Below are positions 1 through 64,000 of a DNA stretch of 64,000 nucleotides, piece by piece. Each line of letters starts with the position of its first letter. Positions within the stretch are counted from its first letter, which is position 1. The notes below the pieces were generated by a model. It had not been told where the DNA came from and searched no databases. It was given only the letters and a program-made list of their open reading frames with translations. This stretch comes from Neelides folsomi (taxonomy: Eukaryota > Arthropoda > Collembola > Neelipleona > Neelidae): assembly GCA_034687125.1 (NCBI GenBank), contig JAQGBZ010000156.1, positions 62,001 to 126,000 on the forward strand, written 5' to 3'. The position numbers and the translations under genes were made by a program.

Positions 1-3000
1 CACTAATTGTACATGCACTGACAATAAAATTTCAATATTTCCATCAATATTTGTTGTACCAAAATTATTAATGAGCCTTAATTGTAAGTGAATGCGTTAA
101 AGAAAGGATTCTTTAAAATGCTCTAGTAAATTAAAACGAATTTCTCAAGAATCACGAAATGTGAACACCTTGATGTGTTCATTATTTATATTTGAGTAAT
201 ATGCAAAATAACAATCTTATTTACTTTTCACTTCTGCATGCATGTGAAGAACAATGACACACTTTTTCTTTTAATGAATTTAATCCAGAAAGAAATAATA
301 TATTTTAATTATGAGAATTCCTTTGCTGTGTTCATATTTAATTATCATCTGACCTGATCATATTTCACCATGAATAGTGTCTATAAGAGCTGAAGGGAGT
401 CTAGTCTACTTGTACTCTACAGTCAACTTGGTTGAGTCATACACGTCAAGTTTAAGTTCTTTGGGCAGCGTCAGCAGGACTTTGTTCGCATTTTAGCATT
501 CATTAATTTCTACTTTTAAATTAAAGAATTTAATTTAACTAACAGGACGAGGTATGCAATAAAATACAAAAGTAGGTTACAAACTTTATTTACAATTCCC
601 TTTCTACGCTAATTTTCTCCAAAGTACGAACGTCTACATACTGACCGAATGCAGTTTTCCCTTATTATATGTAAACGTGTATAGCTGATGAAACACCAAA
701 TGATAGCAATAAAAGTTCATTTCGTTTATTATTATACAATTCAAGAAACACAACATTCTGAAGAATTTGTAATTGGTATTTATAAGATTGAACAATGCAT
801 ATTTCAAATGGCTTGGAATTTAAAATCGACTTTGCTGAAAGTTTATTAACTTGATTGCATGAACTTTGGTGTATGTTTCATCTGTATACATTTCATATAT
901 GAGTGGATGAGTCTACTTTTGACTTGAGCTATAAATTTCTTTTATAGTAGGTAGATTTTGTAGATCAATGATTAATTACAAACGAATCTGGAAACTAGTT
1001 ATAAGAAATACACTAAAAGTAAGCGCATGTCGTGTGGTGGGTTAAATTAAAAAACAGAAATTATACAATTCGTTGAAGACAAGTTTATTAACAAAATTTT
1101 CTTTTTATGCATTGCTCTAAAGTTAAATTATTGGTACACTGAGAAATTAAAAATGTGATTTCATCTTGACGTGAGAATTCCTTTGAGAATTCCGTTTCTT
1201 GAACCATGAAGTTCCTACAATAAAAAAATTTATGCTAATTAGAAAATGCTAATCTAAATACATACGTAAATAAGAGATAGGGAAATTGTGCGTATGTGCT
1301 TGAATTTAGCATTCCGATGTGGACCTTCTTATTTATGTATTTCCCTTTCTTACGATTTGCTAATTAAGTCTGAAATTATGCATAAATAAGTTCAGGACTT
1401 GTCGTTTAAAAGCGCCATTGGTGATAATTAATCAGAACGGTGTAGGAACGGCGTTGAGGAAAAGTAGAACGTGTCAAAGATGAGAAACAATTAGGGTAAA
1501 TCTCATAAATTGCAAGACCCCACACACTCGAGTTTCAATCCTCGCCATTTGCCAAAGCAAAATGCATTGAGAAAATGACTGAAATGAATGGGGCCTTCAT
1601 TTTCAAAATATATTGTTCTTCTTTCAACTCGGGTATTCGCATTTGTCTGCGTCCCTAAATCGTGCTGATAACTTTCGGCCCCTTCATGTGCTCTTCCGCC
1701 GGGCTTGTTCTCTTTTCCTTGGGGAAGAACAAGACTCTCAGCTCAGCATGAATATGATCGTTTGCCTCATTATCCACTTCGCCCTTAGTTCTTTAGATGA
1801 GCTCCTCCGAGAGAGCAAAGAGGAGCAATACTGTTATCCCTAACGATCTCCTTCCCTCCCTTGAATATAAGTATTAAATTAAAAGGGACATAAAAGATAA
1901 TTTAATTAGGTTAGGATAGAGAAACAAAGGTCTCGAGTTTCGGGCTCTTTCTTTTCTGCGTTTTATGATGATAAGTTGGAATTGGATCCACATTTGCCCT
2001 TCTTCGCTCTACCCCTGGATGGAGATGAACAAAGATGCGGGAAATTGAGAATCCAATGGAACGACAATCGTTCAACTCAAGTTTTGATATTTCCTTTTGA
2101 CTATGTGGTTTTTATGCTGGACTTGAATTAAAGACCAAGATTTTGATGGAAACTTTTCACGTCAGGTCTCGTGGAGTTAAAAGGGAATCAATTCTTTTAT
2201 TTGGTTTCATGATCGAGGCAGTTGGGTGATGCGATGGGTGGATAGTGATTGAGAGTTCCCGATTACATCACGGTCTTTTTTATCTCTTCTTTTCCTTGTT
2301 GAGCCTCAGAGAAAGCGGGAGGCAAACAAGGATTTGCTTTTTCTCTCTCAAAGAGATAAAAATTCACCAAAGTGATTGCCATCTAATCCATTCATTTGGT
2401 TTAGAGATCGTGACAGAAATTTTATTTGAAAGAATCAATTCTTTTCTATATTACTTTACAATTGAGTGCTACGGATTGAGATAAAGTTCAGTTGAATTGG
2501 GGTGTAGGCGTAATTAATTTACCATTCCATTCCTTAATTTCACTTCCCAAAGTTCAAGAATCTAATCGAGAATTGTTAAAATAGTTCTATAAGATATTTT
2601 TATTTTAAAATTTAATCAAGGTCTTTAAATTATTAATATAATACAACATCCGCACCTATTCAAAATACTTAAATATGTGGCTATAAAAAATTATACTATT
2701 TACTAAATGTTTTGTATGTTTATGAAATGATCTTTTTATTATTCATAGAATTATTACAACCCTCAGTTCAAGCTTAATTGTATGAGACAAAATAATTTTC
2801 ATTCTTTCTTTCCACATTTTGTCACGTTAGGGCAATTTTGAAGGATAATAATCCTCCATTTCAATTGGGCCTAAATGTGTAAATGAATTCTAGCCCACAT
2901 ATTATGCAGAGCACAAAACATTAAAGCATTGAGAGAATTTGGTCCAATGCGATACTTTGATGAAAATATTCAATGGAATTAAAACTACCAGAGTTTATTG

Positions 3001-6000
3001 TGTAATTTCACATCCTCGAGTCTTCTCTTTCATCTCTTTGTTGAATTGTAAATGCCGCTTAAAATATACAATTTCATTCATTTTGAACGTTCCATTCCTA
3101 TTCACAATATTTATATTAAATGTTTTCCTCCATACATTTATTTGGCACAAGATTAAACATTATTTTGACATTTAATAAAGGAATTCACGCAAGTTTAAGT
3201 AAACGTTTCAGTAAATGTGCATAATGGGATATGGAAATGATCCTTGTCCCCATGTTCTTTCCTCAAATCGCTTCTGCTGGTAGTTTTACATTTTATGTAT
3301 GAACTATGAAACTATGTATTTATTTACATGTATGAAGGATTTTAGGAAACGGAGAATATTGTATCACCAAAACTGCCGAGTTCTTTGACGGTAAAAGCAT
3401 TTGATATTCTCAAGCAACTATTGAGTTTGACCATTTTCCCAAGATCCATACATTATTTTGTGAGGGGTGGGCAAAGAACTCTTTTCCAATGGCTGAATAT
3501 TTGCATCAAATTTTCATGAGTCTCGTCGGTAAAAACTCCGTGTCCGTGAGTTGGACCCATTCTCTTTTTAGTGTTATATGAAGTACATACGTAGACAAGA
3601 ATGGTTATATTTACGTTTGAAAAGCATATATACATATTGGAGACTCACAGAAGGATTTTCTATTTTCCTCGGAGCATTCTTCGAGGGCGGAAAGGAAGTA
3701 ATGCGAGTAATGAAAGTAGGAGACATTGTGTCATATGACATCCGGCGGATCTCAAAGTTTCGAGCTTTCTGCCACTCAATCTTTTACATCTCCATTACAT
3801 CACTCCCCTTTTCTAGCAAACGACTACTACACTTATTTCGTAGCATGGAGGCGGCTAGTGGAGGAATCATCTCTAACAACCAACCACTCATTCTCTTTCT
3901 CCTTTATTACCAAATGATTGCAATTCGAAATGCATTAGAGGTAAAAGATTTGTTTAATTAAGACACTTTTGAATCCCACTCTAACTTACATACATACTAT
4001 TACATAGTACATATACATGTAGTTTACTCCCACTATGCTCCATATTGTAAATTCTCTTACATGCTAATATTTATATTCGGATATTATAGAGTATGGTTTT
4101 GGCATCGTCAATGCGGTTTCGGCAAACTTGTATGTATTGATTGAATTGCAAACAACGAGTTACAGTTTACAAATTGTGAGTGTCCAATTTGTGCATAGTA
4201 CTTTTTGGTTTAGCAATAAATGTCAAAATTCCTTAAATAGAATCAAAAGTTTTGAAATTCTTGCTTATCGCTAGGAAGAACTTGAGCAATCAATAGTGAG
4301 TGTAATATGGGTTAGGTCCCTAAACTGTCAAACTAAACATCTCTTATCAACATTTATATAAATTTATTACACGTCAGACCGGTCTCAATTGGAATGGTCA
4401 ACTTAAAAAGCTGCATTTTATTTTGTTTCTTTTCAAATATCAAAGTAAACGAACTCGAGTTTGTGTACCTTCCAATTCATTGAGGTTGAATGGAGATGGA
4501 AATGAAATAAAGCAAATTCTTATTGACTTGTTTTTAATTTATTTATCTCTTTTTGAAATAATGAGCAAGGTGCTCAAAGATGTCAAATTGTGATATCTTA
4601 ATGGAACATCTATCTAAATAAATTCTATGAGAAATAAATTTTAACAACATTCAAACCAATTTTTGTTTTATAATCCAAAATCTTGTTTTTTCAATTGACA
4701 CAATTATTATACATTCTATGCAATTGACTATTGAATATTATGTTATAAGAAGTTCACATACTCGGCATTATCACTTTGATTCATTAAAATTATAGATATT
4801 GTATGCAAATGCCTACAACGACTTTCAATAATGCGGATACAAAATTCATAATATTCCTACCACTAATACATACTATATAATGTACATATTACAGTACATA
4901 CATGCATACTACATGTACTACGAGTACATTAGTAGTAGTAAGTCGCAATACAACTCACAACATTAAGGAAAGTTTTTATACATTTAATATAATCATCCTT
5001 TTCGATTAGATACTTTAATGTGGCGTTCTTTGAAATCTTTAAATAGAGAAAGATTGAAAATGTATAGGACTTGAAATTATTCATCTAGAAAATGATAGAT
5101 AAGTGGAATCATTCTATACTTTTCATTCTAACAAACTGATGAAAGAAGTTAATTCAAGATGAGTTTCAAAGTACAGAAATAAAATTTTATTTTCGATATT
5201 AAGGAAATATTAATAGGCATCATACTCAAAGGAATAAAGTAAGTACTTAGTGATAGGAATTCTGTATGTATGGTATACCTTATACGGTAGTTATATCTTA
5301 GAACATTTTCTTGGACCTTCTTTTCAAAGAATTTCAATTTTTATTTTGAAGATGACACAAAGAGAAGTGAACTAAAGGAGCTGATTCAGCTCTAGTTATT
5401 TGAACCATTTTGCTTGAATTTAAAACTAACGACTCTAACAATGATTCGACGAGAGCGGTAAAATTTCAACAGTTTCTTCATCATACTTGGAATTCTCCGC
5501 ATGGCGGACGTATACAGCAACCTTTAAAGTCCTGAAATGAATGAACCAATTGTGTAGTGTACGGAATGCCTCTTTGAATCCAATGAGTTTCAGGCCGCAT
5601 ACGTGAGGTGAAGATTCGTAGTTACACGAGTACTTGTTAGAAAATACACAACTTTAGATCAAATGTTTTCTGTATAACTTTCTGATACTTTTTGCAAGCT
5701 TTATTTTGGTAAACCATTCAAACATATGTCGATTAAAAAAGTGTATAAATTAAAAATTAAATAATTTCTTATTGTGTGAATATGCTTTGTAAATATTTGT
5801 ACGCAAATGAAAAAGTTTTGAGAATCTTTGAGTTTGATTAATGATATTTAAAATAAATATAATTGTGGGTTTTCACGATATGCGATATGAATACTCATCG
5901 TCAGCTCAATGTCAGTGAGTGCGATAGAACTTTTTTCATTAGTGTCGGAGTGCTCGAAAGTCTAACCGACAACTTTGTACTTTAGTTCCTCCAAAGAAAA

Positions 6001-9000
6001 TTATTTCTTTGAGATCGTTGACTTGAGTTTAACGAAGAAAGGCAGAATTAAAAGTTTTATTTATGAAAACTCCTTGCGGCAAAATGAGTCGGTGGCAATG
6101 TATCTTAGTTAGTCAAAGTTAACGCGAGAGTCAATTCCTTTCTATGTACCTCTTTCCCACTCCCCATCTTTATAAAATGTTCCTTGAGTTGATGTAATAT
6201 GATTCTCCTATGGTATATCTCTTTCTGGTCCAAAGATTCGTCTTTTAATATCTCGGGGCTCTCATTCCCCAGTTTGCAATCAAGCATTGTTCCTCCTCCT
6301 CACTTCTTCAATTTGATCTAGAGGATGTACACGTCTCACACTCAAGTTTCACAAACTTTCCCCATAATTTGCATTTAGCTCTCTAGTTTTAATACATGGA
6401 GTCCTTGATAAGAAAACTTTTGTCTTTTAGAACCGCGGAATTCCAAAATGGACAATGACATTAAAAATCAGAAACTGTTTTGAACCGATTCTTGGTCGTT
6501 TGTCATAATAGGATGTTTGGTTTATGCGGAGCACAGCAATTTTGGGGTTCAAACCTCGTCAGATTATTATAAATATATGCATAGAAGAATGAGTAATCAG
6601 CAATTATGTATTTCCGCAGCCTTTTACCGTTTTTAGCTTTGAGGGATAAAAAGTTGAGTCAGCTAGTGGAATCTGATTCAAGTCACTCATCATCATTCAT
6701 CATATCATCACATTCTTCACTATCATGAGTATCATTCCCTCCTATGAATATAAAAAGGCTCAAATTATAATCTCAGCTCGTAATGAACCACGTTCTAGGT
6801 AGTTGGCTATAAAGTAAAAGGATCTTCAAAGGCTCTTTGTTGCACCACGTAATGCCCGTAATTTACAAACTTTAAAGCCCAATTCACTCTCGGCTATTAA
6901 TTTTGAAAATTGGAGTGTCTGATATCACAATGGATTAGGTTTGATTCAGTAGCTGGGGGAAATAAATTTCTTTTTTCATCTTCACCTTTAAGCTGGTGGA
7001 ATTAAAATGGTGGAGAAATAAATTGTATTGAAGAGAGAGAGCTAAAACAGAGAGCTCATATTACCAAAACACACGGCAGTTCTAAAGAAAGGATCATGAA
7101 TGCATTAGTTTACCAAACTAACCAATGGTATTAATGTGTTTGCCAAGGGCGTAGATTTCCTTCCAATCTTAATCTTGTGAGGAGGATAATGGGGTGAGAA
7201 TTGATCTGTAGGTCGGATTTAACGAAACGTATGTGCCTCATGGCGTAAAGAGAGATAAATGCGGAGAGGTCATCTTCATCAAGTTCGAAGGGAGTGGGAA
7301 TGCGGATATCGTTACCACTCGCCGAATTTCCGCTCAATTTCTTTCTTTGAACCCAAAAGCACCAGTGGTGGCTGATGATGGTCTCATAGCCAAGAGAACC
7401 CCTGCCCTCGCCATCACAAATCTCCCCAAATGAGAGAATGAAACCACTCGTGCAAGAAAAGTAAGAAAATGAAAAGTTGTGTGTGCCAATGAGATCACCA
7501 ACGCCTTCGTTTCGAACAAAATGATTCACTCCACTAACGATAGCTCCCAGAGATCAAACTTTTACTCTCTCAATGAGAAGGCGGAATTGAAGGAGCGCTC
7601 CCTTTGACAGTTTCATTCTCCACCATTCAATTGCTCAAAGTTTTTCCCTTTTCTTCCTTCTCCATTCTTTTCATTAAGTAAAGCCCTTAGAGTTCGTAAC
7701 TTAATTATTTTCAAAAAATCGTTCTTTGTTTGAGGAATAAGGATGGTGTCTTTCTGTTCCCGACGTACTTTTTTCTTTAGATTTCTAAGCCTCTTTACTT
7801 TTCGGCCCTTTGACATCTCCTATACACACAATTTCGCATATCTTTCGAGTGGAGATTTGATTTTCTTTCCTTTGGTTTCTTTTGAACCATCCAAAGATGC
7901 CAATATATGGAAACTCGTATGTTCTTTGAAGACACAAATCAATTTTGTTTTTCCAAAAACTGATAAAAATAAAACACAAAGCCTTACATTATTTTGAATC
8001 GTCAAATTAATTAAACTTTTTACGCTTTAATATACAAATTGGGGCTTCTGGTATCTGAGTAAAAAAACGTTAAACATGGCTATACCTAGAATTAGATTTT
8101 TTATAAAATATATGCGACCAATTTGCTAATTAAATGTGAAGATAATTATTGTGCAAGACGTTTTAATGGAATTCATAATTATAAATATCTACACAGAAAT
8201 ATCAGATTTTTTTATCATTGAATATCATCGACATTGAAAATGAAGAGCAAGGGCAAGCAACCCTATGAATTTCAATTGGTTGTTGCAGAAAATGCCAGAA
8301 CTCTTGACTGAATATTCGCATGGTGAAAAAGGTGTGGAAGCTCGTTAATAAAATAAGTCTGAGAAGATATTTCCTATGATTGGTGTTTTTCTTAATTACT
8401 TTCTCAGAAGAGGTTGGAAAAGATTACATAAAATGTTCATCAATTCTCTCGTGAATTTGCATTCATATATTCATGATTACTTAATGGAAATCGGCAGTTC
8501 CTCAGCCGTGAGAAGGTTGAGAAGTTGAGAAGACACTTTGAGAAAAAGTGATGAGGAAAGTTTTAAATGCTTTTCTCTTATTTGACTTTAAGCCCGGGCA
8601 TCTATAGTGCATAAGTGATAAGTGACAAGTTTGCCACTGGCGTTCAATAATCCTACAACATAGATATATTCCATATTGTTAGATTAAAATGGGATAGTGT
8701 GTTTATAAAGCTATACCAAAAGTTCAATTGTATGTCAATTAGTTTGATAACTCATAACAAAAGTTTCGAACGTGGCAAAACTTATTTGCACAGTTTAATT
8801 CTGCACAGCATTTATATTATTTTGTGAAAGAGGAAAACAGTTTATAATTTAAATTTAGATGATGTATTTCTAATTGATTTTAGTTAAAAGAGCAAAAATT
8901 ATTTGTGATTCAATATGGAAATTGACTGTCGAATTTGTTTTAATAATCAATTGAAGATTCAATTACTAAAGGTGAAGAAACATTTATTTTTCTAATTCAT

Positions 9001-12000
9001 ATAATGGCGCGGTTAAATTTTATTTTAAAGTTATTATGATTTTATGAGCTTTTCAGTATTTTGCATTTTTATGTCCAATTTAGTTGATAAAATCAAATGT
9101 TAAAAGTTGAAAAAGTTTGAATTACCTTATAAAACCATAAAACTTACATTATATGTAAATAGCATTAGGATAATCGTTTTACTTTCGGTCCTAACAAATT
9201 CATCGTGATTGTGATAATGGATGCGGTATTCGAGCCGGCGTCTGTTTTGGCTGAGTTGCTAAGGGACGAAATTTAATTTTTTGATAAGGTTTTCATACTC
9301 ATAAATCGGCCATTTCATTTATGTATACAGGAGTTTTCATGGCTCAAGCTCGAAGCTTTCGATTATTTGACGAGGAAGGGTGTTCGGGGTTTTTCACGCG
9401 AAAGTATGAGATTACGTGGTGCAAGGTATGAAATGGAATTGGCAGGATTGGAACGGTCAATTGAAGAATGTGGGCCAGGATAACATTGGGAATAAATCTT
9501 GCATGGTCGAACGAAACCGACTGAAGCCCACGAGAATCGAGCGGAATCAAAATCATATGATGTCAAGAGTGCCCAAGACGGGTTTCACTTATATAATCAT
9601 ATCTGGGTATATGAGGAATTCTTCCTTCACACATTCGAACCTCGAACTCGACCCTTTGGAAATTGGGGAGGAGGAACTCATTGAAACCCATGTTTAACGT
9701 TCGTTTCAACCATAACCCATATGCCTCTCAAGCACAAAAGTCCCAAATTTTCGTTAAAAACGGATTTGAGGGACCTGAGATGAATTTTGATTACTGCCTC
9801 TGACATAAATTCTCAAAGGAAAAGGAGTTAAACTCGAAGTCTTGAAATTTGAATTGGATTTCAATCGTACCTTTTCTTCACGGCGCAACCAAGAAGATTT
9901 TTTGTCTGCATATGCTGATACGCATATCATTATGACAAAGACTCAAGGCGTTCCTCTTATATTGTGAACATATTTTTGTGAGATTCCGAGAGATTTCTAC
10001 CTTGTGGGGTTTTTACTATCAAAAATTCAAATGCATGAGAGATGATGAGAACTTTGCCTGCCTCTTTTGCCGTCATAAGAGATGATATGAACAAGCGTGT
10101 GGACAGGTTTTGTGGAACGGTTTTTTCATATTATGTCTTGACCTAACATTAAGTATACACACTGGCCGAATGCGCGAGTTGTACTACTACTATGAGCACA
10201 TGACCCAGAAATTGATCAAAGGGCCGTTGGCAAAATGCCTTGTAGGGAAACAACCCGGAAAACTTATATAAACTCACTTATGCAAGAAAAATGAATAGTT
10301 GAATATTATTGTTTTGGAAAAGAGAATTTATTATTCAATTCAAAATGAGATTTGCGCGAACAACGAAGGAATCTTTACGGCTAAATATACGACCTTTGTT
10401 CATGCTTATAAAATGAGTGTTTGCCAGGACGAAAGGAATTTTTTACTTTCAAGAAATAGTTTTTGGCCTTTGTAAGAAAGCCGATGGTGATAGTAGTGAA
10501 GAGGATGAAACAGATGAGAAGACTCGAGATCGTAAATTTTCCAGTCTCCCACAAACTCATTCTTTTCCTATATGTACCACTCCTCATATTCCCTATCTTT
10601 TTATGTGTATTATCTCGTGATATGGAACTCGGTTCACTACTAACTACGTAGTTATTTCCTAAGAAAATATACTTACTCTCATACTTCTAGACGTATTGAA
10701 ACAAGACAAGTTGTATGAAATTGGAACCTTTCATCACACAGTGCGGTTTATATCATATTGGTTTTGTCAATTTAAGTTTCATCTTAATAAAGCAATATTT
10801 AACTAACCCTTTCAAAAATACGAGGCACTATAAAGTTAAAAAGAACCAGGAACAGGATTTAGCAATTTAGAATTTAAGGTAGTGAGACCACTTTGCATGT
10901 GAATCGGAGCGATGGGCCATGAAACGATATCACCAACGTCGTCGACGCATCTCGATTATGGTTTTAAAAGCATGGCGATGGTGGGAGACCTTATTAGGAA
11001 TGATGGTCGAGTTGATCAACTCACAGACTATTTTCATCATTGAACCATTGATGGGAATTGGAGGGTTTAATGTGACCGTTGTCGGGTTTGAGCAAATCAG
11101 AGCTGTTCGGGCACCACTCCTCTCTCTTATGTCCATTCACTCATTGCCATTATTTTGAACGGATGATAAAATGCGTACATGGAGCTCTTCACCCAAATTA
11201 CTTTCCCATTGTAAGGAGGATAATGAGTTTCAACCTAAATTCCCATCATAATGTATGCATAGCGGTTCGGGATAATGCTGTAACTCAATGGCACTTGAGC
11301 TATTTTAATGAAATAATAAAAGACCCCGTCAGTGCAAATCTTCCTCGCCTCACTGACGATGAAAGGGTGAAGTTCACTTCATTCCCTCTCAAATTTATTT
11401 CTCATTATAGCAGAAAAAATTGAGGTTCTTTTAATTAAAACGAGGAAATGATGAGATCATTGGCTCCACACATAAGACATACTACATAATAGAGATCCTC
11501 CTCGAGTGCTTTTTTACGACCGCGACTGGGTCATCAATGGTTTCTTTTCTCATTGGGAAAGTTCATAGTTGAGATTCCTCAATGGGCAGTTCAATTGCAT
11601 TTTCTTTCTCCAAATAAGAGTCCGTGGGAAGGCCATTGTCCTATATGAGGTCGCGCAAAAATAAAGTGTTGGTGGCTTGGTGGTCTATTGTGAGCTCAGA
11701 TGATGGGAATGGGAAATGTGCAGGAGTGGCATTAAGAGTAGTGGAAACAATAACTTCGATTTGATTGAAGAGGCGAGATGGGATTCATGAGCAGTTGTGA
11801 AGGTATTCAATTCAGGTATATGATGGATGGCTGAGTTTAGATGGAAGACTCAATGGGGTTATTCAACTTGATCTCATTTTATAAACAAATTATCAAACTC
11901 TCTTCTCTCGGTTTACTGAGCCGAAAAATAGAGAGTTGATTCCTCTTCTTCATTTTATACGAATTCCTCACGGGTCCATGGATAGGTGTAATAAGAAATT

Positions 12001-15000
12001 GCAAGATGAAAATAATCGAACCCTCAATGTTGAAGTGAAGAAAAAACTCCGTATTATGAAATTCATATAGAGGTAGAAATTCATATTTGGGATCTATAAA
12101 AGAGAATGGCCAAAGCCGCAGTAGCCAAAAGCTTCCAAGGGAGAGCCTGATAGCATAATACTTATGATCGGGAGATTAGGCTGTCAAAGAGGAAGAAATG
12201 TTTTCCTTCTTAATCGGATTCCACTGTAAAGACAAAAGGTTATTTTCCGGCTCGAGAAGACCGATGATTCTTCTCATATAATATATAATGGATCTCCCTC
12301 AATAGTCTCCCGTCGACTTCTCCGCACTCCTCATGAGTTTCAAATAAAGTTTTAACGTGGTTAGGTCGTATTCATCTCATTCATATTTGGTTTGCTAATC
12401 ATATCTCTTCACCAGCTCTAAAATTTCTCAAATGGCGATGGAATCCCCTCTCATTCATCTCCATCTATTATTCCCATTATTATCGTTATTATAACCCAGC
12501 TATGCGGATGAGTTGATTCTTTTTATATAAATTTATAAATGGCTAAATATTATATCATATTATACCAAATGTGATGCAACAATTTTACATATACCTAGTA
12601 TAATGTAGTCTAAAGCACTTAAATGTCCATGTTACTTGAATCGGAGAAGTTGGGGTTGAGATCAAAATGGAACCGTGGTGAATGAAGAGCTTCCTTACCA
12701 TATTTTATAAAGAATTTCCACAAGTTGACACATTATGGCTTATATCCACTTTATTTCTTTATCACCAAAAATATCTTCATAACCCGACCTAACCACTTTG
12801 GCTTGCATAGAATACTACCACGTGCGTTAAAGTGGATATCCTTCAACTGAGTTTCACACTTCGGCGAAAGAGATTTATACCATAAGGGTGAGAGCGGAGC
12901 AAGAACCAACTCTCACTCATTCAGGTTCAAACGGTGGAGTTCTCGGGAGTCTAAACCTTTAAGGATCCTGGGAAGATTTAATTTGAATGCTGTAGATCCA
13001 TTTACTCCATTTTATTCTCCTAGCCCTGGATAGATAATCCAATCAACTAGGGATTCCCCTTTAAAATATACACTGGATAAACAAATAGGAGCTTTGTAGG
13101 CTTATGAGCGAACTTGAGAGCGTCTTCTTCTTTAAGGAGGATTATTCAAATTGGACTCATTAATTATTTTGCGAAGATTAGTTGAAAAGGAAGCTTTCCT
13201 TTATGACACCACAAGTCTCGTCGAGAGATCAAATATTGAAGAGGGCGGAGATGTTCATAAGAACAATGTGTATGAGGGATATGAATTAACTCTTTGGGCA
13301 AATTAAGGTGGAGAAAGTGAGAGTGGAAGAAAGAAGGAAGGGAAGTGAATTATCTTTGAATGGGAGGGAGGGTCTTTTATAAATAACGATATATCCCACC
13401 TTGGCATATGGAACAATGCCCTACGCACAAGAAGTCGATCTAATAGTCAATAATGCATAATTGATGTTGGAGAAGGAGATGAGGGAAGAAGAGGAACGAG
13501 ATAGTTCTTTCAAGTGATGAGCAATCTCTCTTATATCCTACAAAGAAAAGAGAAAACACTCCCATTCTTTCACTATCTCTCCTGAGACCTAAAATGAGAA
13601 ATGCTGAATGAAGGGAGTGTTTTACTGCAAGTTGTAAGACTTATACGGGATAGTAAGACAAATACCAGAGACCAGAACCTTACGGCTCCCATTGTTCTCC
13701 AAGATCTATTGTTTTAAGAGGAGAATTATTCAGTTGGCGGTGGAATTCTTCTTAACTATGCCACCCTACAATAACTGATACCTTTACTTCAATAACAAGA
13801 AGCTCCTACTTTATTCAACTTACGCACAAAAGCTATGTACCTACTTACCTAGTATGGATACGAACCATGTTCAAAAGGTAAATATTCTGTATATGGTACA
13901 TAGGCACAGAGTCTCTGCGACGCATTACTATTGTAGAAATTTTTGCAATGTGCCAACTAGAAGTAGTGTACATAATATCTATCTCTTTATTATTGTGTAT
14001 TCCCCACATTCTCGCAAGGGGTATTACTCGGGAATTTCATTGAGAGTTGAGACTTGAGTTATTTTATACTCAACACGCCTTGGAGAAAAAAGACGAGAAA
14101 AAGTCATGAGTAAATAAGTACAAGCGACCCTCGGGAGTATTAAATCACATCTTGAGAATGAAGTTTCCTGCCTCCAATCTGTGCGAGGCGGTAACGACTC
14201 AACCGGTATTCCCCTACTACGATTACGTTTCCGCTCACACCACACAACACATTGAAGGACTTTTTGAAATGGTGAACATGTTATAAGTATAACCATTTAT
14301 AATTCTTCAATTAAATTCTTTTCTCTTTAAGAATATTTCTACTTCAAAGCTTAATTCCTTTAGATAAATGAAACAAGGTAAAAATAAAAAAGACAAGAAG
14401 TTTGACAAGGAAAAACTCCTAAGTTTCACCATTCGTTATTGTCCAAAAATTCAGTTTTTATATAAAAAATAAAAACTTCTATATAAGCCTGAACATGCCA
14501 GTATTTTTATTTCAAAGCGAAACTATGAACTAAAGAAAATAATTTGTCATTCTTAATAAAATATCATTTTATTCTTTGAGTTCGTTCTTTCTTAAAGGAT
14601 TATTCGTTTGTTTTCCGTATTTTTTTAAAGTGAAAATACCATTTACTGAAATATACTTATATAAAATATTTTTTAGAAACAATGCTTGTACTGCGTGTGT
14701 CGAGTAAATTTTACTACTACAGTCGTTCATTATTTTTTGCTTCGTAGAACCTTTCATGGCTAATTTTTCATTTATTGTTTGGAGCAAATGATCCTGAAAT
14801 CCGCTACAGCATAAAAGCAGTTAATTTAAATTTCACTCGAAAATGGCTATTTCATTTGACTATTTGACAGTTTTGGAGGATTGAAATTAAATGTTCACTA
14901 ATTTAATAGAGGTAAATAAGCAATTTAAATGCATTGTGTCCTGTTAGCAGCTGAAATTTAGGGTCTTCTAAACGATCAATTTTCTAATCTTCAGCTTCTT

Positions 15001-15324
15001 GTATTTGAATGCATTTATGGGAGTAATAATTGGGTCTCTCGGTTTCTGTGTTCCCTCCACTTAAAGGACTTAAACACAATTCCAAGCTGGAGGTCCAAAC
15101 ATTCGAGTTGATCAATTCCTTCTCTGATGCATGGAGAGTAATGAGAGCAGATGTTACAAACCCCATTGAGAATCAGAAGGAGGAAACTATTAAGACCAAG
15201 TGTCGTAATCCAAATGAGATTTTAGGGAATTTTGGCATAGGAAGTCTATAGATGATTATGATAATAATATTCTACTTTGATGCAATGATTGGATCTTCAT
15301 ATTAAATCCTTTTCTTCTTTACAG
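1..15324. other. Non-coding region, probably upstream intron of ASPP
   Basis: I see no open frame here that looks like a protein family. The short frames (for example near 7.1-7.5, 9.3-9.7 and 10.4-11.4 kb) overlap on both strands and lack conserved motifs. The first ASPP exon I recognise starts at 15325 in codon phase 0 and encodes the middle of the family's N-terminal region, so an upstream coding exon must exist. This stretch is most simply an intron, perhaps also holding distal promoter or enhancer DNA. It contains simple AT-rich and TACATA-type stretches (about 3990-4020 and 4855-4930). I found no tRNA, rRNA or mobile-element gene in it. Confidence 0.5.
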
Positions 15325-18300
15325 ATTTCGGAGACTTGTGGGCTGAGTATAGCCGAACTGGAAGCAATGGCAGCCCGACAAGCCCGCCAGTTGGAGACCC
15401 AAGATCAACTCCTTGCCGCCAAAGCCCAGAGATTGAGATTCCTCAAGTCGGGCGGGGAGGCAGAGAAGCTCCAACGACTGAGGGAAAAGGTGGCTTCACA
15501 GGAAGAACGCCTCCGAAAGCTGAGAGCCCTCCGTGGAAAAGTCCAATCTAACCGAACTGTTAATTCCTCCCTCAGTAAGTCGAAATTAAATCCTTAATAT
15601 CAAATACCTTCAATATGAGATCCGTACCTTTTGAAGATTAGGAGCACTGAATAGATTAAATTAACCAGAGTTAAGCTCCGAAAGGCTTCCATTTGGAATT
15701 ACCCAAGAAGAACGTTGGTTGCTTATGCTTTAGTAAATGGGAATAGTATCTCTCCGCTCTCGGTCTAATTTATTTGATTTGAAACGAAGGGGTTCTTGGG
15801 TTTAAAGGAAATCGATGGAAAATAAAAACTTCGTTTTTAAATAAATAGCCCCCCTTAATTCTAGTTTGGGGAGATGGGGAAAGTTTGGGGATAGCATAGT
15901 AAGCAGAAAACGTAATTCTTATGATTATACCATACATATCATGATTCAACCACTAGATGCATAGTTTTTATGGAATGAGACGAAGAACCTCATTTACACT
16001 TGACTACTTTTGTTCGACTAAACGATTTCTTCGAGTCACCTACCAAGTCTTTACACATTCTTCAATGGCAGAAGGAGAAGAAGTAAGCATTATTTTATGC
16101 AAGTTCTCTCAATTTCAGAAACTAATTTTCCATACCCTATCATGCATTTCCGCATAAAATACTAGCCGGAATTGGATCAAGAAAAGAAGACTATGCAATA
16201 ATATTAACCAGTATATTATAGGCTTAAACCAAATTATATTCCTAGGAGGAAGATGAGAGAATAATTAAGTGAGCCGCATGTGGGACCAATTTTGGTTTGA
16301 AATTGAACCTCCTGGAGCCATTCACTTAACCCGATTAGTTAAAAACCGTGAGATACTACTGATATTTCTCTCAATCACATTAAAAGTTCTCCTTTAATCC
16401 ATATATAAAATGTGTATATGCCGTTTTAAAACAAGCCATGCGACAAATTGTAGCTGTAAATTTTCATTTAAATCCGACATTTATTTCCCCATTTTCTCTC
16501 TGGTTTAATTGCTTTGATGAGTCAGACTGGTGATTTAAAAAATATCTCATGGCACTCTCCCCTCTTTCCTTTAATTTGGATAAACATGGAATTGCTCTTC
16601 GGGCCTGCCTTTTCCCTTTTTTCCAAGTCTCTTTAAAGGTTTAATTCGACTCAACTCAACGAGAGGGTAAATCAGGAAGCGGGAATCGCCGCCGACGACA
16701 CTAAGGAAAGATTAGATGGTAGATAGAGTTGTTAATAGGGAAGGAAATGCTACATTTCCTCTTTCATCTTCTCTCACAATGGGAGCGGAGGCGAGTGAGA
16801 GATTCTCCGACTTTTCCCCCTTTACTTCATGTAAAAGTCTTATCGCCAAGTTCCTTCCTTTAAAACTTCGAATGCATTTCAAAGAATGGCCTTTGGTTAA
16901 AAGGGGTAAATCTTCAAAGATGGATATCCACGCCAATTTGAATTCTGCTCTCATTGAGAGTCGAGAGGAACGAGAGGGTCTGCTCATTGTTATTTCGTAA
17001 AATAGTGAGCCCATTAGCCATAAGAGATAATGTCACTTTTAAGTGTATTTTAATGCAGATGGAAAAAACCTAATGAACCCACATTTGTAAGAATAACGAG
17101 TTTATCTTAATTCCAAGTTATAAGAAATTAATAGTGGGAAAATGAGAACTCGTCTGCATTGCTTGACATAATTTAGGATATGAAGGTACTTGGGGAGGAG
17201 TAATGGAATCTTATCATGCAATCGTATTTTCCTCTTTTTCTTCATGAATCCCTCTGAAGACAAATGTCGTAGATATTCTGACAAGATTCTTCGAGCTTCA
17301 AGACAAGTTGTAGTAAGATATGCATGTATAATCCATTTGTCATTTGTTCTAAACTAAATTTTATATAACTACCGCTGTTAATTTAATCATTTTCCAGAGG
17401 AAATACTTTTTAAGTGCTGGGTACAAATTAAGCGTCTAATATAAAGACATCATGCTTCAAAGTCAATTTATAAAAACAAATTACGCAGAGCTTTAAGTTG
17501 AACTTGTTTGCCGATTTCAAATTAGATAATGTTCCAGCTTTTTATTAATAAATAAGTTTATTGGTGGTGAAATGAAAGTAGTTTTTAATCAAACTAGAAT
17601 GTATTTCCTGTGTTTTTAATGATAAACCTTTTAACGAGGTTTGAACAAAATAAAAGCAATTTAGTAGAACATTTTATTATGAGCTAAAAGGGTGGTAAAT
17701 TTTTATATTTACTTAAAGAGCAAACTATAAATTGATTAATTGGTATGTGCAGCTCATTTCGTTTTAAGCTTTTAACAGTTTTTACAAACGCAAACAGACC
17801 CCATTAAAAATATTTCCAAATAAACCATTTTCTTACTTGTAATCATGAACGAATTTAATTTTTCTATTCCCATCTTGAACTCTGTTAAAGCTGCATATTT
17901 TACCCAATCTAATCAACATACTTTAATACTTAATAATGTACATACCAAAAATTTGCATTCTTTAATCGTATGAGAGGTATGAGGAAACTTCAGAGAAAGA
18001 TTTTATTTGATAAAGGGCCTTTGAAAAATTATTTTATGTATGAGAGATTAGTAATTCAATTCATAGAGGCAACGAAGTTATCTTGAGTCGATCTGTTCAA
18101 CAGATATTTATTCCATCTTTTTTGAAACACAAGTGATAGGACTTCAGAAGTTTTAAATGGACTTGTTTAGTATATTTCGAGAATATTAGATTCTTTTGAT
18201 GTGGCTAATGGAAGTGGAAGAGCCTTTTTTCCATGGCATACATTTTAATCATATTATCCTAGCATTAGCTGCAACGCTGGCACTTTACCACATCGAATAC

Positions 18301-21300
18301 CACATCGCATACGTACGTATTTTACTGGAATGAGGAGACAGAAAGAAGGACAGGAAAGAAAATTTTGCATATTGAAAAAGAGTGAAAGCGAAAGAAATTT
18401 GCATAAAGGAGGATCAGACTTTCTTTAGATATGTGTAAACATGTAAGTATACCTAGTATGGACTTCAGTTTACATTAGATAACCAACAATACGTATACAT
18501 TTATATGTATATTCTCTCTCTATCGTTTTTATACGTATCCTACTATTGTACATTAGTTAGATATAAATTCATGCAGCTTCATATAATGAGAATGACTATT
18601 GGCATATGAAATACTGATATGATCAAATGGATCAGCTCTCAATGTCAGCACACATCTATCTTTGGTATATGTCATCTCTTATAAATATAATAGCAGGTAT
18701 CTGCATATAAAATATTAAATGTATGTTATTTGTAACGTACGGGTACGTATGTATAATATTTTACTCTGTTAGATAGCTCTTGAAGTAAAAGCTTTCTCTC
18801 CCACTACCTTTACATCTCTGAAATGTTTGAAGTGACTTATGCTTATGAGAGATAGCTTCAGACCTCCAACGAGTAGCGAAATGTGTTGGAAAAAGAAATA
18901 AACGGTTGGGTAGAGCTAAATCGATTTCCCTTGCTTGTTTTAATTATCATGAAGTGTTTGCATTACGTGCATTGAGAGAAAAAAGTAAAAAACCAATTAC
19001 ATTTTTAAAATGAGGTACAATGTCTAAAGTACCAAACGATATCATCAAATGCCTTATAAGATGAAGAACTCATAATATTTGAATAATATTTAACGTTAGT
19101 AGAGGGGCACTCTAGATTTGTTTAAAGTAAGAATTCTAAATGAAGCAATCAAAAATAACAAGCATTGACAAAAAGATTAAAAATTTTATGGCTTTCGATG
19201 AGCATACAAAGTTGGTATTACATGGGTACTTGGCATGGTACGATATGCAATATGTCCGTGTTGTGACAGGTAATAAAATATCAACTCTCATGAATAAAAT
19301 ATTTCGAATTGAGGATGGGAATTGGAACATGCCATATGGAGAAAGGAAATTGAATTCTTATGAAAATGTTGTAAAATGAGACTTCAATATTGAGCCAATG
19401 AAAATATTAAACACACAAGTTGGTATGTAATATTTTCTTCAAATAAAAGCGATCTTCTTAGAGCCCAAGATCTCAACTCCTAGCTACATTGTACTTACAT
19501 TTTACGATCTTTGGTATTTATGTATAATATATTAAGGTAAATTGAAGTCTACAAGACCTTTCAAAATTGCGGTACACCTTTTATGCCTTTGTATCTTTCA
19601 TGAACTCCCCCAGTTACCCACATTTGAGATTTTGAGTACGCCAAGGGTGCGGATAACGATGGAACAGAATAGTCAAAAAAATGCGAAAAAAAACTTTAAT
19701 ATTTGGATTTTCTTTTGTGCACAGGCTCTGACCTCGAGTCCCTCCGCGCGGTCTTCAATGAGAAAGAAAAAGAGCTCTCTTTGGCGGTCGCGAAAGTGGA
19801 TGAGCTGACGAGGCAGTTGGAGGATCTTCGACGAGGAAATAAAGACCCTGCGAATGGACAAACAACAGCTGCCGCTGAGCTCGAGAAACTGAGACGTGAG
19901 CTAATGGTAAGGATATCACATGCTATCATGGCATTATCGGTGCCCTATTCATTACACACTCACCCTGCTCCTCTTTTCCTGGGCCACTATGGGAGGAACA
20001 TTAATTATATGGACTTGTGAGGAGGACGGAGCGGATCTCATTCCTACCAATTACATGCCATCAGCGGTCGTTGGTTCCAGAGAATATTGAAAAAAATCAT
20101 TGTATGGGAAGCCACTTCTGACAAAATGAGATCCTCATGCCCGGTTTATTGTGACAGTCTCCGTTCCCTCGATGTATATGCGGCTGTGTATGTGGAGCTA
20201 GGAATGAGTCCCTTATTGATAATAGAACCTCCGGAGCTAAAGTATTAAATTCATTCTCACTGTCATCAACTCTTCCACATCTCCACTCTTGTGACAGCCA
20301 GGCTGGGACTAATTATTCAAACGACAGGCCATGAATGCGATCTTTGTCGTGGGTTTGTATTAGTTGCGGAATAGAGGGCTATCTGCTGTAAATTTATTAT
20401 AAGGATGAAAACGCAAACATAATTTCCCGGATACATTACAACAGATATCTGCACGTAATGACGTCTCTCTCCGTATATTATAGTACATATTTGAACAAAC
20501 TCAATCTAATAAATTTTCACAAACAGTAGCTCAAACAGTAGGCAACCTATTTTTAATTAAGCTGTTACGCCTTCTCTAACGAGCACAAATTCTCTTCAAT
20601 ATATTTCTAATTTGATGGAAAAACCCGCCTAACAATTATCTTGCTCTCATTTAGGCCTCTTTTTAGAGCTAGGATGAACATGGATGACTGGTGATAGAAA
20701 TTGGGAAAAGCTTCATTTCAACCATTTTACAACTTTGATTATGAGACTGAAAGCTTTCAAGCTAATAAAATGGTTCATAGGAAAAGCATTTTATCATTAT
20801 ACGAATTATACCTTGTTAAATTATAAAAACTTCCCAGAATCGTGCTCATTTCATGTTTCATCAAAAATACCCCAAATAAGCAATGCTTCCCTTTTGTTCA
20901 TTTTGTTTCCGTCGTTTTTCTACAATGCGAACAATATTTAATATAACTAGGTATCTATTATATACCTAATATGTTGTACACGCTACAAATTCTGGGAGTG
21001 AATCATTTGACCTGAAAGTTGAAAGAAATTCTAAGAATGGAGCTTTTAGTATTTTACTAATGCTCTTACATTCCAAATTCCCATTGAAAAAAGTTGAAAG
21101 GGATTTATTCATTCGTCGTAGAAACCCTTTGTTGAAGACAAAATAATTTTTGAGAAAATTTGAGATGTCATTCGCGTCAAATCTTAACGAAGTTTGTGTT
21201 GAAAGAGGAAATTCCTTCATTTTCTTTCTCATTTCCCCCACCCGGGTGTTTCTGACTTTCTCAGAACAACTTGAAGTTATAGTGAGAAGAGAACAAGAGG

Positions 21301-24300
21301 AGAGTAATGAATATTTAAGATTCATCCTGAGATTGGAAGGATCAGCAGGGATTCATGGTTAATATGATCTATGAAGATGGGATTAATAATTTGAGAGGGG
21401 TAAAAGAAAGAGTTTCAAGCTTACGGGAGTTTGGAACATATAAAATTCCCCTCTATGCTTTTCTTGTGATATAAAATCACTTTGAATACTTTTTAAGTTA
21501 GGTTAGTTTATTGTAAAGAGTCTAATTAATAATATATAGGGTTCTTTGAATCTATTCGATATTCACTACGAGTGATAAATTTGCCCGAATTCTCGTGGGA
21601 ACTGAACTTAAAGGCGGCCTTTGAAGCCCTTGACATGGTCCGCCTCTGTTCGCTATATATTAATAATTCACCTCCTACTTACGACGAGTTGAATAACGCA
21701 TTGGATCTAAAGAAGGTCTCAAAACCTCACCTTCTTATTATAATATTAGATACCTTAAACTATGTAGGGTAGCTAAGAATAGAAGGGTTAGGCTAACTAG
21801 AAGCGAAACGACTGAACCGAGGGATTACACACGTACGAATATCGATAATACCTTTGTATAAGATACAGAATAAATAAATAGTAAAAGGAGCGAAGAGAAA
21901 GGGGAAATCGGGTCGACGAGGCCCCTTAAGGTTCCCCCATATAACTATTTTAATACATTTCTTCCAAATGTGATTATACGGAAGAGGTCCTTGTTTCACG
22001 AGATACTGATGTGTCATTCGGGTGTCAGGGAGGGGATAAGGTGCCGGGCGGGCAAAGTGGCTTCTTCTACACTCCTTTAGGAAACTTGAAGGATTAGAAC
22101 TTCCCAGAGTGAGTGAGTGAGTGAGTGAGTGGGTGAGTAAAAGAATTGAGAGACGTCTGCGAAATCACTTCTAGTTTCTTCTTCATTGAAAAACACACGA
22201 ACTTTTCTCTCCTCGGACCCGGATTGTGTTTTGTTCAGGGGCTTCGATCCGGAGGGAGCTTGGAGAATTTGGATCAATCGGAGAAGCTCCTTCCACTCCC
22301 AGCGTATATAATATATATGCTGATTTCCCACTAGTCATTGAGCGACTCGGCCGAAGAGAGAGTTCACTCTCCCGTTTACAAATGATCTCACTGGGAAACA
22401 TTTTAGGGACTCATTCAATGCATTCCATTATTGTTTGTTTGTTCGACCCGAGAAACTTTCATGAAATGAAATAAAGAAAAAATACTTTTGTTTCATTACA
22501 TCATCGGCTAGTGTGAGAACTGGAAATATTGTGAATCTTATAAGAGGAGACGAAAGAAACTGGACAAACTCAGAAAGATTATGGTGAGACTTGAGATCTG
22601 CATTTTCCAATCTTATAAATCTTCTTTTATCTTTTCTCCCAATTTTCTCCATTTTTTTTACTTCATGTCTCTTTTATGCTGATGAAGGCGATTGGATATT
22701 CATAACAATATTATCTGTAAAGCTTAACAATGCAAAAGATTCACTCATCTGTCAACTAAAGAACTTTTTATAAACTTCCCATGTCTTGTGAAAGTTGTAA
22801 CGAAGTCTCAAGGGATGACGGTTCCCTAATTGTTGTTTCAATAATAATTCAAACGAAAGAGGAGTTTAGAAATAATGATGAACCCTCAGAGTTTTGAATT
22901 ATACAACAGTAAGGTATATGTATTTTTCTTTCTTTTTTCATTGTCCTTCTTTCAGATGAGTTGTCAGCGGTTCTATTTACTTTTCCCTAGGTGCAATTGA
23001 CGCGAACCGTATTATTTTTTCTTTCATTGAATCACAAATTGGCGAAACTAATAGATTCCTATTGACATAATTATATAACTTGTATGCTTTTAGACTTTGC
23101 TATCTAACTTGACTTTATTTTTTCTAAAGCATTCGAATTCTTCAAACTTTCTTAGGTCTTTGTTTTTATAAAGATTAGTAAAAATAATGACTTGAAAACA
23201 TTTTTATTTATTTTATAGCTCTTCTAATAGATATTGCATGTAGAGTAAATTTTACTCGTAATAAGTACATTGATTGAATTTTACTCAAACCATTTTATGG
23301 CTGATTAATCATTTTTATTTGTTTAAAGTTTTTTACAATTTTACGACCCTAAACAAAATGTATCTTTGGTTTTCATTTCCCACTACATAAACGCTAGATC
23401 TTAAAGCAAATTACAAACATCAAGAACCTCTGGAGAAATAGCTAGGTGAATAATTTGAATAGGAAGACGATTCGTCTACTTTATTGATTTGCTGCTAGTA
23501 AATTGAAAAGGCCGTTTCGTGTAATCTAAAGTGGAATTAGAATGATGGGAAAATTAATGGGGCATCTTAGGTAGCAGGAATTTATTAGAGACATTATAGC
23601 GAAGCGGGGAGTCGCATTGAATACTGAATAGGTTACCTGCGTGCATCCAAACATTTGAATAATTGTCAACTTAATCTACTTAGCCAATAAATTCACAAAG
23701 CAGCAAATTATTTAAGCGAATTAAAATTGTAAATTAAAATGATGAAGAAACTACTGATATGTATTGTAGATAATATGTCCTTACCAATAATACCCAAATA
23801 TGTTCTTACCCATACCTTCTTTAAGTACCTACTTTATGAAATTAAAATCGAATAAGTTGCGTGTGGCATACGCAAACCCTTTGCACCGATCGTGGTTTTT
23901 CCCTGGGCACTCGCATTTTCCAAATGTGATTTATAACTAAAATTGACATAAGGTCAGCAATAAATCTTCTAATGGTTTTAATCTTTTTATAGTATCGTCA
24001 AAAGTTACGGGAGGCCCAAGCGACCCGGGTGGCAGCTCAAAGAGCGGCTCTCTCTCAACGGCAAGAAGAATCTTTGCGGGTCGACCGGCGAATTGCCGAA
24101 TTGCAAGAGAGATTGCATCGGAAGAGACTTTTAAATCACCAGCTGGCTGCTACACTCAAACATCAGGTAAGAAGATTGATTGTCCAGACTTTCTCTCCCG
24201 CTCATCTAATTGAGTGAGTGTATATCCTTATGTGTGGTAGCCACATTCCCTCAACTATTCCCATTTCCTTCCCAACTTTGCCAATTGGATAAAAAGGAGT

Positions 24301-27300
24301 CGCCTCCGTCTCCTCCCACTCTGGATCATTCGATTACTATTTTGTGGAAATACAGAGTAATTGTCCTTGACACTAGGTATTTAAGACATGAAAGCCACTT
24401 CCTCTCTCACCACGATGTTTGACAAGAAGGTAGAGGAAATGAGACATTTTCAGAGATAACTTCGTAGCTTACATTTAATCCAATTAGTGAAGGAGTTTCT
24501 CTTCCTAACCCCTAGAGAACCCCAAACTTGTGGTTATAATGTCCTATTTATTACTCGCCACATCACACACATCCGCTCGTATTGACGTCTTAGTCCCTTT
24601 GGCCCCCAAAAAGTTAAGAACTGGAGATCATTATGGTCTTCTTCATGGGGTTTTACCCAAGTGGAGTGAGTTGTCTTCAAGCCCCCAGATTTCTGAGTAT
24701 TTGATTGGGGATTTGGGGATTAACGACTCTCGAAATTGATGATTAAGCCAAAGAGCCTCTGTGTCGATTCTGAGATGAAATGATTTGAAAGCGTTAAAGT
24801 TCTTTTAAGACTTTAATGGAAGTTGAAAGAATCGAGGCAGAAAAGATGAAAATGAGGCAGAAGAACTTTTTTAAAATGACACGTCAATATGTCAACTTGA
24901 GGCTTTTATAAAATTAATGAATGGTTAGAAATGTCTCGGATTATTCATATTTTATGAAAATTCGTTTCATATAAAGTAGTAATTTATACAATATTACATA
25001 AATTGATTTTTAATCAAGACACCTTATTTTATTCACCACCAAAGAATACGAAAGAACTCAACTCGTACAATAAAATTTCTATCAATTTATTTGTGCAATA
25101 TTCTAGTAAATACGCTAAAGTAGGTAAATACTTTCTTCTAAATATGCATTATTATGCAGTACGTATAAGTATGTATTTATTTTTTCGTAAACGCATCAAG
25201 TCTTTAAGAAATGAGAAATGGCAGGGCGGAAAATTTTCATTTTATAAATGTGGCTCAGAGTTCAGGTGTGCCGAACTTATCGTTAAGAAAGTTTTCCCCT
25301 GGTAGTCTTCTCAACTTTTTTGTGGGTTATTTTAAAGGGAAAAAAGAAAGCGAGATAAGTGAAGAGAAGGAGTGGGAATGAGATTGAGAGCCAGGAGTTT
25401 ATTAAAAGCTCTCAACTTCAATCCTCATTAAAGAGAGTGAGTCGTCGCTTCCCCCGGAGCGAATCTTCTAAATAACTACTTCGCATCTTTAATAATTCCA
25501 GCGTAAGAAAAAGTCAAAAAAGTAGGAAAATAGGAATTGCAGATTCGAGGCTTCCCTATATATCCCAACGAGGGTCTGAGAAATTTTCATTTATAATAAA
25601 GAGCCCGGAACTTAATCACTTAAATTAAGGGCTGAGGAAGAAAGTTGGAGCTAATGGCCGTAGCGGGGAGTGAAAGAGATGAAGAAAGGAAATTGATTGT
25701 TAGAGAAGAATATTAAAGCAAAACCGTCGTTCTTCTTTTGCCCTCTCTGGCTCTCTGCGGTGCTAAGAATGCTGTTTAATAATAACCTATATTTATTGTA
25801 CGCAGTCATTATAAATACCGAGGGGGTTTCGATTATTTACTAAGCCCCATGGTAATATCGTAATAATTGCCAAGATCTCACTTCTTAGAAACTAAATAAA
25901 TTCGCCGAGGTCTCTGGACGACTTTAGCTGGGAATAAATGAGGAAAGTTGAGGAGGAATAGGGTAATAAAGATTGCATATTTTTCATTAGTGTGAATATT
26001 CCAACTGCCCAGGGACTCTTTTTTCCTTCCCGCAGAGCTCTCGTTGAGAAATTTGCGGATTTTGATAAAGGTCATGAATTTTTAGTAATTACATAGCCCA
26101 CCATATTGTTCCGTCATGGGCTATGGCTTAACGTCCATAAAGTTGTTCTCGCGTTGACGTAAACGAAATATTTGGAATTTCGGTTGGCCGAGGTTCTCGA
26201 AAATTCTTCCTCCTTCCTTCCAACTTCAAGTAATATAAAGTAAAAAAGGAGCGTGAGAAGGGAAAATATGGAATCAAATAGAGAACAATATGTCTAAAAG
26301 AATAATGAAGCGAAAGTGAGACCACGGACCCGTAAAATACCAATGGTTAAATAATGAGAAATTCCATTCCGAATTTCGGAGTGTTTTGAAGGACGAACTT
26401 CATATTAATATAAGGAATCAAAGGTCGAAAAGGAAATATTCAGCCAGATCGAAAGTTGAGTTGACTCGTGCGGGAAAACATTGTTATCCAACATACCGCC
26501 CTCACACACTAATCGATCTTCTCGCTGGTTACCGATATAGGACCCTTTGTGTTTGGGTGTGTTGATGTGAGTGAAGGAAATGGGAATAGCATGTACTCGT
26601 GGTGGAAGCGGATGCGTGAGGCGACAGACAACACGCTCCTTTCCACTCGGAACTCCTCAATGTGGAGGAAATCGGTGAAAGATTGATGTATTGAATTGGA
26701 GGCTAAAGAGCATTGTATTTATTTTCACACAGGAGAGCGTCGACGACTTCGTCTCCGGTCCTAATAAGAATGATCCAAAATATCAGACCTTGCCTTACAA
26801 CGCGAAGCTCTTTGCCTTCTCGGCCAACAAAGATCAGCAGCAAGAGAATTTCGAGAAGGCTATGCAGCACCAGATGCAAATTCTTCAAATTGACCAATCT
26901 TCTCATCATCAGAACAAAACTCCACTTTCTAACAACGTCCAAATCCATCAGATCTTAGCTCAAAACCACATCAATGCCAAGAGCGGGCTCATCCACAGTA
27001 ACAACATCATGAGCCATGGACATCATAGTAATTCTCAACCTAATTCACCCGTTTCGGCCTCCACAACGACGGCAAGCATTCCGAATGGACTTCAAATGGT
27101 TCATAGTACCATGGCTAACAACAACGTGTCGAGGGGAAAAGCGTTCCCGATTTCGACAGAGAATAATTTCCCACTCGTGCGGCCGAGCAACTTTGTTCCG
27201 ACTGGAGGCGCTTCTTCAAACTCCATCCTACTCAATCTTGGCTACAATGGAGGGAACAGTCAGCAGGTAATTCCATTCTCTCGTCCTCAAAAATTGTTTC

Positions 27301-30300
27301 CTTAAAGTAAATATTGAAAGAGAAAGAAATTGTTTTCCATCAGACTTTCATGTTCGCAATCGGGAATTTTCAATAATTAATGAGTTTCCTTCAACTTTCC
27401 ATCATGCAAGACGAGAGACTTATGTGGATATTATATATATTGCCACTGTATTTCTTTTCTATTTACCTTTAGCCTTTAAATTACCCTGTGCTACCACGAG
27501 TGGAGGAGGTGAATACACAATGCATATACCAACTTTCCACTTACTGTTTGAATATTATGCGGACTAGGACTTGTAGCATTACGATATGGGAAATTGCAAT
27601 ATAGGAATATACGTTTTCTACTTATATTGTGATATTTACATTTTTCATGAAGTTCCGATTTCAATTTTAAAAATTTAAAAATCTATCACTTCACTGTCTC
27701 AACTCGATGTCAAAGTTAAATATTTTATTAGCAATTTTAAGACAAGGATGGCTACAATATTGTCATATTAAAAATGTAGAGCTATCCATATTCACCCAAA
27801 ATATTAGTTTTGTAGAATCTACAAATTACACAATTTCAAATGCATAATAGTACTTATATGGAAAGGTCAGACATGTAAGTTATAAATAAGGGATAAAGAG
27901 ATGTGTAAAGAAAAAATCCCAAGATGAAATGGAAACACAAATCCTCGAGGTACATAAATACTCCACTTATAAGCCCAAGCACGAGACGGAGAAAAAAGTA
28001 TTTATCTGTATATGAGACAGCATGGTAAATGTTGTGTTGGTTCGGGCAAGAGAACCGTCATGAGTCTCATCTACCAAATGGAAGTTGAGCGAAATTGTGG
28101 ATGCATTTAGAGAATTAAAGGAGAAGGAAGAGAATTTTTATTTATGGCCTTGAAGCTCCTTTGGTTCATTGGGGATTTAGTGGATAAATCATATGAGGGA
28201 GTGATTAGTGTGAAAAGAAGGGGAAAATCCGAGTAAAAGTGGGCAAAGTCATTTGTGCTTCATCTTCCACTAGCATTTCCTTCCGCTGGCCTTCGGCTCT
28301 CCTCTCAAAGTGGAATGTGAATGAGTAGAAAGAAAAGAAATCTCTCCTTATGAGAAAACCATGGAAGGTAATGAGGAAAGAAAAATGGCTCTTAGAGAGA
28401 ATTCCAAGAGAGATATTTGAAGAAAGTCAGGATTATTTGAAAGATTGATATGCAGGATGGAAGATAGTTCCTAATAAATGAATCTTGGATTGTTTACTCG
28501 CGTGTCACTAGATACACGGCGAGGTTGAGGGTGCTTCAGGCGTCTTCAGTGACACTTTCAATCGTGGGGTAAGTGAAAGAAATGGAGGAAACCTTAATCT
28601 GGTCATCCTCAGAGATCCCCAAATCCTCATATAGATATAATAAGACATATTCGAACTTACTATATGGTACATTTCTCCCTCTTTTCTCATTGAAAGGGCA
28701 TGTGAGGGCTTAATATGAGAATTCCGAATTCCAATGGTACTACATTAAGTACAGTAGTGCGGCGTTCCAGATAGAGTTAGGAGGTTCCTTTTAACAGAGA
28801 CTGAGAATCTCATATCCTTTTCAGCTTCGAAGTTTAGTCACCTCTCACGAGTGAAGGAAGACTTTATAAATCTTCTTTTCAACTCTGGTCCCTTCATCAG
28901 ATTACCCTTCTTCCGTGATCCTTGAGTCTAACCCACAAGTTTCAACTCGACGATGTGGATCTGAGAGTGAAAGAATATATCGTGTATTAGAAAGTATAGT
29001 CTACTACGAAAACAATCCCATTCCAACCCCACCCGCACGTTTTTAAATCAATGGTCTAGAGACATTTTATGACACTCTCAGCGGGAATCTTTTTGATTAT
29101 GGATTTTCACTATTTGAGAATGGAGCTCAAATCGGGTTTCCAACTCTCCATTTTCAATAATAGTACTATACACTAGAATGGAACAAAGCATGGACTAGAT
29201 GTTATTATTATATAACGGAAAGAATTACATACTTTAGACTGGAGAAATGGAACAAGAAAAAATTTGATTTATAAAATTCGATTGTAGGTCGTTGGGCCAA
29301 AGGAAAGTTCGTCTTCCGGGAGCAATGCGTCGGTGAGTGGAAGCAGCGTGAGCGACGGTTTCAGTACTGGAATAATGAGTGGAATGGGAGCTCCTGGGCG
29401 ACCAGCAAAACCGGCTTTACCACCAAAACCGCCGAAACCTACACCACCGCCCAGACAAGCCCCCGATGTCTTCTCTTTCAATCAAAGGTATGTGCTTTGT
29501 GTCTCCTCCATTCTTTTCAGAATCTCTCCGGTTGCCTGTGTGCAGAGGATGGAGATAAAGGATCGGATAATAATGGTTCCACGAGACCCAAAATCCGATT
29601 TCTATTCCATTCTTCCTTCATATTGAGAGCGGATCTGCTCAAGAGAGGAAGTGAGATTGGGAAAAGAGTATTGCTCCGGGACAGAACTTACCCGGAGAAG
29701 GTGGAAGAAATTGATTCTGACTCTTTTCCTAATGATTGTGTGGTGAGGAGCGAAACCGGAGCCTCATTTTTCTTTTTCTCCAATGATAGATCTTCTTCAA
29801 CGAGCGGAGGGCAGAGCGAAGGAGTGATGCATGACAGGACTGAATTACCCATCAAACCCAAACCCCTGTTTCTGAAAAAACACATGGGAGGCTCACACTC
29901 TTCCTCGGCTAATGCCCAGCTGTCAAACTCTTCAGAGAAAGAATCCAATATAAGCAGTACGACGGTGAGTATTTTGCCAATCTCTTTGCCTTTCACTACT
30001 CCAGTGTACTTTGTATCTTGGGTTTGTTTGAGGAGGTTTTTTGAGGTTTGGCCGTTTGCCTCGGGTATTTGAATTTGAGAAAAAGGGTAATAAAATTCAC
30101 ATGGAGGACCCCAGAGAAAGTTCCGGACTGAGAGCGGAACCACTCTCCGAATTGCTCTACAGAATTGAGCTCATTTGACCGTATTGTGTGTTTAGGTTCG
30201 AGTGTCGATCAATCGGCGGATCGAGATGCCACCCGCCTTCCTTTTCCCGGAAAGCGATCCTCCACCATCTGATTTGATTCCGGAACATCAGTCATCGTCA

Positions 30301-32299
30301 TCCTTCAAGCAAGGAGACGTCGTAGAGCAAGACAGCGTGGATTCCTCAGCTTATCCTAAAAACAATCACCTCCTTCCTGAAGAATACACCTTGCCCGATC
30401 TCTTCCCAAGCCCCCGCCTTGACTTCCTGGAGTCGATGAAGGCCAACGAGCAGAGCATGAAGGAACATCTCTCAAACGAAAATATAATCAATAACAATGA
30501 GTCGATGACTGGAAACAGGGTCAATTCACTCACGACAAACTTGAATCTCTTCCGGGGAAATAATGTGAATTTGGGTCCAATCTCTGGAAATTTCCCGGAC
30601 CCTAGTGAGCTCTCACATCCTTCCGACGAGAATCGAAAGGACCGAGATCATCATCACGAAATGAGAGAGAGTGAGACCAAGGGCCACGAGGAGAACCACA
30701 TCAGTGTGATGGAGATTCAAGTCGGAACTGAGGGTCTCAAGGAGAACCAAAACCAAATAGAAACCAAAATCGATTCCGCTAATCAGCTTGAATCTTTAGG
30801 TTTGCCCAATTTTCAATTACACTCTCCAGAGTGGAGATCAATACGTTTGATCTAATTTCTCATGACTCTGCCTTTTTCATTTCAGAAGCTGGGGGCGAGG
30901 TACAAAAAGGAAGCGAGAACGAAAAAGATTCCAACTTCTCTGAAAGTTCCAATTCCACCCCGACCGGAATCGTCCGTCGAATCAAAAAGGGGAATTTGAA
31001 ATCGGGGAATAAGGTGAGAGATCAATATGCTGCGGCATATTGTAAGATATTGAATTTAGGTCTTAAATTGACATATTGCCATAATACACATTATACGTAA
31101 AGTCAATTCTAATAAGATGTTGACCCTGTAGGACCACGCTTCTGTCGGTCGACGTGTGAGCTTCGATCCGTTGGCTCTTCTCCTCGACGCGTCATTGGAA
31201 GGCGAGCTGGACCTCGTCATGAAAACGGCCGGTGAGGTAGGGAACGCATCTTCAGCCAACGACGAAGGAATCACGGCTCTCCACAATGCTATTTGTGCTG
31301 GTCATGCCGACGTGGTGAGATTCCTAGTGGAGTTCGGATGTGATGTCAACGCCCAAGACAGCGACGGATGGTGAGAAAGGATTAAGAAGTAATTAAGGGT
31401 GAGCTGATGATTAACGAGGGTCTCTTTTTAGGACTCCGCTCCACTGTGCCGCGTCCTGCAACAATGTCGGAATGGTGAAATTCCTCGTTGAGCGTGGAGC
31501 TTGCATTTTTGCGACAACGTTGAGTGATCATGAGACAGCGGCTGAAAAATGCGAAGAGGATGAAGATGGTTTCGGTCCATGCTCTGAATACCTTTACAGT
31601 AAGTTTAAGACGTGATATCGATTCCCTCACCTTGGCCTCCCAATACTCCTCATCTTCTTTTATCGCCGGTCCCAAGGCGGTGTTTGAGGGCACGTCGGGC
31701 GGATTAACTACCGCTGTCGTCCTCATCATCTAATCTCCTTAATGGCTTCCCCTAGGCAATATCCCCAAGTGGAAGATCGAACGTCGGGATGATTCCTCAT
31801 TACTTTATCATTATGAATCAGAGTTTGAGGTCTGGAGGGCTGGAGTGAATTGGAAGGGGCGAGGAGTTATGGGAGCCCCAACTTTCCCCCTTTTGTTGTC
31901 CTACTCATCCTGTTTGTCTTTCAGGCATTCAAGAGAAGTTGGGGATCATGAACGGCGGGGCCGTGTACGCCGTCTTTGATTACGAGGCCCAGAATCCCGA
32001 TGAGCTCACTTTTCGCGACGGGGAGAAGCTCGTTATTCTTCGGAAAGGAGACGAGTTGGAGCGGGAGTGGTGGTGGGCCGCAGCGGGCGATAAGCAAGGA
32101 TATGCTCCAAGGAACCTCCTCGGCGTAAGTTATTCCACACAACTAACCCTAAGCCCCGCATTGTCTCGGATGTAATAAGACCGCAGCAGAGGTCTACATG
32201 CGACTCACAATTCATCCCATCCAACAGTTGTAAAATCTTATTGCATATTTTCAGCTTTATACAAGAGTCGTCCACAAGCTCAAGGACTCATCCTCCTAA
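15325..32299 (+). CDS. ASPP: ASPP: apoptosis-stimulating protein of p53 / PP1 regulatory subunit 13 family (5' partial)
   Basis: Coding exons: 15325-15574, 19725-19906, 23993-24166, 26733-27266, 29288-29487, 29790-29964, 30196-30799, 30886-31013, 31132-31370, 31432-31598, 31925-32124, 32255-32299. All phases agree, giving 965 residues in the window. Residues 1-202 form the family's alpha-helical/coiled-coil region (starting near [13 protein letters not shown]). A Gln/Asn/His-rich part follows, then a PxxP-rich stretch near 415-440. RVSF at 757-760 is a canonical PP1-docking motif, followed by ankyrin repeats (about 765-880) and an SH3 domain (about 894-952, with EWWWA). In animals ASPP proteins recruit PP1 catalytic subunits, control junctions and Hippo/RASSF signalling, and in vertebrates steer p53 to apoptotic targets. 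The SH3-terminated, RVxF-bearing form resembles ASPP1/2 and single invertebrate ASPPs rather than iASPP. The N-terminal ubiquitin-like domain is missing and should lie upstream. Confidence 0.95.
15575..29287 (+). other. Four long ASPP introns (15575-19724, 19907-23992, 24167-26732, 27267-29287)
   Basis: These introns are about 4.15, 4.1, 2.6 and 2.0 kb long, far longer than most introns in the rest of the window, which are often 50-100 bases. Each has GT-AG ends matching the exon phases given for ASPP. I saw no nested gene: frames on both strands (for example 16712-17014, 20966-21325, 22077-22474) are short, overlap antisense partners and show no family motif. Splicing enhancers or regulatory elements may be present, but I cannot identify them by reading. 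Confidence 0.6.
22107..22138. repeat. GAGT tetranucleotide microsatellite
   Basis: Eight tandem copies of GAGT, one of them changed to GGGT, lie inside the second long ASPP intron. This is an ordinary short tandem repeat that could be length-polymorphic. No function is implied. Confidence 0.9.
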
Positions 32300-32638
32300 T
32301 GTGCCATCGGTCCCGTGTGGAGTCTGAGGGTCATTTCTCCGGCTTATTCCAACAAACTTTTCAAAAAAATTAATACTGACGTATTTGTGTACCAGAAACC
32401 TATTTAGAAGTTACTTTAGAAAAATCAATACGACACGAACAATATCGATAACAATTATTGATACTTTTATTACAAGCTTCACCTGAAATCAAAGAGAAGA
32501 CAAAACACAAGTGAGACATTCATTGAGCTAACTTTGAACGAGGGAGGTATCCCGATGCAAATACCAACTCTATCAATTAATTATCATTAATGTTAAGTGA
32601 ATGTAATTGAGTAAATGAACACATATTATGTATGTATA

Positions 32639-32644
32639 AATAAA
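32639..32644 (+). terminator. Candidate poly(A) signal of ASPP (AATAAA)
   Basis: This is an AATAAA hexamer 340 bases after the ASPP stop codon. Another copy at 32743-32748 is an alternative. In AT-rich DNA such hexamers are common, so this is only a plausible site. Confidence 0.35.
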
Positions 32645-34065
32645 TAGTTTTGATATATTGTACCCGGATCTAATCAACAGTCCAAGTCGGATTATTATAA
32701 TTACCGAATCTCTTTAGGTTAATGTGAGTTGCCAATCATTAAAATAAATTATTCATAACGTGTAATCTTATACAACAAACTTTGTATCTACAACACGTCG
32801 TTTAGTTTAAATCTATCGAAAGTTTAACCTTTTAAGCACAATATAATATTTATAACAAATATATTTACGAATTATATAACGATCCTTATCATATCAATCC
32901 CATTATTTGTTAAACTAAATGTATTACTTACCTAATACTTATTAAGAATAGAATAGAAGATACATTATATAATAATGAACCCAACTTTCCGAGTCAATGT
33001 TTACTTGGGCTTTTATAAATGGATATTAGTATGTATTATTATTATTATTTCCACCCCTCGAGTCCTTCGCTCTCATTCCTAATTTCTAAACTCCTTTCTC
33101 TTCCCGTTTCAACTGAACTTTGAATGGCTCTACATAATAAACATTCTGTTGATGCTCGGTGCATATCAAACAGCACGGACCGTTTTCATATTTTCCTTAT
33201 ATCTTACTTTTGAGAATATTGCCAATATGCTGCTTCATGTTTCACTATTATTAACATTAATGGAGAATCGATGAGTTGATCTTGCCTTTTACTTCCTGAA
33301 TCTTCAACAATGGGCAATCATTTATTGAACATTGACGAGTTCATGTCACTGGCTTAAAGAGAGCCGATGACAAAAGATGAATCTCCTTATATGTTTGAAT
33401 GCATCTTTTAAATCTCAACAACCACCGCTTTTAGTTTTTTTTATTCCTGTGTATGTGTACACTTTGAAACAATGCACAATTATTATTTGAATGGTAAGAC
33501 TCTCGGGAATAAGTCGATCTTATAAAAATGTTATAGCTTATTAAGATTATTTTAATGTTAAGAACCTTTGTTAAATGTACCCATACAATATACATACCTA
33601 TAGTTATTGTTTTTCTATTAAATGCACAAAGTACTTTATGCTGGAAGTGCTTATTTATTGATGCTACCAATTGCTTCTACTGTAGGTATATTAAAGTAAA
33701 GAATACACATGTAATTCATTTTATTTTGTTATTACCTAACATATGAATGAAACACATTGTAACATGATAATGTTATATACAATCAAATGTTCGAGAGTTA
33801 ATCTTTAGTTAGGTATTCATAAAATTAGATTTACGTACCTTTGGATAAATATTAGTTGATACTACGATATACATAATTTAATTGTTATAAACACATAATT
33901 ACATATATAAATAGCTATATAAATATGACGAGAAAATATAAACAAAAATATAAACGTCAAACCTAACCAAAATACTACAATATTTTAGGAAAAATAATAT
34001 TATGAAACCTATCCAAGTTGAATTGTGATATTAGGGAAAAGGTTCTATAAATTGTAAAATTAATG

Positions 34066-34140
34066 ATATAAGATTGTTCCAATAGAATGTTAACACTGTA
34101 CTAATACATGTGTTACCTTTCATTTAGAACAATCTTATAT
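34066..34140. repeat. Long imperfect hairpin with perfect 14-base arms
   Basis: Bases 34066-34079 and 34127-34140 are exact inverted copies (ATATAAGATTGTTC and its complement). Inside them, TAACAC at 34091-34096 pairs with GTGTTA at 34110-34115, and TGTA/TACA can close a four-base apex. Roughly 30 of about 37 stem positions can pair, a size and shape like a microRNA precursor or a small folded repeat (MITE-like). It lies about 370 bases downstream of the symplekin stop, in the gap between two convergent genes. I cannot tell transcription strand or function. Confidence 0.6.
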
Positions 34141-34509
34141 TACAAATTAATTAATTTGCATAATGAATGTGTAAGAGATTTTGATAAATAAATAAATTGC
34201 AACTTATTGAAATTAATTTTATTTATTCATATAAATAACTCTCAATCATAACATAATATTTAGCTTTTATATAATTTACCTATAATTTATTCAGAATTAA
34301 TAATCAGAATTAAAATATTCAACAATAAATATAAAAATTGATCAGTAGTTTGGTGATTCAACTCCAAAAGAAAGTTACGTCCACGTAAATTAATATATCC
34401 TTATGGTTAGCATTTTATAAAGCATAAGAATAAATTGAATCAACCAAACGCAAATAAGATTTTTGGAATATAATATAACAAATATATATTTACAGGAAAA
34501 ACGAAGCTA

Positions 34510-37500
34510 TTATTGATCGATGTATTCAATGGGTTCGTCTTTGATGGCGATCGACAATTCATCCCCTCCAGGAGACCTCTGAAAATAAAAGATTTGAGCA
34601 ATAAACTTCAAAAACTTTTTTCAAATTGTGGTTCTAAAGGGCTTAGCAGAATGTTTATCTCTTTGCATCCCAATTCCCCTCAACTCATTGACATTCGTGA
34701 GGAACTCCTCGAGTGGGGTTCTGAGTAGGGGAAGGCGGGGCAGGAACTCCCCTCTCTGCTTACCGGTTCGTCTTTGATGTGAGCTGGGTTGTTCCGATCT
34801 CCAGGACCTCCGTTCTCGTCCGCAAATTCCCTTGCATAGTACGCCTCGTCTTTCACGAACATCTCGTCCTTCACCGTCCCCATCACAATATTGAGAAGGA
34901 TGGGCGGCATGCAATTTCTCTGCAATTTGGATATTTGGAAGTCAGAGGCTTTTAAAGTGATTGGTACTGCCTTGACGGCACATAAAACTCCCCGGGATGT
35001 GTAATCATTTCATATCAATATCGTAATATGTGTAATGAATAGAAAAGCAATTCCTCACCTGTTGCTGGGAGAATGACATGAGGTGGTGGGAGAGGGGATC
35101 ACGAAGTTCTGGAGCTTCATCGAGAGCCGCCTTCAACTGGGCTGGCGGGAGCGTGAGGAGAATTGGGATGCTCTTCGGGATCGTACGTTGGCAGCATTTA
35201 ATGAATCCTTCCCACACTTTCGGTTCTGTCCACACCTGGAGGAGAAGAAGGGGAAATTATCTCCTGGAACCAATCCAATTTCAATGAAGAATCCTCTTAG
35301 TCCCATTCGCCCTCCTTTATATGCTCATCGGAAGTTGGTTGAGAGTACTTTGTCCTCCGGCCCGTGAGGAACTTAATTTGTGGGCTACCAGGAATGGAAC
35401 CTCCTAGCTCTATTCTTTCCATATTACACCCACATTGAAAGGATAAGCGGCTTCCAAAACGTAATAAAACGCTCCACATCCCCAAACCCAAAGAAAAGAA
35501 AGAAAATAAGGAATTATCTATAGGACTCGTCTACTATAACTCTCCATACTACCATTATTATTCACATTTGTGGGAAAATTGTAGAGAAAGTTGGGTGAGA
35601 GTCAAAGAAAAGACGGAGGATTAAATTCAGCAAAGAAGTGGAAATCTGATTGAGGCTTCGAACAAAATGAGATGACAATGTATGAAAAAGAGTTTTGAAA
35701 AGAAGTTTAAGGAAACCTGACCTTTTTTTCAACGAGCCTCGTTAGTGTGTTCATGATGAACCCTGCGAGCTTCGAGTGAAGAGCCAATGTTTGTATTACG
35801 GTACGCATGAGGAGCGTTGGAAGCGGATTCTGCTCCATCAGCTGATTGATGACAGCGGCAAGGACTTCCGCTGTGTACACTTCCGTCTCGTTAAAGCAAA
35901 GTGAAGTTGCTGTGTAAATACAATCAATTCAATCAAAACAGAATCTTCAATGACTTCAATCGCAAAAGAATACTTTATGACCCTTGTCATGTACTTAAAA
36001 ATGTATGGAATTCTAAAACTTTTTCTTTAAATGTAAAAAGTTGAAAACTTGTGGAAAAAACATATTTGTCCCATGTGTATCATCAAAATTATTTTCTAGA
36101 AGAAAAAACAAAAAGTTAAAGTAAATTAACTTACATTTGATTACAGTTTTGAAGTCGCATTTGCTTGGTTCGATGTTATGTAAAGCAACCATGAGTTCCA
36201 CTGGAGAAATTGGACTTGCATGCTGGGTTTTTGCATCTGCATGAATTCCCAATAGCCGATTAAAGACCTGGAAAGTTAAACAAAGAGTTGAACCCGCAGT
36301 TGGCTTTAATGGTCTGTCCTTTATATATCCACCACTTACTTCTTTCACTACGTTTGGGTTCAATTTGATGAGTTTGGGGAGGGCGGAAAGTATCTCAGTC
36401 TTAGTGAGTCCATTGATGACTGGAATTAGGAAACGGACGTCGGAGATTCTCTTTGCGTACAAATTTCTTACTCGGTTCACCAAGTCGATCGTGGGGAGAG
36501 CTGTGGGGTGAACAAAGACACTTTGGATTACCAAATCCTTCCACAAACAAATTCCTCCCAAACTTTGGGTTCTTTTCCCTTACTTTTGTCCGTGAGGATG
36601 TGAATTATTCGAGTCATTAAAGTTTCGGATCCTTTAGGAAACGTGTCTAAAAGTTTCATGAGGTCGGGTGACTCCATTCCTATTTTCCTAATCGGAACTT
36701 CGATGTATCTTAGAATACTCCGCTTCACATCAGAGGAAGTCTCAACGTAAACTTTGGCCAGCCTATAATTTCATACTTTATTATATATTAAATTATCAAC
36801 ATTTAGTTTTAGTCTTAACACTAAATTCCGATCTTCTCCTCATTTCCTCCCGAGGCGAAAAGATAAGAAGAAATCCGTAAGTTATGAGCTTCATATCATT
36901 CATATGACAAGGAAATCCTTACTCGTGGATGAGAGAATTCTTGATAATGAGGAGCTGGAAATAAAGATGTAGGCACGATTTTACAAGCTCCTCGTTCCAT
37001 TCTTTCTCAATATTTGGTCTTCCGAGCTCTGGAGTAAATAGGATTTCAGGAGGTGAAGGGAGCCGTAGAGAATTAAGAAACGTCTGGACGGCTTGATCAT
37101 CAATAATTGCTTTGACGCCTTCCGACGACTCGTACAATTGTAAAATGCATGTGACTCCATGGGCTCGGATCTAATTGTAGATAAAAAGGTTATAAATTGA
37201 AGAACGAATCCGGGCCAACTCCACCTCTTCGTTGGAATGGGAGCAGAACTCGAGGAGGGCCGAGAGATAATGGAGCTTTTTTGGCATTGATCGCTTCATT
37301 ACTGATTCCTTAAGGAGGTTCATTCCTTTGCTTGCGTGTGCCGGAACACCGCATAATTCCTTGAGGAGTTCCAGACCTTTGTCGGGAATGACGCTAGATT
37401 CTGTATACAGACGCCATGCTAAACTAAAAAAAGCACAAAAATTAGATCTTTTAAAATCATATTTAAAAACTTACTTTGACTTTTCTCCCTCGATGGGTGA

Positions 37501-40500
37501 GTCCAAAATTGCTTTCATTAAATTGAAAAAGGTCCACTCGTGCCTAGAAAATGAATAATTTACATTTCCACAGTCCGCAACGGAAGGGGTGAGCAGGATG
37601 GAAAAATACCTGAAGCTGAATTCATTTTATAATGTTTTAAACATACCGATCTTCTGTAGATTCATTCCTCACAGTAAAAGCCTTTTTCAAGTAATTCTGC
37701 TTGAGCATATATTCAGCAGAGAGCCACTGAAGCCCCAAATCCAATCGATTCTGTATATCTTCTTTGATGAAGAGAATAATAGCTGGAAGGAAATGAAATT
37801 TAAATTCTTTAAAACTTCCACAAAAAGATTTCCATATTAAATTGACGGTAAACGCATAAAGTCTTTACAATAACGTATATCAAATGTTCCTGTAAGGGCG
37901 ATGGCTGATAAAATCTTTCCTCTGTTATTCAATTTCTCTCCACTCGTAAGGATTCTACGAAGGGCGTCAGTCATAAACTTTTGTCGCTCTTCTTGTGAAA
38001 GCGGTTTCGTCACTTCGCTAAGCTTCAATGATTTGAATAACTTTTTCTTGGGCTGACTTCCAATTCCAAGTAGGAACGGCTTCAGCATATCTTGTCCAAT
38101 TGCATGACTCCCAGTGGAAGAAATGAGCGTTGGAATCCTTGTTGAACCCAAGGTTGACTCCATATCATCATTATCATTACCAAGATCGTCCTGCATTTAA
38201 AAACATTAACTTAATTTTAGACTAATTAAATGATACTCATAATAATCAATTATGATTTCAATTTTGTAACAATTTTTATAAACAAATAATCCAACCATGT
38301 AAGACGTTTGAAGAGCAGCGGCAGTTCCATACTTAAATGCCGTGATTTGAGCCGACAGAAGCCTCGCCACGTGCTTTATTTGACTCTCGGTTCCAGCAAT
38401 AGCAATAGGAGTGTACGAAGCCATAAAATGAGCAGGAAGCAAATCAGGAAGGTGATCCTAGAAAGAATCATTTCAACATCTTTATCGTACCACAGACATA
38501 AAAAGATAGAAGTTGGAGCATTACGAGGGAAGCCATAACGATTTCGACAGTCGTCTCAAGACTGAGCCTTTCCATGACACTTTTTTCTAACTCTGTAAGA
38601 TCAGAAAAGCGATCTTTTGTCTCCTCTTTAGGCTTTTCCATGTCTTCATCGTCGTCGTAATCCTCTTCGAGGGTGTCGACCAAAGGCTTCTCGAGGAGAA
38701 GGCGAGGTTTTTTATTTTTGCTCAACGAATCTTCCAACATGGCTCGATGCTTCCTTTTCTTTTCAGACTTTATTTCGTCCCAGTTAGGAAGTGCTTTGTG
38801 GAGCTATAATATCGTTAAATTGATTAAACTCTAGAATAAAACAATTTTTAATAATGTGAAAATGCAAGGAAATTGATATAATAGTACTTCTGAGTTGGTG
38901 GCTCCTAGATCCGTGAGAAGGGTTGTGATATTATCGTAAAAGTCAACAGCTTTGGGGTGCCTTAAGAGCCCAATAAGTTGAACCTTCATGTGCCTACTTA
39001 CTGACTTTACTTGAGACCTCTCAAGTGTCGGTGGTAGAATCGCTATCAAAATAAATTTAACATATTTTTAACCATTTGAAAATTCTGAATGTTACATTTA
39101 ATAAATATAAAGTGCAATTTACCATTTAATTTTTCAATGGCTCCAACAACTTTCCCCATAAACCTGGGCCTCAGCTTTGCAATTAAAACTATAGCTCCCA
39201 TCACAGTCATGAGATTCACGCTTGTCGCGTGTCTGGATCCATGGAATTTCAAAAGTTCTTCAAAGAGGTTCCTGTGAACAATATATGAAAATTTGTACAT
39301 TAGTAATTTCAAAAAATATAGAATCGTAAAATCAAAACGTACCTTGCATCTTCTTCTAGTTTTCTAGGGCGGGCGACTTTAACGTTAATCGGGACATCAT
39401 CCAAACTAAAGTTATTCCCGGGCCTTTTAATACTATCCGGTTCAGTGTGTGTTTGTAAAAGGATGATTGTCTCAATGAATTTAACGGTGTGAGTCCTTAT
39501 TCTAAAAGCATCATTAATTTGTTAAGCATCATTTTAATTATCATCGCCAACATGTCATATTTTGAAACTAACGCATCATAGTCGCTGTCTATGAATCTTA
39601 AAATAATTCTTTTAAGCTCAATAACAGAACTCCAAGCTGCTTCCATTTCTTCGCTCACAGACTTTGAACTACAAAGCCACATAAGAGTGAGTGTGTAGAT
39701 CTTGCCGCTTATTTGAATAGCCTTTTTTTCAACTGATACAGACGGATCTTTCAGCATTTGATGAATTGATGGTATTATCTTTGGAATCGTTTCAGGATCC
39801 GCTTTACTGTGAAATATTTAAACCGAATTTCATTAAAATCATATTTCATAATTATTATTAATTATTGAAAAATTGAAATAAATAAGTTGTTTGAAATCTA
39901 ATGTTTAGGTAAAACTGATATTTAGTTAGGATATATAAATAGGCAGTAATAAGAGAGAAAAAATGAATCTTTTCTATAAATGTCACGATGAAAAATAAAG
40001 GGTATGGGTATGGGAATAACAACAAGTTCAGATTTCTATCACTTATTATATGGGTATGCACACTTAGGATACTTATGTATCTATAAATTATCTATAGTAT
40101 ATAAAAATATTTTAAAACAATAATATACTTATTAACATGATGCAATTAAAATTCATACAATAATCTTCTTGGGGAAATTTTTATATCGGCTTAATGAGCT
40201 CATTACATTAAGTCTAGCAGGTAAAATAGTGAAAGTAAAATAAAAAATAAAGAAAACTATTTGTGAAACTAATTAAATAAAAAAACTAATTAGTAAAAAC
40301 CTAGCTTGTACTTTGATCGATCTTAATTTTTACAATGGTTCAGAGGTATTACCTAATAAGATAGGTATATAATGGTAAGCTTCAATGATATACATAAAAT
40401 ACCTATATATAGCTTATTTTTATATAGGGGAAAAGTGTTTTTTATTAAATAATGAGTGCTATGTATTTTGATTTTATACAAGGTATCATATTAAATATAT

Positions 40501-41022
40501 ATAAAACTTCAAGTTAAAAATTATTTAGAAAATAACAATAAATGTTTATGTAAGCCTACCAAGCTTCTCCAATGAAATCTAAAATAAATCGTCTAACATC
40601 GGGGCTATTATCGGACTGAAAGTTGAGCATCTCGACTAGGAAGTTGTCGAGTAAATCAGGCTGGTTATAAACAATAATTTGTTGAACTCGTAACAAATTT
40701 TCAATTTTAACTTCATCGGAATTAGTTACGGCGGCTTTATGAAGCATTTCAACAACCTATGTAAAAATATAGAAAATCAGTCAAAAATGTTAAACAATTA
40801 TGGTTAAAGTGGTTTAGCTTTAAATTAAAAAAGTATACAATATACCTCCTTTTCTTCTCTGTAGTCATTTTGTTCAAATGACGAATCTGGCTTCCTCTGC
40901 GGAGTCGGGTCAAGGTTCCTACCCGCCTGTCTCTGGAGCCGGTTCCTGGAGGAATAGTCCTCCGACATACTTTCCTCATTTTCTTCAATAAAAAATTGCG
41001 CAGCGGTAGATCTATGAGCCAT
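34510..41022 (-). CDS. SYMPK: Symplekin, scaffold of the mRNA 3'-end cleavage/polyadenylation machinery
   Basis: Twenty coding exons read right to left: 41022-40846, 40756-40560, 39806-39573, 39501-39343, 39271-39123, 39042-38888, 38803-38525, 38457-38296, 38190-37869, 37782-37647, 37543-37475, 37423-37225, 37170-36923, 36762-36584, 36500-36340, 36267-36135, 35909-35722, 35235-35059, 34919-34764, 34578-34510. All phases agree, giving 1182 residues; human symplekin is 1274. Family hallmarks include AAQFF near the start, the HEAT-repeat N-domain ([20 protein letters not shown]) that in other animals holds SSU72, a basic EKKRKH stretch with an acidic run, and the conserved C-domain ([33 protein letters not shown]). 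It bridges CPSF and CstF and also serves histone pre-mRNA processing. The start is the first ATG, which leads directly into the conserved N-terminus. The last exon is short, and its splice (CCG then gtaagc; ttttcag before AGG) replaces a read-through tail. Confidence 0.95.
36268..36339 (-). other. 72-base in-frame intron of symplekin without stop codon
   Basis: This intron separates VVKE from VFNRLLG, a junction that is continuous in human symplekin. It has a GTAAGT donor and a CTTTCCAG acceptor, is a multiple of three and contains no stop, so retention would add 24 residues instead of breaking the frame. Family continuity argues that it is normally removed. Confidence 0.7.
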
Positions 41023-41662
41023 CCTCAAGGGTCAAATTCGTAGTCGATTAATGCAATCGTCTCTCGTCTCAATATGGATGACCTCAGTTGCTGAAAATAT
41101 GATTCATAAGCATCGAAGCCTTTCCAAAACTTCAATTAACTTTTGATAACTTCTGGAAGGGAATTGGAAAGGAAGATGAACGCTCTTCACCTCTGTCTCT
41201 GTCCCTACTTTCAGATTTCTAATTTCAAGAGAGAAAAAGGCGGGTCTATTGAATTCTGCAAATCCATCTCAGCTTCTAAGGCCTACTAACTCTTTAAGGG
41301 TAATGATAGACTTTCATTCTAATGACAATATTACTAAAATGAACATAAACGTCATCCATTGTTAACAGAATTTAATATGATTAATGATAAAATGCGATAC
41401 TTATTGGCAATATGGTCATATGGTTTATTTTATCATTTATGATACTAAACGTGTCATGCAATGAGATAACTAATATGCTGTCTGTTAAATGAGAAGAAAG
41501 AGTAAAGAGAATGTCTGGTTGGCCAATCACATGAAATTAGAGGCGAATGGATAAATGATTTTTCATTAATTTTATTTAATCTGCATGCTAATATTATTAA
41601 TTATTCACTAATGATCCCGCCCCTCGCCTTCTATAATTGGAATGTTCGAGATTTCTGTATTT
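41023..41662. other. Intergenic region: symplekin promoter side and ATP6V1D 3' end
   Basis: Both neighbours are on the minus strand, so this 640-base gap holds the V-ATPase D 3' untranslated region followed by the symplekin promoter and 5' leader. A minus-strand AATAAA lies at 41571-41576, 87 bases past the V-ATPase stop. I see no gene and no clear TATA box. Confidence 0.6.
41571..41576 (-). terminator. Candidate poly(A) signal of ATP6V1D
   Basis: TTTATT on the plus strand reads AATAAA on the minus strand, 87 bases beyond the ATP6V1D stop codon, a usual distance for a compact gene. Confidence 0.5.
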
Positions 41663-42787
41663 TTAGAAAAGAAGATCTTCATCATGATGGTCGTCAAAGA
41701 TGTTTGCTGAATTATCGTCTTCTTCGCCAGCTTTCAAAAGAGCCTTAGCTGCTTCTGCCTTTTTCTTTGCGATTTTCTTCTTATCTTGGATCTTCTTAAG
41801 TCGATAGAACTCCTCTCTTTCCAACTCGTCGAGTTCTGAGATAATGTATGCCAGCGTGCGTTCAATTCTTGGAATAATCACTAAATAAAAAAGTCAAATT
41901 CATCCAAAAGGTCCAAAACAAATATTTAACAATGGTATAAATAAATGGCGCTGATTTATAAGAGATTTGACATAGGTTAATATAGAATCAAGCATATACC
42001 ATGTTCAATTGCGTTGACTCGTCTGTTCGTAATTTTAATAGCCTCGTCGAGAGTGACAAATGATGTTTGAAGGGAAGCAAGATCAACTAACAAATTGATG
42101 GCCTTCTGATAATTTTTCTTAAGTTTTGAAAGTTGTTGGCCACCACGAGCCAGGCCAGTCAACTCGTATGAATCTGTTCCTTCTTGATAAGCCTCAAAGA
42201 CTGGAAGGCTCACTCCAGCGACATTATCTTTCTTTGTCCTCACCTTTTAAATAAAACAGTTTTGAAATTAATTTAGGACATAATTTAACAATATTTATAA
42301 TGTACTATACTTATTTGCTATATGAAAATCACCTTGATTTGGGCACGTGACACATTTTGGACGATTTGTTGATTGAAATCGCCACTCGCGAATTTAGCTT
42401 CAGCCAAAGAAAATGCAGCTTCTTTCATCACCTCTCCCATCAACGTTTTAGTCTAAAACAAAAAGATTTCCATAAGCAATTAAAATAATCCTTTATTGCA
42501 TCAATATTGAATTGAAGATTATCATTACTTCTATGATTTTCCCGAGAATTAAACGGAATCTCATTTGAAGGGCATCTGCTTTCTTTTTTAAAAGACTGTG
42601 GCCTGTTTGAGCTCCTTTAAGACGACTTTTCATGAGGGTTTGAGCACTGAAATTACACAAAATATCCAAATAAGTTAAGTTTAATGTTTAATTATATGCA
42701 AATATTTCTTATCCATTGAAAGAGATAATTTATCAGAATTTCTTACCCCCGAGATGGGAAAATGGGAATTCGATCTTTTCCCGACAT
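41663..42787 (-). CDS. ATP6V1D: V-type proton ATPase subunit D (central stalk)
   Basis: Five coding exons read right to left: 42787-42747, 42646-42529, 42452-42333, 42243-42000, 41880-41663. They give 246 residues; the human protein is 247. The protein matches the family throughout: [13 protein letters not shown] at the start, the long coiled coil ([14 protein letters not shown]), [33 protein letters not shown], the [11 protein letters not shown] segment, [30 protein letters not shown], and the acidic end DEDLLF. Subunit D is the rotor shaft of the V1 sector; it turns inside the A3B3 ring and couples ATP hydrolysis to proton pumping at endosomes, lysosomes and apical membranes. The start is fixed by the conserved MSGKDR. 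The gene lies head-to-head with SGT1. Confidence 0.98.
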
Positions 42788-43356
42788 GGCTCCTGGCCTT
42801 TATAGACTAGAAAACTTAAGGAATCTCTATTTTTATATTCAATTATTTATTATTTACAATAAAGATTAAAGAAGGAATAAGGACGATTAAAGGCGTTTCC
42901 ACCTTTAAATCTCAAAATGCCCCAACCCAGTATGGTTAATATTCTTTTGCAATGCGTAGTTTAGTTTCGGATCTCCTTTCTTCTTCCCGGTTCAAACTTT
43001 GGCACGAACCGATTGTCTCGTGCTTTCATTATAAAACCAAAATTTTCTGAGGCTTCTTCAGAATTCTTCTCGTCTCGCGGCGGTCGGCTGAGTCGGCTCT
43101 TCTCCAAACCAACTAAACATTAATTAACAATTAAACTTATATCAAAAAGTTTTCGGTTAGGCTTTTTCTTGAGAGTCGACGTCGAGAGAAACCTATCTGA
43201 TTTGAATCAACGTAAAACGTAAGTAAATTAAAAGATATTCTATTGCGTGGCTTATAACATAACGCTTATGAATCCGAACATTTACAGTCTTGTCATTAGT
43301 TGAGGATGAAAAGAATGTAATTGAAGTAATAATTGAAATAACTTATTTTCTTTAGG
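42788..43356. promoter_or_regulatory. Divergent promoter region between ATP6V1D and SGT1, with SGT1 5' leader
   Basis: Only 569 bases separate the two start codons, and the genes point away from each other, so this interval must hold both promoters. A TATAAAA-like string on the plus strand lies at 43030-43036. A GTAAGT donor at 43219 and the acceptor at 43354-43355 suggest that SGT1 has a non-coding first exon ending at 43218 and an intron in its leader. Whether the promoter is truly bidirectional is inference from spacing. Confidence 0.5.
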
Positions 43357-44316
43357 ATGGAAGTCCGACGCGATTGGTATCAAACGGATTCTGACATTGT
43401 TGTCAATCTTCTTACTAAAAATTTGAAGAAAGAAGACGTCAATGTCGAATTTGGCGAAAAAAAGGTTTCATACTGGAGCTAATGAAAATTGCATAATTAT
43501 TATAAAATAATTATTATCATTACAAAATCAATTTATTTTGAGAGTTCACAATTTCTACGTAATGTATTCTTTTAACAAGCTCAAAGTAAAGGCTGTTTTG
43601 TCTGATGGTTCTAATTATGAACTCGATTTGGATCTTGCAAGCGATGTCAATCAGGGAGCTTGTTCATGGAAAGTATTGTCCACGAAGGTAATTTTTATGA
43701 TAAATACATTCTCATATTTATTTAACTTTTAATCCTTTCGTATTTATAGATTGAGATTAAGCTTCGAAAGGGTTCTGGTGGAAAATGGGCAGATCTTGAA
43801 GCAGCAAAAGCAAAAGGTTTTTAACTTGTCTTCTATATAATTTATAGTGATCTAATCATTATTGTAAATTACAAAACTTGTACATTATTTCACGATAACA
43901 AAATGATCACTGATCACTAAATTTTTCTCAATAATATTTTGGGATTTTAACAGAAGAAGTCAAACCAAGTTATCCATCCGCATCAAAGAAAGACTGGGAT
44001 AAAGTTGAGAAGGAAATTGCAGGTCAAGTTGAGGAAGAAGGAGATGTCAACTCACTTTTCTCAAAGATCTACAGCTCTGGGGACGACAACATGAAAAAGG
44101 CCATGATCAAATCATTGGTAAAAAAAAGAAGCACTCAAACATTTATCATTTTAATTAAATATCGCTTCCATCAGTTTTTAATTATTCAAAATTATTTATG
44201 TATTGTAGCAAGAGTCTGGAGGAACTGTCCTCAGCACCAATTGGGAAGAAGTTGGCAAAAAGAAAGTTGAAGTGAGTCCTCCCGATGGAATGGAATTCAA
44301 GAAATGGGACGCTTAA
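43357..44316 (+). CDS. SUGT1: SGT1 / SUGT1 homologue, HSP90 co-chaperone (CS and SGS domains, no TPR)
   Basis: Five coding exons, 43357-43464, 43580-43687, 43750-43816, 43954-44117 and 44209-44316, give 184 residues with matching phases. Residues 1 to about 90 are the CS domain: [19 protein letters not shown], and the VLSTKIEIKLRK strand that in SGT1 proteins contacts the HSP90 N-domain. About 95-184 form the SGS domain ([47 protein letters not shown], ending [11 protein letters not shown]). Vertebrate, plant and yeast SGT1 have an N-terminal TPR domain; this one starts at the CS domain, as insect SGT1 does. The family acts with HSP90 and SKP1-type complexes, including at kinetochores and in LRR-receptor stability. 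ATG 43357 follows a 3' splice site by one base. Confidence 0.96.
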
Positions 44317-45120
44317 ACATGCTAACTCCAAGAATGATTTTATATATAAAAAACATTTTGAAAATTAATTTCTAGCTTTCAAAATATACCAATCCTATAA
44401 TACTATACAAAAACAATATACAATTCTTTCTAATTGTTTGTATAATTTTTTAATTAACTATTAATTTTAACTCTTCGAGCTGTTTGCCATAATAAGCTGA
44501 AAACATCTTGTCTTTAATTCCATGTACTTAAACCGAGTCTTTTTCAATTGCTATATTTAATATCTTACCTTCTACTCATTCAAATTTGTCTTCCTCAAAA
44601 TTTCGAATAAATAAACAAATAATTATAAAATTAATAATTATCCACCAAACTCTCATCACATCATTTGCCTAAATTTTACCTTTTTGGCATTCTCTCTAGG
44701 ATAATGTTTAATGTTGATTTATAGTGTACGGTGTATGCTAATAGAAGGACAAGAAATGAGGGAAAGTTGAAAACATTTTTAATTTAGGGATTAAATGTCA
44801 TTTTTATTTCCGGATTTAGTACACGTGATTTAATAGTATTGTATTTAAAGAATTTTAAAATGAAACATTAAACTCTTCGCATTTTACTTAATTGGATTTA
44901 AAAGGAAAATTAACACAATGACATTCAATTTATTTAAACTTCGGAAAAGAACAACGAACTGCTCAAATTATCTCTAATTCGATATTAATAACATAAATAT
45001 AAGCTAAATGAAATGTAATGTAAATATAAACTACCCATATTTGTTTAAGATATACAAGATAAAGTTATACATCATTTTATTAATTTTACCATACTAATTC
45101 TCGAATACTTATTTTTTAGG
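44317..45120. other. Gap between SGT1 and ABCC10 (same strand)
   Basis: About 800 bases hold the SGT1 3' untranslated region and whatever promoter or leader ABCC10 uses. A polypyrimidine tract with AG at 45118-45119 stands one base before the ABCC10 start codon, so the leader is either spliced from an upstream exon I cannot identify or receives a trans-spliced leader. No coding sequence is visible. Confidence 0.5.
44606..44611 (+). terminator. Candidate poly(A) signal of SGT1
   Basis: AATAAA lies 290 bases after the SGT1 stop codon, in the gap before ABCC10. It is plausible but not unique in this AT-rich interval. Confidence 0.35.
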
Positions 45121-48100
45121 ATGGACTCGTTAGAATGTCGAAGATATGAAGACTTTGAGGTTTGGAACGCCGAAACTAACGATTTTAATTATTGTTTCTT
45201 CAACATTTGTCTTCTCCTTCCGACATTGTCATTCTTGGCCATTTCTTCGGCATATTATATTGGAAAACGAAGATTTATATACACTTGTCACACGACATGG
45301 AACACTTGCCAATCAGTCAAGATTTACTCAAGATCTGGATTTGCTGCAATTCTTTGTCTACTTCCAGTAATCGATTTAATGGTTCAATTAGATGTTTTCG
45401 ATAATCGGCTCACCTACGTCCAAATCGCCACTGGATCCTTAAAAAGTTTCACATGGTTCCTTCACATTATTTACATTCTTCGACTCAAAAGAGGAATTTC
45501 CTACAATACTCGAGGCCCAAAACCAATAATTCTCTGTTGGATTCTTACAGCCATAGTCTCTTTATTGCATTTGCGCTCAGAATATTTATACGGTGAAACA
45601 GTGACAGTCAGCAACGAAGATTTATCCCAATTACCCAAAGAAGCAAATGACATGACAAACGAAACTTTAAATTCATCTAGAACATTTAATGAGTCAACAT
45701 GGGCATTGTGGTTGAGTATAGTTGAAGCCACATGTCAAGGCCTTTATTTCTTAAGTTTAATTCCCGAAGCTTTAGAAGAAGTTCAATATCGCTATATCTT
45801 CAATGGAGGAGGAAACGCTCACGAGAGTCATTCATTTCTCGACCACGAGACAAATTCTTTTGTTGGATTCCAAGAAGAAGATGAAGATCCCATGTATCTT
45901 GGAATTGCAAAAGAAAATTCAGGATGGATTTCAAAACTGTTCTTCGCCTGGGTGAATCCACTTCTCCGCAAAGGAGCCTGCGGATTTCTTCGATATTCTG
46001 ATGACCTTTTTGACCTCCCGGGAAAACTTTCAGTTTCTCATGTTGCCACATCATTTCAGAAAGCCAATGAAGGAAAGACGATCATTCAAGCTCTTCATTC
46101 ATCATTTGGATTCGAATTCTATTGTATTGGAGTTATTAAGTTTATTGGTGACGCTGCGAGTTTTTCTGGCCCTATTTTCCTCAATCTCCTTGTCACATAC
46201 ATTGAAGAAGGAGATGAATGGAAAGATATTGAAATTAAAGGATATTATTATGTTGTGGGCCTATTCTGTGTCTCTCTATTAAGTAATTGACACTTTAATA
46301 TTAAGTATGTAGCTTATATCGATAAAATTACATAAATATCATTTATTTATTAGTATATATTTGGAAGACTGATTTTTTCTATATTTTATATTCTTTCCAG
46401 GTTCATTATGTAATGTTCACTTTAACATGAGAATGGCTGAAGTAACTTTAAAGATGAAAGCTGCTCTAAATACTGGAATTTACCAAAAGACTGTTCATTT
46501 GAAGAAAACGACGCTTGAAGCTTTTAGTGCTGGGGAAATCATGAATTTCATGAGTACTGACATTGATCGAATAACCAATTTTTGTCCGAGTTTCCACGCG
46601 TTTTGGAGCTTACCTTTACAAATCGGAGTTTCTCTCTACATGCTTTTTTCACTTATTGGACTTTCGTCTCTTGCTGGACTTGGGTTCTCTATATTGCTCA
46701 TTCCCATCAACAAAGTCATTGCGAATAAAATTGGTAAATTAAACTTTTTATATATAAAATCAAATCTTTTAATAACTCAATTTTAAAATTGATTTAATAT
46801 AAAATTCAATAATGCTTCTAGGTTCAATAAGTCAGACGATGATGCAATTTAAAGATTCAAGGGTCGATTTGATGTCTGAAATTTTATACGGAATACGAAT
46901 ACTTAAGTTTCACTCCTGGGAAGATTTCTTTATAAAGAAAATTAATAGTAACTTCCATATTTTTAAAATCGTGCTATTTTAAATTGTTTCAATAAATATT
47001 CATTCGCTTTTAATGATTTTTGACAGAAATACGTAAAAAGGAACTATCTAGTTTGAGAAGTCGTAAATATTTGGATGCAATTTGTGTTTTCTTTTGGGCC
47101 ACCACTCAAACATTTGTATCTCTTTTTACATTTGGAACTTATGTTCTACTTGGAAATCAACTAACGGCCTCAAAGGTAAAAGGACGTTTACATAAAATTA
47201 TATTTTGAAAAAATACGTATTTTAAAAGAGTTGATTCATAAAAACTTTGCTTTTGTTTTTAGGTTTTCACTTGCATAGCCTTATTCAATATGCTAATTGC
47301 ACCTTTGAATGCACTTCCTTGGGTTATAAATGGAGTTGTTGAAGCATTTGTCTCTGTTAAAAGGCTCTCACATCTTTTTGAGGTAATTAGGAATGGTCTT
47401 TTCGATTCAATTAAAAAAATGATATAATTTATTGATATTAAATATTTTATTTATAATAGAAAGAAGAAACTGATCCAGAAATGTCTTACGAATTACTTAC
47501 GCCTTCGCATAAAATAACACATGACATAATCATTGAGAATTCTTCTTTTTCATGGAAAGCGAACTCCAATGAAGAAACTAATTTCACCATTGAACTTTCC
47601 GATTTAGAATTCAAAAAGGTAATGGAACTCATGTTCGTATTCATGGTTTGATTTTTTGTTGGCTTGTGTCAAACAGGGTAAAAGTAAATATTTATAAATT
47701 CACTTTAAAGGGTGATTTCATTGGGATTGTTGGTGAAGTCGGAAGTGGTAAAACGAGTTTACTTCACGCGCTTATGGGAGAATTAGAAAAGAGATTCGGT
47801 CACGTTTCTGTTTCTAATTCAATTCTTAATCAAGGTCATTATCTTATTTGTTTTTATAAATACGTACTTATCATAATAATAATTTATGTTATTAAATTGT
47901 TATTGTTCTTATTCTCGAAGGTTGTGGCGTTGTACTTCAAGATCCTTGGGTTCAAAGGGGAACAATCCGAACAAATATATTATTTGGAATGCCTTATAAT
48001 CCTACAAAATACAAGTTTGTTTAATTTGAAAAAATATTATGAAATATAGTAAAAGGTAAATTATTGTACAAACTGTTTAATGATTTTATTTAGGACTGTG

Positions 48101-51100
48101 ATCGAGGGTTGTTGTTTGGACGCAGATTTGGCTGAATTTGAAAAGGGTGATGAAACTATTGTTGGAGATAGTGGGGCCACATTGAGTGGTGGTCAAAGAA
48201 TTCGCCTAGCACTTGCTCGTGCTGTTTATCAGGTTGGTCAGTTTGTCCGATTAAAGAGGATTAAGTAATTAAAAATCTTTTTAACCATTAAGATTTTTAT
48301 GTGGTTTCAGGACAAGAACTTGTATTTGCTCGACGATATATTTTCTGCAGTTGACTATAATGTTGGAAAGGACCTTTACAAAAAATGTATTCTTGGCCTT
48401 TTAGAAGGAAAAACGAGGGTTGTTGTGACACACCATGTGAGTTTTCTCAGAAATGCTAATCTCATTATCGTGATGGATAAAGGAAAAATTATTAAACGAG
48501 GTGGGTAACATACATAGAATATTGTAAAATTTTCTAATAACGATAATATAAATAATGTTCAAATTATTAAATAAAAGGTATTAACTTTATTTTATGTTAA
48601 AGGTAAACCAAGTGAAATTCTTCCCATATTTTTTGAAGATGAAGAAATTTCTTCACTCGATGATACACAAATGGAAGTAAACCCCTCCAAAGCATCTCTC
48701 TATCAATCAACTGAATACCATACAGAGAAAGATAAAGGGGGAAACGAAGAGAATCGAGAAATTGGAGCCATTCGACTTCACGTTTATACCTCATACTTTT
48801 CCTCAATCGGAAAATTCCTTTGTCTCAGCGTCCTGATTTCCCTCTTGGCTATGCAAGGAACAAAAAATGCATCGGATGTTTGGCTCGCTTATTGGATCTC
48901 ACAAATTGACAATAATGGGAGTATTCCTGTCCCGGCTTTTACAACATCCACAATTCCTCCTCCCACTTTTGAATCATATAGAAAGACTGAAGAAGGACTT
49001 GATGTACTCAATGAAGAAAACGCAAATAACTTATATTTCTCGTATTACAAAAGTTTATGGCCAACAAAATTGATTGGCGAGAGCTTTCAGCTCATGCAGA
49101 ATTTAGATCCTAAAGTTGAATATTTCTTTTCTGTCTTCATATTTATTGGACTTCTCAATGCATTTTTTACTCTCGGAAGAGCTTTTCTATTTGCTTATGG
49201 CGGAATCAAAGGAGCTGCCGAAACACATACAAAACTTCTTTCATCTGTCTTAAAGGTTTTACTATTTATCTTTAATTTAACCTTACACTTATTTACATTA
49301 AATATTTAATTGAATAATTTTTTTATACCCTGGGTTTCTCAATATAAGTAAATTTTAATAGGCAAAAGTGAGTTTTTTCGACTTGACTCCTATTGGAAGA
49401 ATTATTAATCGATTCGCTTCAGATATTTTCATCGTTGACGATTCACTGCCGTTTATTCTTAATATTCTTCTAGCCCAGTTCTTTTTACTTTTAGGTAACT
49501 ATTCCGCTCTATTAAATTGTCTATTGTATATTTCTATCTGTATAATTATTTTTATTAACAATAAATAAGTGTGTATTTGTTAATTGATTTTTTTAAATTT
49601 TAGGTACGGTTGTGATTACGTGTTATTCTCTTCCTTGGATTCTTATCATATACATTCCTTTACTCCTTGTTGCAAATAACGTTCAAGAGTTTTACAGAAA
49701 GACTGCGCGTCAATTAAGGAGGCTTTCCTCAATTGCACTTTCACCCCTCTTCGCTCACTTTTCAGAAACCATGAAAGGGCTTGTTATAATTCGATCTATG
49801 CGAGCAATAAGAAGGTAATTTATAGATTTAATCCTTCTTATATTTATTAACGTTGCAGTTGATAGGATAATTAGTTCCTCGTTTATACAGATTTGAAGAT
49901 GAAAATGAAGCTTATTTGGAAGGGAGTCTTAAAGCTGTTTATTCAACTCAAGCTGTAGCTCAATGGCTAAATCTTCGTTTACAATTTATCGGAGTATTTG
50001 TCATAACAGGAGTTGGTCTTATCGGTGTCATTCAACATCATTTTCGTATTGCTGACCCTGGTACGTTTAATTCTTTATACTTAAAACTAATACATACCTA
50101 CTTATTTACGAATTCTCATCTGTAAACAATTAACAAATTTTTTGTTTACAGAATTTGTTGGACTTGGAATTTCTTACTCCTTAATTTTAACGAGCTCTTT
50201 GAGCGGTTTCATCAACTTCTTAACAGAAACCGAAAAAGAGATGGTCGGGGTCGAACGAGTCATTGAATATACAGAAAAAATAGAAGAGGAAAGTAATGCT
50301 AAAACTTTAGTTAAGATTCCTTACGCGTGGCCGACATTAGGAATCGTCACTTTTCAAAACGTTTCTTTAAAATACAGGTGATAATTAAAATGAGCTATAA
50401 TATCCCTTTCTTTTATTCTTAATAAAACAATCATTTTCTTAATTTTATATCTTCTACTGATATAATAGAGATGAGCTTGGTTATGCTCTCCGCCAAGTTT
50501 CATTTGAAACCCGACCATTTGAGAAGATAGGAATTGTTGGAAGGACTGGATCGGGGAAATCTAGTTTACTTCAAGCACTATTCAGAATGGTCGACTCTTT
50601 CGAAGGAAACATCTTAATTGACTCTGTTAACACAAGGAACGTTAACATAAAAGATTTGAGGTATGTATTCGGATTGGGTGTTTAACATTAAATTTTCTTA
50701 CACTGCATGGCATGCTAATAAAATTAAAGGTTATAGGCAAATTGTGTAAAAGAACAATAAATGAATAATGACTGTTATTGTAATTGAATGTAGGAAGAAG
50801 CTCTGTATCATTCCTCAGCAACCTTTGATATTTACCGGAAGTTTAAGAGAGAACTTGGATCCAAAGGGAAATCATAGTGAAGAAGAAATTATAAGAGCAA
50901 TTGAGAAATGTCAACTCGGAGGGTTCATGACAAGAGTTGGAGGAATTGGAGGGAGCGTGGGAGAAGGAGGGAATTTACTTTCGGCTGGACAAAAGCAATT
51001 ACTTTGTCTCGCTAGAGCCATTCTGATTAACGCAAAGGTTTGTTTAAAAAGCTACCTCATAGTATTAATTAATTTTATTTAGAAATATTATTTATGAGTA

Positions 51101-51597
51101 AATTATTTATCAATAACACCCAAATTTCATTAAATAGATCTTATGTATTGATGAAGCGACTGCAAATTGTGATCAAGAAACCGACAAAATAATTCAATCG
51201 ACAATTAGGACTTCATTTAGGTTTGCTAAATATCACTATTATTTTTAAAGTCTAAACCTATTAGCTTTACAATATTTTGGTTACAATATCATTATTTAAT
51301 TTCTTTATGCTAATATATTTGAAAATTTAATTGTAGGCATAATACGGTTATAACAATTGCACACCGAGTGCATACTATTCTGTACAATGACAGGTAATGT
51401 CAAAATTATTCCAAGTAATTACAAGGATATTGGATGAGAAAAGTTTAATCTATAGATTTTTCATTGGCCATACCTATTTATCTTTTTTCAGAGTGATTGT
51501 GATGAACAAAGGTGAGATAGTCGAGTTTGATGGACCGCAAGAACTCATGTTAGACAAAGCGTCCCATTTCTACCGTCTTGCTCATGGAGTCATTTGA
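45121..51597 (+). CDS. ABCC10: ABCC10 / MRP7-type ABC transporter
   Basis: Twenty coding exons: 45121-46282, 46401-46733, 46822-46947, 47027-47175, 47263-47382, 47460-47618, 47711-47834, 47921-48014, 48094-48232, 48311-48500, 48603-49255, 49362-49494, 49604-49814, 49891-50060, 50152-50377, 50469-50660, 50794-51037, 51138-51220, 51337-51393, 51492-51597. They total 1556 residues; human ABCC10 is about 1490. Order: TMD0 (1 to about 240), TMD1, NBD1, TMD2, NBD2. NBD1 has Walker A 691-698 (GEVGSGKT), LSGGQ 786-790 and Walker B ending DD 810-811, so Asp replaces the catalytic Glu, as is typical for ABCC NBD1. NBD2 has Walker A 1354-1361, LSAGQ near 1456, IDEATA with the catalytic Glu 1481, and TIAHR. 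ABCC10-specific blocks include WVNPLLRKGACGFLR and LPWVINGVVEA. Family members export amphipathic drugs and conjugates across the plasma membrane. Long members from this gene carry TMD0, as here. Confidence 0.96.
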
Positions 51598-51734
51598 AGA
51601 TCAAATTTTGCAATTTTAAATTTTATTAGATGCATTTATTCAATGCTATTATAACTTAACTTTAGTCCCTTTAAAACTATTTATTTTAACTTTAACTAAA
51701 GACATTGTGATTAAAATATTACCATTTCTGATGC

Positions 51735-51740
51735 AATAAA
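51735..51740 (+). terminator. Candidate poly(A) signal of ABCC10
   Basis: AATAAA lies 138 bases after the ABCC10 stop, a normal distance for a 3' untranslated region. Confidence 0.5.
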
Positions 51741-52170
51741 TTATTTTAAACTAAAATATGATTGCTTTTATTTCATTGCTCCGTCATATCGTTCATAATA
51801 ACAATTAAGCAAGCTGAACTTTTTAGCCATAAGGTTAAAATCCAAATCTTTATTATTACTTTATTTATGATGCATTCAATTTAAATCAATATAAGAACGA
51901 TTAAGCAAAATGCATAAAATAATGATGTCTAAATTGATGACATAAATAAGGGTAAAACATCCATTTTGGTCACATTTTACCATTTAATAAATATACCATT
52001 AGTGTTACCATTTTATACATAGATTAGACCCATTCAATTCGGGCCCAATAAAAAATCAAGAGTTGAGATGTTGGGAATTGGTTGATTACTGCTTTTGTCC
52101 AATTTGAACCCTCGCGTTATTGATGTGTTTTAACATGGTCTGGATGTAGTGCAAGTGGAAGGAAGGAAGA

Positions 52171-52177
52171 TGAGTCA
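52171..52177. promoter_or_regulatory. AP-1-type site TGAGTCA
   Basis: This is an exact palindromic AP-1 consensus about 1.25 kb before the BH3 candidate's start codon and just upstream of its likely first exon. A seven-base match occurs by chance every several kb, so the placement is suggestive only. Confidence 0.25.
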
Positions 52178-53419
52178 CGAGAGAGCCAAAAATGAAAAAG
52201 AAACGTCATACAGAAAAAACCGCGTGTTTGAACTTGAAGGAGGGAAGAGAAGACAAGTTACAATTCGCCTTCGCCTCATAACAAAGCAGGTCATTGACCC
52301 CGATCAGGAGACCCTTCAAGTTCAATGAGATTTTATTCCACCTCTTCGTTTGTGCCTGTTTCATCAGAGGTTTTCTTGACACTCACTCCGATCCTTTTTT
52401 AATGAAAAGGCTCTCTATCGTCTTCTCGGCCCCTTCAATGTACCCTGCTCGATTTCTTATCTTTCAACTCGATTCGACATTGAAAAGGTATTTAAATAAT
52501 TAATTCCCTATTTATCAATATTTTCTCTTCTCTCTCTTTCATACGATCTTGTATATTTATATGTTAAACTCCAGAATAATTTTGAGGTATTGTACAAATG
52601 CAAAGTTAATACCTTCGTTATTAGTACAATCTTTCTTTATAAAATGCATTTTGGATAAATTTATATGATGGTCACCTTCGCACGATGTCTTATATAAAAG
52701 GTCATGATTATATTCAGTTTCGCGGTTGAAACTGATCACATTGTTGATGTTGTGAATGCCCCGTGCTCCCGACGCCTTGAACTCTTCTTGAACGGCTGAC
52801 GAGGCTTGTACATAGCTCAAGTATGTAAATTTAATAAACAACCTTTTTAAGAACCCTGCTTATCTAAATAAGTTATCTCATTTACCTATTAAAGAGAAAC
52901 TTAAAATGACCGAGAAGTCAAAGTTTTCACAAACTACGTCGTAGTTTATGAAAAGACCTCTCGTTTATGCTTTATATAAATATAAATTATATTCTTTCTT
53001 TCATTGAAAATGATTAATTATACAATTTTTCAGGCTTTACATATTTTTATGAATAATAATAGTTCTCTTTTGTGAGATGCTATCTAATTGAAAGCTTGTA
53101 TGACCTGGTGAAGAAATTCGAGCAAGTGAGTGAAATATATAATCAATGTAAGGTCTTTGGATTCTAGGCATTGGGAGGAGAGACACCGTGAAAGAACGTT
53201 GAAAACAAACTTCTCAAAAAGCTTCATTTAATATTAGTGTAGTGTATTTAAAAGGTGATATGACTTAACTTTCTTTAAAGAGAAGCTAAATTCACTGTTA
53301 ATTTTCTTTGAAAAATTGAATCACGTTGAAACATTTAAAAGTGATACCCAATTTAATGTTTTCTTTCTAACTCTGCCGTTAGTTAAAATATATTAATTTA
53401 AATATTCATTCGGTTTGCA

Positions 53420-54022
53420 ATGGCCAAAAGAAAAAGTTCTCTACCTTTGTCCATCCCACGCCGAACTTCATTCTCGTCTTTCAACGTAGGGCAAGGAATG
53501 AATTGTAAGTTTAATCCCGGGAAAATATTTGTTATAAAGATCCGGAAAATATACGAGGTCGGGATATATGATAATGTTTTGATTTTCCGATTTTTTAGCT
53601 TTTGACTCATCTCCACCAATAATGGGAGCATCATCATCCGCAATGAACATTTCTTACTCTCCTTACTATGCGAATTCACCTTCAACATTCATGACCGGTC
53701 CTTCCCGAGAGATTGGAACTCAAACACCGACTGAAAAATTGACTTTCGACTTTCCAGATTCACGACGCGGCTCACGAGACTCAAACTCAACGGATGACGA
53801 AACGGGTAAATTTTTTTGTAAAGTAACTTTAAATAACGTTTGAAGCGTAGTTAAAGTTTATTTAAAGATACAATAAAAGTAAAATACAAATTTATCTAAC
53901 TTATTTTTGTTACTTCAACAGGGGATGTGGGACGAAGTTTGAGGATGATCGGTGATGAATTGGATCGTCGTGGTTCGTCGCGAAGAAATTCTCTTATCCT
54001 CTTCCTTCGAAAATCCCTTTAA
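53420..54022 (+). CDS. Candidate BH3-only protein with BIM/BMF-like dynein-light-chain motif
   Basis: Three coding exons, 53420-53504, 53599-53805 and 53922-54022, have agreeing phases and give 130 residues. ATG 53420 is chosen because an in-frame TAA sits at 53399 and no acceptor lies between. Most of the protein looks disordered and is rich in Ser, Pro and Thr, with SP/TP sites at 33-34, 49-50, 55-56 and 71-72. Residues 69-72 are TQTP, like the DYNLL-binding motif of BIM and BMF. Residues 100-111 fit the BH3 pattern: V100, L104, I107, invariant G108-D109, L111; the run VGRSLRMIGDELDRR resembles the BAK and BAX BH3 helices closely. No BH1/BH2 motifs or further exons follow. The C-terminus (SLILFLRKSL) is only weakly hydrophobic. 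In BH3-only proteins this helix binds the groove of BCL-2 family guardians or activates BAX/BAK. The function here is inferred from motifs alone. Confidence 0.7.
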
Positions 54023-54344
54023 GGTCAAAATGTGAATTATTCGCAACAATGGCTAAAAGATCTGTTTCAATGGAACTTCGACTAGGACCCTTCTCGCTTC
54101 TAAATATCCACAAGTATAGAATGCTCATTTGTAAAATCCAATCTTCATCTTTTGGTTCTTTCTAAAATACGAAAAAAATGTTAAACTTGTTTCTTCTCTT
54201 ATAGTTGGCTTCTACCATTAAACTTCTCAAGATGTATTAGATTAAAATTAGTATTAATTAAATTAAGAATTTAAGAATTACGCTTCGAAGTGCTAATAAG
54301 GCTGGGATTATTTGTTTTAGTCCTTTCCATTCAGCCAATCGACT

Positions 54345-54350
54345 AATAAA
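54345..54350 (+). terminator. Candidate poly(A) signal of the BH3 candidate gene
   Basis: AATAAA lies about 320 bases after the stop at 54022. It is close to the minus-strand APC1 signal at 54457-54462, so the two convergent transcripts would end about 100 bases apart. Confidence 0.4.
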
Positions 54351-54456
54351 ATTGATAGTTTTAACTTCAAAGAGTTCTTCATCGCATGCATCCTTTTCCG
54401 AAAATGTTGGATGATAAGACTGTGATTCAAATATTGATCATGTTAATTATGCATAC

Positions 54457-54462
54457 TTTATT
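54457..54462 (-). terminator. Candidate poly(A) signal of APC1
   Basis: TTTATT on the plus strand is AATAAA on the minus strand, about 50 bases past the APC1 stop codon at 54513. Its position supports that stop being the real end of the transcript. Confidence 0.45.
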
Positions 54463-54512
54463 ATTTATGGTTAAAATGTAATAACTACTTATATAATTTA
54501 TAAGGTTTCGTT

Positions 54513-57500
54513 TTATATATCGCTATACAATGTAGAATCATCGGCTAGTAAAAAATTTTTATCAATGCAAATTACGTGTTCTTCTCTCCATGCCATATTT
54601 TTCATAAAACCATGATCAAACGCTCCAATTGGCTTTAAAACAAGGTTAAGAATTCCTCCACCTTCAACGATTTTTTTCAAGTGGCCTAAATCTTCAGGTA
54701 GATTGAACTCAACAGGATTGAACTCAGACTCATCCATCCAAATCTAATTTAAATAATCAAATTTATCAATAGCAATCATAATTAAAACATTAAAATCTGA
54801 AAAAATTACTCGTTTAATGAGATAGAATGGAGGGAGCAAAACAGGAGCAGGAGTTTTCCAATTTTTTCCATCATTAAATTCGATATTGAAATACAATTTT
54901 GCATTGTGAGGCATAGGTTTCGGCAGGATTAAACGAGGCTGAGTGGCCAAGACATAAAGATGCCGAAGTGCTTGTAAATGATACCTTGTAAAAAGCATGA
55001 TAATTATATTTTAGCTTTTAATAAAATGTTAATAGATTTCATTATCTTATCGTTATAATTCTTATAATAAATAATGTAAAAAATTAAGGAATAATACCTA
55101 TTGTCATTGGAATTGATTGGCCATTTGGGAAACACAGAAGCTAGAAGAACAGCAATACTCTTATCATCGTTAGATAAAGAATATCTCCCACCTCCAAGGA
55201 ACAAAATGCCAGTGGCCATTGACACACACATTTCGAATCCATAAGTATTACTTGAAGAAGTAATTTGAGTTGTTGAAATTTTTGATTGAAGATAACGGCA
55301 GAGTCTAAGGGCCGGGATATTTCCTGTTCCAGCCATTACAAGGCAGAGTGAGAGCAAAAGATTACAAACGGAAGAATCCAAAAAGTTCTTAGGAAAATAT
55401 TCAGCGACTGTTGTTTCCGATGTAAATAAATGAAGCATAGCATTGATATAATGCCATAGGGTCTTTTCAACTTGTGAATCCGAAGTGCCAGCGAAACGTA
55501 TTCCAAGGCCAAGACAATATCCACACACTATACTTGCCCATGCTTGACTAAAATTGAAAAAATTAAATTGGGTTAAATATTACCTTAAATCAATAATAAT
55601 AATTATTATGTACATGCATATTATTTGTATTTAATTTATAATCTTTAGTACTTGATGCTTTCATGATCAATTCTCAAATTGGGATCTGGTTTTCGAAGGG
55701 CTTTTTCTAACAAAGAAGTTGGCATTAAATTCTCTTCAAGCCAAACGTAATTGGGCTCGGAAACTTCTTCCATGACGAGGATAGAAGCAAGGGCACGAAG
55801 CATGAGAAGATCCGGTCTCACGCCATCAAGAAGGTGAAGTGTGCTTGGAGGTGACAACCACTTCAACACTGCTTCATTACCACCTTAATTGAATTATAAT
55901 TTCATGTAAGATTAACAGAAATATTGCGATTAAAGATAGAGTTTTGTTTTTTATAAAAAAATATTTTACTTCTGAGGTAAATCAAAGCAACTGCTATTAT
56001 GGCAGAAGGAGTTGTTACATCTACGTTTACATTATCCCCTTCTTCAATGTGACAGCATCGATATTCTTCCCAGAGTGAAGGAAGAGTTTGACCAAATTGA
56101 TTAAAGGGATCTTCTTCTTCTCCATTATTGTAATAGGTCGGTTTTGGTCCTCCAACTACAAATCTTCGTAATATTCCATCAAACCCTTCATCTTCTAAAC
56201 CAATACTTAGCCGTCCTTTGCCCAAATTGACAAACCCAAGGCCAAACCCTTTAAAATCACAAAACAAAATATAAACACTAACATATCATAAAAACTTTGT
56301 AAAAAGACATTTTTTAAATAATAATTTACCTGCACAAAGGGAGTGAGCTTCACGATCAGCAGCCATTCCACTAGCTTCAATGACATTGATATTTGATGTC
56401 GAATTGTTTGCAGTACCGCCACCGAACACGCTGAGTGGACTGTATTTTTTCGATATTTCTCCAATGAGTATTTTCCCTATATGGCTGTTATGAGTTCCCA
56501 TGAATAAAAGGCCAAGAGCACATGGGGCCACCAGTGTAGCCAAACGAGGAATTTCTAACTCTGTGGTACATGTTGGAAGCATAGCTCCTATGTGCAAACT
56601 CAAGAGCTTCCAAGTTGAAATATCACCAGTTCCTAAAAAATTAAATGAGCTTTAAAAGATTTGATTTATATAAAAAATTGCCCTAAGTTCATCTCCCATA
56701 ATAAATGAATAAACCTTTTATTGTTAATATTTACTGTATATGGAGCTTTACCTGCCAAATTAGCTGAAAGACCCAATAGCATTGCCATTGTAGTAAATGA
56801 GTTTTCTTTTGATAAATGGTCATGGCGAAGAGTTGGAGGCATTGAAGATAAAATACCATTTAAACCAAATCCAAGGACCATTCCTGCTTGTTCGGGACCA
56901 TCGGTAGTTTTAGATTTATTGTAAGCAAACCTAAATTGTATAGAATTTCCATTTTTATAAGAAAGTTAATACAATAAAAAGTGAATTTTTAACTTACCAT
57001 GCATCAGCCGGTGCATCGGTAAAATGAACTGAAAGAGCCGAAGCTACTGCATTATGAAAATTAGGCCAAGAAGTGAAACTGACTGGTAGTTCAGAATCAT
57101 TCAGTTCAACTGAAGTTCCTTTAATCACACATTTACCAGAAAGGCATAATCTGAAAATGATAAATTCAGTTTTAAGTTGATAATGTTATTAATTATATGG
57201 GAAAAGTCTGATACTAATAATACTTAAAACATTTTTTAAAGTTAAGTCCACCTCGGAATGGTTATAATGCTTGTAAGGTTCGCATAATTCTTTTCTTCAG
57301 TTCTAAGGGTGAAAGCGGCTCGTCCAACAGAAGCAGCAAAACTTATTTGAATAAGTTGTAAAAGATGCTTCTCTTGTTCTTCTACGTATTCATGGTCAGA
57401 CATCTCCGATCTTTGCTCCACATCAACGTTAATTGGAGAAGAAGAATCAAGAACTCTGCAAACTTCCTCAAGTCTCCGATCCTCAGAAAATACTTGCTAT

Positions 57501-60500
57501 AAAATAATAATGAAATAATATATAATTATTTAATTTTGATTTATAGCTATAAAGAAAAACAATCACAAGTAACAAATACTAGAATACAACTTATATTTAT
57601 TTATGATATGGGTTTTATTTCGCAAAATAGAACACACCATGTTTAAGACAGGATTGACCCATGAAGCTTCTTCAGAATACAAATCATTTTTCTTATATGG
57701 AGAAAAAACTTCAAATATTTTATCCTTCATGATGCTATTTGCAGCATTTTCTCCACTTAAGTAATCGGTCCTTCCTACAGCGCTTATCACACATTCAGGC
57801 CAATCAAAACGAACATTGCTCCTGTTTCGATGAAAGACATCAGTTATGAGAATTTCAAGCATCGGAATGAATTTTTCTTCTTTTTCATTCATTCGAGCCA
57901 ACTTTTCTAACGATTTTATGTTGTCTGGATCATTGAGAAGAATTTGCATGACTTCTGGTAAAGTTTGAAATTCCATCAATTCGGTCGCATTTTCACATAA
58001 TATCATGTTTTTGAATCTGGAAAATATTGATGGAGCTTTCTCATATATCTAAAACAAATAATAGTATGTTACATTATATATTTTCAATTTGTACAATTCA
58101 CACAATTGTTATAATATCGATTAAATGAAATGAAATAAAACAATTTTGTTTACCAATTTATCCGAAATGCAATTTTTAAGTTCATTTTGCAGAATTTCCA
58201 ATCTCTCAATATCAAACACTTTGGAGTAGTATATTTTATTAGCCTATTTAATGAAAACAGTATTAAAATCACAAGTCGTATTCGCTTATTTGCAAAACTT
58301 TGAATTGGCATAAAATGTAAGAGCTGAATCAAACCTCTCTGAGGATGTCAATTTCTTTGATGATTTTTGTTCCAAGGGATTGAATTGAATCAAAAGGTTC
58401 TATCATCAAAACTGTTTTGAGTGATTGAACAAAATCTTCCCATTCTGTTGTTGAGTCTGGAGTTCCAGCTTTGGTATAATTTATTATAATGGAAGTAAGC
58501 TGCTTGCTCGTAACATTTCCTTTTAGTGAATCAATGCAAGTCGCAACTAGATTATTTTCTCTATAATTTCGTAACTCTAGTTTAACTAATTTCTTTGAAT
58601 TGTCCTTCATTTCACAAATTATTGTATCTCCGTATAAAATGTTACTCACGGATACAACTTTATTCGTCCCGAGATCATAAGAAACAAACTGAGCTGAAAG
58701 AATATTAAAATTATCGTCGAGCCAAGCTATCTTAAGTTGGCCAGTAGTTTCTAAAATGACCACAAACGGATATTTTTCTGAGTCTGGCCCAGTTGGGCAA
58801 CAGAAATCTTCAACGTTTTTAATTGCATAATGATTAAGTATCGTTCCAGATCCAAGATCTACGCCGTGTAAATACAAATTGTTTTTAATGAGAGACCAGA
58901 GTCCGATTTTGTTTCGTTTTACTCCTTCGAATTTAACTTCATACATTGATAAAATGAATTTTCTTGGAGGCTCCCAATATCCCTTTGCCAGGTTTACAAT
59001 AAGTATCGTATTCAATGCGAGTTCTACATCATCGTAGACGCAGACATGGGGAGGATAAAATCCATGTGCAAGACCAGGATTTACAGAATCGCTGAAGTCG
59101 AAAGTTGGCCAATAGTATGTTTGATTTCCTTCTCTAAATAAACAAATAAAATAAATAATAAAAAGAATTTAGGTATGTAAATAGTATTTATAAACTCTAA
59201 TTAGCATTTAAATTTCACTAACTTGTTGACTTTCATTGCGGATTTTTGAGCAGAATATCTATTGAATGGAAGAAACATATTCGAAGTGTCTGCATTTAAA
59301 AGTTCTTGATTCGAATACAACGATGCGTTTAATGTTGTACTGTCTGTTATATCTTTCTTTGCGAGTTTAACTAATTTCCTCAATATTATTTTATTGTCGA
59401 CAAAGTTCCAAAAGACACAGAGATCGCTCTCGCACCAAAGCAAAGTTTCTCCTTCACTTTCATATTCTCGATAATCTAAATAGATTTATATATTATGTAA
59501 TTTTATTTAATCAAATGAAATTGATATTTTATACATGTAAATACATACAAAGTAAATATTTGTAATATAAAATATTATTTTACCAGGAAAAGATTTTAGC
59601 CAAATTCGACTAATTTGCTTTACAGGGTTTGTCAAAACATAAATTCCCTTTGTGTAATGTTTTCCATCAATTTTTAATTTACTTCTGATTGGAATAACAA
59701 TCATTCCAAAACAGCATGGTATAATCTCTTTTATTTGAAAATCCGGCATATACGCAACATGATTTTCGCTGCTATCTTCTGAGTATAAAGTAATTCCACC
59801 TTTCTCAGCCAAGCAGATATAAGCTTCTAAATAAAAACAAAATAATAATATATAATTAATAATAATATCCAATCCATATTATACATATGTGACACTGTTG
59901 AATGTTTAAATCTTATAAATATCGTACAATCCATTAGATTGACATCACAAAAAGAAAAAATTATCAAAATACCTTTTGTCGAAGAATCAGAATCTTTATT
60001 GAAATATGCTTTGATTGCACTCCTGATTCCAATTCCGGTCCCATATGATGTTTGTGGTCTGTAAAGTGCTTTGAGCTTCGATTGCCCTCCGAGAGGTCCA
60101 ACCGAAAGAAGGCAAACACCTTTTGAAACAAAAAGTTCTTCTAATTCACCACGCAATCCATTCAAAATTGGTAAATGCTGAATCGTTTCTGTGAAATCGG
60201 AATCTTGTGGAGGATCCAGTCCAGTACGAACTGGATAATTTTGCCCGTACTTTACTACTTTGGATTCTCCCAAAGTTAGGGCGATAGCAAGATTTGGCCA
60301 TTCATTGCATAACTCTTGAGGATACCACGGAGTATTTTTTTGAACTTGTAAGCCAAATGGTGTTACAACCTAATTTTTTATAATCAAACAAACATAGGAT
60401 AAGTACCATAAAAATATCATTTTTCGCATGTATTCAGCGGTTAAATTTTAAGGTTTTATATAATTAATTTACTTACTGACGCTTTTATTGATAAAATTTC

Positions 60501-60509
60501 AGAACCCAT
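54513..60509 (-). CDS. ANAPC1: Anaphase-promoting complex subunit 1 (APC1), C-terminally short
   Basis: Sixteen coding exons read right to left: 60509-60477, 60369-59973, 59826-59584, 59475-59223, 59133-58335, 58243-58154, 58048-57638, 57496-57252, 57150-56998, 56930-56752, 56632-56330, 56248-55970, 55883-55652, 55547-55098, 54984-54810, 54743-54513. Phases agree and give 1490 residues, against 1944 in human. The N-terminal half is the divergent beta-propeller-like part. From about 820 to 1355 come the PC (proteasome/cyclosome) repeats: TSWPNFHNAVA, GMVLGFGLNG, LHIGAMLPT, GLGFVNLGKG, EGDNVNVDVTTPSA, GIRFAG, FLGGGRYSLS, then YHLQALRHLYVLA. APC1 is the largest scaffold of the APC/C ubiquitin ligase, linking the TPR lobe to the catalytic module that destroys cyclin B and securin. 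The protein stops soon after the segment equivalent to human LHLLKQIKVKGPRYW, lacking about 200 family residues at the end. Confidence 0.93.
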
Positions 60510-61589
60510 TTCAATCGCCACTTTCCAACTAATTAGAAGGTCTATAATAAACCGATGTTGATGCACATATTAGCTAAAACGAATTTATCATCATAAATTA
60601 ATGGCTTTACTGAGATAATAATATGTGTTTTTTTATTTTAACATTTAATTTCTTTCTATTAATGACAATATTGTTACCGATAAATTGAGCTTTGTTGAGC
60701 CTGCAGCCTGCAACCCAATACTTCAGCTAGGTCTCCAAACTCCAATGTGCGCCTTGGGTTTTGAAGACGTCAAAGAGACAGTCTAACAGGTGAAAAGATC
60801 ATGATCGAGAGTCAAGAGTGTCACTGACACTACATCAGAAAGAAAACCGGAATTTCGGAATATTTATTATTTAGGAATCGGCAGGACAGGGAGTTTTATT
60901 CCCGCTCTTCATTCATCATTGCAAAGAGCAGTACAATGCAATTGCAAGAGCATAAGAGCAAGCTATAAAGACTATGTGAATAGGTGAAAGTTGCGAACCA
61001 GATGGGATATTCAAATACCGCTGAGTGAGCTGAAGTATCAACAAATTACAAACCTAAATAAAATTAACAAAATATTGATGAATCGACGCTAAAAATATAA
61101 AAGGTATGATATTTAATATTAATTTTTTGATATATTAAATATTTTACATGCAGTTTTATGATAATTAAGCACTTGTAACTCGAAATTAGTTAAAAACAAT
61201 ATTATATTCGATTTAATTCACATTTTAATAAAGCAATTATTATTGTAGACATCAATTAAATACAATTAAGTATCTACAAAATCGACTGTCTTTTATTCGC
61301 TGCTCTCAACCTTAAGAAAATCCAACTGATGTGAATTAGCTAATAAATTTTCTTAAATTATAACATAACACATTCACAATTAAGGTAAAATATCCCAAAA
61401 CATAATTATTAAATAAAATCTCAACCGCATTAGTTCATCGCATAGATTAATTAAACGTACACAAGCATCTTTGTATTATTTATATTTTTTATATATCGAT
61501 GTATTGAGACATCCAAATAATCCAATATTTCGATTGGATTTTACCTTATAAGCTATAAAATCTAATTAAAATACAAAATTTAAAATGTT
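60510..61589. other. Gap between APC1 and the SLC46 carrier
   Basis: Both neighbours are on the minus strand, so this 1.1-kb gap holds the SLC46-like 3' untranslated region and, nearer 60510-61050, the APC1 leader and promoter. The part at 60690-61050 is richer in G and C than the rest. A possible 3' splice site lies about 19 bases upstream of the APC1 start codon. No coding sequence is visible. Confidence 0.5.
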
Positions 61590-63957
61590 TTAGGATAGGC
61601 TCGTTCTTCTGTAATCAGCATCAATTGCGTTAGAGCCTGTTCCAAGTAAAGCTGTCAAATCGTTCCCGTCGAAGCTCACGATTTTCAATTTGGAGGCCCA
61701 GAACAATACACTGGTAAGGGACAACAATTGCATTCAATAAGTTAATATGATCGATAATACATATATTCGTTAAATATATAATTATGAGTATTACCTAAAA
61801 ATTAAAAAAATTAAAAGACAAATTCCAAGAGAAAGATAATATATCGCTGCTGGTTCATAAGTGAGCGTATAAGAGTATACTAGAGAATAGAGAGGAACAG
61901 CCATCAAGGGAACCAGCGCTTCAATGCATCCAAGAAATGCGAATACTTTTCCTGTGGTAAATATTTAAAGGAATTTATTCCAAAAAGTATTTATGTTTAT
62001 GATCAATTAACCAATTATTGGTTTATATTATCAGTTTATATTTAGTATTTAAGATATAAATTACCTCTTTCATCTCGAAGAACACATTTAGAAGCCAAAG
62101 ATCTTGCTGATAAAGGTCCAATAATCCCAACAATATCAATGACCGAGCCTGAAAAAATACATTGGTATAATCAATTGTTTTAAATCGAAATTGTAGTCAA
62201 ATTCTTATTGAAATATCCACATGGCTTTTATATTTGTAGTTATTGTGTATTATACTCTTATTTACCAAAAAATAAGTATTTTGAAGAAGGAGAAAGTGCA
62301 ATGCAAAGTCTCGACATTGCCTATTAAAAATAAGATCAAATGCAACTATGAAGTCTATACTAAATATTACATAGTACTATACATGAGTAATAAAGGTAAA
62401 TATGAATAAATAATTGTAGTACTAAATTCTATTAAAATTTACCCTTCCGAATGCGGCTATTGCTCCCGATAGCTGATCACTTAACTTAAAGACTTTACTA
62501 ATTATGGGCAAGATTACAGTCAAGCCACAAACAATCATTAAGCCCTCAAATATTGTCCAGTAACTGAATTGTTTTTCTCTCCACTGGAATTTGTTCCTTG
62601 TAAAAAGATACTTCATGCTCATCTCTCCTATAAAACAAGATATTATAATAGTTAGTATAACTTTTATTTATAGTTAATACAAAGATAATATTATAATTTT
62701 ACCATGAAACACTGTTCCATATAGAAGCATAATAACTCCTAACATAATAAGACAAGTTCTTGTATGGTTAGGCCTTTTCTTAATGATTGATTTCATGGAT
62801 CCCACAACAAACTCAATCACTCCAGTTTTGTTCTCTTCGATAACCGAGATGCTACCAGACTCTTCATTGTCGTTCTCTTTTTTGAGTTCTTTGTTATTGT
62901 TGTCGCTATTTCGATACGATCCTTCGTTTTCACTGAAGAATCGAGCTCTCTCAAGGGTTCCATATCCTGATTGCTTCACAAAATATTGAGGCGGACGTGG
63001 TTGAGGCACTTCTGGCAAAATAAACGTGGTGTATAAAACAGCTATCAAGTGAAATGTGAGGCTTGTGCTAAAGACGCACAGATATCCACCTTGCTCGAAC
63101 AAATATGCCCCTAAAAAGTATCCAATGGGAGAACCTAAAGGAAAAGAAAAAAATCAATTTTTAAAACTTATAATTATAACTTACATAATATGTAGTAAGC
63201 AAAAATTATATGATATAATTGATCAGTCCAGGTTGCTGTAAATAAGTAATTGTTACCTAATTGCCAAAATGCTTCAGCTACTCCAAGTCTCCAAGTCCTA
63301 CTTCTTGGCACACTTGAATCAGCAATGTAGCTAAAAAAGACCAATTAAATTGCAATGAGTATTAAGGATTTTTAAGATATGGAAAGTAATCCAAATAAAT
63401 GTGAGAAACATTTACCAAAAACTGCTCATGTGGAATACTGCATTAGAACCTCCAAGACTTTGAGGAAGAGCACATGTTAAGAGAAGAATCAATGGAGGCC
63501 AATTCATAAAATAAGCGTTTAGTAGAAGTCCACAAGATCTAAAAAACTTTCCTAACAGCGAAATCAAAAGTGGGGGTTTTCTTCTTCGGTTGGCGTCACT
63601 CCAAACTCCAAGGAAAAGGACTAAAATGACAGACAGGGAATTCTCAACTAACGAATTGTATAGGAGAAAGTTTGACGATGAAGTCTATAATGAATATCAG
63701 TTTAATCAATTTAGTAATGTGCATTATAACAATTGGTTCAGGTATAGTAATTAAGTTTTTTAAAGAATTTTGATAGGAAAGATTAATTATGTAAATCGTA
63801 AATCTGACTCAGGAGTTTATTGAGATTCTTGACGTCGAGTTCATACCTGAATTTTTTGCATTATTCGAGTATCTTCTTCCGTCATATTCCCCACATCTTT
63901 CTCTTTTGCAAACCTGTCACACAATTCGTCACCGTATTTCAAGTCGGTCCGGCATAT
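61590..63957 (-). CDS. SLC46-family (proton-coupled folate transporter-like) carrier, 5' partial
   Basis: Nine coding exons read right to left: 63957-63847, 63684-63416, 63330-63257, 63134-62703, 62627-62443, 62320-62266, 62148-62065, 61951-61795, 61710-61590. They keep one frame for 495 residues; the N-terminus with the first membrane helix lies beyond the right edge. It is a major-facilitator protein. GVWSDANRRRKPP matches the loop motif after helix 2 in SLC46 carriers, followed by GSPIGYFLG, a long polar loop, YLFTRNKFQW, KLSDQLSGAIAAFGR, VIDIVGIIGPLSARSLASK, GKVFAFLGCIEALVPL and a hydrophobic last helix. SLC46A1 takes up folates with protons; SLC46A2/A3 and insect relatives move other solutes, including bacterial muropeptides, so the substrate here cannot be stated. 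The 55-base exon at 62266-62320 is required to keep phase. The loop between the two halves carries an extra Asn/Glu/Lys-rich stretch. Confidence 0.9.
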
Positions 63958-64000
63958 CTAAAACGTTCATTTTGATTTACTATACATTTTAAAATTGTGT
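63958..64000 (-). other. Start of an intron of the SLC46-like gene
   Basis: The CT at 63958-63959 is the minus-strand AG acceptor before the first exon in the window. The remaining bases are pyrimidine-poor intron sequence running off the edge. Confidence 0.7.

Follow-up and report, generated by a model that had tools for sequence, protein, structure and literature searches.

A short gene at 53420-54022 of the window, which is the whole 64,000-nucleotide stretch of DNA analysed here, raises the question of whether its organism uses a BH3-only trigger of apoptosis and, if so, whether that trigger shares its ancestry with vertebrate BIM. The features of the predicted protein suggest that it is probably a BH3-only protein of the BIM/BMF type, tethered to the dynein light chain LC8, and possibly an orthologue of BIM. 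The preliminary description had read the gene as BH3-only, and this reading is well supported at the sequence level by a best match to the BH3 of BAK, the lack of recognisable BH1 and BH2 motifs, an LC8-type motif upstream and an adjoining APC1 gene. Its further description of a genuine death ligand is a functional prediction. It had also called BH3-only proteins hard to find in arthropods, but the group is not empty, as the Drosophila protein sayonara was published in 2023. Nevertheless, such triggers have rarely been reported in arthropods, and the candidate differs from sayonara in build.

Gene model and coding evidence

Rebuilding the candidate gene on the forward strand results in three exons separated by two GT-AG introns, both in phase 1, and in a translation of 130 residues, MAKRKSS...LRKSL (Table 1). 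The three-exon, phase-consistent structure proposed at the outset is therefore reproduced. The splice sites look normal, with the donors ATT/GTAAGTT and CGG/GTAAATT (the slash marks the exon end) and pyrimidine-rich acceptors.

Table 1 Features of the candidate gene and of its neighbour, in window positions
Feature	Position	Strand	Residues	Remarks
Exon 1	53420..53504	+	1-28 and base 1 of codon 29	Ser/Arg-rich N-terminus with KRKSS and RRTS; donor GTAAGT
RRTS basophilic kinase-type site	53459..53470	+	14-17	
Exon 2	53599..53805	+	remainder of codon 29 to residue 97 and base 1 of codon 98	linker carrying the LC8-type motif; acceptor TTTTTTAG, donor GTAAAT
LC8/DYNLL docking octamer REIGTQTP (predicted)	53706..53729	+	65-72	profile of measured binders
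RRGS basophilic kinase-type site	53763..53774	+	84-87	
Exon 3	53922..54022	+	end of codon 98 to residue 130 and stop	BH3 helix, hydrophobic tail
BH3 segment DVGRSLRMIGDELDRR	53924..53971	+	99-114	core V100-L111 at 53927-53962; profile score, helix model
RRGS and RRNS basophilic kinase-type sites	53966..53992	+	113-116, 118-121	at and just past the BH3 end
Hydrophobic C-terminal segment NSLILFLRKSL, possible membrane-binding tail	53987..54019	+	120-130	predicted helix
APC1 (anaphase-promoting complex subunit 1) gene, 3′ part	54513..56651	-		tail-to-tail with the candidate

The codon-usage model with which coding potential was assessed used 15 exons judged likely within the window for training (75 segments) and stop-free non-coding segments as the null. 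Ten frames of the window, nine of them among the 15 training exons, were checked with Pfam, and a family was found in five of the ten. In this model exon 2 has weak coding support, its score being reached by 7% of the non-coding segments, exon 3 is indistinguishable from non-coding sequence (33% of the null equal its score), and the codon usage of exon 1 speaks against coding, since 59% of the non-coding segments equal it and just 1% of the training segments are as low. As the exons are short and the composition of the protein is odd, the codon-usage test constitutes weak evidence. Exon 1 is the least secure portion of the gene, the expression of which is predicted from the sequence; both functional motifs described below are located in exons 2 and 3 and would thus survive even if exon 1 is wrong.

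The residues S, P, G, N, D, E, K, R, Q and T make up 72% of the protein, which contains 26 serines and has a mean TOP-IDP value of 0.119, with disorder judged purely from composition. The gene, located on contig C156, is present as a single copy in the genome searched (75.1 Mb, 840 contigs), where no paralogues were found and the sole other match reached 14.5 bits at an E-value of 1.84. A tblastn search found no relatives in the genome_contigs (154 pattern stretches) or viral_contigs (28) collections, which are prokaryotic and viral and ill-suited to arthropod genes.

The BH3 segment

The core V100-x3-L104-x2-I107-G108-D109-E110-L111, from which the gene was initially recognised, is found in the rebuilt translation at exactly these positions. 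The bare BH3 pattern of four hydrophobic residues with Leu, Gly and Asp is not significant as such, with 0.39 occurrences expected in approximately 55,000 six-frame positions, and is common on a larger scale, with 56 occurrences expected per 8 million residues, the size assumed for the proteome. The full 16-mer was scored on a profile of 16 columns made from 11 human BH3s and reaches 26.65 bits, or 24.7 bits when BAK is omitted. When each human BH3 is left out in turn, the scores range from 8.9 (BOK) to 26.2 (PUMA), with BIM at 23.7 and BAK at 24.1; the candidate lies above all 11 of these and, without BAK in the profile, is exceeded by PUMA alone. It ranks first among the 55,373 positions scanned in six frames across the window and loci L001-L005, followed by the organism's own BAX/BCL-2-like gene on contig C12 (18.2 bits) and by the best unrelated position at 9.5 bits. 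In random residues (ten sets of 8 million in either of two compositions), the maximum was 21.4 bits and the candidate's score was never reached, while the exact expectation of that score per 8 million residues is 0.0046 with the 11 BH3s, 0.020 without BAK and 0.038 with the BH3-only set alone. Unlike the bare pattern, the full 16-mer scores like a real BH3 and is expected 0.005-0.04 times per proteome by chance.

Database searches point to the same segment. A phmmer search of the whole protein against 177,635 PDB sequences returned 22 matches at E-values up to 10, comprising 20 BAK entries and two uteroglobin fusions, with a best E-value of 0.15. With residues 93-130 as the query, BAK accounts for 31 of 31 matches and the best E-value is 0.011; the same residues reversed, as a control, gave zero matches in the PDB. 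The BH3 has nine of 15 residues identical to BAK, six of 15 to BIM and five of 15 to BMF. A Pfam search of the protein at E-values up to 10 returned no families and hence no chain-wide homology to BIM. The claim that similarity searches would miss this gene thus stands in part, namely for Pfam and, at E = 0.15, for the whole-protein comparison with the PDB.

The helical hydrophobic moment of the protein is greatest at the BH3. An AlphaFold2 model of the 32-residue exon-3 peptide alone, obtained in single-sequence mode, places the BH3 helix at peptide residues 2-15, with a mean pLDDT of 72.1 for the peptide and a pLDDT of 80 over the first ten residues of the helix. The sequence features of a BH3-only protein are present, namely a motif with Leu, Gly, Asp and the hydrophobic positions, an amphipathic helix as judged by moment and model, and BCL-2 targets in the host, and neither BH1 and BH2 nor a BCL-2 fold was detected with Pfam in the protein or with the Pfam Bcl-2 model over contig C156.

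An LC8-type docking motif upstream of the BH3

The octamer REIGTQTP in exon 2 was evaluated with a profile made from 11 of the 12 rows marked "Y" in Table 1 of PMC6607443 (a near-duplicate MUC4 row was dropped) and BMF, on which it scores 20.7 bits. The 11 measured binders, each left out in turn, score 7.9-20.9 bits, with BIM the highest at 20.9, and BMF scores 8.1; all 31 rows marked "N" in the same table lie at 14.7 bits or less and the four weak rows at 11.4 or less. From the per-position values, such a score would arise by chance among the protein's 123 octamers with a probability of approximately 1.4e-6 to 4.3e-6, and TQT alone occurs in 3,050 of 200,000 shuffled versions of residues 1-98. 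REIGTQTP is also the best of 101,331 six-frame nuclear positions, which were taken from the window and from loci chosen for BCL-2, LC8 and telomere matches and are no random sample; the second-ranking position is RTISTQTE in the BCL-2-type gene on contig C125 (17.1 bits) and the third scores 12.8 bits.

The profile has its limits, as several binders rank under several non-binders, and the phage-selected VSRGTQTE gets just 10.3 bits, although its binding is ten times as tight as that of the strongest natural motif in the available text of PMC3078936. Related sequences occur on both sides of the published binding table: a MUC2 peptide containing GTQTPT is listed as a non-binder, and ICE1, an LC8 binder, has R-x-I-G-T-Q in common with the candidate motif (PMC6607443). 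According to the same source LC8 has more than 100 partners with many functions, and among its clients BIM and BMF are BH3-only proteins (PMC3078936, PMC12017986). By sequence, the candidate has the arrangement of these two proteins, with a TQT-type LC8 motif N-terminal to the BH3.

C-terminal tail and kinase-type sites

Like BIM and BMF, the candidate has a hydrophobic C-terminus, LILFLRKSL. The AlphaFold2 model of the exon-3 peptide contains a tail helix at peptide residues 21-31, although at low confidence (pLDDT 59-66). In addition, the protein has four RRx[S/T] sites, and at least four such sites appear in only 6 of 20,000 shuffles, a rarity that suggests control by phosphorylation.

The APC1 neighbour

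As modelled, the stop codons of the candidate gene and of the APC1 gene are 490 bp apart. The assignment of the neighbour relies on PDB searches in which APC1 accounts for 8 of 8 matches both for 56289-56651 (best E-value 1.4e-10) and for 54747-55010 (best E-value 1e-8), the latter aligning to residues 1599-1666 of chains of 1,944 residues. The stretch 54516-54743 is presumably also part of APC1, to judge by its position, and most other ANAPC1 exon assignments are likewise presumptive. A presumed APC1 exon at 58332-59168 had zero PDB matches, and no APC1-like minus-strand frame was recognised by eye across the candidate gene. At 54513-54743 on the minus strand, APC1 seems to be about 200 residues shorter at its end than the human protein, or else its last exons went unrecognised, and its true 3′ end may differ from the modelled one.

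We take the published gene lists of human 2q13 to be in map order and the human BCL2L11/ANAPC1 pair to be convergent. On this basis the human neighbour of BIM is very probably ANAPC1. The genes lost in 2q13 are tabulated in PMC13397852 as BUB1, ACOXL, BCL2L11, ANAPC1, MERTK, TMEM87B, FBLN7, ZC3H8 and ZC3H6; the available part of PMC4521466 names the identical nine protein-coding genes in the identical order, with ACOX1 written for ACOXL, and that of PMC5857311 gives these nine in a different order. None of the three further 2q13 types searched for, ACOX, BUB1 and TMEM87, has a match on contig C156, their matches being on C157 and C18, C96, and C250, respectively; since all of these are other contigs, just one neighbour is common to the locus and human 2q13.

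BCL-2 proteins, caspases and LC8 in the genome

The Pfam Bcl-2 model identifies three contigs above its cut-off, C12, C125 and C384, and none of the matches is on C156. In PDB searches with exon pieces joined or read, the BCL-2-fold gene on C12 has BCL-2 and then BAX as its best matches, and that on C384 has BCL2L10 and then BCL-xL. The gene on C125 matches A1/BFL-1 at an E-value of only 0.01, followed by BCL-2/BCL-xL chimaeras and BCL-xL, and a query with the N-terminus included matched nothing in the PDB at an E-value of 0.01 or less. The products of C125 and C384 would be of the pro-survival type and that of C12 is BAX/BCL-2-like, the division into death-preventing and death-promoting proteins being an inference. 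The genome further contains ten matches to the caspase family (Peptidase C14), and matches to the dynein light chain (LC8) family on three contigs.

On the minus strand of the C125 locus (L018), at reverse-complement positions 3036-3093, a predicted N-terminal exon, MSSRTISTQTEESDPVILK, carries the LC8-type motif RTISTQTE and, with an intron in phase 1 as read from the sequence, can be joined to the next exon. LC8 motifs are, to our knowledge, not a familiar feature of BCL-2-fold proteins.

Relation to known BH3 proteins

In BIM, the LC8 motif is followed by the BH3 and then by a hydrophobic C-terminus. BMF likewise has its LC8 motif upstream of the BH3 and of a short hydrophobic tail, although its BH3 has Ala replacing Gly. 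BAK is a folded pore former. For the nematode protein EGL-1 we know of no LC8 motif. The candidate resembles BIM (BCL2L11) in that the LC8 motif, represented in BIM by the listed binder APMSCDKSTQTPSP (PMC6607443, Table 1), is N-terminal to the BH3, and in its position adjoining APC1, as BCL2L11 is listed beside ANAPC1 (PMC13397852, PMC4521466); it differs in the missing chain-wide similarity, in the modest BH3 identity and in having a single neighbour in common. With BMF, whose LC8 motif is EDKATQTL (PMC3078936), the difference is again in the BH3, where the candidate has Gly, and in the small number of identities. The BH3 itself is closest to that of BAK, with which it shares VGRxLxxIGDxxxRR and which is the sole PDB family matched by residues 93-130, but unlike BAK the candidate is without BH1 and BH2.

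Among ecdysozoan proteins, sayonara (CG14044) likewise comes from an arthropod, has the BH3 as its only BH motif and acts through BCL-2 homologues (PMC10107002). It is, however, a protein of 378 residues with two coiled coils (PTHR21974), in contrast to the 130 residues and absence of any Pfam family in the candidate, and its BH3, LAYNLGVIGDARK, is located in an interhelix region and inferred in Muscomorpha flies only; the available text of PMC10107002 reads sayonara as a dipteran innovation and makes no mention of an LC8 motif. EGL-1 of Caenorhabditis elegans is also an ecdysozoan BH3-only death trigger, but acts on CED-9, which binds CED-4 (PMC8998228). According to the available part of that survey, BH3-only proteins occur in some ecdysozoans but not in all, with EGL-1 in the worm and none in flies, and BLAST searches with BIM, BAD and BMF gave probable BH3-only proteins in deuterostomes and only potential ones in lophotrochozoans. 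In a literature search that covered invertebrate, tick, Tetranychus, Daphnia, crustacean and mite topics, with most subscription journals outside its scope, no LC8-docked arthropod BH3-only gene was found, and the available text of a paper on tick Bcl-2 and Bax (PMC8336254) names no BH3-only protein of ticks.

Proposed mode of action

In healthy cells, REIGTQTP would keep the protein bound to LC8 dimers. Stress, perhaps signalled through phosphorylation of the four RRx[S/T] sites, could then bring about its release or re-pairing; mammalian BIM is phosphorylated and freed from LC8 upon starvation (PMC12017986). Once released, the amphipathic BH3 helix might occupy the groove of the pro-survival-type BCL-2 proteins encoded on C125 and C384, that of the BAX/BCL-2-like protein encoded on C12, or both, while the hydrophobic tail may assist at the mitochondrial membrane. 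Pore formation by a BAX/BAK-like protein and activation of caspases would follow. These final steps are the least certain, because cytochrome c is stated to be without a role in the initiation of apoptosis in flies and worms (PMC7022251).

Alternative explanations

The proposed mechanism would apply equally to a real LC8-docked BH3-only protein that arose independently of BIM, with its linear motifs acquired by convergence, as has been argued for sayonara, and its APC1 neighbour a coincidence. Since ancestry alone distinguishes this explanation from the one preferred here, the probabilities of the two overlap, and an independent origin is a serious contender that we place a little short of an even chance. 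New BH3 motifs are expected to evolve readily from scratch (PMC10107002), the Pfam search revealed no homology along the chain, and the three further 2q13-type genes are not nearby. The survey that places BH3-only proteins late also could not connect those of different protostomes by orthogonal searches (PMC8998228). However, several coincidences would be needed for the two motifs to appear in the same order and beside the same neighbour, and the chance of having that neighbour in common is roughly 0.0005-0.0008 for BIM or BMF, or 0.002-0.003 when eight human BH3-only genes are considered, by an estimate that is simple and post hoc and uses assumed gene numbers.

Other explanations dispense with the BH3-only function altogether. 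An expressed LC8-binding scaffold or kinase substrate with some other function, in which the likeness to a BH3 is incidental, would be in keeping with the abundance of minimal BH3 patterns in a proteome and the variety of functions among LC8 partners (PMC6607443), yet it appears improbable, as the full BH3 segment is beyond whole-proteome chance, residues 93-130 match BAK alone in the PDB, and the other high LC8-motif score belongs to a BCL-2 gene, although the DNA scanned was largely chosen for such genes. That the gene model is wrong, with exon 3 unspliced to exons 1 and 2 or with no gene in this stretch at all, is suggested by the codon usage, which is against exon 1 and uninformative on exon 3, and by the gene being short and single-copy; the consensus splice sites, the consistent phase-1 joins, the presence of two independent functional motifs within one frame and the C-terminal peptide, which matches only BAK even by itself, make such an error quite improbable. 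The nearest BH3 being that of BAK, exon 3 could in principle encode the BH3 of a multidomain BAK/BAX-like protein, the remaining exons having been overlooked, but its stop codon follows 16 residues after the BH3 segment and, 490 bp on, the opposite strand carries the end of a frame assigned to APC1, which renders this explanation hardly credible. A missed multidomain gene was rejected, as the Pfam Bcl-2 model has no match on C156.

Ancestry and implications

The adjacency to APC1, common with human BCL2L11, suggests orthology with BIM but is not proof of it. According to the available part of PMC8998228, BH3-only proteins are apparently missing in lamprey and hagfish and are taken to postdate the BCL-2 fold; such a late origin counts against a BIM that already existed when the lineages of flies and humans separated. 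Because the neighbour is common while homology along the chain and further common neighbours were not found, and because that survey dates BH3-only proteins late, we describe the protein as BIM-like and put orthology with BIM at somewhat below even.

A bolder idea, in which LC8 pairs the killer with its inhibitor, is raised by the LC8-type motif that the C125 protein is predicted to carry at its N-terminus. The protein would then be a protostome orthologue of BIM that is still beside APC1, an LC8-tethered trigger would have existed in the common ancestor of flies and humans and been lost or overlooked in most ecdysozoans, and in the present lineage one LC8 dimer could hold both the killer and the C125 inhibitor, one on each of its two arms. 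PMC12017986 describes the pairing of BIM with BMF as the sole case reported of one LC8 dimer with two different clients. In view of the late dating of BH3-only proteins (PMC8998228) and the roughness of the LC8 profile, we consider this extended scenario unlikely.

If the identification is correct, the presence of such a BIM-like, LC8-docked gene adjacent to APC1 in an arthropod with several BCL-2 genes and caspases would suggest an early origin for the three-part death switch of the vertebrate style, with later simplification in flies and worms. A practical route to further examples would be to scan the neighbours of APC1 for genes in which a BH3 follows a TQT motif.

Other features of the window and genome

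Several further genes were recognised in the window. Upstream of the candidate, an ABC transporter gene extends over 46373-51079 on the plus strand, with PF00664 at 46373-46783 and PF00005 at 47594-48046 and 50765-51079. An SH3 domain (E-value 5.9e-12) at 31849-32172 on the plus strand follows proline-rich frames at 29288-30852 on the same strand, approximately 21 kb upstream of the BH3 gene and in its orientation; together they look to us like an apoptosis regulator of the ASPP type. An exon at 43935-44267 (plus strand, E-value 2.3e-10) encodes an SGS domain, presumably as in SGT1-type proteins, and a C-terminal exon of Symplekin is located at 36016-36579 on the minus strand (E-value 7.2e-17).

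Contig C742 (loci L014 and L015) is mitochondrial, with 15,157 bases and an apparently ancestral arthropod gene order. Its genes are arranged as ND2-COX1-COX2-ATP6-COX3-ND3, with ND5, ND4, ND4L and ND1 on the opposite strand, which supports an arthropod; COX1 was identified by Pfam, and the others were named presumptively from their translations. The gap between COX1 and COX2 is about 37 bases, too little space for a leucine tRNA, which under the trnL2 rule would speak against crustaceans and insects and in favour of a chelicerate or myriapod, and a mite would be in keeping with the small genome. An ARAGORN run with the bacterial code gave one tRNA only on this contig, which we presume may indicate truncated tRNAs, as in mites. 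TTAGG telomere repeats, with 19 overlapping matches against none for the reversed control, likewise support an arthropod.
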